Translations under genes and position numbers: made by a program
Shown: one piece after another, positions 1 to 64,000 of the stretch
Position numbering within the stretch: the first letter of the stretch is position 1
Layout of the letters: each line of letters starts with the position of its first letter
The notes under the pieces: generated by a model
Told to the model about the DNA's origin: nothing
The model's database searches: none
Seen by the model: the letters and a program-made list of their open reading frames with translations, nothing else
Assembly: GCA_022747635.1 (NCBI GenBank)
Contig: JAKTNV010000014.1
Span: 12,989,110 to 13,053,109 of the forward strand
Origin: Hetaerina americana
Taxonomy: Eukaryota; Arthropoda; Insecta; Odonata; Calopterygidae
Direction: 5' to 3'
DNA: 64,000 nucleotides

Positions 1-307
1 GACATCTGTGAGCATTTTCCCAATGTTTCTCGAACAATTGTTCATGAAATTGTTAAACACCATCTGCATTATGCAAAAATTTGTGCAAGATGGGTCCCTC
101 GCGTATCTCAATGAGCTGGCGGCGAAGGACTATGCAGCAGGAATACAGAAACTTGTCACACGTTATGACAAATGCCTTAATTTGCTTGGAGATTATGTTG
201 AGAAGTAGTTTAAAGTATCCTCTTTCAAATAAAATTTTTTATGTTTGTTAATATTTACTTTTGTGTCTTTATTTCACGAACGGGTACTACTTTCCGGATG
301 ACCCTCG
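1..307 (+). mobile_element. Mariner deletion derivative, copy 1 (cut by window edge)
   Basis: This is the right part of a short Tc1/mariner element. It ends in the same terminal inverted repeat as the complete copy at 6030-6782 (begins cgagggtcatccgg when read inward) followed by TA at 308-309. Bases 1-307 are the reverse complement of 6030-6336 with no length difference; a 66-residue open frame (8-208) has the same translation in both copies. The transposase N-terminal part reads on + at the left edge and then runs, in a shifted frame, into the C-terminal tail of a mariner transposase. Near-identity of the two copies suggests recent movement. It sits beside an older mariner remnant, so it is probably a nested insertion. 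Confidence 0.85.
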
Positions 308-316
308 TAGATATCC

Positions 317-545
317 ATTCAAAAGGATTCTACGATTGACGAGATAAAGACTGCATCGAAAGAGGAGCTAAACAAGATCACAAAAAAATGATTTTTTGAA
401 GTGCTTCGAGGATTGGAAAAAACATGGACACAAGTGTATAATAACTAATGGGGATTACTTTGAAGGGAACAAAATAGATATTCATGAACAAATAAATAAT
501 TTTTGAAAAAACACAAAAGTCACGATACTTTTTAAACAGACCTCA
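317..545 (+). pseudogene. Decayed mariner transposase C-terminus
   Basis: A SETMAR/mariner-type C-terminal tail is readable from 402 to a stop at 504-506 (CFEDWKKHGHKC, then GDYFEG). An upstream piece in another frame (TASKEELNKI) is broken by a stop and a frameshift. The sequence to about 545 probably includes the decayed terminal repeat. It is a dead fragment, and the deletion derivative at 1-307 seems to have inserted into it. Family assignment is from motif wording only. Confidence 0.65.
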
Positions 546-2305
546 TAATCAATAGTAATTTTAATTATCTGTATGTATCAGCATTTGCTGCAGGTAATGT
601 GATGCTAATTCTATAATTAATTGAAAATTAACACTATGGAAAATACAATTTAGATAGGTAAAACTCATGTGATCTTTTTTTGGCTTTGGTGCTATCCCCA
701 GTAAATTATGTTAAGCTGATGCATGCCAACAAACATAATGAACTAAATTTTGACTCCAGTCTTAAATATATTTTATGAAAATAATTTGGTGCTGAAGTGG
801 GCCCAGTGCTTAACCATTCTCACTATATTAGCAATTTAGCAAGAATATATAAGGGTATTTCACCTTGTAGCATTATACGGAACCCCTCTGCTGTCTTTTT
901 TCAATGATTTGAAATTTATTTCAATCTATTTATCATCCTCATCGTCATCATAGGGTATCAATCCAAGGATTGATTTGTCACACCATTTTATGCTATCCGT
1001 TATCTGCCAATCTTTCATAATTATTAGTTTCTTCTTCTGTAATCTTCAATTGCCCGCTTCTTGAAATTCATCCTTCCCGTGTAATACTTCTGATCTGTAT
1101 CCTTTAGTTATATTCTTTGGTAAACCATTTTACCTCTGAGTGTCATTAGTTTGTCTTTTCTTTTAATTATCCTCGATATATTTCTCTCTTGGTCCACTCT
1201 GTAGTAATTATTCATTTTTTACTGTGTACATTTTTGTGTACAATAAGATTTTATTCTCGCTTTAAATTTTGTATTTCTTCAGTGATATTTTCGTACATGT
1301 CCCCCTCTTCATCATCATTGTAGGGTGTCATTGGCTTACAGAATTGCACCACTATGATATCTATAGCTTCTGTTACCTAGCCTAATTCTTTCATTTTGCT
1401 GTAGGAATCTCTTTGGTCTCATTGCTACCTTCTTCTACAGAATCACCCATACCCATCTCCACATTCCCACTACCTGAGCCTGTTCAAATTATCCTCTAGT
1501 TACATCTCCAGAAGCCTCCTTCTCATGCCTATTTAATTCCACTTACCTCTAATATGATTTATCCCATTTCCTCATCTCGGACTTAAAATTCTTTAGCTTC
1601 CTGCATGGTCAAAGTGACCTTAGATACCAAGTCCTGTTCCTAAATTGATTGACTTGTTCAACTGATGTACTCATCTCTTTGAGTTGTCCTCACCTTTTAT
1701 TCTGAATTGAGGTTATTTTAGCTCTGAAAACTTTCACACCAGAGAGTTCCCTCACGTCTGTTTTCTAGTCTATATAAAAAGTGAAACCTAAAGTTGGTAA
1801 TGTGCTCTGATCCTTGTGATAATTATGTGGTGGTTTGCTGTTGCCTTAAACATTGCAATGCTTCATGTTTGCGTAAGTAACTGTTAGCATTCTGGTAGTG
1901 AATTAAGTGTTGCAGTATCAACCAATTTGGTCTTCACCTTCTCTCATGTGAAGATGAAGCCTGGTACCCCTCCCCCATGGCCTCTGGGTAATTGTTAATT
2001 GTTTGGCAGCAGTCATTCACCAAGGTATGTCACCTTCATAGGATTTGGTATTATATTTTGGCCATATTACCTCACATAGGATGGACATCCTAAGCACCAT
2101 GGCTTATTGTGCCCTGGATTTGGAGACAAAGGGTTGCCTTACATCTTATTCCATCGAGGCTGATTAAAAGAAATATCCAACATCCATGATTACTTGTTTC
2201 AGCAAGTGTACTTGCTTACCCCCCTGCTAATCTCCTCTTATTCTTCCCTCCTCTTCCTCCTTAGGGCCATATAATGGTGATTTCAAACTACTTCATTTCA
2301 CATGC
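546..2305. other. No gene recognised; pyrimidine-rich decayed repeat
   Basis: No exon with believable splice sites and coding character was found. Bases 900-1,760 are rich in TTC/CTT/CATC and resemble the antisense of a decayed LINE 3' part, but no motif is clear. Upstream PRMT9 exons could in principle lie here; none was identified. Confidence 0.3.
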
Positions 2306-2533
2306 ATATGCTTCAGCATAGTAAAACAGATTATGACTCATACCAATAAAAATGCAGAAAATACAAAGTTATTTTTATTATTGGTATCTATATTTGAGAT
2401 TTACACATGATCCAAGGAAGCAAGCAGATTGTATGTTAATCTCAAATATAGATACTGATGATAAAGATAACTTTGTACTTTCTGCATTTTTATTGGTATG
2501 GGTCATAATGTGTTTTATTATACTGTAGCATAT
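2306..2533. repeat. Foldback repeat with 97-bp arms
   Basis: Left arm 2306-2402 and right arm 2437-2533 are inverted copies of each other with roughly one mismatch in ten and a 34-base loop. The arms read from atatgcttcag and run through accaataaaaatgcag. No flanking direct repeat was noticed and the hammerhead-like core of the other foldbacks is absent. It lies just upstream of the first PRMT9 exon seen here. Confidence 0.75.
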
Positions 2534-2839
2534 TCTTGTAGCTTTCCAAGGTATTTTATCACCGGTTTTAACACTCAGCTGCAGCATCTCAGCATGACCT
2601 CCTTAAATGGACAAAGCAACTCAGAGATAAGAAAAATTCTCCTTTCACAAAGGCAGAGATATGGCCAAAGGCAAAAGTATGAAACCTAAATAACCACATA
2701 CAAGATCTCCTCATAAACAAGGAACTCTCCCTCCTTATCCTGTAAATCCTTGATACAGGGCATTCTAAAGAAACTATTTCTCTCTGTGCGTAGTCATACC
2801 TTTTTGGTACATTTCTCATAATTATGCATTATCTTCCAG

Positions 2840-5800
2840 ACAAATGCTCAAACCAAAAGGAATACTTATACCAGAAAGGATAGCTGTTTTTTCCCAACTT
2901 TTGTTTTCTTTGTGGCTTGCAAGAATGTCACAGGTTCTCAGTGATGAAAATGTGTGCAATTATAAAATATCAGAGTTCATAAATATATACAAGGTAAGGA
3001 TGATTGATTTTCCAGATGACGTCTTAGTATACAAAATTTTGGAAGATATATTGAATGGGAAAACAATCTCTGCTATATCTTTCCACCTTTTAACAATAGT
3101 TTTACGAAGCAGAGGATTAAAATTGAGACGGTAAAAAACAGTAGTACTAGGTTATTAAGAATATGATGGGGGAAATTGCTGATTTTTCCACTCCATATCT
3201 GCTGCAGTTATACATATAAAATATCATCAATTATATTGTTTATGAGTAATGTTTTCATGATGATGAGGTGGCTTTTGAGTGTGATTGATTGTATGGCTAG
3301 AGTATGTCAACGTAATTAGTTTAATATAAGTAGTGTAACGTCATTAGTTTAAGTTGTTTTCACTTTTCTATTCATAGCAAAAGGATTTATTTTTGAAATA
3401 AGTGGAATACCTTTACTGTAAATTAATTGGGACGTGTACAGAAATATGAAAACTGTCTGAGTTCTATTATTTAATAGGGCTTAGCGAACCTTTGAATTGG
3501 AAGTAAGAGTTTCCTTTAAATTATTTCAATAATTAAACCCTTCCTCTATGCATACAAGTAATGTATATTGTTATTGTGTGTATATTAAGGCTATATTGTG
3601 GGCATGCATCAACCATTTTTAGTGCTGTGAGAATATGTCGTTGCACAAAAATTTTATCAATTCCAGATGTTCCCTGTGCCTTGACTCAGTGCCTCTCCAT
3701 ATCTCTTCCCTCTCATTCTTTCTGAAGGTCAGCCCTTTTAACTGTGTCAGCATACTTTCCATTTCATATTGTGTTTTAATTATGGTTTGTGCTCTCAGAA
3801 AAGAAACCTTAAATTTTCACAGCGGATTTCTTTCTTTTGCTATTTTAAGATTACACCATTCCATTTTGTTTGTAAATTCATTGAATGCATCAATATTTAA
3901 TTTCTAATTCACTGTATTTCCGATTTTCAATCCATCATAAAAAATCTAAAGAAAGAGAAACCTAAATGTGCAGTTGCATTTCTGGAAGAAGTCTAAGACC
4001 ATTTGAGGAAAGGTGCAGAGAATGAAACTATGGAAGAAGTAGATTTTCCTTTTGTTATCAGGTATTCACAAGCTGAATTGTGAATGGGGGAGAAATGAAG
4101 GAAGGTGAGAGAAATAGGGATAAGTGAAAGAAGACACTTGGCTTTTCCACGTTAAAGTTTTATTATGACAGGTTTTGTTACAGCAACCTGAAGATGTTAT
4201 GCTGTAACAATACCCCAGTCAAATTAAAACTGTTTTATGTGGAAAAACCATGGGTCTTCTTTCATCAATGTGGATTTTTGCTATGTTATACCTGAAACTG
4301 TGTTGTTTGAAAGAAGATACTTATGGGACCCCAATCCAACATGCCAAAACTCATGTAATTCATGTGTTCTTTGATAATTTTAATTTTTTTTAAATTTATG
4401 ACTTGAGCATATTTTTAAATTCATATACTATTTCATTGTGCTATAATTCAATGTGGCATATATTTTTAAATTTAAATGATGTTCCATGGTGTGTCTACTC
4501 AGTAGCAAAATGTTGGGAATCATGTGATTATTTAAAAATTTATAAAGAAATGTGAAAACAAGTAGGCATTCCTGATCCAACCCCTAGAGGTTTCATTTGT
4601 TCCTTGTGTTGAAGACGGAACTGGATGGCCAATATTTCTCCATTGATAATGAGGCCCAGGGGAGTGCATGTAACTTCCTTCGCATGCTGGGTGCCCTTCT
4701 TTGAGGAAGCATTTAAGAAGTGGGTGCACTGGCTAGATAGATGCCTGAAGGTGGAAGGAGACTGCTGAAAAGTAGATGAGGCATGAAAATAAGAATATAT
4801 GCGAATTTCTATAATTTTATTTTAATGTTATTGATTTTGAAAGCCACCAAAACTCATTTATTGAAATGCCCTTGCACAAACACAACTGATTTTATGTCGA
4901 TCCTTAGAAATTGATGTATGGCGGATATTTTAAAAGGCTATGCAACTATCCTTTTAGATTTCTTCAAAACACCTGTGGAATGTATTGGTGGAAAAATCAG
5001 AGAAATTCATTTTTTATGGTAAATTGGGACTCCACCTCTTGTACATCTTACACCTCTGAGTTGAATGTAAATATTCACTTTTCCTTGAAATATATTTTCC
5101 AAAAATTGATTTAAAAAAACATACTATGTAAATATCTCTTGAAACAAAACTGATGGGAAAGCAGTAGTTTTGTGTATTAACTACAAATAACAATAGTTAG
5201 TGAAAGTTGACTATTGAGTTGTATTTTTTTAAATGTATCGTTGATGATATAACTGTCTGTAATTTTTAATGGTCAACTGCCGATGGCCATCTCATAAACT
5301 GTAGAGCTGGCAGTCATTGCTAAAACTTTAAAATAAAACCAAAACTGCTGGCAAAACTGCCATCCTAGAAAGTGGATCCAAGCAATAAAAATCCCGGAAG
5401 ATTTGAATCTTTATTATTGTTCTTGCTTGTGGTTGATGGCACATTACAAGTTGACTAGACATGGCTATGAAGCATGAAAAATTTGAAGCAACCTACAAAA
5501 TCAATCTCAATTCCTCTTGAATTTATCGGGTCGAGGAGTCAAAAAATAGTCTCACTCTCTTTAATTTTGACTCTATTCCTCTACAATCTTGGGAATGAAA
5601 ATGAATCAGTACATCAGTCTTGTAAATAATAGAGCATGATGAACTCGATGTAATGTTGAGTTCATTATTTACTCTCAACTCTTCATCTGTCCTCTAGGAG
5701 CTATCACAGTAAAAAACAGAGACTAGCTAGTTTTATTAGTTGTGGAGATACCATCACAACATATATTAAAATAATGTGGAGGCTATGAGTTAGTTGAATT

Positions 5801-8781
5801 GTTCTGTATTTCATTTTTAGTCATTCATCTCTTGCCATAGTTGGTTTTTTGCTTGGTAAAAATTCACCACCAGGTTATGATATGCTGTAGCATTTCATGT
5901 GACAGCATATTCTAAAAGTTACATTTACATTTTTTGGGTGGTGTTGAAAAAAATGTTTTCAGCTCCTCTAAGTTTTCACCATGATCAATGCAATACTTCG
6001 TTTTGTGGAATTCACAATTTTTCATATTACGAGGGTCATCCGGAAAGTAGTACCCGTTCGTGAAATAAAGACACAAAAGTAAATATTAACAAACATAAAA
6101 AATTTTATTTGAAAGAGGATACTTTAAACTACTTCTCAACATAATCTCCAAGCAAATTAAGGCATTTGTCATAACGTGTGACAAGTTTCTGTATTCCTGC
6201 TGCATAGTCCTTCGCCGCCAGCTCATTGAGATACGCGAGGGACCCATCTTGCACAAATTTTTGCATAATGCAGATGGTGTTTAACAATTTCATGAACAAT
6301 TGTTCGAGAAACATTGGGAAAATGCTCACAGATGTCATCAATTGTGACGCGCCGATCGTTCCTCACGAATTCGTCAACTGAGCTCACCAGTTGGTCCGTA
6401 ATGACAGACGGTCTCCCCGAACGCTCATCGTCGTGTGTGTTCCCCCTCCCCATGTTGAAGTTGCGACACCACCGCCGAACAGACGACTCGTCCATTACAT
6501 TGTCTCCATACACCTCCTTTAATTGGCGATGAATATCACATGGGCGAACGTTTCTTGCATTGAGGAATTTAATCACTGCCCTCACTTCACAACTGGCGGC
6601 GTTCTCAATTTTTTTAAACATTGTAAACAATCACAGAAACAACACAGGCAATGCTAGCGTCACGCAACTTGGCTCAGAGAAGGCAGACAAGCCACTGAAG
6701 CTATCTGACCTCGTCCAGCGGCTACTCGCGTCGTCAGCACTTCATGCGGCACGAACGGGTACTACTTTCCGGATGACCCTCGTATGTATGCCTTACTTTA
6801 TTCATCTGTGGCAATATTTCTGTTTTTATCTGGAGCTTGTAATTTTTTTTCAAAAGACAATTTAACTTGTACTGCCTGTGCTATTGGCATTGGGGAAATA
6901 TGTACATTAATTTTACTGTTTGTACCACTATCATTTACCTGTTTGACTGTCACCACATGTACTGTTGACTACTCTGCATTCTTCGATAACAACTTCAACT
7001 TAACTCCTCATGGGACAAACACTGGTAACGTCTGCAACTGTGGGCTGTAGTTCTCATATGTAGTTAACTACTGGCAGTATTTATCAGTAGTACTTACTGG
7101 CTCATGTTCTCAGCAGTTAACTATTGGGAGTAGTTCTCAGTGATGAACCATTAGTTATAGTTGCACCAAAAATCTACACGACTACTGCCAGTGACTATTT
7201 TTGAATAGTTCTCAATAGTTTTTACTTGGGGATTATGTGCTGTGTGGTTTAACAAAGCTTAAAAAACACTGCTGTAGGGATTTACTCCAGTTTAAGATAG
7301 TTAGCATAAGTGAACAACAATGAGAACTACATTGTTAAAACTCAGCTAATAAAATCTTTTCTAAACAAATATTTTTTTTTCAATCATACTCATATCATTA
7401 TCCCTTCCAAGCCTTGTTTTTACTGTCCAGAATGAAACAGTTCTTCTTAGATTTTTCATAACTTCTTTAGCTAGTTAATGGTTTTAATTATTGTTTAGCT
7501 CTCAACTGTAACTACCATGATATTTACAGGTTTCCCAGCATCTGGATGTAGATTTGAATGCCCTCCAAAATGATGTCTGTTGTGAGCCTGTGAAAGTATT
7601 GGAATTGGATGTGAAAAGTCTTGCAAAAGGTTTGTTTGTCATTGTAATTTTTTCAAATCCCTAGACTTATAATGTAATAAGTGTTGGTTTTTGTGCATTT
7701 CCTTTAATATTTACCTGGTATTTTTATGGTTAAATTTATATAATAATGTATTGTATTTCAATTAGGTAAAGCAGCTAAAAATTGTAAAGTTGTTGAAATG
7801 AAAGTACCAAAGAAATGCCTTGTAAATGCCATTGCTCACTGGTATGAGATCAAGTTACTGGAAAATGTAAGTGTCTGCAGTTTTGGGGTTGATAGCCATT
7901 GCAAGCAAGTTGCAACGTTATTGCCTTCAGAAGTAGAGGTAAGAGTGCATCTCAGACCTACAATTATCTATATTTCACAAAAAAATCATTACAAATATTT
8001 GGCAATCCGTTGCATTTGTTCTTTTGTCAGAGGTACATATACCTGTATGCTTGCTGTTGTATCCTTTCAATGAGCTCCGTTGGGAGTTTAATGGCTTTTA
8101 CATCCGAACTTGATCAGCTCTTTCTTCTTTGTTCAGAAAAATCAGCAAGTTAATTATTACTGGAGATTTTAATCGACTTATTATTGAATTTAAAAAATAT
8201 TAATGTATTAGCGTGTATGTTCCATTCTTATGTTAAGAGGCCTTAAGTTATTAAACCAACTTGGCAACAGTATCATAAAAAATTTATTGATGATGGGCTC
8301 ATTAAATAAAATGAATCCAAAATATGTGCAACTGTGATTTATTTAAGGTTTTCTGGCCAATTAATAATTCAAGTGTGTAGTAATTTAAAACTTAATTATG
8401 GTACTTAATTTATATTTTTAATTAATGTTGTCAGTGATGTAATAACTTCAAAGCTGTCTCTTTCAAAGGAAAACTAGACAGAGATTTATTCTGCCACTTC
8501 ATTCAGTGAAGGTTTTTACAAAGGTTATCAGAAGTTTTCAGTGTGTCAGATACTTGATTTGTCCCCTGCATTTCCACCAATATGTGCTATGAATTATTTG
8601 CTGGAATGTAGTGTACACTTTTTCATGCATTATCTAAATTTATTAAATGGTTTTTTTTTGTTTTCAGGTGACCCCTGAGGAAAAGTTGTTGGTGAAAGCA
8701 GTGCACTATCAAGGGCTTCTATATTTTCAAATTGTTGAATGTATGCCACTACAGGAAGAAAGGAGCTTTGGCAATGAATAA
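2840..8781 (+). CDS. PRMT9: PRMT9-type arginine methyltransferase, last four exons (5' partial)
   Basis: Exons: 2840-2993, 7530-7629, 7766-7938, 8668-8781 (stop 8779-8781). All have AG/GT borders and matching phases, and together encode the last 179 residues. Exon 2840-2993 carries QMLKPKGILIPERIAVF, the strand after the SAM-binding fold found in PRMTs, then SEFINIYK. Later exons give CCEPVKVLELDV, AIAHWYEIKL and SHCKQVATLLPSE, matching the C-terminal beta-barrel half of PRMT9 (and resembling PRMT7). The family uses S-adenosylmethionine to methylate arginine; human PRMT9 acts on the splicing factor SF3B2. The catalytic N-terminal part is not in view. The 4.5-kb first intron holds the foldback at 4140-4308 and the mariner derivative at 6030-6782. 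A polyadenylation signal follows 7 bases after the stop. PRMT7 is the main alternative. Confidence 0.8.
4140..4308. mobile_element. Penelope-like foldback insertion, decayed hammerhead-like core
   Basis: The insertion is flanked by 14-base direct repeats with one mismatch, gaaagaagacactt (4126-4139) and gaaagaagatactt (4309-4322). Inside, ggcttttccacgttaaag and its imperfect complement near 4220-4247 form arms. The loop has CTGAAGA (4188-4194) followed by a TGTTA...TAACA hairpin, which fits the CUGANGA plus stem II layout of a hammerhead; the GAAA box is lost. Assignment to Penelope-like elements rests on similarity of layout to the other copies here. Confidence 0.5.
6030..6782 (-). mobile_element. 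Complete mariner deletion derivative, copy 2
   Basis: This is a 753-bp element bounded by TA duplications (6028-6029, 6783-6784) with perfect 33-bp terminal inverted repeats (6030-6062 and 6750-6782). It encodes only the transposase N-terminus (6223-6630) and, after a junction, the last ~40 residues in another frame (6129 onward; LVTRYDKCLNLLGDYVEK). The catalytic DDE/D core is missing. It lies in a PRMT9 intron. Its body is clearly richer in GC and CpG than the surrounding intron, which fits a young or recently acquired element. Confidence 0.9.
6223..6630 (-). pseudogene. Mariner transposase N-terminal DNA-binding fragment (intact 135-aa frame)
   Basis: The open frame begins MFTMFKKIENAASCEVRAVI. 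Residues ~10-60 match the first helix-turn-helix of mariner transposases (IHRQLKEVYGDNVMDESSVRR), followed by the linker HDDERSGRPS and the second HTH (VTIDDICEHFPNVSRTIVHE). The frame stops after WVPRVSQ, just where the catalytic domain would begin. It could bind the element ends but not cut them. Whether it is translated is unknown; an intact frame in a deleted element may be chance or may reflect youth. Confidence 0.75.
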
Positions 8782-8787
8782 GCTATA

Positions 8788-8793
8788 AATAAA
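8788..8793 (+). promoter_or_regulatory. Polyadenylation signal of the PRMT9 gene
   Basis: AATAAA lies 7 bases after the TAA stop, giving a very short 3' UTR if it is used. Confidence 0.6.
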
Positions 8794-8843
8794 CACCTCT
8801 ATATGGAATCCATATTAATATTCATGACATGAATTCAATGTGA

Positions 8844-9250
8844 GCAATAATAATAATAATTTTATTTCCCCAATTGACAAGTACATAGTATGGTACAGAA
8901 TATCATACAATTATGTAATCGTATAGGCTACGCCAAGCAGTACAGTAACTGGATTACTAGCTAGAGAAAAAGAAAAGAAAAGAAAATTACACCTACACAC
9001 ATAATTAAGAATTTACACAATATAAAACTCAGAATTACCCAGAACTGAAGTAGTAAATAAGTATAAAAGAATTACAACTACATTCTAAAATCTTGAGAGA
9101 GTAAATTTAAGTCAAATGTTAAAATTTAAAATACAGCTTCAATTCATGCATAAATCCACTAAACTAGTTGAACATTTTTCTTAAAACTAGTTAAATGTAG
9201 ATAGTTTTGTATAATATAGACTATAGTTTTGTACTAAATGTGTATGAAAT
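8844..9250 (-). mobile_element. LINE-like 3' tail (probable)
   Basis: An (AAT)n run followed by attttatttccccaattgac resembles the antisense 3' end of the LINE fragment at 12,722-13,330, which also starts with an (ATT)n run and tttttatttgccc. No coding remnant is clear. Both would be read on the minus strand. Borders are approximate. Confidence 0.35.
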
Positions 9251-9790
9251 AGAAACATATAGCCTAGGTATCCAGACCGGTAGTGATGTAGTGGGGATTT
9301 TGGGGGGAGGTGCAGGGCTTACTTATTCAGTGATCATGAATTTTAACAAGGTCTTGAAGGCTTGAAACCATCGAATTCAGTGCTTCTCTTTCCCTCGCCC
9401 TGCTCCACTCAGTCCCTGTGTACCTCTTTGGCCTTCTCACCTAACTAATCAGTCTCCAACTTCTACACCCCTTCTATCTCTCATCAATTAGCTTTTATAT
9501 TTGCCAACATATATGTAGTTTTCACCCAAATAAGACCCAATGTGTTGAAAACTGTGTTATGCAACTAAAAATAGTATGGTGGAAATCACAGGTGTTCACT
9601 GTTATTTCTCTTAAATGCAGAACAATTATGAACATGAAAATAAGTTAAGTGTTCAGTAAAAATAAATATTGACAAGATTTTTATTGATAATATATATTGT
9701 ACTGAAGGAAATAATTTTTGGTTGGGTCATTGTTTTAAATGATTGATCAAAGATATAGTTAAGTCATTATATTATATGTGTATGAGTGTA

Positions 9791-10345
9791 TATACAAGGT
9801 TTATATAGAAATTATTTGCCACAATCTTTTCCTGACATGTGCGTGAAGTGCTGAATTCAGATCGTCGATTTCGTGTGCGCATGATTGCAGATCATATTGG
9901 CATTGATAAGATGACACACCATTGCCACTGCAAAAATTTGGCAATGCAAAAGATCTGTGCTAAACTCGTCCCAAAAATCTTGATGGATGACCATGAGCAG
10001 AGGTTAGTGCCTGCTTGTGAAGATCTTCAATGATCTTCAATGGAATCGTGACGATTCCCCAACCCCCTTGCAGTCCTGACTTGGTGCCAGCAGACTATTT
10101 ACTATTCCCAAAAGTGAAATCTTCCCTCAAAGGACACCAACATGGAACACTAAGTATCATCAAAGAAATTTGCACGTATAACCCTAAGGACCTTCTAAAA
10201 TCCACCTACCTGGGAGCCTATGAGTTGTGAAAAAGCGGCTTGAAAAAGTGTGTCGATGCTCTAGGGATGTGCTTTGATGAAATTTGTAGCATTATAGCAA
10301 TATCTGAAATAAATCTATTTTTCCAAAACTTTTTATACCAAGCAT
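9791..10345 (+). mobile_element. Internally deleted, decayed mariner (SETMAR-like)
   Basis: The frame at 9839-10033 has the second HTH of a mariner transposase and the following NLAMQKICAKLVPKIL. The next piece (from 10030) jumps to the third catalytic block (CSPDLVPADYLLFPKVK) and C-terminal tail (KRLEKCVDALG). The first two catalytic aspartates are deleted. Faint inverted ends are near 9793 (acaaggtttatatag) and 10,330-10,345. It is dead. Confidence 0.7.
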
Positions 10346-10479
10346 GTTTTATTATGTGAGATTGTGCATACATGAGTATGAAGCGCATTCACGAACCCTA
10401 CATTTCTCCACACATCCCCATATCCCTCAGAAAATGACACAAATGATGCATCCAACAGCACAGTCACACATTCCTTCCA

Positions 10480-11810
10480 CACCCTCAAGTCCATCTGAAA
10501 TTTCTCTTCTCAATAAAGGCTTCTCATTATCCCTCACTCCCAAGGTTAACTGTGCACATATCCTCACTGATGTCCTACAATTCTGTGGGAACTTGCGATG
10601 GAAAATATTTTGGAATACTTCACCTCCACCCCAACTGTCTCCAAAGCCCCTCCATTTAACCTACTTAAACTCTGACCTCCATCTATTTAAAAAATGATAC
10701 CTCTTCCCCCACATAATTGTGCTGAAATCTTTATAAACCTTCCCCTCTCCAAAATCTCCATTCTCTCTTTCCTTAAGTCCCTTAACCCCAGGCTAACCTT
10801 TCTACCCCTGAAATCACTGACCTAAAAATAGTAATTAATAATCCTAATGTTTTCATCACCTCCAGATAAGGGCTTCACAGTAGTAGTTATCATTAACACC
10901 GATTATATTAACAAAGCAAACCAACAACCCTCTGATACTCTCTCCTACACACCCACTCTGATGGCCCAACTCCAGCACATCAAAATTAAATCATTTACTT
11001 TCTAATGAACCGTGGCCTGCTAGAAAATATACCACCCATGGACATCTTCATTCTTCCCCCACATCATCTCTTCACTCCTCATTTCTTCTCAAAATCCATG
11101 AAGCAAAACTATGTTCCTGCTATCATATTGTCTCCTGCTATAACTCATGAGCTGAGAAAAGTGTCACCTTAGTCTTTCACTACCTTCAACCAATAGTCTA
11201 AACCAAAGAAATTAACCATACCTTGAATTCCTGAACTCAACCATCCCTCCTGACTATTGCTGAAAACACTCAACACCACACATCCCTAGCAAAAAATATT
11301 CCACTAATATTACCCAGTTTTTCCTTTTCCAAAATTCCCACAATAACCAACCCTACCTCCAGATAAAAGGCTACTATACCATGGAAAGTAGATTCAGTCC
11401 ATCCTTTGACAACCTGTACCTCGGTCATCTTGGAGCACAATTCTTCTCCAATTATCCAATGAAACCACTCATCTGACACTGATTCACCAACGAAATTGAT
11501 TCGCAATGAGTCCCCTCTCTCTCCTTTATTCCTACATTTCCTCCTCTAAAATTACTTGGTTTGATGTGGACATCCTTCAAAAATGAAAAATTTCAAACAG
11601 CTGTTCCCATCAACCTATGAAAAAACAAAAACACCTTAAAAATAGCTGCCATTCCTCTCATACCATGCAGTCACCCCCTTACTCCCTTTCTATATGGGGC
11701 CAAATCTGTAAAACTCTCAGTTACCTCAAATATCCCAATAATCTCCATCACCTCAAAAGTGGCTACCTGCCATCCATCCTCTATAAAATAACCCACAAAC
11801 TCTTCTACAG
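10480..11810 (+). pseudogene. Decayed Penelope-like reverse transcriptase region
   Basis: This C-rich stretch has many stops, but fragments resemble the N-terminal part of a Penelope-like RT: SLLNKGFSLSLTPK near 10,505, then DKGFTVVVIINTDYINKANQ near 10,865 and a following region with SDTLSYTPTLMAQLQHIK. No intact domain remains. The family call is by pattern only and the borders are approximate. Confidence 0.45.
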
Positions 11811-11877
11811 ACTGGGGTCATGGCTGGGTAGAGCTTTGGATCACCGACTGGAGGGCCTGGGTTGGATCAATTAAAGT
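11806..11877 (+). mobile_element. tRNA-derived SINE head fragment
   Basis: The sequence contains tggctgggtagagc (A-box-like) and ggcctgggttggatc (B-box-like) at tRNA spacing. It resembles, on the opposite strand, the SINE at 15,178-15,425. Confidence 0.5.
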
Positions 11878-12388
11878 ATAATTAGTATTTTGTATTTCAT
11901 TTGTTGGTTTTATTCTGAAAATCCTCACCATGGATGTGATGGAAGAGCTTATGCATTCAGATGACCCCAGTAGGCAGCAATAATTATTACTCCTGGTTAG
12001 GTCATAAATGCCAGATAGGTTGAAAAGTGACAGACGAAAGGTAATCCGTGAAGAATCTACCTAAAATGGTAGACTACCAGATAATAGCCACACTACTGGA
12101 AATTGTTTTAAAAAATCATTTTTGGACGAAATGATTTTTTATTAAGCACAGAAATCCTGAGCATTGCCTACAACCTAGTAGTAGAGATGGAGCAAAATTT
12201 AAAATTTTCATTAGAATAAAAATTATGTATGATTTAAAATATTTTATCATAAGTTTTATAAATATGTGCATATAATAAAAGCCATTAAAATGTTAACAAA
12301 ATGCAGCCATTGTGTTAGCAATGATTTTGATTGCTAATACAATAATCGTTTATTGAAATTTATGCAAAATAAACATTCTTCCCTTTGA

Positions 12389-12618
12389 TAAAATTTGTTG
12401 TCTCAGGCGTAACTTTGTGGAATTTGCATAACATATTGAAATGTAATGAAATAATTGACTTTGTAATTCCACACACTTTATTTAAAAAACAATGATGATG
12501 ACGTTTGACGATGATGACGTTAAACCTGATGATGACGTTCAACGTCGAAACCTGGGTCGTGTGTTTTTTAAATAAAGTGTGTGGAATTACAAAGTCAATT
12601 ATTTCATTACATTTCAAT
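12389..12618. mobile_element. Penelope-like foldback insertion with perfect 58-bp arms
   Basis: Direct repeats attcttccctttga (12375-12388 and 12619-12632) flank a 230-bp insertion. Arms 12433-12490 and 12563-12620 are perfect inverted copies over 58 bp; the last two bases of the right arm overlap the direct repeat. The loop holds a hammerhead-like core: CTGATGA (12526-12532), hairpin gacgt-tca-acgtc, GAAA (12547-12550), cc-tg-gg, then GTC. A second, degraded tgatgatgacgttt copy lies just left of it. Perfect arms suggest youth or gene conversion. Confidence 0.75.
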
Positions 12619-12721
12619 ATTCTTCCCTTTGACCAATGAATTTCTTTTATGGGATTCTTTCTTTAGCAATGTTAGTACTTATTCATGCTTTATCCTTCAC
12701 ATTTCATATGTATCTGCCCAT

Positions 12722-13330
12722 GATTTATTTTCCTTTCCACATCTAATTATTATTATTATTATTACTTTTTATTTGCCCAGAGATCACAATACAAAAATAC
12801 CACGTTGGTTGTGTATGTACATGATATAAGGCACGTCAATGAGGAGCAAAGACAGGCTCAGTTAAGATACATAAAAGAAATGATGCTCATAGTTACATAA
12901 ATGTTTGGTACAAACCCATGAACATTGGCTGTTACATGCACATACAATATCAAATTGATCACCAACATGAATCAGACCATGACCATTGCTAGAAACTAAA
13001 AGTATGAACTTACTGGTTGGGAATATTGTTGAGATATTCATCAACCGAGTAAAACATATTGCGCTGTAGATATCTTTTTAATTTATGCCTGAATGCAGCA
13101 GTTCCCTTTGTATCCTTGATACTTTTGGGTAGTTTGTTATATAATCTGATGCCCATTTCATTGGGTCCTAATTTCAATGCTTTAGTTCTTATATTCCCAT
13201 AATGGAAGTCATTCCTGCCTCTGGTGTAATGATGATGATAGGCAGAGTTAAGAGAATAGTTGCCGATGTTATTTTTTATATATAGAATTAAAAACATAAT
13301 GTAGATGCATGGGAGTGGTAGCAAATTTAA
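12722..13330 (-). mobile_element. Jockey/CR1-like LINE, 3' end
   Basis: The minus frame 13010-13324 encodes the C-terminal end of a non-LTR RT polyprotein: NDFHYGNIRTKALKLG, MGIRLYNKLPKSIKD, FRHKLKRYL, FYSVDEYL. This is the usual last block of Jockey-superfamily/CR1 LINEs. The 3' UTR leads into an (ATT)n run near 12,750. It is strongly 5'-truncated and contains no reverse transcriptase core. Confidence 0.75.
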
Positions 13331-13593
13331 TTCACGGAAATTGTATCTGATCTACTCATTGAAATCAATTAGGAAATCATTGCATTCAGATGATGCATAT
13401 TTTATGAGACTTTTTTCATTAGTTTTTTAATTCAGAGAGCTTTAGCAGAGAGTACCTCCCTTGAAATATTTTTCTAAGTTACCTGATTTTATCAACAAAT
13501 TAACATCAACTAGTTCAAGGATTTTGCTAAAGATGTGTTGGGGCCAACAGCAGGTTCCTTGATTTATTGAAAGTAAACAATGCACTTGGTGTA

Positions 13594-14862
13594 CGAGGGT
13601 AGTTAGAAAGGTTCATGGAGTCACCAACCATATGTCACCACTAGAGCAACAAGTTTCCCACATGTTAATCCTTATTGACTAAACATGCAAGCCGTCAGTG
13701 CTCTGGGAAGAGATCTAAGTTGTGGACGCCTCTGTTTTTGTTCCTATATAGTGATTTGTGAAGATGAATAAAATTGAGATTCAAGTTATGATTAAATATG
13801 TCATAAAGAAAGGCATGAAAGCAAAGGAAAATTATACTAACTTTCAAAGTACTCTAGGGGGACTCTGCTCCTTAATATTTAACTGTTGTCAAGTGGAAAA
13901 ACGAGTTTAAGTTTGGTCAGGATTGCTTAGATGATGATCCATATAGTAGTCAGCCAAAATGTGCCACTACCCCAGAATTTATTGCAAAAGTGCATAAAAT
14001 AGTCATGGAGGATCACTGACTGAAAGCACGAGAAATCGCTGAAGCTGTAGCGATGTCATCTGAATGGGCATATCACATTTTAACTGTTGAATTGGGTATG
14101 AGAAAATTATATGCTACATGGGTCTTGACTCAGGATCACAAAGGCATCAGAATGGAAATTTCCAAACAATGTTTGACCTGTTTTAAGAGCATGCAACAAG
14201 ATTTTCCGTGCCAGTTGGTGACCACAGATGAAACTTGGGTCCACTACTATACCTCAGAGACAAAACAGCAGTGGAAACATTTGGATTCACCAACACTAAA
14301 GAGAGCTGAGGCATTGCGATCACTCAGGAAGGTGATGGCTCCAGTTTTCTGGAATGCGAAAGGGGTTCTGCCGATAGATTATCTTCCCACTGGTCAAACA
14401 AGTCCTGGGCAATACTACACTAACCTCCTGGACCAACTACAGCAAAGACACATAAAAGAGGGAAGGTTTGGCAAGGAAGAATGACATTTTTCATCAAGAC
14501 AATGCATGCCTACCCACAAGTGTCGTTACTATGGCAAAGCTACATGAACTAAGATACGAATCGTTGTCACACCTTCCTTATTCACCTGATCTGGCTCCAT
14601 CAGATTTCCCTCTCTTCCCCAAGCTCAAAATATTCCTCAGTGGATAAAGATTCTCTTTAAACAAGGAACTAACAGCCAAAGTAGACCAGTAATTTTCAGG
14701 TTGGAAGGGATCTAATTTTTTAAATGGGATCAAGAAATTGGCACATTGCTGGAACAAGTGCATTAGTGTACAGGGAGACTGCATTGAAAAATAAATAAGT
14801 TTCCCTGAGGTGCTGAGGTCATTTTTTCTATTCCATTCTAAGACATTTTTTAACTACCCCCT
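13594..14862 (+). mobile_element. Near-full-length decayed mariner
   Basis: This is a 1,269-bp element between TA dinucleotides. The 5' end reads cgagggtagttagaaagg, and the 3' end is its imperfect complement (taactaccccct). Length and content fit a full mariner. It lies in the intergenic region between PRMT9 and SLC35B2. Confidence 0.8.
13764..14794 (+). pseudogene. Mariner transposase pseudogene
   Basis: The reading starts MNKIEIQVMIKYVIKKGMK and ends CISVQGDCIEK before TAA (14792-14794); the span would be about 343 residues, the normal mariner size. There is an early stop and frameshifts near 13,900-14,050 and after 14,480. The first catalytic aspartate is visible in VTTDETWVHYY, the second lies near 14,494 (HQDNA), and the third in YSPDLAPSD near 14,580. 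It is not functional as it stands. Confidence 0.85.
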
Positions 14863-15177
14863 TAAAAAAGAACTATATTTTCTCTTATTATAAAGGTTAC
14901 CTTATTGTGTTTTCTTTTTGAATCTGTACCCTTCAGAATGGAGAATACTAAAAGTAAGGATGTATTTTTTAATTTGCTCAGATATACCAGTTATGCCATT
15001 TGTTTTCAGGACATGCATGTTGTACAAGGGGCATGAAAAGATTTTGCAACAATCACTACTTTTCTTCTAGTCTTGCTTTGCTCATTATGCCCACGAAAAT
15101 TTTATTCACTTCATGATATTGCCATTAAAAGAAATGTTTGTCCCCTCTACAGTTCGTCACTGCTAACAAAAAACCTA

Positions 15178-15425
15178 AAGGTTGATTTGATAGGTGAGGG
15201 TGGAGCTCACTTGATACCAAGTCCAACAGTATGCGAAATTCACACATCAGGGTGGGGGAGCCAGTTCCTGGTCCTGTGTCACCTATGGTTTCCCAGGAAG
15301 ATCTGGTACCTGAAAAGTCACAGTTTGGGTGAAGCTGAGGGTGCCCAGAGACATCTCCAGGAATCAAACCCAGGCCCTCTAATCAACAGCCCAGCACTCT
15401 ACTCACAGGATTACCATTTCCCCTC
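15178..15425 (-). mobile_element. tRNA-derived SINE, family A
   Basis: Read on the minus strand, it begins with a tRNA-like head (gtgagtagagtgctgggct ... ggcctgggtttgattcc), followed by a non-tRNA body. A truncated relative with the same body is at 61,030-61,200, same strand. Confidence 0.6.
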
Positions 15426-15429
15426 CTCT

Positions 15430-16539
15430 GTGGTAGGTACAGGGAATCTATTTTTAAATTTAGTCATGTGTGGAGGCTGAGAAATGATATGCGCAACATT
15501 TTGGGAAAATGTATTCATCATTCTATTTATGGGGTGCTTCTGCAAATTGAAAGTCACTGTACTTTTACTACCACTTTCCTGTTTGTTGTGATTGGTAGCA
15601 GTGCTCCCACCCTGTTCTGTGGGGGACATTACTTACCTGCATCAGTTTGACTTTAGGAAGGATAACTAGTAAAAAGGAATTTAAAACTCCAAGACAAAAG
15701 AGATATTCTATGTGGGATTCTCCCCTAATGGAGAGGACCTAGACACAGAGAACTTCATGACTACTGGGGGGAACAACCTATAAAAAATACGAAAGCCCTC
15801 CAAAAAAAAGAACAGGCAAGGAAGGGAGGTGAGACTTGCATTTTGTTAGATTAGCCCAACTCAAATTCAATATACACTGCTGCTAAAAGGATTGAGAAAA
15901 ATGTATAAATTAGCCAGATTCAGTTACCTCTGCTATAACACATTCTGAGAACTTGGCATGACAAGAAGCAAGTGATTTCATTTCACCTCAGTTAAAAATC
16001 ATGCATCATACCCATGTATATAGTGTGTGCTAGGAACCAATTTGGTTCACCTCCAGGAACTTGTATATGTGGAAGAGGGTGGTAGTTCATTCTACCCCCT
16101 TTCCATATGACAGAGCTCCATGCTCTTTGGAAATAAGTGGAGTCCAGTGAGGAAACGAAGTTGACAACTTTTGCACCAGATAGATCAGCGATTTTTAATT
16201 CATCAAATTCGCCATAAATTAGTTATTCTCAACCTGCAGAGAGCATGAGGGCAACTAAACAATGGAGGACACCTACCCAACCCTAAGATTTTTTCAGCCT
16301 TTTGATCTACATTATATGCATTAAAAATCGGAAAAAACGCGATATATTATAATTAATGACTGTGTATCAAATAATTTGGTCGTTTTAAGATCAAGATATT
16401 TGGTATTTATTTTCTTCGTAGTGTTGTCAATGCGTTAGTCGTTTTTATGATAATACTTTTCAAGAATGACTTCCCCGTGAGTATATTTACGAATTATCAA
16501 TAATAAATGAATGCAGTGCATTTAATAGCAGAAAACTCA
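15430..16539. other. Intergenic, nothing recognised
   Basis: No coding exon, RNA gene or clear repeat was identified between the SINE and the presumed SLC35B2 promoter region. Confidence 0.4.
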
Positions 16540-16950
16540 ATGATGAAATATTTCCGAGAGAATCGAAACTTTTAGTCCCTTGTTGCGGAAATGCCAACAA
16601 CGGTTGGGCCAAAAGTGGTTTTGAAATGGAGCCACGAATGTGACATTTCGACTGTCATTTCATTTCTTGCATGCGGCTACCGTCATCAAATTTGATATTT
16701 CGATAACTCAAAAGTTGTTAGCGACTACGTGTAATTAAACTATGAATCTCTTTATTTTGGTGATTAATTGAGTAATTACCATTAATATGTTAATTTACGT
16801 GTTGTGGAACTTTTAAGTGTTCGAGGAAATGCTATGGGAGCTGTGGAAAGATAATTGTGATGTGTCAGTGACGGATGAAGTAGAGTTACATGAAATGTTA
16901 ACTCGCTGAATCATGAGGAATACAAGTCTTGAAAGTATTCGTAAGTTGGA
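16540..16950 (+). promoter_or_regulatory. Probable SLC35B2 promoter / 5' UTR region
   Basis: CpG dinucleotides are more common here than in the flanking AT-rich DNA, and the segment lies 0.5-0.9 kb before the first coding exon. A short frame ATG 16829 to TGA 16907-16909 (26 codons) and a possible donor (attc|gtaagt, 16940/16941) suggest a non-coding first exon, with a splice acceptor at 17446-17447 (ttttctttttag). None of this is proven by sequence alone. Confidence 0.35.
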
Positions 16951-17391
16951 AAAATATGAATTTGTATTGTATATCTTCTCTTAATATTTTTATCAAAAAG
17001 AAAGGGAACTTTGATTCTCTTGAGGTGTAAAACTACGCGATTGAAGCAGTTTCGTTAGAGAAGAATCGGATAACGCATGATATTGGCGGAACGGCCTTAT
17101 ACAAGATAGAGAATAGCAAGTAATATGTTTTTCTGCGATAAAGAAGTAACTTAAACAGCAAACCTTGAGGTTAAAATGTGTGACCAAGTTTGTGCCCAGA
17201 TGCAGTGTTCGTCAACGATTGTTACTTATTCCACGTTGGCCGCTCCATGCTCTTGCATTGCTGCATAAACTAATTTGTTCTTCCGTACGTGCTCCCACGT
17301 ACCAATATATTTAGCCATGGTTTCAGGAAGGTTTCCTGAATTGGTGATTTGGTAAGTTATATTGTAATAAATTGACTGGTGTTCGCAGTGA

Positions 17392-20300
17392 ATGCATTTT
17401 TACGTGATGATGACCCATTCATTTTGTATCTTCAATTTTCTTTTTAGTCTCCTTATTACTGGCTCAGTCGCAGTTATTTTTTTACTGACGATAACATTAA
17501 AGTCATTACCAGGATATGAATATGGCAGTGATAAAGCGCTGTTTAGTCTGCAGGACAGTTGGGTTTTTCGACTATTCCTCAACATTCTTGGTTATGCAAC
17601 GATTTTTATGCCAGGGTACTTTATTTTCAAATATATCAAGACCTCAAGATATATGGAAAGAAAAGGTAAGTTTTCTTTGAGATACATACTATTGTGCAAT
17701 GCTGTTCTCACCCCGTGGTTTTTCAATTGTTGGCTTAGCAAAGGATAGTTGCCAGATTCGAAATGGGGCGATATCTGATGAAGTTTGTTTCGTTTATTTC
17801 CAAACAGGTAGTGGGTGTTTCCCATCTGTGATACGAATGTGCATTGTGGGTCGTTGGTCTGATGGAGATTCAACGACAGAACCTTGGGTATCCTCGACCA
17901 ATTCCGCTCATTCTCAGGCCCCACGATCGGCACTTCATGAGGCAGGCCTGGTCATGCTTTGCTTCTTTGGCCTACAAGCAAGTTATCTCACCTGGGGAAT
18001 CCTCCAAGAAAAAGTTATGACCCAGGTATCACAAAATATGTTTTGTAATAGATGGTTTTTGGCTCAACTTGTGGAAGTTCTAAGAATGAAGGACAAAATG
18101 TATTTTTCCTCTGTTCTTTATTTTGGTACTACTAGTTTAAGGGCTTAGGGTAACTGATGATGGTGCCTGAGAGTTGAAACTAGTAGTACCAAAATAAAGT
18201 CCAGTGGAAAAATTTACTTTGTGTTCTTCATTTCATTAAAATATGATTTATCGGACATTTTTTTTCAATGAGTGCCTTCCCTTGTTTGGAAGTTAGATTT
18301 TACTTTTTTAAATGTATTCCTTGTGATAAATACATTACTTAAGTGAAGAAATGAATATGAAGGAAAAAGAACCCCTACCTTAAGAATACTTCTGAGGAAG
18401 AATTGCAAATGTTCAACACTATATTGAAATATTTCATGAGACCAGGAGTGAATGTAAAATAAACTACATTTCATCAAGCTATCATTTTGAATGTCATCAC
18501 CAACATGATAAATCCTGGTTATAAGACCAGACTTTGCTCCTGGAAAGCTAGGTCAGATCAGTTACCATGCCTTTGCCATACAGTTGCCTAGAGAGAAATT
18601 TGCGATTCCTTATTTTTTGTGGTGTTGCAATATGTTAATAACAGTTAAAATAGGTGATCACCAGTAGAATTTTCATTTTATGCATACTTTAGTCAAAGTT
18701 AAACTTATGTTTTTCAAAAATGAAGTATGATATTGGAAAATTACAGCATAGAAAAAGATTTTATGCAAGGCATTAGATTATATGTAATGCCAATGTATCA
18801 TTTTTAATTATGTTAGATGCGTGATAGATAATTAGCCTTGTAAGTGAAATGTAACTAATAATAAAATTGTAACTCTTATGTAATTTCACTCAATTACAGG
18901 AGTATCTTACTGGTTCTGAAGAAAAGGGTCAAGGGGGACACTTCAGAGATTCCCAGTTTTTGGTGTTTGTTAATCGTGTTCTGGCCTTCCTCCTCTCGGG
19001 TGCTTACATCCTTGGCTGCCAATGGAAAAAGGGGGCCTCAGAAGGGGCAAAGGGCCCTCCTTGTCCCCTCTATAAATATGCATATAGCTCTTTCTCCAAC
19101 TTGGTCAGCTCATGGTGTCAATATGAAGCACTAAAATATGTCTCTTTTCCATCACAGGTGAGAAATTTTTCATTTTAAGCATTGAAAACATTTTAGATTG
19201 ACTCATGTTAGTCATTTGAGCAGTTCAAAAATGCACAGTGACTGGCATCAAGGATACATTCTTGTGTTTAAAATCATCTTATGTGATATTGCATAAATGT
19301 TTTCACAAATTTGTATTTACTACTGCTAAAAGATTTTCAAAATAATTAAATATGATATAAGAGGAATTCGTTTTATCTAGAAATTTTCATGCTAACTTAT
19401 ATTTTCCATTTTATCCATGTGTGAAGTTGGTTATTTTTTCATGGTTTATTAGCAAATTTTTGCTGCAAATGAAATTGCCGTGAGTGGTATCTTTCCAAAA
19501 TTCAATCCTAGTTCAAAGGGGTGTTATTTTTTCGAGAATATGCATAACAAGTAAGTATTCTGCGAAATATATTATTGATTACTAGGAGAAAAGTACAGAA
19601 TAATACACATCTGTTGAAAAATAGCAGTTCCATCAAAAGATTTCATACAACATCCAAACATAAAACCCCAGCCAAAATGTTCTTCTTAAAAAAAAGGGCA
19701 TGTAAAAACATTCATAATGAATAATTGAAACACTCTGGGTACTTGGAAAACAAACAATAGAAAAATGGACTGTGGCAATTTTTTGCACTTCAGTTTGCAA
19801 CATCATATTAATAGCACATTTTAGCATTGCTGTGGCAGTTTTGGAAAACATTTACCATACTTGGCATACACACCAGCAAGAGGAGCACCCGCATAGTGGC
19901 ATCCAATGAACTGGATCCACTGCTTGCAGCTTGCTGTGCTGTTCTCAGGCCAGGTCTTGACCTGAAACACAATGAATATGGTAGTAGTTTTGTCTGTGAA
20001 ACCAAATTTACCCCAGCTAAACATTCAGAAACAAAAATTCATTTTTTACCTTCTGGATTCAGATGATTTCATTGTCTGTAAATCATGCTCAACCTCAGCT
20101 GACCCTGGCCCAACCAGATCCACCATCGTACCATTTGTTTTATTTTATAAAGTCTTTGGGTTACAGCAAGTTTCCTTTGGAAAAAGCTGACATCCTGAGA
20201 GATTAGTGCTCCAGATGTGTTTCTTTGGGATAAATCTTTTGACAGACCTTCCAGTGATAGGTGTTCAGTGTCAGGCATTACTACAAAAGAAGAATCTTAA

Positions 20301-23300
20301 TTCTAGTGATACCATCAAATGAGTGAAACTCAATTTCTTACAATATGCTATGATGATATAAGGTAATGACAAGTGAATCTGGTAAACACTTTTTCATGCA
20401 TGCATGATCGCTAATTTTTTAAACTAGCGCAATGGTTTTTAATGGGGGAGTGGAAATATACATGCTTAAAACTGTTGTATTACATTTCTTTTTCTCACTT
20501 TGTTTCTCTTTTGGGGATGATGCATAGTAAAACATTTCTTCTCAGCAATTGAGTAGAGAAAGTGCAATTTGAATCACCTGCTGTTCACTCTCCACCCACC
20601 CTCATTGTACTCTTTTGATCACATTTTACTAGTCTCTGATTATATAAGCATAGTATGACATTACAGTTAATAAATAGCAACAAGTGACTTCACTTCTCCT
20701 GAAAGAAACATGATTATGAAGGAATAACTTATAGTCATATTAATTTCTGTATATCGTTCCATGTCGTATTTTGATTTTAATATTTATCATTATCTCTCAG
20801 GTGCTGGCAAAGGCATGCAAGATTATTCCTGTTATGCTTGTTGGTCGAGTCATGTCCCACAAACGTTATGAGTTGTATGAATATGTGACAGCAATACTTA
20901 TTACAGTGGGAATGGCTTTCTTCATGTTAGGGAGTGCTGCTGATCATCCAGGTAATTTTGAAATTGTATTCTGTACCTTGTTAGTAGTAGTAGCTTTAGG
21001 GTGGATGACCGACAGATGAGGTCATATTTGCCATTTGGGATGGATGGCGAAGAGATTGGTGAAGAGAAATCTGGCATCGGCATTATCCTACTCTTAGCAA
21101 AAGGCATAAAGGGGTCCTCTGTATAATTTCCCATCTGACAAAGGACATATTCACTCAAAGTACCCTCTACAAAGTACCTCAAGAAGGGATCAGGATACAA
21201 TTGAAAAAATCTGCCATCTCCAGAATTTAACTTGGGCCCTCTGGGTGGGAAGACAGTATAGCTAATCTGCTCGATCCCCCCTGTACCTTTTTTTCATTAA
21301 TATTGGGGAGTCAAATACGTAGTGGCAAATTGTAGTAGTCTTCATCTCTGTTATTATGGAACAGTTCCACCACATCACCCCTGAATCTGTAATTTATAAT
21401 TGCTCAATTTTAGGAAACACAGTGGGATGGCAAAATGACAGTTTTAGTGTTGAATAATTGAATACTAAGTGATTATACCGTGGCTCAAATTTGAACTTTT
21501 GATCAATTGTTGGGGTGCTTAATCTTATGGCTATATGAACCCTGAAGTTTTAAAGCATGGCATTTCTTGTTTTAGAAGGCTGTAGAAGCAGCTCTCAAGA
21601 AACCACAAAATTATGAACAGTTCCATATCATGAATATAATGAGCGGCTAAAATAATTTATGGCTGCTATGGTTAAAGTATTTGTTACTCTGCCAACACCA
21701 TTTATATAATTATTATGTCGATCTCATCATTCATTGAATACTACCACTGTTAAAAAGGGTATATAATTTAGTAGAAACACCTAAAAATAATTACTAATAC
21801 ATTGCTTTACCATCGCTAGACATACTCTCTATTTTAAGATACATGGTGGGAATGTTAATTTAAGCTAAATAATGGTGAACTTTCTTTGTTTATTCTGAAG
21901 CTTAGTAAAATCAAGAGTTCTCAATTAATAATGTCCTCTGGTACTACTTAGGAGGTCCAGTCACAACATTCTCTGGTCTACTCCTGCTGGCATGCTATTT
22001 GTTCTGTGACAGCTTCACATCCAACTGGCAAGGAGCCCTATTTTCAGCCCATGGAATGCCTCCAGTACAAATGATGTGTGCTGTCAACTTGTTCTCATGC
22101 CTCTTTACAGCAGTTTCACTAATTCAACAAGGAGGATTTGCTGCATCTATATCTTTTACTGCCAAAGTAAGTCATTATTGTGTAATGCTTTGCAGTTTTT
22201 GTCCAAGTTGCATTCAAACCAAATTTTTATGGAGTAATTATGTAACAAAACTTTAAAAATGTGTATGCCTTAAAGTTTGAATGGAATTTAATTGTTTTAA
22301 AGGTAAACATTTGGTGTTTAGCCTTTTTCCATGATCAGTTAGTGCATTCTCTGGTATTTCTATTTTGTTTTGATCTGCTATAACCACAAACATTTTAGGA
22401 AACATCACCAATAAATATTTAAGTTAATGAATAGCATAAGATAAGTGTTGAAGCATGATGACTATTGGTAAAAATATTCATGTGACATTTTCACCTAAGG
22501 GCATTGTAAGGTGCATGGGGAAGTTCCTGTTTCATTGCATATTGTTATAGTCATTATTATCCATTGTAATGTATGAAAATAAGGCAGAAATGCGGTGCCC
22601 ATAATGGCAGAGAGGAAGGCATTTAAAAAAAATCACATTTTAATAAACTTATGCAAATGTTTGCACAAAATATGTTAATTGGTAATGAAAATCTAGAGGT
22701 TCGATGGTAGAAGTTTGTGTTAGTGTGAATTTCACAGTTGTAGGTCTTTTACTTTTGTAATTTTGTGTAAATGTGTTGTGGCTGAAATTTCCTGTTGAGT
22801 CTCATACTAAACTGATTGATGCCTAAAACACTAATTGGTCTGGTTCTTTATTCGGTATTCCAGAATTTGTGTGTACACACAATACCAAATTTCCAGAGCT
22901 TAAATCATCTTACAGTGCTTAAAAATTATGTCAATGAGTGAGTGATAGTTGAGCCAGATAAAGCCTTATTTATATGTGAATGTATGCAAATATACATTAG
23001 TATTGAAACTTGAATAATGTTTACATATATGTCTTTCATTGTCTTTCTGTGCTTTGTAATGCGTATAATTCTTTATAGGTTCCTTTTGTAACTTAAAAAT
23101 GTATACCAGTTAACTCCAAGAGCCTTAATGCATAGCTATTATTTTTACTTACAGTATCCTAAGTTCCTCTTTGACTGCCTTGTGCTGTCAGTCTGTTCAG
23201 CTGGTGGACAGCTGTTCATTTATTTCACAATAGCACAATTTGGAGCTGTGGTGTTTGTTATAATCATGACCATTAGACAGGTATGAATGCTCTTTTTTTC

Positions 23301-26300
23301 TAATGATTTCTTTTAATGGCAGATTTTTTGGTATGCTTTTATAACATTGGAAAATTGACGAAGGTTATCAACCTTTATCTCATTTATGATTAAGGTATTT
23401 AATGTTATATTACCCGTGGAGCTTAAATGAAAAATCCTACATGCCGAAAAGGTTCTAATAGAATATTTTTCAATAGTTATTAACATAAAATAGATAATCC
23501 ATGTATAATTTTACTCTCTAGGCCATGCCATATAGCATCCAAAAAATTTTCCAAAGTTTGTAAAATTGCCTATTGATTTTAGTTCCAAGAAGAGCGTAGT
23601 GCATAAGAAAAATATCAGAGAACCTGATTTTGCATCGCATCTCTATGAAATTATAATTGTGTGCCATTCAGAGGTTGTGACTGTAAAAATGCTTCTTTGG
23701 CCTTACCTTGCTCTATAAGTCTTCATGCATTCATTCGATTATAGTTTTGTTAGTATTTAAGCAAGAAAATATTATGCAGTTAATTCATTCAGTTTTAAAG
23801 TTTTTAAATTATGCCATACACACGCAGCAAAAGAAAGAACTGACTCAGGTGTTGTCTAGCTATAGAATCACTTTCAAGGTGGAGAAGTCCATTATGAACC
23901 TTATGCATGTCTTGGGAATGAATTAGGTATATTTATGATTGGGGGTTAAGTAATTATCGGTGACTCTCAAGCTGACTGGATTAATGAGACAAACAAAGGA
24001 TCTCTTTCTTGTGAGGTATTAAACAAAAAAAAAGAAAGCATTACTTGCGGTTATTCTAGATAAAGTCTGGAGAAAATCACAGAAATACTTTTCAGCCAGA
24101 GGCACAACAAGTGAGAAAGTTTGCTCATAAGTTTCTAGCTTCTTTCTCCCAACTTTGAAACAATTTGACTTTTTAAAAGTTACTTTGAAAGCTGAAGTGT
24201 GATTTCAGATTCAGACATGTAGTGAGCATTTGAATTTACAATTTTGATGGAGCCAGTGTAAAAATATGAGGTTGTGGAAAAAATATTAAAAAAGTGCTAT
24301 ATTTTCATGTTTCATAAGTGAAATATGTTGTAGGATTATAATAAAATGACTACCATTATAACATTAGTTTGTTTATACCATCAGATTCAAATGAAATAAA
24401 ATGTGCATTTTGCTGATAAATTTTAACGATGAGATCCCATATAAGATGTTTTTCTGTAACATTTTCACACCACAATTTACAAGGTTTGCTTTACTCACAT
24501 ATACTCTTGCATAATGTCTTACTTCTGCTTGGTTATAAATGTTTTTATTTTGTTTCAATCTTTAAAAGCGACATTATCAATATTAAAGCAATGTAACATG
24601 TTAAGTTAGATCAGTCAACTTCTCTGGTGTGAGTTGATTTTAGTTATTTGAATAGTCACTCATCCAAAGATAAAAAATGATAACCTTTTGTTCAGATTAC
24701 AGAGTTGTTAATTCTTCTTATGACAGTGTTAAATCAACACAAGCCTAAATTTTAAATTAACAGATGCAGAGGTTACCTTCCTTTATGCTAAATGCTCATC
24801 TCAAAGAGAGAGTAATTACTTGAGTGACTAAGAATAAATATCAGTACATCAGTTAAAAAAAGAGACCTCTTTATATTAAATGATGTATTTTTTTGCATCA
24901 AATTACGTTACAAATTTGCATTTTTTTATATGCATCAACTTCATTCAAATTTCCTACCAGAGGGTAGTTTCTGAAAAGGTTAGCATTATTTTGATATTCA
25001 CTTGTCGTATTCAGTATCATTGATGATATGACATGATTTTCTCATAAAATTCTATTTTAGTAACCAGAAGTACATGTATTCCTAAATGTTTACTTTACTT
25101 GCATTAAAACTTATTATTTCTTGCATTGGTTAAATATTTCTGACTTTTCTTGTGACCCAATGCTAAAAAACAAAGTGAATATGGTACAAGAGTTAATAAA
25201 ATCTTGGTTCAATGTGGAGTTAATTAACCCTTTCAGTGCCACTGATTTTTTTAGTGTGTACTCCCTGAAGCAGCAAGGGTATATTCGAAATTTTGTTTAT
25301 TTATTGCTCATATTTTTAAGTTTTCTTCTTTTCTTCTGCTTTAGAAAGTGAATACTCTCTTCTAAATGTATCAAATATTCAATATTAGTTTTCTCCTTTC
25401 ACTAAAAATGTCAAGAAATTGTCAACTTCTTTATATTACATTGTTATGAATTAAAATAGTGATTTAAAAGGACCAAAGAAAATAGCAGATTTTCAATCAA
25501 TTCTCAACTTTTATGATGCCACTTGCATAAAATACAACATTAATTAAAATTGTTGGTCATATCATGGTAAAACTATAAGTATAAAAGAGAACAATGAATG
25601 TAAAAATGTTATGAAACATGATATATAATTAATTGTAAGTAGAATTGAAGCTATTATTATTATTTTAGAAAATAGCTATGGTTTTATATTACATCACAAA
25701 TTTTTACTGGCTGTAATCTTTTGAATCAAGTCACTAATTATAGCATTATTGACATATATGATGTGATGTGAAAATTCTATGTAAACTTTTTTCACATTCA
25801 ATACAAACAGTAGATCTATGAACAGAGCTGCCATCTTTCCTGATGCATGCCATAAATATTTTTCCCCCATCCTGGCAGTTTCCTTACTTAATGGGAAACA
25901 CTATTGAGGTGTGAAAGTTTATTATTATTCTTTGAAAGTAACCATTAACCATCAATGCTATCATTTATTTTTATCATAAACTAAGCTCTTTATATTTCAT
26001 TCCAGAAGTGTTTGATGTTTAAATTAGGTAACCATTCAGAACCATTCCTTAAATGAAACGAGATAGCTGAGACCGCAAACTTGTTTATGGTCTTGGCTAT
26101 CTCATTTTCAGGGCTTCATGACCGGAGGTACAGTCATTATATATTTACATTCCATTCTATAAATTACATGGAAGACTACTTTCTTCCAGTATTTCAAAGA
26201 CTTCACATCATCTGTATACACTTGAAAAACCATATCCAAAAGAATATATGCTACCGGTAAACTAGTTGTAATGATCGATAATTTGTGGGCTTGATTTAAT

Positions 26301-27210
26301 TTTCTTGATCCCTGTAAAATAATGAAAATCTTTTGTCTACCCAGTTAGCGGGCCACAGTAAAATTGGATTTAATTAAGATTTCTTTTCCTGTATCCGAGA
26401 ACAGGTATTCCTTTCCTATTATGTCCCAGGTCTTACGTGTTAAAAATGTAATAAAAAAATACAAAACTTGAAATAAATCTAAACTGGTAAGAAAAGTGTT
26501 CATGGCAACATGAAATCCTTTCATAAAATGATTCCCAGCATTCAATAATTTGCTCCCTACTGCATAATCTGAACCAATTTTCATTATCTTATTTTGTTTT
26601 TGCTCCTTGATAACATTATTTCTCCGCTGATTAACATAGTATCCAGAATCTGATGCCTCATATAGTGATGCATATTGAGCAATTATTATGATAACTGAGT
26701 GTCTTTTAGTACCTGCTAATGACTCATCAATGCTGATGCAAACATATCATAATTGAATACCAAATGTATAACACTCTTTATGAATTTCTTCTTTACCCTG
26801 GAAAGATTATAAAAAGTCAAAACTTGGATTTGCGAATGAGACAATTTTTGTGGATTCTACGAAGTTTTTTCTTCCTGTGTAAAGAAACCATTGCTTTTTA
26901 AGTTATTGTTATTACCCTAAACCATATTGGTGGTCAATCTTAGTTATTAAGTGGAAATTTTATGAAATTAAGTAAGATTTTCAAACATTAAAAATTTCTC
27001 AAATCTAATCCAGTTACTATTAATGCTTTCTTTTTGCTACAGGGTCTGGCAATTTTGCTGTCTTGTATCATCTATCATCATCAAATTACTGCTGTTGGCA
27101 TAGTAGGAATATTTATTGTGTTCATATCAGTTTTCTTACGAATATATTGTAGTCATCGTATGAAAACCATAAAACGACTCAGCCAAATGTCTGCGGCATC
27201 AAAAGTGTGA
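17392..27210 (+). CDS. SLC35B2: SLC35B2 / slalom, Golgi PAPS transporter 1
   Basis: Seven exons: 17392-17665, 17808-18025, 18900-19157, 20801-20951, 21952-22166, 23155-23280, 27043-27210. All have GT/AG borders and phases agree, giving 469 residues (human about 432). The product carries the sulfate donor PAPS from cytosol into the Golgi lumen in exchange for PAP, supplying sulfotransferases; the fly ortholog is slalom. Family landmarks: GYATIFMPGYFIFKY (exon 1), LQASYLTWGILQEKVMTQ (exon 2), DSQFLVFVNRVLAFL and [21 protein letters not shown] (exon 3), VLAKACKIIPVMLVGR (exon 4), CDSFTSNWQGALF (exon 5), QLFIYFTIAQFGAVVFVIIM (exon 6). About ten hydrophobic segments fit the nucleotide-sugar transporter fold. 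The ATG at 17392 follows an in-frame TGA; a start at 17410 or a spliced 5' exon is also possible. The last intron is 3.8 kb. It converges on the GRAMD1-like gene. Confidence 0.92.
18085..18234. mobile_element. Penelope-like foldback with hammerhead-like core
   Basis: Inner arms 18116-18138 and 18177-18199 are perfect inverted copies (23 bp); weaker pairing extends to about 18,085 and 18,234. The loop has CTGATGA (18154-18160), a short hairpin region, GAAA (18176-18179), palindrome ctag, ta, then gtacc, with ggta upstream able to pair as stem I. It lies in the second SLC35B2 intron, just after exon 2. Target-site repeats were not found. Confidence 0.6.
19856..20280 (-). pseudogene. Two exon-like blocks antisense in an SLC35B2 intron
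   Basis: On the minus strand, block 1 (20050-20280) follows a good acceptor (cttcttttgtag) and ends at agaag|gtaaaa. Block 2 (19856-19961) follows tttcag and ends at tatg|gtaaat. Block 1 starts MPDTEHLSLEGLSKDLSQRN and stays open to a TGA near 20,070; a shifted frame (MVDLVGPGSAEVEHDLQTMK) reaches the donor. Block 2 in one frame reads VKTWPENSTASCKQWIQF. No single frame joins them cleanly, so this is either a nested gene I have framed wrongly or a pseudogene. The family is not recognised. Confidence 0.3.
21003..21285 (-). mobile_element. tRNA-derived SINE, family B
   Basis: On the minus strand it reads cccacccagagggccc then aagttaaattctgg, and its body follows that of the copy at 54,563-54,870 almost to the end (cgatgccagatttctct). 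It starts about 50 bases after the exon 4 donor of SLC35B2. Confidence 0.65.
23281..27042 (+). other. Large last intron of SLC35B2
   Basis: No gene or clear transposon was recognised in 3.76 kb of AT-rich sequence. The only structure noted is the short hairpin at 26,055-26,109. Confidence 0.6.
26055..26109. repeat. Short imperfect hairpin
   Basis: gaaacgagatagctgagacc and ggtcttggctatctcattttc pair with two internal mismatched patches around a 14-base loop. This is shorter than a usual pre-miRNA; it could be chance. Confidence 0.35.
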
Positions 27211-27922
27211 CTAATGTGTGGTTTATTGGGTATGTAATATTTGCCTTGAAAAGGTTAAGCACATTGTATAAAAAAATTCTGGATCTTGGTACAGTGAAAC
27301 CTATATATTCCAGACATTTTAAATTTCTTTCAAAGTTGTGTTGATTTGACTCTCCGTATTAATGAGGAAAAGCATATTAAGAGTAAGAAATAAGATTATT
27401 GCTCTATTAAATATGTTTCCTTTACAATTGCAGCAGTATTTTAGTCATTGCATAAATAATTTAGACTGCATCTCTCAAATTTTAACCATTTTCATGGAAC
27501 ATCACCTCAATGCAGCGAAAGGGTATTATTTTACCGTCATGTTCATCCCTTCATCGAACGAAACAAAGATGGATCATCGCCTTTGCCTTGTGGGGTGCAC
27601 TGAAGAACAATATCCATGTTATATGTGGAATCAAAGAAAAAAAAGTTTCGTATCAAATAAAACCGAAAAGAGAAAAGTTTCATTGTTAAAGAGGGTTTGC
27701 GTTCCAAGCTTTGAGAAAAAGATAAATTAAACCAAATTTATTTAGTTACTTTAAGGTGGTTTTGGCCACAGGGTCTCTTATTTTTATTATTTGGGAATCT
27801 ACCATTTAATTAGGTTTTGAATGGACACAGAATCTACATTCCTACATTCCTTAGGAGTATATAGTCTGTTTCCATCCTTTTTGCACAACAGGGCGACAAC
27901 CCCTGATACCCCACCCTACATT
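27211..27922. other. SLC35B2 3' flank
   Basis: Probable 3' UTR and downstream sequence. The first clear AATAAA noticed is at 27656-27661, about 450 bases after the stop. A 122-codon frame (27362-27730) has no recognisable domain and is probably chance. Confidence 0.4.
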
Positions 27923-28517
27923 AAACTGTTCTTTAACTCTGCATATATTCAATCTCCTTAATTCTTCCAGCATTGCCTAACATCCTACCCTCAATCATTG
28001 TCTTCTACATTACATCGCCTTTCAAAATTCTCTAAATCCATGTTTTCAGCCTTCTTTGGATCCTTCCCAACAACCCTCTCCTCTCTTTCCCACCATGCCT
28101 GATAACTCTTCATTTGGTTTTATGTTCATCAATTTATATTTTTTCCATCCTTCTCCAAAGTCACATCTCAAAAGCCTTCAATTCATGCACATCGTAGTGC
28201 TTCATTGACCATGTTTCCTAGTTGTACAAAACTATGCTCCATGCTAAAGTTTCCACATGATTTTTCTTAACCTCCCTGTTGTCAATTTCCTCCTTGTGAA
28301 AGCTTTATTGCCCAATAGGATTCTACTTCTTGTATCCCTATTGCAGCGACCATCTTTGTCCAAGACTTTTCCAAGATATGTAAATTGTTCCATCTACTAT
28401 AGTTTTTGCTCTCCTGTTTTAATGTTTTAAGCTGTCCTCTTTCTCTAAATTTGATAACCTTTTATTTTACTTACATTGATCCCATAGGTATCACAGTGAT
28501 TTCATAAATCGCTCATC
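27923..28517 (-). pseudogene. Old RTE-like LINE 3' fragment (left duplicate copy)
   Basis: Minus-strand fragments match the end of the RTE polyprotein seen at 35,978-38,260: VDGTIY, NKAFTRRK, ETWSMK, LKAFEM, LWRRMEK, with stops and shifts between. It is more diverged than the two longer RTE copies. The duplication border falls at or within this piece. Confidence 0.65.
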
Positions 28518-31500
28518 AATACCTGTAGCCCTTTGGGCGACTGAGGGTTATTTAGGGTCACTAATGCCATATATTCCGAATTTTTCATTAGAGTATCTTT
28601 TAATAAAGTTTAATAAATTGCAATAGTTAACAAATGGGCTTCCTGAATTACTTTTTCCTAATTCTTTTGACTTGTGCTCTTATAGGCCTCTCTCCACGCA
28701 CACAAAAAATTTAATTTTTATGGGTAAATCCATTCCAGATGTCAAGAAAAACTGATGATTTAATAACTTGATATTTCATGATCATATGAATACAGTAAAA
28801 TATGTATCAAGTGGTGTTGGTTTTGTGGATATTGATTGGTGAAGGATTGAACTTTTTAAATATATCATCACCAGCTGAAAGTGCACCAATTTCACATGCA
28901 AGTTTTTACAGTGGGCAATTGATAAACAATATAAATTAAATGAAGGCAAAATGTACTTGGGCTCATATGTTATTTGATAATCAGGAAATAAAATATTATG
29001 TCACAGTTAATATTTATGATTATAAAATGCTAATTTATTTCAAAAAACTAGATACAGCATCAGTGGAACTGAAGTCAAGTTGTGCCATGATGTATATCAT
29101 ACTATGCCAATCTTAAATTGATATCCATTGTGATAGACCATATCAGTAGAGTTATACTCTTTATACATTCTAAGATGTAATATATAACTAATACATTATA
29201 TTTTTATAGTTTAAGTGTGAAAGAAAATGTTTAAAAAATTCATGTAGGTAGGCCTTTAAATTCAGCCTCAATATTTAAGCAGACGTTCTACTTCCAAAAA
29301 AAATATGCCACTTCCATATGTCTATTCAAAGAGATGGGTCAGTTCAGTTTCCAGTCCCTCTGATCCTTGAGAAAAGAACCTGAATTCGAATGAAAAGCAA
29401 TGGTTTGGTTATCATTATTTTTGCAAAGTCAGTTTTGATATACCATGGTATAACAAATGTACAATGTGATGCTGTAAGAGTAAAGTATTACAGCATGTTA
29501 CCCTTGATATAGGATTCGATTCTTGATTGACTGGGATGTCAAAAAAAGCTTATCTTGCAAAACTACAACTCAATTTGGACTCACAGAAGGCAACCTCTGT
29601 AAATTGTTTTAATGAAGTCAATTGTGCGAATAAAATTTTTTTTACCTGGTGTGTGATGAATATACGATACATATTGTTTCATGCGAAAAACATCTCTCAA
29701 ACTGCAGATAATTTGGGATTGGGTAGGTGACCACAGAAACAATGGATGGATAAAAGACAATTGTATGCACAGTGTCATCTACTCTGGTTTCTGATTGTCA
29801 ATTTATTCTTCAAATTATATTTAGGAATACGCGTGTTACTTTGCATGCACACTTAATTGGGGTTGATTGTTACTATTTAACATGAAATGTGTCAAGTGCA
29901 AACCCAATCATCCTTAATAAGGTCAACAGACCCAAAACCTGATGAGGACAATTTTTCGTTGAACTAGACAGTTTTTTCCAAAGATTTTAGTTCAAATTGA
30001 AAAATTATTTTCACCCGATATTAATTTACCTGCTGTGCCAATTAGTTAGAGCGAAATTGCTCCCCCGCTGTGCAGGAAACTCGAGGACATGTCATTTCAC
30101 ATTTTTTTTAAATGAGCGATGTTTGATAAATGTTCATGCCTCAGATAGTTTGCTAGGTGCCATGTTCACAAGTTCATTCACGGCACCCACATTGCTTTCA
30201 TGGGTAGGTTTGCTTGAAATAATAATGGAAAAATTACATTGTACAAGCCATCAAAAATTGGTGGTATAAATATTTGGGAAACGAAACGTTTTTATAAAAG
30301 ACACAAAGAAGCATTTATTATATAGTACATTTTTATCTATACATTTTGTACAGTCATCTTTTGAGTTTTTCTATTTGATATATCATAAACATTGTTATTA
30401 AAGTTTTTGATTGTATGAAACTTCTTATCAACCATATGTATAGCATATAATCAGGTGATGATTGAGGTGTTACAGGCATTATTTTAAAATGCAGCTGTTG
30501 ATAACTTGATATTTATCTATTCACTGGAACTATTAGAACTAGGAAATGAAACTAAGATGGGAGCATGCAATGGAGTCTAACAGAAGGGAAATGACCCATT
30601 AGTAATAAATATGTATCTTAATAATCTGCAGTCTTACTAATGGTTTGAGCTACTGTTTGAAATTAGGGTGATATATATAATGACACCGTAGATAATGATT
30701 ATAGTGCAGTAATTCTCGTGTTCTGTTAAACTAATGGAGTCAAGTTGTTTTTGCCTTATAGTGTCCCAGGTGCCCATGATATACTGGTGGTTCACTTCAA
30801 ATATGTAAGAGGATTCCTAGGGGCCAAAATCGCTGAAGTTCAATAATCAACCATGATAAGCACAGAACTAAAGCCCTAGTAGACAGGTGTTTAATGTGCT
30901 TGGCTGTTCATCCTGAAAATGGTTAAATTAGGAGAGAATGCAGTATGGAATTGTTACCGGAATAATGACAATTTACAATCTTTTTTGTGAAAAATTTCAT
31001 CCATGTTTGTTATATTAAGGTCATTTATGTGCTTAAATTAATAATTTTAACAAAATATATTTATTACCTAATCCAAAGTCATTAATTGTAATATATATTT
31101 TTTGTTACAAAAGACAGTGCTCAATAGCTATTTTTAAAAGATGCTTGTGCAAAAGTTAATTATGTAACAAAGTTTTCATTCAACTACGTCACCAGAAGTT
31201 TTCCTAGTGTTTAATGAAAGCTCTACTACAGTAGTGCTTGTTCAAAAGTATTAATTTATGGCTGCATAATTTTAAAGCATAAAAAATATCTGCAAGCTGA
31301 ATGTGTTCTGAACTATTCACTTAAACATATATTAACCTCAAGTTGTTGATAGAACATCAAACTATAATACTAACCAAACCCAAAAGTGATTTGCACTGGG
31401 TAATGAAAGTAAATAAACTTAGTTTAAATGCTGAGGTCTCTTTGATTTCTTTATGAGCTAAAACAACTCCCCAGTATTATGTTCCCAATTTTTAAGAGCT

Positions 31501-32936
31501 TCCATCTCTTTGATTATATATCCCAACAATGTCTAAAATACATTTAGCATTACATGCAGAATGTTTGTCGGCGTCTGCCATCATGCATGTCAATGACAAG
31601 ATGGTAATACTCTTAAGCCCTCCATGTGGTTTGCCATTTGTTTCATATTATTGGAGAGAGACCCAGGTTGCATTTCTCCTTGCAACTCATGCATGCAATG
31701 ACTTAAAATGCCACAAGTAGTGCCTCTGCATTTAACTGTGTGTACCAACAGGCAGAGTTAATACATATGTAATGTATGTTTTGTAACATAACTTTTGCCC
31801 CATTCATTGATTTTCTGCATGCATTAGGAAATATGTAAAAGGTATAGAACTGAAGAGAAGGAAAGTGGGGTATTCAAAATTCATTATTCTATGAAATTGG
31901 CCTTAAGTTTTTAAAAAGGTTCAGATTATTGACATTGACTCCATTAAGGAACTGTAACTTGTCATTTCCTCAGTAACTAAACAGAAAAACCCAACTCTTA
32001 GCATACCTGATTGGACTCCCAAGGTCAAACATTTGAATTCTGCGCATGGTATATTCACATATTTTACTGTGCTGAATATGTCTTGTATCCATTACTAGCT
32101 GTTGCCTATTTTGGTCAGTGGTCAATTTTTAGGGAATGAAATACTAATGGGAGTGGTCTTTGGCACTGACTGTAGTAACCGCTGCTATACAAGTATATAT
32201 AGGTCTTATGGCAGAGTAAACAGAAACTGAAAGCAAGAATAATGGCATACTGAAAAGCCTGTAGAGAAGGAAGGAAAAATTTTGGACAGTAAAAAAATAC
32301 TGTCTAAAAAAACCAGGTAGGGTTGCTAGATTTTGCAATAATGGTGAGAAGCTGGTGACAAGACTAAGATATTATAGTTGCAGGGCGACTGCATTTGTTT
32401 AGAATATCTAAACTACCTAATTCTAGAATGGCTGGTATTTTAATTCAATGATATGGAATAGAGAAAAATGTTGAGGCATTACAAGTAGAAGATAATATAA
32501 GAGAACTTTTTAAAAAACCATGGAAAGAAAACTTAATTTACTTTGCACCTTGTGATGCGCTTTTCACATATGTGTAAAAGTGTAAAGAGGTAGCATAAAT
32601 ATTTGTTGCTTGTGGGCATTTGAGTGATATCTAACCGAAGCTTTTAATTGCATCTTGAGGAATTTGATATAAATTGATTTGGTCTGTATTGTCAATCTCC
32701 TTGTTGAAATGCACAATGGACAACTGAGTTACTGCTCCTGTACGCTGAGTTACTGATATATTTTATGATATAATTTCTATCTAACAGCTTATAATGCATA
32801 ATTCTACCTTTTCCTCTAACGACATATTCCACAACTTTTACCTGCTAGTTATTCTTTTCTTTCATGATCAAAGGAAGCCATGACAATCTGCCCAATCACA
32901 AGATCCATTTTGATTATTTTTGAGCTTGAATCTGTT

Positions 32937-33084
32937 CGTTTAAATGAATATACTTTGTAACTTCCACACAATTTTTATTCGTACTACCGGTTTCAACGCA
33001 ACGGCGTCATCATCAGGTACAGAGTATATTCATTTAAACGAACATGAACCTCCACAAAGTTGAGCCCGAGACCATAGAATTCAA
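32937..33084 (-). mobile_element. Penelope-like foldback insertion with hammerhead-like core
   Basis: Direct repeats cttgaatctgtt (32925-32936 and 33085-33096) flank the insertion; the first arm extends slightly into the left repeat. Arms 32934-32954 and 33023-33043 are a perfect 21-bp inverted pair. On the minus strand the core reads GTAC, CTGATGA (33010-33016), a hairpin with acgc/gcgt, GAAA (32991-32994), CCGG, TA, GTAC (32981-32984). The end near 33,050-33,080 resembles the end of the Penelope-like element at 43,480-43,510 (cctccacaaagt versus cttccacgaagt). Confidence 0.7.
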
Positions 33085-33392
33085 CTTGAATCTGTTTATT
33101 CATAAAACCTACAGGTATTCTGTTGGTCTTCAATAGGCCTTGAAGGAACCCTTGCACCGAAGCTGGGCAATCCTCGGATATCTGAGAGAATAGCATCCAA
33201 TCTAAAATATGATGTTATGCATGTGTCCTATGCATGGCATTTTCTAAAGAATCTGGAAGAAGTTACTGTTACTTGAAGTTGAATGGGAACAGAGTTACTG
33301 CATAATTTAAGTGATTTTTGCTATGAATTTTAGCTTCCATAGGTTTTTCAGCTTTAATATGTTATTAATTTCTTTTTTCATGTATAAGATTA

Positions 33393-33395
<3 letters not shown>

Positions 33396-33453
<58 letters not shown>

Positions 33454-33475
33454 TATTATTATTATTATTATTATT
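33396..33475. repeat. (TA)n then (ATT)n microsatellite
   Basis: A simple-sequence run, about 27 TA units followed by ATT units. Open frames across it are artefacts. Confidence 0.95.
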
Positions 33476-35267
33476 GGTCATTTTGTTACCAAATAGTCGT
33501 CCACCTATTAATGTGCAATTGCAGTGTCATCACCAAGGTGCTGGGAAACAAATGTCTTGTGTATTGAGAGGTTTGTTTTAGGCATGGCAGCAAATGGATT
33601 TTCTATATGAATATAGGAAAGTGTCATGAATAAATAGTCATTTAAGAGGTTTCACTGTACTTAGCAATATCATTTGCTAGATTTCAGTTGGTAGAAAGTG
33701 GACATTTTTCTGGTGAAATTAGGAGAGTGAATTTTCAGTAGTTTTAGTCATACACCACGAAGATGTATACCATGGCATTACTTTTTAATACCATGCATTT
33801 TTACTTAACTGATATTTGATTTTTTTAGCATTTGGTACTTTTGATTAACATCCTCAAATTTACAGTGGTAGAATTGAGGTTTGTGAAAATATGAAGCTAT
33901 TAAACCGATGCCCACAGTGTATTTGTGTTTAATTCATTGTATAATATTTGTTCATAAATGAGTGGTAAAAGGAAAAAAGGTTGAAGTTAAAAAAAACAGC
34001 CCAAAATTTTTATGCCAACACTAAACTGAGCTTTATCATGCATATGCCCTAATATTGTATTTTATTCATGCTTCAAGCACATTGTGAATTTTCTTCTGTA
34101 TAATTAGTGAAATATTCTTAAAGCTAAGATAAGGGGTCAAAGTTTTAATTTCTAAGTTACAAGTGTGGAATATAAATTGTGTTGAATGCAATCATTTTTG
34201 CAATTAAGCATTTACTTAATTTAACATTTAAATCCAGTGATTCTTTAAAATATGTTTTATTTCAAGACATTTTTTACAAAGCTATATTGTATTGCCTTGA
34301 ATTGTGTCATTATTTGCATTGTAAAATGGCAGTGCGATTATATTTGACTCCTATTGAAGTTTTAAGGTATAACATATGTTATTCACAATATCCATATTCA
34401 TCTGAAAATATTATCTCTCAATCAATTTCTTATTGTTATTTACAACTGTTCTTAATAAACAATATTATAATATAAAAGTATTAGTAATTTGTATCGTGGT
34501 TGTTTACTCAAGGGTATGTTAGTGTTTTTGACTCAGCACTCTTAAGGGTTACTGTCACTTTTAAATTAGCTGCAGGATCCTTTGGATAAAATAACATGCT
34601 ATTTTTTAATTAACTGCCATTGGTTGCTGATGAATGCGTGGTTTTCTGTAATGAAGCAATCATTACTCTATGCCTTGTTTCCAAAGGTATCTTTTTTGTT
34701 AAATTTTTCAGAAGAACTTCTATCTGCAATAGAATAAGTAATGATCATTTAATTATTAATAAGTTATTCGTAATATTCACAGATTATTGTTTGACATGCA
34801 TAATTCTGTGTTAAATCATATTTCAAGCAAAATTTGAGCTGCAAACTTTTTCAACTTTCTTGATATTTAGTTTTAATATAGACTACATTTGACCTAGCCA
34901 AAAAATGATTAAGCACATGCTGTCTTGATACTATTATTATTCAAAATTTCAAATATATATCTGTTTTCTCATGGAAATTCTTCTATCTTAGAAAAGGAAT
35001 GATGTGCTGTTGCAACAATGGAAGAGTACTTTAGATGGCTTTTCAGTTGGGGGAAATTTAAACTAGTAAAAATGGATGAGTTGCACACTGAAAATATCTC
35101 TGTAAATGCTAAATTCAACTTGGGGTTGTGAAGAATAGATCACCAAAGTTTAGCATATTTAGCTGGAAAAACATTGTTAATTTTGATTTGATGGATGATA
35201 AGGTGTAGTATTTTTAACTTAAAGAAAATTTCAGTCTTGACTAAATAATTAATCAAATAACGTATTG

Positions 35268-38200
35268 TTACAGATTACCCACCTCATCCAGTAGCCCCAT
35301 CACTTTGTCCAATGAAGTTCTCCATGTTTCCATTTCAACATCATTGAAGCCACCCATGTTAATGGGCATTGCAAGCCATTCTTTATATCCTCCTGGATTA
35401 AACCTGATAAATATAATTTAAAATTAACATATATTGGGGATTTATTATGCATCTTAAAACGTATTCCAGTCCCAGTGCATATTTCTGTTATGTAATTGGA
35501 ATTAATATAACTTCATAATGGTCCAGTGCCCTGGAGCATTCTTCAATCTAATTAAGGTCTTATCCTTTGTAGATTTCCTGTATTTTGTCTTCTTTACATG
35601 AATGCCCACTCTGAATTTCAAAGACAGTCAGCAGCCAATATAAAGCTGTGTACCACAAGTATCTTTTTTTGCAGATGAGACGTCTTACACAAGTTCACAT
35701 CCATGCTGGTCCCATTGTTGCAGGGGTAACGTCCTCACTTGTCGACCCAGTGCTCATGGGCTCAATACTCACCTAGGTGGGTCTTCCTCCACCTAGGGCA
35801 TAGATGTAATTTGTCTTCCATGTAATTTGTTAAGGTTAGGTGGAAGAGTGGACTATGAAGTTTCAATCTCATCCTAGTTATTATTATTAGGTAATCTACC
35901 GGTTAAGGTAGGTTTTTGGATGTCCATAATTACTAATTAAATAATTTGTGACCCCTAGCAAAACACAACATCATACTCTACATCAGGTCCTTCTTCAGCT
36001 CTGAGTACTTTCTTCCTCCCTTCATCCCGTCCAACATCCCTATCCTGTTCCTTCCCTTTCCTCGTTTTCCTAACATTCTTCCCTCAATTGCAGTCTTCAA
36101 CATCCCGCTGCTGGTCAATAACCCCATTCCTCCACTTTTCTTGCATCCATAGGATTTCTCCCCACAAATCCCTCTCTTCGCCCACCATACCATGTACTTC
36201 CCCTCATTTGTTTTCTTCTCTGTCCATTTCACCTCCATTCTTCTCCACACCCACATTTCAAAAGCCTCCAATCTACGTCCATCCTCCTGCTTCAATGACC
36301 ACGTTTCCGCCCCATACATAGCTACGCTCCATATCAAAGTTATTACGAGTCTTTTCTTAACATCCTTACTCAACGTCCCCATCATCGACTCCCTCCTCCT
36401 TGTGAAAGCCTCTTTGCCAAGCGCAATTCTTCTCCTTACGTCCCTACTACTTTGACCGTGTTGGTCCAAAATACTCGTACTTCCGAGATATGTAAACTGT
36501 TCTACCTGCTCTAGTTTTCGCCCTCCTATTTTAATGTTCAGCTTAGCCTTTTTCTTTCTAGAAAATTGCATCACCTTTGTTTTATTAATATTGATTCTCA
36601 TCCCATACCTGTCGCACTGAATTTCCAATTTACTCAGCAATGCTTGCAACCCCTTGGCTGACTGACAAACTAAAGCTTGGTCATCAGCAAAGATTCCCCA
36701 TTCCCCACTCGGACCTGAACAGTCTGAGACGTGTACAGGTTGCGGATTAGCCTCCTTTCCCTCCAATCTATTCCTATTTTCTTCAATATGCTCATTAGTT
36801 TTTCCCAATTCACTCTATCAAATGCTTTTTTGAAATCTATGAAACAGGCAAATACCTCCTGGTTGTGTTCTATATTCCTCTCGATTAATAATCTCATTAC
36901 TACAATGGCATCATGCGTACCTCTCCCCTTCCTAAACCCATACTGATCATCCCGTAAGTAATCATTTGTCCTACTCTCTATCCTATTGTTTATGATCCTG
37001 AGAACAACTTTAGCTGCGTGGGAAATCAAACTAATTGTCCTGTAGTCCTTACATGATGTAGCCTTTAACTTTTTCAGAATGGGAACTAAAACTGATCTCA
37101 CAAAGTCTTCTGGCCAGATTCCTTCCTCATAGATACTACAAATCATCTGATATAGCCTCTTCCTCCCACATTTGCCTAAACATTTCAATAGCTCCAAGGG
37201 GAATGTTATCCACCCCCACGGCCTTATTTAATTTCATCTCCCTTAATGCCCTTTCTATCTCATTGTCTAGTATGCCTGGGTCTAAGCTATCTTCCTCTAC
37301 GTTATATTCTTTTTCAATGTCTAACTTTGTTTGTCGAAGTTCTTTACTATACAGCTCTTCTATATGTTCCTTCCATCTCTCTTGGATCTTTCCTGTGTCA
37401 ACCCACCTTATCTCTAACTGTTAGCATAGATCTCCCTTTCTTACTTCCCGATAAGGATTTAACTTTGCTGTACAGCGTACCGATTTCATCCTTCCTCTGC
37501 AAACTTTCCATATCCTCGCACTGCCACTGCGTCTTCCACTATGCTTCTATTGCTTTATTTTTTACCCATCTCAATTTATTATTTAACTCTTTGTATTTCA
37601 TTTTGCCAAACTCTGTGTGTACATTCTTCCATTCTCTCTTCTCATTCATCTTTGTAATCATCTCGTCCGTGAGCCACGGTATCCTTGTCCTTTTTCCGTT
37701 AACCGTTCCTACAGTGTCTTTTACGGCTTTTGATATCCCTTTCTTGATACATTCCCATTTTTCTTCGATAGTACTCAGTTCTTTACCGTCGTCCATTGTT
37801 TTCTCTACAGCCTGTTGGTATTCCTTCCTTTTTAATCCATTTAACGCTTCTACATTCCATTTCCTAACCCACCGCTCCTGCCTTATCTTTTTGAAACGGA
37901 CGATTTCATAACAACTAAATTGTGGTCAGAGTCCGCATCTGCTCCCGGGAAGCTGTGCAAATTTATCACACTCTTCCTAAACCTGTCTCTAACCAGGATA
38001 TAATCTAGCTGATACCTTTCTGAGTCACCTGACATTTTCAATGTATACCTGCGTCTTTTGTAGTGTCTAAACCAGGTGTTGGTGATGACTAACTCCTGTC
38101 TCGTGCAGAACTCAACTGCTTTCTCCCCGAGGTCATTCCTTGTGCCTAAACCGTAGTCCCCAACCTCATCACCATCTCTTCCTTTGCCTACCATCGCATT

Positions 38201-41200
38201 CCAATCGCCCATCACTATCAAATGTTTCCCTGCAGGAACACACGCGATTATGTCCTCCAACTGATCGTATATCCTTCGACCTCTTCTTCCTCCTCCTCCT
38301 TCCTCCTCATCCTAATTAAGTCATTAAATTAAGAAACCCTTTCTTCATCTCTCTGCCATTCTCAGAAGTGTCAGAAAAACATAATTCAACCTATCCTCTG
38401 CCTACCAGGACTTTAGTAGCAGATAATGAGATTGGTGGAGGAATAGATAGCATGCCTGCCATTGCCATCAAGAACTAGCCAGCGCTTATTTCTTTCAATG
38501 ATATTTATCATTTTCTTCATATATACACTTTTCAGCAGTTATACTGACAAATTCCAAATTCACCTTGCAGTTATTTGATTACAGTTCGATAGAATGCCTT
38601 ATATGAATCTTTACGCAAAAGTAGCAAGCTTTTGAAAAAAAACAGAGTAATCAAAGATGTTAAGAAATGGGATCTGCATTGTAGGACAGGATGTGCCAGA
38701 AGGAAGTTTTTGGAGGAAAAAATAATTTAACTTAACAGTACAAATCAGGAATAAAGAGACTTAAATAATTAACTTAATAAAGGGGAAATCCTAACAGTTA
38801 TCCTATCATCCCTGTATGTGTGTGTACTATATATATAAATTGTCACGAAAGTCACTTACTTGAGAGTATCAAAGTTGATCACTGATGAATGCATATCAGT
38901 TTTTATTTTGATTTCTTGCAGCGCTCTGAGTTTAAAGCAGAGGAAAGCATTGAGTAATGCAAATGAAGCTATTGTAATAAGCAGCAACATCCATGGGAAT
39001 TTGTCTTTAAGTTTTTCTTTTTTTTCTAGAAAAAAAGTGGAGATCAGGAAGAATTAGTAAAACTTGTGAGAAATGTTATAAAACCTAATTTTAATCCTTC
39101 AACTTAATTTCCTAAGTGAGACTGTTACAATGATCTTCTTTCCTTTTTCACTGAATGTTCTAGCACTAATTGTCTATCGAGGTAAAATAATGAATCATAA
39201 AATTATGGGTGTTAATTCGACATGCATACGTGTAGTATGGCATAAAACTGAGAATGCTAGGTGTTTTCATGGCAGTTAAATTAAAACTCAGATTTGCAAA
39301 TGAGGGCATTCTTAATTTAAAAATACAGAGTAAAAAAGGCTTCCACCCAAATATTTTAATGAATAAAAATAATATGGGTTTCGACTGTTGCTTATTTTAT
39401 TCCACTGTTGATGCCTTATCAAAATCCGGGGAGGAAAGATAAATCAATGGATTCAGAAATTTAGATACCATTCCGAGGTTGAACTTCAAGGCAGCAATTT
39501 AGCACATGACCATAATGAAGACCCATGAAATCAATAATTTTGCTTCCACGACCGTTTAATAACTTGAGAAAAGACTTTAATTAATCAGTACAAAGTCATT
39601 TGTCCCTTTTACTTAATTGGGAAAATCCCTGTAGGTCTCCAGAAGTGCATTGTGTTGCCATTCCAGAGCAGATAAAGCGGATCAGATAATAAGATAAAGA
39701 GAGCAGATAAATATGAGAATCTTCAAACTTATACTTTATGAAACATGCACTCCTTACGCTATAATTCAAGAACACTTACTACAGACAAATCTTATTATGA
39801 AGACTGCAAAAGGGATATTTTTAGTCTTTGGATGACAACGCAATGATCCACATTGTCTAGAACAACTAGGTGGCTGAGATTAAATCTGGACCTCATTACA
39901 AGAAGAAAGTAGTAGATGCCAGAGAGTTACTTTTACCAGTTAGCTCCAATGTCTATTTCAAGAAGGTATCCAATTAGGCCAAAGGAAATTCTTTGGAAGG
40001 GCTTAGTCCAAGGAGAAAAATATCATCTCGCAAGTTGAATACAATATTTGGCAGAGAGAAAGGGAAGGTGGGCTAAGGATGATTCGTATAATAAAAGATA
40101 ATGAAGTTAACCCCTGAAGAGAAACAAGTAAAGATTATGGTCCTGAGTAGGTTTTGAAGAATCAAGAAGAAAATAATAGCTCTAAAAGTAGTTATTCAAA
40201 TTGAACAAAAGATCTCTAAACATCAGGCATCATACACCTAGAAATAAGGAAATACTTAATTTAAACACATGCATAAATTATTTTTCAGCCATAGTATTGA
40301 AGGATAGATAATACCAATAAGAACGAGTTGGGAAATGTGATTGTGCATAAAAATGCCAATGATTAAAGAGAAATGAAAATTGTACTCTTTTAAGCATAGT
40401 TGGAGAAGTAACATATCTTAATTAAAACTTAAAAGAAGGGTTAAACATGTTGGACACATTTTGAATCACAATAGTCTGATTAGACAATCATCAACGGACT
40501 ATTTAGTGACTAGAACAACTAAGATGACCCCAGAAGAGATTCATTGAATAACTAGTGGCAGAAGATGTTCAAGAGAAGGTCTAAACATTTAGAAGCTAGT
40601 AAGAATAAATGGGATGGGAGCTGTGGAAAGCCAATTATAGGATTGATTACCTATTATAATGATGATATGAAATTGCGGCAATTGTTAGTTGCTTATATTG
40701 GAACTTGTTGGAAGTTTGATAGAATTGTATTTATAAAATTTAAAAATAATAGTAGCCAAAGCTTTAAGACTTTATAAGAAAAAGATTGTTGCAAGATATG
40801 CGAAGTATCTACTATGAGAAGTAGTGAACTGAAAAGTGTTCTATGGGATGGAAAAGATTGAAGGTACTAAATACATATTATGAATGAGAACAAGAGGTAC
40901 TGTTCACCTAGGAAATGAGCTAGGATTATGAATGGGTGAAGGATACAGTAATATATCAAAATATATACTCCTGTCAGGAGTTAATCGATTGTCACTAATG
41001 CCTTCTTGCTTGTTTTTACTCCAGGAATTCTTATGTCATATTAGATTAAATGAATTCCTGCAGTACCAACAGAAGGTAATAGCGATTGTACACAGCCTGA
41101 GGTTGAGTAAATATAGATATTGCTTAAAAGAAGAAAGCATGAAGAGCCTTCATTAATCACAGATATGAGATCCCAGTATAACCAACTACTTCACTTTATT

Positions 41201-44200
41201 CAGCTAACAGAGTTTAACATAATTCATTATGAATGTACTCATTAAATGGTATGCATGTACTCTCTTCTAAGTTTTGTGTTTAATTTTTTTGTGCTGTTAT
41301 GTGACAAGTTATTCATAGTAATTAGATATAAAGAGGAAGACTTACTCTTTCTTCCTTTTGATATTTTCCGTGACCTCACTGTGTGATCAATATTCTGTGC
41401 TACTGCATCTGCAATTCCAGGTCCTGCAATAGCATGCTTCCTCCTGCGATGAAGTTTATGACCACCAGTGTCATCTGTTGTAATATAAGCCCTCATATTT
41501 GCATGGTCACATTCCTCCTTTAGCTTTGAAGTGAGAGACTCATAAAATTCTTCAATGCCAATCCATGAATTCTTATCTATTAGAGCTAAAAATAGAAAAT
41601 AATTGTGATTGAAAGACAACGGAAATTTATGAAATAGCTATACATATTTTTTAATATTTCATATTTAAAGTTGAAAGTATAACCTATGGCATTCTTTTAC
41701 AATTTTCCCAAAGTAAGGCTAGCAATTTCTAAATATTTTCATTATTAAATAGTGAGTTTTCATATCAATTTCCATATCCCTAAAGCTAAATGAAATCTGA
41801 AGATTATAAATATGCTATCAGTAAAAATATTTTTTATATGTACAAGTGGGAAAGGATTACACATTGTGATTCCACATTAAAGTATATTTTGCGACCATAG
41901 TTTTACTAACAAAACTTTGAGAAAAGCACAGGGGTTGGTGTCCTACCCATCCAGGATGGACGTGCACAAGGAGAACTTCATGTAGTCATCACTGTTTGAT
42001 GGTAATCTTTTAGGAAACATGGTAATAAAAAATATATTGATGTGCATAAGCATTGTGGTTCTATTCCTTTCAAATGCTTGCTATATGTTGCTTTAATAAT
42101 TCAAGCATGTAAGGGGGAAAGTAGCTTTAATGTATTTACATAATCACTGCAGACAGGTAGGCTACAATTTCCTTAAATCCTGCTTTCATTGGTACCAGCG
42201 GTTGGAACAATATGGTCTGATTCCCTCCTAAAGTCTCCCATTTCTTCTAGATTTCTGTGTTCCCAAATTTCAGGTATGATTTATTTTAATAAATTTGAAC
42301 CCCTCTTAAATATACACTTAAAAAAATGACATATCTGTAAAATGAGCTGAAGACAATCATGAATGAGGAATCTTGGTTCATCTCCATCCCCACCCACTCC
42401 ATAAAAGTTCAACCTACAGGAACTAATGATTAATTATTGGTACATGTAAACAATATTTGAAGGTGCATTGAAGCTGAAAATTTGAGCTCTGATTAGAGTT
42501 AGTCTATTTGAAAACTATTTTCTGCACCTCATTCTTTTGCAATGGACCCAATGCAATATTTAATGTGACATAGCCATGCATGGAACCCAAATATTGTTCT
42601 TATGTTTACTAAACAGTTTGTTTTACCAATATTTTTGCAAACTAATAATTTTTAAAGTGATATTCACTAATATAGCTACCAACAATGGTTTCAACCCCAA
42701 ACTAGTTGACACATTACTACGGAAAAAACAAAAAGCAATGGCCATAAAATGCATTTTCGTATCACAGCCCGCAGTATCTAAAGATTTTAAGTGGTGCTCG
42801 ATCCCATTTCTGGGAGATCTCTCTTATAGGATTTCCAACTGCCTACCCACCTCACTCAAAGCAGCCTTCTACCCACCCATAACCCTCTCCAAACTTCTAG
42901 CCAATGGAAAAGACACCCAGGATAGCCTTATCAAATCTGGCATTTATAAACTGAAATGCGAGGATTGCAACAGCGTTTATGTCGGTCAGACCGGCAGGAA
43001 TATCAAGTTACGAGTCAAGGAACATGCTAGGTGTCACAAAAATCAGAATAACAACTCTCTCTTCGCCAAGCATTTACTAGAATTCGACCACAGCAGTGAC
43101 TTTGTCCCAGAGATATTACACACACTCCCAAAAGGATTAAAAATGGACGCTCTCGAGCAATTAGAGATAAGAAGGCACTTGGTAAACCCCAACACGACAC
43201 TTTGTAATGAGCAATTGTTCCCATACCCCTTCCCACTCCTCTCAGAAAAACTAGCCTGGAAATGGTCGAAACAATCCATCAATGCACCTGCGAGCCCCCA
43301 CCCCTCTCAAATCCTTCCAACCCTCCCCGCCCCCACTCTGTCCTGAGGGTATATATGCTTGCTCTGTCTGTTTTGCAAATTTGTACCTGATGATGCTGCA
43401 AGTCGGTGAAACGCGTTGTACCATATAATAAAATCTGTGGAAAAGTACGAGACTTTCTTTTTAGAATGGATATTAAATACTTCCACGAAGTGAAGCCTGA
43501 AACAATAGAATGCCATTGCCTTGTTTAAAAACTTATTTGATACTCAGAGTAATAAAAATAGAGTTGTAATTAAAAAGATAGGTTTGTGAGCCATTCTATG
43601 GGTCTTGAATAAAACAATTTTGGATTGATCAATGTTAATATTATTGTTATTAGTATTTATATAATTGTCAAACAAGATTTTCAATGGACCCAGTGACTGA
43701 GCTCTGCTGCATTTCAAATCCCAGCATCATACAACATTAAACTCCACAATATCCTATCTAGTAGTAATCTATTCTTAGATCTCAGTCACTGGGTCCATTC
43801 CTTTCCTCTATACCACCTACCCAACAGACCTCAGGCACATAGAATACAAGTGCATACCATGTTGGATTTGACTGAGACCTACAACTTCTGGGATTCATTA
43901 TCTTGTTAATTCCCCTGATGGTTTCTTAGATTCCGATAGGATACCTGGGGTCACTTGACTATCAAAACAGTTTAATGACGAACAGCTGTTTACTTACCTT
44001 TTACTGGGGCCCACAATGATTTGGTGTACACAAGTTTTGAGAAGACAGAAAAATTGCAGGTAAACATCAGCGAAGCACCAGATATCTCTGAATCTCTGTT
44101 GGGATGTGAGTTTATATTTTCTGCATTCATGTTGTTCTCTTTTAACCCAGGTTCTTGGGTTGTGTCTCGAAGACAGAAATGGGTAAAACAATGAAACGCT

Positions 44201-47200
44201 TCAGCATAGCGAAATCCAGAGTTGTATGCACACATGTCCATTGAATATAGTTGTCCTGGTTTGCTGCAGGGAAGCATAATCTGTAATGTTGAATGAAGGG
44301 TGAAGAGTCTAGTGTGTTGTAAAGGTTGTAATCAGGGGACACAAGACTCTGCAGTGTGGGAAGTCCTAAGTCAAGTAACACCCCTTTTCTTTCAACACAG
44401 TTAATATGAGTACTGTAAAATTGATGTATTTTTTGGTAAAGCAGATTTTCTAAACCAGCATGTGTTTTAAAAGTTGGCCTTAAAAAATAACTATTGGACA
44501 AGTAAATTTGCTCTACTAATAACGTTTTTAAAAGACCTCAAATAATAGGATGATGCCAATAATATGTTGCTCCCCACTAACCTAGCTATATATGTGAGCT
44601 AGTAGACATTAAAACAAGATTATGCCCCTGGACCAAGGGAGGGTTACCGATTGATTCAATTATATTTTGTTTGATATGGCAGAACAGCATTGTATGAAAT
44701 AAAATTAGGGAAGATGGTTGTCATTGCTGATCTGTAATAGACACCTGATCACCTGTGGGTAATAATGCACCATTTGATGTTAAAAATATTTTTAAGTGTG
44801 GTCAATGGCCATCTCTGCTAAACACTTACAAGGCAGAAAAATATTGAAAAGATTCAGTCAGCTACTGGTAATATTTTTGATTAGAATGAAATATCAAGTC
44901 GGAATTTTCTAAAATATATGTATGAAAAACTGGAATCTCTCGGAGAACCTTCAATCAAATATTATTTTATATGTTTTTACTCTCATACTTGTATATTTTT
45001 GATTTTTGTTGCAAAATGTTCCATTTTATTCCTTGGTGGTTTAATTGTCAAAGAGTGATTTTTATTGTGTTTATGATTGATTTGGTCTCAATTTATTGAT
45101 CAATAAAAATGGTACATTTTTAATTCAACTGAAATGATATTGCCCTCTCCACTATTTGAAATCATTTTCAAATTTACCATTTTAGTGAATTTGTAGGTAC
45201 ATATACCACTATTGTATGTATGGTATAAGTTAAATTATCCAGGTAATGAATGTTCTTTTGAGGGAGGTTCAGCTACCAATAATCTGCAATTGCAAGAGAT
45301 TTTCATTATGTATGCACATGAATAGAATTAAGTCTATTCTTCTTGTGCGATTGCAGCATACACCAGTATATTGCATTAAATTCAGCATCACAATGAGATA
45401 ACCAAATACATATTATTTTCATTTCTATAATTGCAGTCAATAACTATTGCCACATGGATAATATTTGCTGAAACATAAATTGGTAAAGGATGTGAAACAA
45501 CCTAGGAAATAAAAATATGCCCTGGAACTTTGGGAGTTTGTTGATTGTTGGTTTGTAGGTACCCATAGGTAACCATACAGCGACAGATTATGTGTTAATA
45601 CTTTTGTCTTGCTGTCGCTTTTGAATCAATAAACCTATTTTCGCCTATTCATTATTATTATTGTTATTAGAAGCAAACTGCATGTTGTATTTTTATTCAA
45701 AAATGGCTTCACCCAACTTAGATTCCCTTCACACCTGTTTTAAACATGTATTTTAAACTATTTTATGATTGAGAATGACTAATATTTTTTTAAGTAATAG
45801 AAAATACCCACTATTGTTTGGTTGTGATCAAGTGATTGAGTAAATTCATAAATTAACTGTAGATCATACTTTCTGATACCATATTGAGTGTGATATAGTA
45901 GTTGGAAAATTTTTAGGATACATACTAATTGATGATAGATGGAAGGCATTTTTTTAATTACACATCAGAGGTGAATGGGCTTTTGTTGTAGGTTAAAATT
46001 AATTTTGTTTTCATATTTTGGGGCAAGAATGGAATGAGTGTATTTGAGATAGGTTGGTAAGGCCAATTACTTCTCATGAATGATATGTGGTTTTGTCTTC
46101 AAAGATAAAATTTGGAGATGATGTACAGGGTTCGTCCTGAAAATAAGTGTACTGAGCTCAGGAAAAAAAATTTATTACACTTTTACATATCTTAAGCTAA
46201 TATTCCTCAAAATAGGACCCTTGTGAGTCGATACACATGTTCCAGCGGCGTTCCCATTCCTGGAACACTCCCGCCAAGGCATCATCGGGAACCTCTCGAA
46301 GACTCATCGTCAACCTCTTCTCTGCCCTCCACGAACATCTTGTGCCACCGAAAGATCATGTTTCTGGACATGGCTGACTCCCCGTAAGCCTGGTTAATCA
46401 TACCGACAGTTTTGGTAGACGATTTCCCAAGCTTTATCGCAAATTTGATGGAATAACGCTGCTCCAAAAACTTCGGCATCGCGTTCCGTGACGTGGGTCG
46501 AGCGTGGAGGTTCGCGTTAACAGAGCTCCTCACTACACCACAGCTCAGAGCTGACTGCCTTTTTCAGCGTCGCTTGCCAACATACCCCCCTCCATTCGCA
46601 GCCCGTCAGAGCGGTGCTGGGCGCGCCTGGAGCGGTGGGAAAAAATCAGTACACTTATTTTCCGGACGAACCCTGTATGTGATGGAATAATTTTTTCTGT
46701 TGGTTCTAATCACATCATAAGTAAACATTTTTCAGTTATCCAGATATTACTGGTAGTCTCACCCCTTTAAAACTTGGTGAGTCTTGGGCTTGTCATTAAG
46801 AGTTCTAGGGGCTGAGTGACAAGAGTAAATCAAATACCCATACCTGAAATAGAACTCCAATCTACAAACTTTGGGCTAGTGGCAAGTGTATTATCTACCC
46901 AAATAACCTGGCCAGCATTATTATATTACTGGAGTGGCATATGCACTTTTCAGCTGAAGCTATCATAAAATCAAGTACAGTCCGTCTAAAACTTTCAGGT
47001 GATTATGATGTTGTTCACAAAGATTGTGATTAAGGTTAAATTTTAGATATAGGTCATTCAGAGTTTTATTCCTTTCTATCACACCTGAATAATGATTACT
47101 TTTTATATTAAATATTTCTGTCAAACCCTTTTCAGAAAATGCTAGTTTTAGTGAACTAAAATGGTATTCAGAAAAAACTGATATTTCAAGTCAACATTGT

Positions 47201-50200
47201 GAAATTTAATAAATGTCAATCCATGCTTCTGGGCATATTGAAAGACAGAAGTCCTGTTAATATATCAATTCGACTGAAAACTCACTTATGATATAAGAAC
47301 TTGTCTTTATTTTGATAATTAAAAATGTTTGCATCCTGGAAAACAATGGACTGTATAAACTGTGTTCTTAATTTAATACTTTAAAGGATTGCTCCCTTGA
47401 CAGACAAGGCCATGGAATATCTATAGCGCCCTAGAATAACATTGAAGTGTCCAACACCCCAACTCTCTATTTTGTGATAGCTTTTGGTTTCATTAGGTAG
47501 TTTCATCCAATTGTTAAACACTGAAAATATTCATAAAATATGATTACTTACTAAATTTTCAGTTACTCTAGATGTCTTTGGTCCAATAGCTTTGTTCAGA
47601 TAGATTGTTAGTTCAACTTTCTTCTTTTTCCCTCCAGTTTCTGGATCATCTTCCCAAGGTGTTTGCACAATATCTGTGAATTTTTGATGCAATACACTTT
47701 GTGATATTATTAACCAAAATAAGATTTCTTGTTTATGAATCAAGGAAAAATGGTGATAATTATTTTTAGGAAAGAATTTAAGCCTGTCAATAGAAAGGTA
47801 CCCACCATCAATACTGGTCTAATTTTGTTTCCATGTTTGACCCTGTCATTTTTATCCATTGGAATATGATTTACGCTATCAGATCAGATTGGTTTAGTGG
47901 CTAGTGTCAGATTGAATGTAAAATTCTGGATCCATTGTCAATTTTTTAATTGGGTCATGCCAATGTGAGCTCAAATTGAAGTAGTCTGCTTTTCAAAGCC
48001 ACAAGTAAATTTACAATGCTTAAAATTTGCTCATACAGTACATCCTGATAGCAAAAAAAATATTCAGAACTTATTTCATCTACATGCCATGGAATGGGCA
48101 TAGTACCTAAAATGATTTGTACTATACATACTATGTAAGACTATTTGAAGAGGACTTCTCAATTGACTCGGAACTGTGAAATGTGGTCCATTGTACTTGA
48201 CCCCTATGTCCACTCCCTTAGTACATATTATTTCCCTGATGGTGGAATTCATAATGTATTGATATCTCTCTCTCTAATGGTAATTACTTGATATTTTAGC
48301 AGCCAGGTAGGGAGCAAAAAATACTGAAACTTAAACCAACACTAGGAACTGAGCCTTGGGCTTTGATGTGGGTAGCAAGGCAAAAAGCTTCTGAACCTCT
48401 CTAGTTTTTTCTACATTCCACTTCTGTACTCTCGCGCAATTTAAAACATTTTAATTTACAATCTTCTATTTGGCCAAAATTTAATTGTTATGAAATGTAG
48501 CGTCCGTTTCAAAAAGATAAGGCAGGGGTGGTGGGTTAGAAAAGGGAATGTAGAAGGATTAAATGGTTTGAAAAGGAAAGAGTACAAACAGGCGTTAGAT
48601 TAAATCTTGGAGGATGGTAAAGAGCTAAGTACTATAGAAGAAAAATGGGAAAGTATCAAGAAAGGGTTATCAAAAGCCGCAAAAGATACTATTGGAACCG
48701 TTAACACTTAAAGAACTAGGAAACCATGGATCACAGATGAGATGATTACAAAGATGGATGAGTGGATAAAATGGAAGAATGTAAATACAGAGATAGGCAA
48801 AATTAGGTACAAAGAGTTATAAAATAAATTGAGGCGGGCAACAAATAAAGCAAAAGGAGCATGGTGGAAGACGCAGTGCGAGGATATGGAAAGTTTGCAG
48901 AGGAAGGGTGAAATCGGTGCGCTGTACAGCAAAGTTAAATCGTTATCGGGAAGTAAGAAAATGAGATCTATGCTAACAGGTAGAGATAAGGCAGGTAAGG
49001 TAATAGCTGACACAGGAAAGATCCAAGAGAGATGGAAGGAGTATATAGAAGAACTGTATAGTAAAGAACTTTGACCAACAAAGTTAGACATTGAAATAGA
49101 ATACAGCATAGAAGAAGATAGCTTAGGTCCAGGCATAATCAACAATGAGATAGAAAGGATATTGAGGGAGATGAAACTAAATAAGGCCGCGGGGGTAGAT
49201 AACATTTCCGCGGAACTATTGAAATGTCTAGAAAAATGTGGGAGGAAGACCCTATATGGGTTGATCCGTAGTATTTATGAGAAAGGAATCTTGCCGGAGT
49301 CTTTGTGAGATCAGTTTTAGTTCCTATTCCAAAAAAGATAAAGGCAACATCATGTGAGGACTACATGACTATAAGTTTCATATCCCACACAGCTAAAGTT
49401 GTTCTCAGGATCATAAACAATAGGATAGAGAGTAAGGCAAATGATTACTTGGGGGATGATCAGTTTGGGTTTTGGAAGGGGAGAGGTATGCGTGATGCCA
49501 TTGTAGTAATGAGATTATTAATCGAGAGGAATATAGAACACAACCAGGACGTATTTGCCTGTTTCATAGATTTCAAAAAAGCATTTGATAGAGTGAATTG
49601 GGAAAAACTAATGAGTATTGTGCAGAAAATAGGAATAGATTGGAAAGAAAGGAGGCTAATCCACAACCTGTACATGTCTCAGACTTGCTCATGTGCGAGT
49701 GGGGAATGGGGAGTCCAGATGGGCAGTGTTAGGAAGAGGTGTAAGGCAGGGTTGCCCATTATCAATGGTGCTGTTCAACGTATATGTCGAGGAAATGATT
49801 AAAGAGGCATGGGAAGAACTGGAAGTAGGAATGAAAGTGGGCAGGGAATTCGTAAAATCAGTTAGGTTTGCTGATGACCAAGCTTTAGTTTGTCAGTCAG
49901 CCAAGGGGTTGCAAGCATTGCTGAGTAAATTGGAAATTCAGTGCGACAGGTATGGGATGAGAATCAATATTAATAAAACAAAGGTGATGCAATTTTCTAG
50001 AAAGAAAAAGGCTAAACTGAACATTAAAATAGGAGGGCGAAAACTAGAGCAGGTAGAACAGTTTACATATCTCGGAAGTATTTTGGACCAACACGGTCAA
50101 AGTAGTAGGGACGTAAGGAGAAGAATTGCGCTTGGCAAAGAGGCTTTCACAAGGAGGAGGGAGTCGATGACGGGGACGTTGAGTAAGGATGTTAAGAAAA

Positions 50201-52581
50201 GACTCGTAATAACTTTGATATGGAGCGTAGCTATGTATGGGGCGGAAACGTGGTCATTGAAGCAGGAGGATAGACGTAGACTGGAAGCTTTTGAAATGTG
50301 GGTGTGGAGAAGAATGGAGAAGGTGAAATGGACAGAGAAGAAAACAAATGAGGAAGTACATGGTATGGTGGGCGAAGAGAGGGGTTTGTTGAGAGAAATC
50401 CTATGGAGGCAAGAAAAGTGGATGAAGGGGGTATTGACCGGCAGTGGGATGTTGAAGACTGATAGAGGGGAGAATGTTGGGCAAACGAGGAAAGGGAAGG
50501 AACAGGATAGGGATGTTGGACGGGATGAAGGGAGGAAGAAGGTACTCAGAGATGAAGAGGGACCTAATGTAGATGTTTTGCTAGAAGCCACAAAATATTT
50601 ATGTAGGAGCTGTGACCATCCGAAAACCTACCCTAACTGGTAGATTCCTTAATAATAATAAAAATTTATTTATGTTGACTGTTGTGCCATGTAATTCAGT
50701 TGCAATGTGGTCATAAACCTATTTTATGTCTAATGGACTAAAGTTATGGAAAAGAATAACCTCTTACCTGTTGTTTTTCTCTCAGAATGAAAGTCAAGGT
50801 AAAAGCTGGATTGAGTGAACACCATTGAGAAAAGCTGATCTATGTGCATGTTAAGATCTAAATTCACCACCTGGCGCCCATCATGTTGTGAGGTACATAT
50901 GCATTGTTTTGCATAACTTTTAGAAACTGTTGGACAAAGAAGCTTGATTAGTTTAAATGCAGGCTGAAAACATTCACAATATTCATATTAAAATTTTATC
51001 TTTGGCATTTCCAGAGTCAGGGAATTCAGTTTTCCGTATTCAAATCCTTTGTTAAGTATACTATTAAATTGATGTAAGATAATATTAGTTATAGACAATC
51101 ATATATGTATTTCATTTTTCAAGGTTTTTTACTAATTATGATTGAGCATGATGCTAAAATATGAAACTAGTTAAACAATTGAACTTAAGTATTAATTTTT
51201 AAGTTCAGCAATACCAAATTTAACAGTAATTAGATTAGACATTCATTTAAAGTCACGAATTTCAGGAAAAGTTGTGATACTCACCAGTTTTTATCACTGG
51301 ATCTGATTCCGATTCTGAGGCCTTACTGTCTTCTTCTTTTGATAAATCCTCCCTTGAAGTTGATATGTATGGTGGAATATGGTTGCAACTTCCTTTTAGA
51401 TTATGAATACCCTACAAAGATATGATGTTTTTAATCATTTTAATGCCAATCGAAGAGAAGTGCCTCCTGGGTAAGAATAGAAATGTATTTATCCTGATGT
51501 TGGGAATTGACAAACTAACAAGACTTGCTGACATGGTTACTGAGGGGCAATTCCTCAGTTAATGCAATGGATATGAAATTCATACTTTATAGTGCGTAGC
51601 TGTAGCAAGCTATGATTTGGCTATGCTTGGGCCTCCATGAAACCCTGTGGTTATGGGGGCAAATGTGGCATTTTGGTGCTATCTGCCGCAGTATACTTAA
51701 TGAAAAATAATTTATGCCTACCTATCATTTAAATATCTGCGTGCCCATGGGAATCTGGTGGGTGTGGTAGCTTGGGCACTAGCTTCCCACCCCAGGGCTG
51801 AATCCCAGAGGGGGCCAATTCCTGAGTGCCATGTAGAAAGCATTTCAAGTACAGCGCACCAATAACTGTTAAAGGGTACATTAAATAGTTGACCGATTGG
51901 TGCCTTTTATTGAAAGTAGACTAATGCCAATGTCAGGTTTCTATCCACTATTCTCCCATATTTATATGGTATTTTTTTTCTTCTACTGATGAAGGAGCTA
52001 CCCCCAAGACAGAAATATTCCTCTGGTGGTATGTTTTGGGATAAGGAGGTGGCCATTTCATCATGTAAAGGAGCCTTCTGTAATTCTTGATATTATACTA
52101 TTATATTAGCACTTGAACTGATAATAAACCTTTGTACCACCCATCTAATTATGGCTGTATGTTATTCATTGTTTTTCTCCCCATTAGTTTTTGACTAAAT
52201 ATACCTCTGGAATCGTTTTTACCATTTAGTATTTTCTATGGCCCAGACAAGAAATTAGTTTTGGACAAAATTACTATTACCTATGCTACAATTAATGGTA
52301 GAATGGAAATTTATATAGTATAGTGTATAGTGGCTGTGAACTTAATAGCAGCAGAAATTTATATTGTAGTTGAATGTCAAACTAAAGTCAAGGTCAGTTA
52401 TACTCACATCTTCCTTAAATGTCTCTTGTTTGACACTATGTGATGATCTCTTATGTGCATGGTCCAATACATTTCCTTCGTTAGCACTGTTATCTTGGGT
52501 GTCATCTATTATGTCCTTTACTTCTTCATTTCTCTCCTCTCTACCCACTGCGTATGCCATCCCATGTTCTTGTGTATCCAT
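35268..52581 (-). CDS. GRAMD1: GRAMD1/Aster-like protein with VASt domain and membrane anchor, no GRAM domain seen
   Basis: Eight exons on the minus strand: 52581-52408, 51411-51285, 50926-50768, 47673-47552, 44280-43998, 41585-41346, 39025-38860, 35403-35268. All GT/AG borders and phases agree, giving 468 residues. Residues 1-100 are an acidic, probably disordered linker. Residues ~110-310 match the VASt domain: HIDQLFSMVFTQSSFYLDF, DIVQTPWEDD, IGPKTSRVTE, SKPGQLYSMD, KSLWAPVKALIDKNSW, with an insertion of about 25 residues before LMFTCNF. A basic RRRK patch follows, then one hydrophobic helix (~379-400, MLLLITIASFALLNAF) and a short tail ending EVGNL. Aster proteins are ER-anchored and move cholesterol from the plasma membrane through the VASt cavity; the GRAM domain normally binds the plasma membrane. 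Here it is absent. Upstream, ggttag before the ATG could be an acceptor, so exon 1 may be internal and the GRAM exons may lie outside the window. Confidence 0.85.
35700..35860 (+). mobile_element. tRNA-like SINE (probable), private to left copy
   Basis: gttgcaggggtaacgtcctcact followed by gggctcaatactc has tRNA-like box spacing. The corresponding place in the right duplicate copy (about 60,545) lacks both this and the adjoining RTE element. Confidence 0.4.
35878..38305 (-). mobile_element. RTE-type LINE, copy 1, 5'-truncated and internally deleted
   Basis: On the minus strand the order is endonuclease end (37,883-38,260: VMGDWNAMVG and SDHNLVV), linker, reverse transcriptase (36,670-37,197: FIDFKKAFDRVNW), then ADDQALVCQ, YLGS and the C-terminal WRRME block to 35,978. 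The segment between VRVGNGES and the FADD box is missing about 150 bases, which removes the GVRQGCPLS motif seen in copy 2, and there are several frameshifts. The 3' end has a TAA-type run (35,878-35,890). It sits in the last GRAMD1-like intron and is absent from the right duplicate, so it inserted after the duplication. Confidence 0.85.
39026..41345 (-). other. GRAMD1-like intron 6
   Basis: AT-rich sequence with no recognised gene. Its part nearest the membrane-anchor exon (to about 39,520) is matched in the right duplicate copy. Confidence 0.55.
42640..43510 (+). mobile_element. Penelope-like element, 5'-truncated, GIY-YIG endonuclease end
   Basis: The open frame 42,576-43,346 contains, from about 42,650, the C-terminal region of a Penelope-like polyprotein: ATNNGFNPKLVDTLLRKK, then SGIYKLKCEDCNSVYVGQTG, the GIY...YVG signature of the GIY-YIG nuclease, and RVKEHAR, with LEIRRHLVNP further on. 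The RT domain is lost. The 3' non-coding part has a hammerhead-like core: GTAC (43383-43386), CTGATGA (43387-43393), GAAA (43408-43411), CGCG, TT, GTAC (43418-43421). It lies antisense in a GRAMD1-like intron. The frame is intact for this part, so the copy is not very old. Confidence 0.85.
43685..43800. repeat. Short inverted repeat
   Basis: aatggacccagtgactgag (near 43,684) and ctcagtcactgggtccatt (near 43,781) form 19-bp arms about 80 bases apart inside an intron. Their origin is unknown. Confidence 0.6.
44281..47551 (-). other. GRAMD1-like intron 4
   Basis: 3.27 kb with the mariner derivative at 46,126-46,675 and a faint SINE-like stretch at 46,795-46,925. Otherwise nothing was recognised. 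Confidence 0.55.
46126..46675 (-). mobile_element. Second-family mariner deletion derivative (550 bp)
   Basis: Bounded by TA (46124-46125, 46676-46677), with 27-bp terminal inverted repeats differing at one base (cagggttcgtcctgaaaat versus cagggttcgtccggaaaat). The minus strand encodes a transposase N-terminal HTH (46,282-46,476: MPKFLEQRYSIKFAIKLGKS ... AMSRNMIFRWHKMFVEGREEV), and then, after a junction, the C-terminal tail (EWERRWNMCIDSQGSYFEE). The catalytic core is gone. Ends and protein differ from the 6030-6782 family. The body is GC- and CpG-rich against an AT-rich intron. Confidence 0.85.
48493..50660 (+). mobile_element. RTE-type LINE, copy 2
   Basis: Same family as the element at 35,878-38,305, opposite orientation. 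The endonuclease is lost; homology starts at gtccgtttcaaaaagataag. Pieces: 48,829-49,074 (ends at a TGA where copy 1 has CGA, a CpG-decay type change), 49,305-49,802 (RT with FIDFKKAFDRVNW), then a frameshift near 49,690 into 49,693-50,643 (GVRQGCPLS, FADDQALVCQ, YLGSILDQHG, WRRMEK). It ends in a TAA run about 110 bases from a GRAMD1-like exon. Several frameshifts make it inactive. Confidence 0.88.
51745..51990 (+). mobile_element. tRNA-derived SINE, family B, diverged
   Basis: gggcactagcttcccacccc, then a B-box-like ggctgaatccc, then ttggtgccttttattgaaag follow the order of the copy at 54,563-54,870 with many changes. It lies in the first GRAMD1-like intron. Confidence 0.55.
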
Positions 52582-52619
52582 TTTCAATGACTGATCTAAC
52601 CGAATTCAATGCGTTCGTT

Positions 52620-53000
52620 GTAATATTACACCAATGATTTGTATGAAAATTTGTATGATATAAATAATAATTGTGTCTCTTAAGGCTCACCGGATGAATC
52701 CGATTTTAAAGTGAAGGAAGTTAACTTAATGTCCCATAATCATGATCTCTGATCTCTTTTATGCCCGCGCAAAAACTCGTGCGATATTCTCCCCTAACCT
52801 GTCGATAATACTATTTAGAAAAAGCAAGATAGCTGTGTTTTTGGGAAGAGTAAGCATTTGAAAGAAGATAAGATTCTCTTCTTATCGCTCTCCAGCGCAG
52901 GAAGTAATTTTTATAGTGCAAGTAGATATATTAGTCGCTACGGTAGCGGCACAGAGGGCCGACAGAAGTGGAGACGGAAGGCGATCGGGATAACTAAGTG
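52620..53000 (-). promoter_or_regulatory. Possible promoter / 5' exon region of the GRAMD1-like gene
   Basis: A stretch with more CG dinucleotides than its surroundings (gtcgctacggtagcggcac, 52,934 on) begins about 350 bases before the ATG at 52581. This fits a local start of transcription but does not prove it. The alternative is that the ATG exon is internal. Confidence 0.3.
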
Positions 53001-54560
53001 ATTACTCGTATTAGACGTGAACCTTATTTTTTGTCCGTTTCAAATTCATGAGGAAATACTGCGCCCGGTACATGGATTTAAATGACAATCGATAAAGTAA
53101 TAATAGTGGAGAAATCGCGAGGTCGCATTTGAACAAAGTTGCAATGTCTTCTGGAGACTCCGATGTGCTCATCATTTCAAAACGAGAATAAAACTTCGTC
53201 AAAGTGACCTTCAAAACAGCAATATAAAGCAAGTTTTTTCTTTCTTTGTTCATTATCTCATGATAAGCAACATTTCGCTGGTGGCGTTATTTGGATAACT
53301 CAATTCAATTATTCGATTTTCCTAACAAAAGACAACCTGGCACCCCACACTACGACTAAATCTTCGATCACTCCATTCTTTTCAACATGCCTAATCTATT
53401 CCTATTAATCCTGTAATGTTCTCCCATCTATTAGTCTTCTCAAATCGCTTAAGAGGAGTTGCCACATCTGTAACACCTGCGGAGTCAATCCCAAGTCCTT
53501 GGCCCAAAGGCTTGCGATATCCCACAGCTGCGGAATGAAGTCTTGATTCTTAAAGCATGTCAGACGATGATAGTTTGAGGTTAAAGATCGGATCTGCCCA
53601 AGCCCTCCAGCGTCGGCCAACGGTCGTTTTCTGCATTCGCACCATTCGTGAGACTTCAGCTACAAGTCTTGTGACTCAAGTCTACAGACCAATTATAGAA
53701 CGACCTTAAATGATGAAGTATTACCTACGAAGTGCTAATGCTGAATTAAATAGGGGTGTCTAAGTCGCTGGCCAAATTCATAGAGTATCTAGATGCGCGA
53801 TATTTTGAAGTAACATTATGTAATGATTACATACTCTTCAGAACTAATAATCATGAATTCTCTTCCATACGTTAATTTGAAACTTGTCGGATCACCTTTT
53901 ATCTCAATGACTCTCAATTAAGAAATAGAGCACGCTTCAATGCATGCCTACCGTCTGGAATTTTGACGGATAACATTTAAAATTCATAAAAACGAACATG
54001 GACTCCATACTCCCGACGCGGTATTACTAGGGAGCAAAGCTTATGCATCTCGCATAACAACCATTCTTGCTTTATTTGAAAGATTCGATCTAAATATGTC
54101 ACCAACTGACTACTAAGTATCCTCACATGTTATCCATTTGTGTATCCATAATTCCAGGTACGCATTCCTTTAGCTGTCTGATTTTTCAAAATACTGCCAA
54201 CTATCACGAGGATCACCAAGCTGAATATTTCACAAATTTTTGAAGACATTTTCCTAAGATAATTATTTCAATTCGACTTACAGCAACCAGATCATCAGCT
54301 ATGCCCTGAAGTAACTAATTAAAACACATCGAGGCCCAGTTTAATAATGTCTCATTGAACTGAAAATTAAACTCCAGTTGAGGTCAAAACTCAGTTTAGT
54401 GACCACTATTATAAAAACCACCATTAACCTGCTCAGTAACTGACTGATAGTGTTACTACTATTACAATGTTTATATCCATTCATCAGCAATCTTATTAGC
54501 TTATAAAATCAGATTTTTGGGCAATCTCCACTCAAAAGCTTTTGAACTAAACTTAAACTT
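53001..54560. other. Intergenic, nothing recognised
   Basis: No GRAM-domain exon was found on the minus strand here. A 71-codon minus frame at 53,405-53,620 (RSLTSNYHRLTCFKNQDFIP) has a coding look but no known relation. Confidence 0.4.
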
Positions 54561-54562
54561 TT

Positions 54563-54870
54563 TACAAGATGGTGCAGGGGCTAATGTACTGGTTTCCCAC
54601 CCAGAGGGCCCGGGTTCAAATCCCGGCGGTGTTGAATATTTTCAGAGGTATCTCGATCCCTACTTGAGGTGCTTTATGGAGGGCACTTTGAGTTAGTACG
54701 CCATCCGTCAGATGGGACGTTAAGCTGCGGACCCCTTGGCGCCTTTTGTAAAGAGTAGGCTATTGCCGACGCCGGGTTTCTCTCCACCCTTCATCCTTTC
54801 CTGTCCATCCCCTATGGCGCAAAGACCTCAGCTGTAGGTCGCCTCCCCTAAATACTACTAATAGGGTTCG
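54563..54870 (+). mobile_element. tRNA-derived SINE, family B, best copy
   Basis: The head has gatggtgcaggggctaatg (A-box region) and gcccgggttcaaatcccgg (B box, good consensus). The body runs through ttgccgacgccgggtttctc. Its 3' end meets a G-rich stretch (54,870-55,020) that matches part of the Penelope-derived insertion at 56,153-56,639. Confidence 0.75.
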
Positions 54871-55020
54871 GTGAGAGAGGGGGAAGGAGAAGGGAAAGGA
54901 GGGGGAAAAGGTGGGGTTGTGATTGGCGTAGATGGGAAAGAGGAAAGGGGTATTAAGCATCAGGAAAGGTGATTGGTGGGTTTACAGTAGGGGGGGTGGG
55001 GTAGGTGGGTCTTTCCGTAC
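54870..55020. mobile_element. Penelope-derived G-rich fragment
   Basis: gtggggttgtgattggcgta and taagcatcaggaaaggtgat are shared with the left arm of the foldback at 56,153-56,639. It lies directly left of the duplication border. Confidence 0.55.
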
Positions 55021-55046
55021 AGGAAAGGGATATAATTGAATACAGC

Positions 55047-55637
55047 AAACTGTTCTTTAACTCTGCATATATTCAATTTCCTTCATTCCATCCAGCATTG
55101 TCTAACATCCGACCCTCTATCACTGCCTTCCACATTCCATCGCTATTCAAAATTCTCTACATCCACGTTTTCAGCCTCCTTTGGATCTCTCCCAACAACC
55201 CTCTCTTCTCTTTCCCACCATGCCTGATAACTCTTCATTTGATTTTATGTCCATCAATTTATATCTTTTCCATCCTTCTCCACACTCACATTTCAAAAGC
55301 CTCCAATTCATGCATATCATATTGCTTCAATGACCATGTTTCATAGATGTACAAAACTATGCTCCATGCTAAAGTTTCCACATGATTTTTCTTAACCTCC
55401 CTGTTGTCAATTTCCTCCTTGTGAAAGCTTTATTGCTCAATAGGATTCTACTTCTTTTATCCCTATTGCAGCGACCATCTTTGTCCAAGACTTTTCCTAG
55501 ATATGTAAATTGTTCCATCTACTATAGTTTTTGCTCTCCTGTTTTAATATTTTAAGCTGTCCTCTTTCTCGAAAATTGATAACCTTTTATTTTACTTACA
55601 TTGATCCAATAGGTATCACAGTGATTTCATAAATCGC
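55047..55637 (-). pseudogene. Old RTE-like LINE 3' fragment (right duplicate copy)
   Basis: Counterpart of 27,923-28,517, with the same decayed C-terminal LINE fragments on the minus strand. Confidence 0.65.
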
Positions 55638-56152
55638 TGTATTGTTGATAAAAAGAGTCTCAATTGACTGGAATGCCAAACAAATCTTATCTCACAAAAC
55701 TGCATCTAAATTTGGAATCAGAGAAGGCAACCTCTGTAAATTGTTTCAATTAAGTCAATTGTAGAAATAAAATTTTGTTTACCTGGTGGGTGATGAATAT
55801 ACATATTGCTTCATGCATAAAAACTTCTCATAAAATGCACACCATTAATTTGGGATTGGATAGGTGGCTTCTGAAAGAAGATGCACAAAAGACAGTTGTA
55901 TACACAAAGTGTCATCTACTCAGTATTCTGATTGTCAATTTTTTCATCAAAAAATATGTAGGTATATAAGTGTTACTTCACGGGCACACTTAATTGGGAT
56001 TGATGGCTGCTATTCAATATGAAATTTTCCAAGTGCAAACTCAATCACCCCCTAATAAGGTCAACAGACCCAACACTTGATGAGGACAATTTTATGTTGG
56101 ACTGGATATCTTTTTTCCAAAGATTTTAATTCAAATGGAAAGGAAAATTGTT

Positions 56153-56639
56153 CAATCGTTCCTGGCTCAATTTTGTGGAAATTCATGTTTATTAAGTGAT
56201 GAATACAATGTATATTTCCACTGTGCTTATTCACGTACAACTAGTTTTTAATGCTCAAGTGTCATCATCAGGTACAAATTAATCAAGTTGCAGTCCATTT
56301 ATATACCATTCATGAGGGAGTGGAGGGGTGGGTGAGAGAGGGGGGAGAAGGAGGGGAAAGAAAGTGGGGTTGTGATTGGCGTTGATGGGGAGGGGGGAGA
56401 GGGGTGTTAAGCATCAGGAAAGGTAAGGCGTCAGGAAAGGAAATCACCGCCAATCGCAACCCCACTTTCTTTCCCCTCCTTCTCCCCCCTCTCTCATCCA
56501 CCCCGCCACTCCCTCATGAATGGTATATAAATGGACTGCGACTTGATTAATTTGTACCTGATGATGATGCTTGAGCGTTCAAACTAGTTGTATGTGAATA
56601 AAGGACAGTGAACAGATACATTGTATTCTTCATTAAGTA
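56153..56639. mobile_element. Penelope-like head-to-head foldback, two hammerhead-like cores
   Basis: A 487-bp insertion between direct repeats ggaaaattgtt (56142-56152, 56640-56650). The two halves are long inverted copies, sharing gcagtccatttatataccat and its complement. Each has a core: minus strand GTAC, CTGATGA (56265-56271), CTAG (56241-56244), TT, GTAC (56235-56238), with GAAA changed to AAAA; plus strand GTAC, CTGATGA (56558-56564), CAAA, CTAG (56584-56587), TT. The left duplicate copy has the uninterrupted site near 30,000, which shows this is an insertion. Confidence 0.8.
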
Positions 56640-57452
56640 GGAAAATTGTTTTCTCCCAATATAAATTTAACTGCTGTGCCAATTAGTGGCAGTGAAATTA
56701 CTTGCCTGCAGTGTAGGAAACTTGAGGACATGCCTTTTCACATTTTTTAGATGTGCGATGTTTGATGAATGTTTATGCCTCTGATAGTTTTCCAGGTACA
56801 ATGTCACAAGGTCATTGACAGTGTCCTAATTGTCATTGTGGCTAATGTCTTGCTTGAAATTATGATGAAAAAAATGAAATTTTAACGGCCATAAAAAATT
56901 GGTGTAATGCTAACATTTTACATTTAAAGACTTTGTAGTGTGGGTTAACTGAAATTTGAACTACCCAGGATAAGCATTTGCCTTTTATACTTAATGAGGA
57001 AGAATTTACTATGCCTAGGTTTCATTGATTTCAAAAATTTAAATATGTTTTTTTAGATCAATGATCCACAATTCTTCTTGGTTTGTCAGAAACTAAGAGA
57101 GTTCAATTTTTATTAAATAATTTACAGAGAAGAGGGATGTTACCACATCTTCTCCCCTTGGGTTCTAATGATTTGAATCAATGCTAGGAAAAATCATTGG
57201 CAAGCATAGTACCTTAAAAGTCCATCTTATTTATCTCAAAAAATTGGAAACTCTTCCTCATCTATGCATGTACTTGGCGTTGCATGAAAATATTGTTACA
57301 TAATTTAGGAATCTAAACTTTACATGACATAATTAATGAAGCATTTATTATTTAAGACATTTATATCCATGCAAATTGTACAGTCATCTAATGAGTTTTC
57401 CCATTTAAAATATCATTAACAAAGTTTTTGATTGTATGAAACTTCTCCTTAA

Positions 57453-57453
57453 T

Positions 57454-57524
<71 letters not shown>
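57453..57524. repeat. (AT)n microsatellite
   Basis: About 35 AT units with one interruption (acat). The left duplicate copy has only a short AT-rich stretch here, so it expanded after duplication. Confidence 0.95.
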
Positions 57525-57526
<2 letters not shown>

Positions 57527-58879
57527 TATGTTCTGGTGATGATTTCTTAGAAGGTGACAGAGCCAGTATCATAAATTGCAGCTGTTGATAACCTTATACT
57601 CGTCCTTTCGGAGGAACTATTAGACCTGGAAAGTGTAGTTAAGGCGGGAACATGCAATGGAGTCTAACAGAAGTGGAAATAACCCACCACTAATAAATAT
57701 GTATTTAAATTCTTTGCTGTCTTACTCATGGTTTGAGCTACCATAAGAAATTAGTGTAATATATATATAATGACAGCATAGATAATGATTATAGTGCAGT
57801 AAGTCTCTAGTTTTCTGCTAAACAAATGAAGTCAGTTGTTTTTGCTTTACAATATCCCAGGTACCCATTATATACAGGTGGTTCACTTCAAATATGTCAT
57901 AGGAATCATAGGGGCCAAAATCACTAAAGTTCACTCATCAACCATGATGAGTACAGAACTAAAGCCCTTGGGCACTCAGGCGATTAAGATGCTTGGCTGT
58001 TCCTCTTGAAAATTGTTAAATTAGGAGAGAATGTATGTCGTATGGAAATGTTAAGTAACCGGCATAATGACAATTAACTACTTTTTATGTCAAAAAATTA
58101 TTATCATATTAAGGTCATGTATCTGCTTAATTCAAAAATTTTCAAACGATCTATGTATTAACATTTATTATAATGGTTCAAAGTTATAATTTCTGAGTTA
58201 CAGGTGTGGAATATAAATTAGATTGAAAGCAATAATTTATGCATTTACTTATTTTAACATTTATATCCCATGGTTCTTTAAAACATATTTGAATTCAAAA
58301 TAGTTATTGCTTAGCTGTCTTGAATTGCCTTTAAAGGTCTGTATTTTATTGCAAAATGATTGTGCAATTCCAATGAACAATGTTTAAGTTTCGTTTAAAA
58401 ATATTATCTCTCAAGAAATTTCTTAATGTTGTGTATCACTTTTCTTAATGAACAATATTATCATATAAATGTAATAATATTTTTAATCTTGATTGTGTAC
58501 TAAGGGTATTTTAGTATTTTTGGCACAGCACTTCAGTTCATGGGTAGCATTTATTTTTTATTGCCTTCATAACACATTTAATAATTATAACATTATATAT
58601 AATATATATATACACACACATATATGTAAAGTTATTTTTTGAATTAACTTCCATTTGTTGACGAAGAATGTGCGGTTTTCTGTAATGAAGCAATCATTAC
58701 TCTATGCTTCGTTTCCATAGGTATCTTTTTTGTTAAATTTTTCAGAAGAACTTCTATCTGCAATAGAATAAGTAATAATCATTGAATGATTAATAAGTTT
58801 TTCATGACATTCACAGATTGTTGTTTGACATGCATAATTCTGTGTTAAATCATATTTCAAGCCAAATTTGAGTTGCAAA

Positions 58880-59286
58880 CGACCGGATATTGAGGGATCT
58901 GGGTTCGAGTCCCAGTCAAGGCGAATGATTTTTACGCTCTGAAATTGTTGCATTGAAATGCACATTAGCGGATGACTCCGTTAAAGTTACTGTTGCGGCA
59001 TCTCCCGCAGTTTCTTTGGAATTTGTCAAAGGGAAAACACCATACGTGTTTAAAGTTGGCTTTAACCTCGTGGACAGTGGCGCCTCGCGCACGACTACAA
59101 ATGCATGTGACATTGTATGTACGGTATTTCGTCATAACATCTAGTTCCTTTAAAAGCCCCAAAATTTCAGAGTTTAAGAGGACGCCTCGGTAGCTTAAGT
59201 GGCTAAAGCACTCGACCGGATATTGAGGGATCTGGGTTCGAGTCCCAGTCAAGGCGAATGATTTTTACACTCTGAAATTGTTGCAT
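58880..59286. mobile_element. Insertion with 75-bp terminal direct repeats and tRNA-like sequence
   Basis: The direct repeat (58880-58954 and 59213-59287, one difference in 75) starts cgaccggatattgaggg, in the anticodon arm of a tRNA-like sequence, and ends gaaattgttgcatt. The period is 333 bp, so the insert is 1.2 units of a tandem repeat. The left duplicate copy near 34,860 runs straight from gctgcaaa to ttttcaactttc without it. Confidence 0.8.
59184..59255 (+). other. tRNA-like sequence (SINE-type, probably not a tRNA gene)
   Basis: 72 bases fold as a full cloverleaf: acceptor gcctcgg with tcaaggc (one mismatch), D stem gctt/aagc, anticodon stem ctcga/ttgag, T stem ctggg/cccag. The A box (tagcttaagtgg) and B box (ggttcgagtcc) match RNA polymerase III consensus. 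The anticodon loop (ccggata) lacks the invariant T33 and would give GGA without the long serine variable arm, so a working tRNA is unlikely. Confidence 0.6.
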
Positions 59287-59984
59287 TTTTCAACTTTCTT
59301 GATGTTTAGTTTTAATATAGACTACATTTGACTACACCAAAAAATGATTTAGCACATGCTGTCTTTATACTATTATTTTTTAAACCTGCAAGTATTTATC
59401 TAGTTTCCCGCATAAAATCTTTTGTCTGAGAAAAGGAATGATGTGCTGTTGCAACTCTGGAAGAGCAGTGTATTTTAGATGTACTTAATTTTAAGCAAAA
59501 ATCAATAATTCTTTTCTCTCATTCCTCTTAAAAAAAGTGTTGATTTTGCAACAGTTAAAATTTGATTTTTAGATAAAGGCATTTGCGACTGTAATATTTT
59601 TATCCGAATGTCTTTCGTATTTACCCATTTGTTTTAAAGTTCATTTAAATGACTTTTCTGTTGGATGAAATTCAAATCGTAGTTTTAAGAGGACTAATCA
59701 CAAACTGTCAATACCACGTCAAGGGCTAAATTCAGCTTGAGTTTGTGAAGAATATACTGGCCGATTTCAAATATTTAGCTGGGAAAACATTGTTTATTTT
59801 GATTTTCTCAATGGAAAGTTGTTGTTTTAATTTTACTTTTCAGAAAGTTAAAAATGTTGCTGCTCTAGTCTCCTTGCAAGTTTTTGAAACAAAAACACTC
59901 AATTTTGAATTTTTCTATGGAACAGTATTTGAAAGTGTATATGCAGCTCAGTTGATTAAATTAGATTCAGAGTTGATCAGCTTG

Positions 59985-61219
59985 TTATTGCAGATTGCCC
60001 ACCTCATCTAGTAAATCCATCACTTTGTCCAGCGAAGTTCTCCATATTTCCATTTCAACATCATTAAAGCCACCCACGTTAAAGGGCATTGACAGCCATT
60101 CTTTATATCCTCCTGGATTAAACCTGTTAAATACAATTTAAAATTAACATATATTAGGGGTTTATTATGCATCTTAAAACACATTCCAGTTCCAGTGCAT
60201 ATTTATGTTATGTCATTGGAATTAATATAACTTCATAATGGTCAAATGCACTGGAGCATTCTTCAATCTAATTAAGTTCTTATCCTTTGTAGAATTCCTA
60301 TATTTTATACTAATTGAAGTATAAGTATGTATATTTCAATACTCAGAAAGAGGAAATCCATTGAGTATGCTGCTTAGCTTTTGTCTGGAGTAATTCAAAA
60401 CTAATAGATGAAATTGTTTCCAGCTCACCACATTTGTCCCATGAATTTTCACATTGAATTTCGTGGACAATTAGAACTCAATATAAATCTGGGTAACACA
60501 AATACCTTTTTGTCATATGAAAGACTGCCTTACGCAAGTCCACATCCTCCCCTCATCCCTTCTCAGAAGTCTCAGGGATTCAACCCATCCTCTGCCTCCC
60601 AGACCTTTATAGTGTATAATGAGAAGGGTGGGTGAATATATTTTATGCCCGTCAAGACCATCAGGACCTAGATAGCATGCACTTCTTTCAATAATATGCA
60701 TCATTTTCTTTAAATATATGCTTTTAAGCTGTTACAATGACAAATTCAAAATTCACCATCCATTATTTGCATACAGTTCATTATAGCACCTTAAATGAAT
60801 GTTTACAAAAAGCAGCCAGCTTTTGTAAAAATCAGGGTAATTAAAGAATGTTGAGAATTAGGGAACTTTACTTCAGGATGGGATGTACCAGAATTTCATT
60901 CAAGGAATTCGAGGGAGAAAACAAATGTACTTATTATTAAAAATCAGGACTGAAGAGCCTTTTGGGAAAAATTTACCAGTTATGCTATCATCTCTAAGTG
61001 TATAAATGAACCATAAACACAGTAATCAATCCAAAGGTTGGTTTGGTAGATGATGGTAGAGTTCACCCTGTACTAAGCCTGATGGCATATGAAATTCACT
61101 CATCAGAGTAGAGAGCCAGTTCCTTCCCCTATGCCGGTTATGGATTCCCAGGAAGATCTTGTACCTGAAAAATAACGTAGCTTGGGTGGAGCTGCAGGTG
61201 GCCAAGGAGGCTTGTCCAG

Positions 61220-61278
<59 letters not shown>

Positions 61279-62944
61279 GCTACCCAATTAGTATTTTATG
61301 GCTGAAGGCGTGGAAACAAGTGTCATTTCTATCTGCATTTATGTCTATTACATCAAAAAAAAATTTTATCATGGCTCTCAACAGATTCAGAGTCCTACAA
61401 ATGGTGCAAATCCAGTCTTTAAATTGAACGTTAAAATCTCATGCTATAACCTGGACTCAAGACTTAAAAAAATTTACTAATTTACTATAGGATGGGTAAG
61501 AAGTATAGTTTCATTCCTGTGGAAGCTGCAGTTACTAAGAAAATCTTGCATCTTAAGGCAGGCTGGAGATTTCCAAAGGCCTCATCCATCGGCTAAATGT
61601 TGAATAACAACCATTTATTGATTAAGCGAATAAGTGGGGTGATGTTATTTTGATATGAAACAGTAACTGTGCTCATATATTTGTCTCTGTACAAAGGGAA
61701 AACATTTTAAGCGTTTGTGAAATCTTCTTGAATTTTCCACCAGGCTATGTCCTTCATTTCCACCGATGTTTCAATGAATGACTCTCTCATCATATTCATG
61801 GCAATGTAGCTTCCCCAGACCCTCTCCATCCCTCCTCCCATAAAGTACTTTCAAATTCTCAATTGAGAATAAGAGTATCTTTTGCTATGGAAACCTAGTT
61901 TTTTCAGTTGATTGCCACAAAATGAGGGCTATATATGTATATACCCTTTCTCCATTGGCCAGGTACCAACTAATTGTTTTGCAGAATAATCATTACTTTT
62001 TTGTCTTCTATTCAGCTATCCATTTTTTTCTCTCTTCCAGGATACGTCTTATTGTAGTTTTCCATGCATAACTGAGTTGGCAACCATTATTCCCATTGAA
62101 ATTATAACTTCTAAGCTGGATGTCAACAGCCTCCTTTGTCAGTTGGTCCTAATAAGCCAGCAAGCAGCAAAGTCATTTTGGCTTATCCCATTTAATGGCA
62201 GGGTTATGGCTGTTATAATGGCTCTTTGGCTGCTGAGTAAAGCAACTGTCTCATTTTGTGGTACCACTGGTTTTCTTCAGTCTAGTTTCAATTGGGAAAC
62301 TTGAGATTTGCATTTCACGAACTAACTTGTTGGCTGATATTCTCATATTTAACTTTTCATTTTTAAATTTCTTAATTTTGTGCGTAAACAATATTATTTT
62401 AAATATGGTAGGTACCTACTAAAATAGCTATTACGATATAGAGACTAGTGACAATTCTATTTCAAGATTTTGTGCCACCCAGTGATTATAATTGAATATT
62501 TCAGCATTCAATGAACTTTTCAATGAAATAACCAATTCTATTGATTGGTTTTATATTGAAAATGGTTAATGCATCGATATTTATCACAGTTAAAATGAAT
62601 TAGAACTGGAGGTCTGTTCTTGATCTAAAAATACTTTGGGGTAGGATTTATGTCAGAAGCACATTAGAAAGATCATCACCAACAGATATGGTGCTGTCGC
62701 TAACATAATCATCAATGAATTGTAGTAAATTACTAATGGAGCTCGGATAATCTCATAAGAATCACTAATTTTTCAAATGATTGCCATATCAAAGACATAA
62801 TGCCTTTCAGTGGCCATTTCAATTTGCTTTCCTCTAATATCCATTATCATCAACTTACAACATATTTCATAATATCAACATACGACTGCATAACTATCTG
62901 CCTACTTAGTTGAAATCAGACGGTATCCAAAGTTTCAAGAATAG

Positions 62945-63000
<56 letters not shown>

Positions 63001-63531
63001 TATCTGGTTACTTACTCACCCACTTTACTCATTGGATGAATTCTTTTGTTACAATCATCATCACATTTAAGAAATTATGTTTTGTGTTAAATAATATTTA
63101 TATTGACGACATTTAATATGGTTGTGCCATTTTTCAAAATGAATAAAGTATTATTATTATTAGAGGAAATTAGAGTAAAATAGAAAATAATCCATTATTT
63201 AGTCTTATGAGTTGCATATTGAAAATGCAGCATTTTCATATTTTGAAATTCAAGGAAAAACATAATTTCAAGGTTTTAAGGATAAATAATTTGCAAAACT
63301 TTTAAAATATTTAATTAACCTGTAACTCAGGAAATAATGCAATGGTCATGAAATTCACTTACTTTAAAGAATCAAGGCTGATAACTGAAGAATGCATATC
63401 AGTTTTTGTTTCAATTTCTTGCAAGGCTCTGAGTTTAAAGTATAGGAAAGCATTGAATAGTGCAAATGAAGCTATTGTAATAAGCAGCAACATCCACGGG
63501 ACTTTCTGTTCTTTGAGTTTTTCTTTTTTTT
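59985..63531 (-). CDS. GRAMD1-like paralog, last two exons (5' part beyond window)
   Basis: Two exons on the minus strand match the last two exons of the gene at 35,268-52,581. Exon 63531-63363 encodes the basic lead, the membrane helix (VPWMLLLITIASFALFNAF) and LRALQEIETKTDMHSSV; it is one codon longer than its partner. Exon 60123-59985 encodes FNPGGYKEWLSMPFNVGGF to a TAA one codon later than its partner (ends GNLQ). The acceptor at 60124-60126, the donor at the left edge of the 63 kb exon and phase 2 between them are kept. Intact frames after clear divergence suggest purifying selection, so this is probably the 3' end of a second working gene transcribed toward the left. Alternatively it is a spare terminal cassette used by the same gene. 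Confidence 0.8.
61030..61200 (-). mobile_element. tRNA-derived SINE, family A, truncated
   Basis: Shares the body of the SINE at 15,178-15,425 (ggattcccaggaagatctt, gagccagttcct). The tRNA-like head is missing, replaced by a GT/AT microsatellite at 61,219-61,278. Confidence 0.6.
62946..63003. repeat. (TA)n microsatellite
   Basis: A pure TA run of about 26 units. Confidence 0.95.
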
Positions 63532-64000
63532 CTAGAAAAAAAGTGAAGATCAGGAAGTATTAGTAAAACTTGTGAGAAATGTGATAAAACCTAATTTAAA
63601 TCCTTCAACTTAATTTCCTAAGTGAGGCTGTTACAATGATCTTCTTTCCTTGTTCACTGAATGTTCTAACATTAATTGTCTATCGAGGTAAAATAATGAA
63701 TCATAAAATAATGAGTGTTAATTCGACATGCATACGTGTAGTATGGCATAAAACTGAGAATGCTAGGTGTTTTCATGGTAGTTAAATTAAAACTCAGATT
63801 TGAAAATGAGGGCATTTTTAATTTACAAATACAGAGTAAAAAAGGCTTCCATCCAAATATTTTATTGAATAAAAATAATATGGGTTTTAACTGTTGCTTA
63901 TATTATTTCACTGTTGATGCCTTATCAAAATCAGGGGAGGAAAGATAAATCAAAAGAATCAGCAAATTAGATACCATTCTGAAGTTGGACTTCATGGCAA

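What the first reader, a model, noticed from the sequence alone, without database searches (positions are those of the whole stretch)
35268..52581. An Aster/GRAMD1-like gene that keeps VASt and membrane anchor but shows no GRAM domain
Eight exons join in frame into 468 aa with a VASt domain and ER-anchor helix. The first visible exon starts with its own ATG and encodes only an acidic linker. In known Aster proteins the N-terminal GRAM domain targets ER-plasma membrane contacts, so a GRAM-less form would be a sterol-binding domain tied to the ER without the usual sensor. The tandem duplication offers a mechanism: if the parent gene's GRAM exons lay right of the duplicated unit, the left copy lost them. 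The acceptor-like ggttag upstream of the ATG leaves open that GRAM exons splice in from beyond 64 kb.
Basis: partly seen in the sequence, partly recalled or inferred. Interest (0 to 1): 0.75.

Follow-up and report, generated by a model that had tools for sequence, protein, structure and literature searches.

The report
GRAM-less Aster gene pair in damselflies
A damselfly carries two side-by-side genes for a sterol-carrier-like protein that keeps the sterol-binding half and membrane anchor of the Aster family but lacks the sensor domain that normally directs such carriers; a complete Aster gene exists elsewhere in its genome.

Summary
The gene is real and lacks GRAM. The window is Hetaerina americana (damselfly). 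All eight proposed exons join to 468 aa, but the last runs through a splice donor; a ninth exon (34723-34610) gives a 501-aa protein: linker, VASt, membrane helix, luminal tail. The right copy, followed beyond 64 kb, is also a nine-exon, 501-aa, GRAM-less gene, and an Ischnura protein model lacks GRAM too. No GRAM exon shows in the window plus 50 kb to its right (best 7 bits; canonical GRAM exons 48-109 bits). So GRAM was most likely absent before the tandem duplication. A canonical GRAM+VASt Aster gene lies on another contig; its last eight introns have the same order and phases. The left copy is the conserved one and the right the faster (branches 0.022 and 0.21). Most likely function, inferred: an ER-anchored sterol-transfer subunit that borrows GRAM in trans by pairing with canonical Aster. 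NCBI models disagree on the 3' ends. My paper searches found no report of it. New variant of a known kind.

The parts
52408..52581 (-). left copy exon 1: ATG and linker
   Evidence: in-frame stop at 52606-52608; identical in NCBI model P0001; 88.5% identical to right-copy exon 1
51285..51411 (-). left copy exon 2: linker
   Evidence: identical in P0001
50768..50926 (-). left copy exon 3: end of linker and start of VASt
47552..47673 (-). left copy exon 4: VASt
43998..44280 (-). left copy exon 5: VASt with loop insertion
41346..41585 (-). left copy exon 6: end of VASt and basic linker
38860..39025 (-). left copy exon 7: transmembrane helix
   Evidence: absent from NCBI model P0001
   Evidence: tblastn with Ischnura P0003, splice acceptor and frame in both copies, intron at the same aligned residue and phase in the canonical gene
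52582..53443 (-). 5' flank shared with the right copy (75.2% identity); holds ATAAAAG-like boxes in both copies, a possible promoter
   Evidence: promoter role is inference
63363..63531 (-). right copy exon 7 (its exons 1-6 lie beyond the window, at 74726-66366 in window-extended coordinates)
60003..60123 (-). right copy exon 8
58644..58757 (-). right copy exon 9
27917..53443 (.). left unit of the tandem duplication (patchy homology)
55041..64000 (.). right unit of the tandem duplication, continuing to 75559 in extended coordinates

Best explanation
This is a GRAM-less paralogue of the canonical insect Aster (GRAMD1) gene. It arose as a DNA-level copy of the part of an Aster gene downstream of the GRAM exons, with introns kept, most likely in the odonate lineage and before Hetaerina and Ischnura split; later it was tandemly duplicated whole in the Hetaerina lineage. 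Both copies are intact nine-exon genes (501 aa: linker, VASt, transmembrane helix, luminal tail). Mechanism, inferred: the protein sits in the ER membrane and moves sterol with its VASt domain. Without GRAM it should not find cholesterol-rich plasma membrane alone, so it is most likely brought to contact sites by assembling with canonical GRAM-bearing Aster through the membrane helix and luminal tail. Shown here: gene structure, lack of GRAM, intact reading frames, constraint strongest in the membrane-helix-to-C-terminus part, and a canonical Aster gene in the same genome. Not shown: expression, sterol binding, hetero-assembly. My odds: anatomy and absence of GRAM about 0.93; origin from canonical Aster about 0.85; trans-recruitment about 0.45. 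The confidence below is for the whole.
For: Models: (two copies, nine exons, 501 aa each, 16 of 16 introns GT-AG, same phases). VASt without GRAM: P0001, P0002 and P0003 each have VASt as the only family over its cut-off, while flea P0004 has both. GRAM absence with positive control: four canonical GRAM-region exons 48-109 bits, best of the 114 kb 7.0 bits, E about 3; five GRAM places genome-wide, none on this contig. Canonical gene in the same species: P0063, 1111 aa, GRAM+VASt, on contig C2. Its last eight introns have phases 0,1,1,0,1,1,2,0, as here; 5 of 8 fall at the same aligned residue, two within 1-2 residues and one 17 residues off, in weakly aligned linkers. Tree of 34 rows: GRAM-less clade 100/100, beside the odonate canonical pair 87/65. 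Constraint: dN/dS 0.41 overall (bootstrap 0.30-0.56), 0.19 from membrane helix to C-terminus. Published: GRAMD1 proteins form homo- and heteromers through luminal helix and transmembrane domain, and GRAMD1b without GRAM is not recruited to ER-PM contacts and does not rescue (PMC6905856, passages seen).
Against: NCBI model P0001 of the left copy lacks exons 7-9 and so the anchor, using another 3' exon near 41.1 kb; P0002 of the right copy reads on through the exon 8 donor and lacks exon 9. I have no RNA data. The right copy's VASt is weak (53 bits, against 81 for P0001, 89 for Ischnura and 122 for flea), and its dN/dS in VASt, 0.49 (0.31-0.81), allows relaxed constraint. The tail's helical moment beats shuffles only weakly (left 0.113, right 0.037, Ischnura 0.056 of shuffles reach it). 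The clade joining GRAM-less and odonate canonical proteins has modest support (87/65). The right linker is not acidic (15 D/E, 15 K/R). The genome-wide GRAM scan is not exhaustive: it found only two of the four GRAM-region exons of the canonical gene.
Confidence: 0.5

Rival explanations
1. GRAM exons lie far upstream and are spliced in, so this is one gene with two alternative VASt-anchor cassettes.
For: An acceptor-like ttag lies 14 nt before the ATG in both copies and scores within the range of real sites in a weak matrix. The right copy has no in-frame stop within 183 nt upstream of its ATG.
Against: No GRAM frame in the 39 kb upstream of the right-copy ATG, with a working control; no GRAM place on the 16.2-Mb contig; P0001, P0002 and the Ischnura model each begin at the homologous M; left in-frame stop 27 nt upstream; use of that ttag would give a phase 1 intron, whereas the canonical gene's preceding introns are at residues 431 and 515, both phase 0.
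Confidence: 0.04
2. The GRAM-less protein works without canonical Aster: an ER-resident sterol or lipid buffer, or a carrier at another contact site, recruited by its linker, or a competitor that damps canonical Aster.
For: It keeps VASt and anchor but not the sensor; GRAMD1b without GRAM fails to reach the plasma membrane and to rescue (PMC6905856). The linker and VASt are the faster-evolving parts between the copies (dN/dS 0.67 and 0.49), as expected if partner or cargo changed.
Against: The part that mediates assembly in mammals is the best conserved (dN/dS 0.19). Neither model has been tested.
Confidence: 0.35
3. One reading: the left copy lost GRAM exons because the tandem duplication cut the parent gene, whose GRAM exons lie to the right.
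For: The tandem duplication is real.
Against: The right copy is equally GRAM-less and starts in the homologous exon; the duplicated stretch includes about 860 bp of 5' flank; the Ischnura gene model is GRAM-less while the two Hetaerina copies are each other's closest relatives (100/99), so lack of GRAM most simply predates this duplication.
Confidence: 0.02
4. One or both copies are decaying: the left as a soluble VASt form without anchor (as NCBI models it), or the right as a degenerating gene.
For: P0001 ends in another exon near 41.1 kb. The right copy has 48 unique changes against 15 in the left (Tajima chi-square 17.3) and a weak VASt score.
Against: Both copies keep open frames, splice sites and phases over nine exons, dN/dS is 0.41 with bootstrap limits below 1, and the left branch is very short (0.022).
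Confidence: 0.09

Closest known systems
Canonical Aster/GRAMD1 of the same species (P0063; Ischnura P0064)
   Same: VASt, membrane helix, luminal tail, and the order and phases of the last eight introns; 30-36% identity over the shared part
   Different: The canonical protein is 1111-1122 aa with an N-terminal GRAM domain; this one is 501 aa and begins in the linker
Protein Aster-B, Ischnura elegans, 494 aa (P0003)
   Same: VASt only, no GRAM; 58% identical to the left and 52% to the right copy; apparent orthologue
   Different: One such protein was found in Ischnura; Hetaerina has a tandem pair
Mammalian GRAMD1b without GRAM (laboratory construct, PMC6905856)
   Same: Same domain layout: StART-like domain, transmembrane domain, luminal helix
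   Different: That is an engineered deletion that lost function; this is a natural gene
GRAMD2/GRAMD3 (PMC6905856, passage)
   Same: Also a family member with one half of the layout, anchored in the ER
   Different: They keep GRAM and lack the StART-like domain: the mirror image

Membership tests
Aster/GRAMD1 (layout GRAM + VASt + TM) | N-terminal GRAM domain | tested here: not met
   genome-wide
Aster/GRAMD1 (layout GRAM + VASt + TM) | VASt/StART-like domain | tested here: met
   PF16016 E 2.6e-22; PDB matches to Aster-A/C domains, best E 1.4e-17
Aster/GRAMD1 (layout GRAM + VASt + TM) | C-terminal membrane helix | tested here: met
   by hydropathy, residues 381-399 in both copies, aligned with the canonical helix; exon missing from NCBI model P0001
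Aster/GRAMD1 (layout GRAM + VASt + TM) | luminal amphipathic helix for complex formation | tested here: inconclusive
   aligned tail is present; helical moment weak against shuffles
Aster/GRAMD1 gene lineage | shared introns | tested here: met
   8 of 8 phases in order, 5 of 8 at the same aligned residue, two within 1-2 residues, one 17 off
Aster/GRAMD1 gene lineage | phylogenetic place beside odonate Aster | tested here: inconclusive
   87/65 support
Aster/GRAMD1 function | sterol binding and transfer between membranes | not testable with these tools

The most novel reading that the evidence does not exclude
A naturally split Aster machine: damselflies separate the sterol-transfer-and-anchor half into its own tandemly duplicated gene, which borrows the GRAM sensor in trans from canonical Aster, so the ratio of GRAM-less to GRAM-bearing subunits sets transfer capacity independently of sensing, with the fast-evolving right copy moving toward another cargo or partner.
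Probability: 0.3. Interest if true: 0.65.

Novelty: new variant of a known kind. Interest (0 to 1): 0.45.

Why it matters
Aster proteins couple a sensor (GRAM) to a carrier (VASt). A natural gene with carrier and anchor but no sensor, kept in two damselfly families beside a complete Aster gene, offers a natural test of whether the sensor must sit in the same chain or can be supplied by a partner. Insects depend on dietary sterol (recalled), so non-vesicular sterol carriers are of interest there. Both genes are already in NCBI's automatic annotation as Aster-B-like; the 3' ends of those models look wrong or incomplete.

Tried and rejected
Tried and not helpful. (1) A splice-acceptor matrix from the 16 acceptors of both copies: left-out real sites scored from -8.4 to 10.2, so it cannot judge the candidate acceptor (scores 0.7 and -2.0). 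(2) GATA motifs in the 5' flank: 4 seen against 3.1 expected (left) and 5 against 2.9 (right); not enriched. (3) Hydrophobic moment of the luminal tail: weak. (4) Nucleotide identity between copies as evidence for exon 9: 91.2%, but some introns are as alike or more, so I rest exon 9 on Ischnura, frame and intron position. (5) Structure prediction: not available, so no fold search was run. (6) A genome-wide VASt scan and a canonical-Aster scan of the own genome: not answered (see below). (7) LINE-mediated unequal crossing-over: a LINE fragment lies at the left edge of both units (27917 and 55041), but no matching copy was found near the right edge at 75.6 kb.

Considered and rejected: GRAM lost in this duplication; GRAM exons beyond 64 kb; left copy as degenerate.

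Full report
What the window is. The window is contig C444 of the held genome, 12989110-13053109; the contig length, 16217270, equals that given for P0001 and P0002.

The observation. The eight exons join as stated into 468 aa; Pfam sees VASt only, and the best PDB sequence matches are Aster-C and GRAMD1A/1C sterol-binding domains. The 3' end needs mending. The Ischnura protein carries a further C-terminal stretch that tblastn places at 34759-34619 and 58769-58653. In both copies a clean acceptor, open frame and stop are there, and exon 8 has a donor at LLDE|gtggg. With exon 9 both copies become 501 aa. The canonical Aster gene has an intron at the same aligned residue and phase. NCBI's models differ: P0002 reads through the exon 8 donor and stops; P0001 leaves exon 6 for another 3' exon near 41.1 kb and has no anchor. 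I cannot exclude that these are real alternative ends.

The right copy. I fetched 50 kb to the right. The right copy has nine exons, 74726-74553, 73247-73124, 71696-71538, 70315-70194, 69229-68947, 66605-66366, 63531-63363, 60123-60003 and 58757-58644 in window-extended coordinates, with the same phases and GT-AG introns. Homology between the units runs from 27917 to 53443 and from 55041 to 75559, including about 860 bp upstream of the ATG. So the gene was duplicated whole, with its near 5' flank.

No GRAM. A profile built from 120 listed Aster GRAM regions was run over the six-frame translation of the window plus 50 kb, 114 kb in all, and of the canonical gene's 80 kb as control. Four canonical exons scored 109, 70, 52 and 48 bits; the best frame in the 114 kb scored 7.0 bits, E about 3. 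In the whole genome the Pfam GRAM model gave five places, two on C1, two on C2 and one on C1137, none on C444; this scan is partial, since it saw only two of the four GRAM-region exons of the canonical gene. P0001, P0002 and P0003 have VASt as the only family over its cut-off, while the flea protein P0004 and its near copy P0005 have both domains.

Origin. The same species has a canonical Aster, P0063 (1111 aa, GRAM+VASt), and Ischnura has P0064 (1122 aa); both are in the listed 120 of 2332 hits. Searching the own genome with P0002 gave 18 matches: 16 on C444 and two on C2; the canonical gene lies on C2, about 6943471-6995818 for residues 148-1111. Its last eight introns have phases 0,1,1,0,1,1,2,0, the series of the GRAM-less gene; five fall at the same aligned residue, two within one or two residues, and the first, in an unalignable linker, is 17 residues off. 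This fits a DNA-level copy of the part downstream of the GRAM exons, not a retrocopy. In a tree of 34 rows (32 of the 123 proteins fetched, chosen to spread over insect orders, and the two copies) the GRAM-less proteins form one clade (100/100) beside the odonate canonical pair (87/65, modest), on a long stem of 1.26. A loop insertion within VASt at the same place in the odonate canonical and GRAM-less proteins, short in flea (alignments), points the same way.

Which copy is conserved. The left branch is 0.022 and the right 0.21 changes per column; with Ischnura as outgroup 48 sites changed in the right only and 15 in the left only. dS is 0.28, dN 0.115, ratio 0.41 (bootstrap 0.30-0.56); by part: linker 0.67, VASt 0.49, post-VASt 0.25, membrane helix to C-terminus 0.19.

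How it may work. In mammals GRAMD1 proteins assemble through the luminal helix and the transmembrane domain, GRAM detects accessible cholesterol with anionic lipids, and GRAMD1b without GRAM neither reaches contact sites nor rescues (PMC6905856, passages seen). The damselfly protein keeps the carrier and the assembling half, and that half is its best conserved part. I therefore favour recruitment in trans by canonical Aster. This is inference: no expression, binding or interaction data are at hand, and the helical-moment test of the tail was weak. A stand-alone ER carrier or a competitor of canonical Aster is the main rival.

Novelty. Eight paper searches listed nothing on a GRAM-less animal Aster gene; 'odonat' with 'aster-b' gave no paper. 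Only listings were seen there, besides passages of PMC6905856, PMC4463742 and PMC5336252. The library leaves out most subscription journals. In PMC5336252 the Drosophila gene CG34394, annotated there as matching a GRAMD1B-like Bombyx protein, gave developmental defects on RNAi, but the authors doubted a link to ecdysone synthesis.

Noticed in passing
window 39038-39637, 41628-42494, 47726-48425: Intron tracts 76 to 99 per 100 (mostly 87-99) identical between the two copies, against about 70-80 in many other introns and 87% in aligned coding sequence: patchy, as after gene conversion or under non-coding constraint.
   Followed up: partly
window 41119-41060: NCBI model P0001 of the left copy uses an alternative 3' exon here and so has no membrane anchor; the last residues of P0001 were not placed.
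   Followed up: partly
window 35878-37928 (-) and 48471-50661 (+): Two LINE copies with reverse transcriptase frames, 86-92% alike in inverted orientation, inside introns of the left gene.
   Followed up: partly
window 42564-43343 (+): Frame with a GIY-YIG domain, perhaps from a Penelope-like element (recalled), in an intron of the left gene.
   Followed up: no
window 6226-6630 (-), 14020-14481 (+), 46285-46563 (-): Mariner/Mos1-type transposase fragments.
   Followed up: no
window about 20744-27207 (+): Exons of a UAA-family (SLC35B-like) nucleotide-sugar transporter gene.
   Followed up: no
window 1-314 and 6024-6336: Inverted repeat of 314 bp, 99.7% identical.
   Followed up: no
window 59183-59257 (+) and 58875-59287: ARAGORN calls a tRNA-Ser (gga) inside a repeated sequence (two copies 333 bp apart); likely a tRNA-derived repeat or chance.
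   Followed up: no
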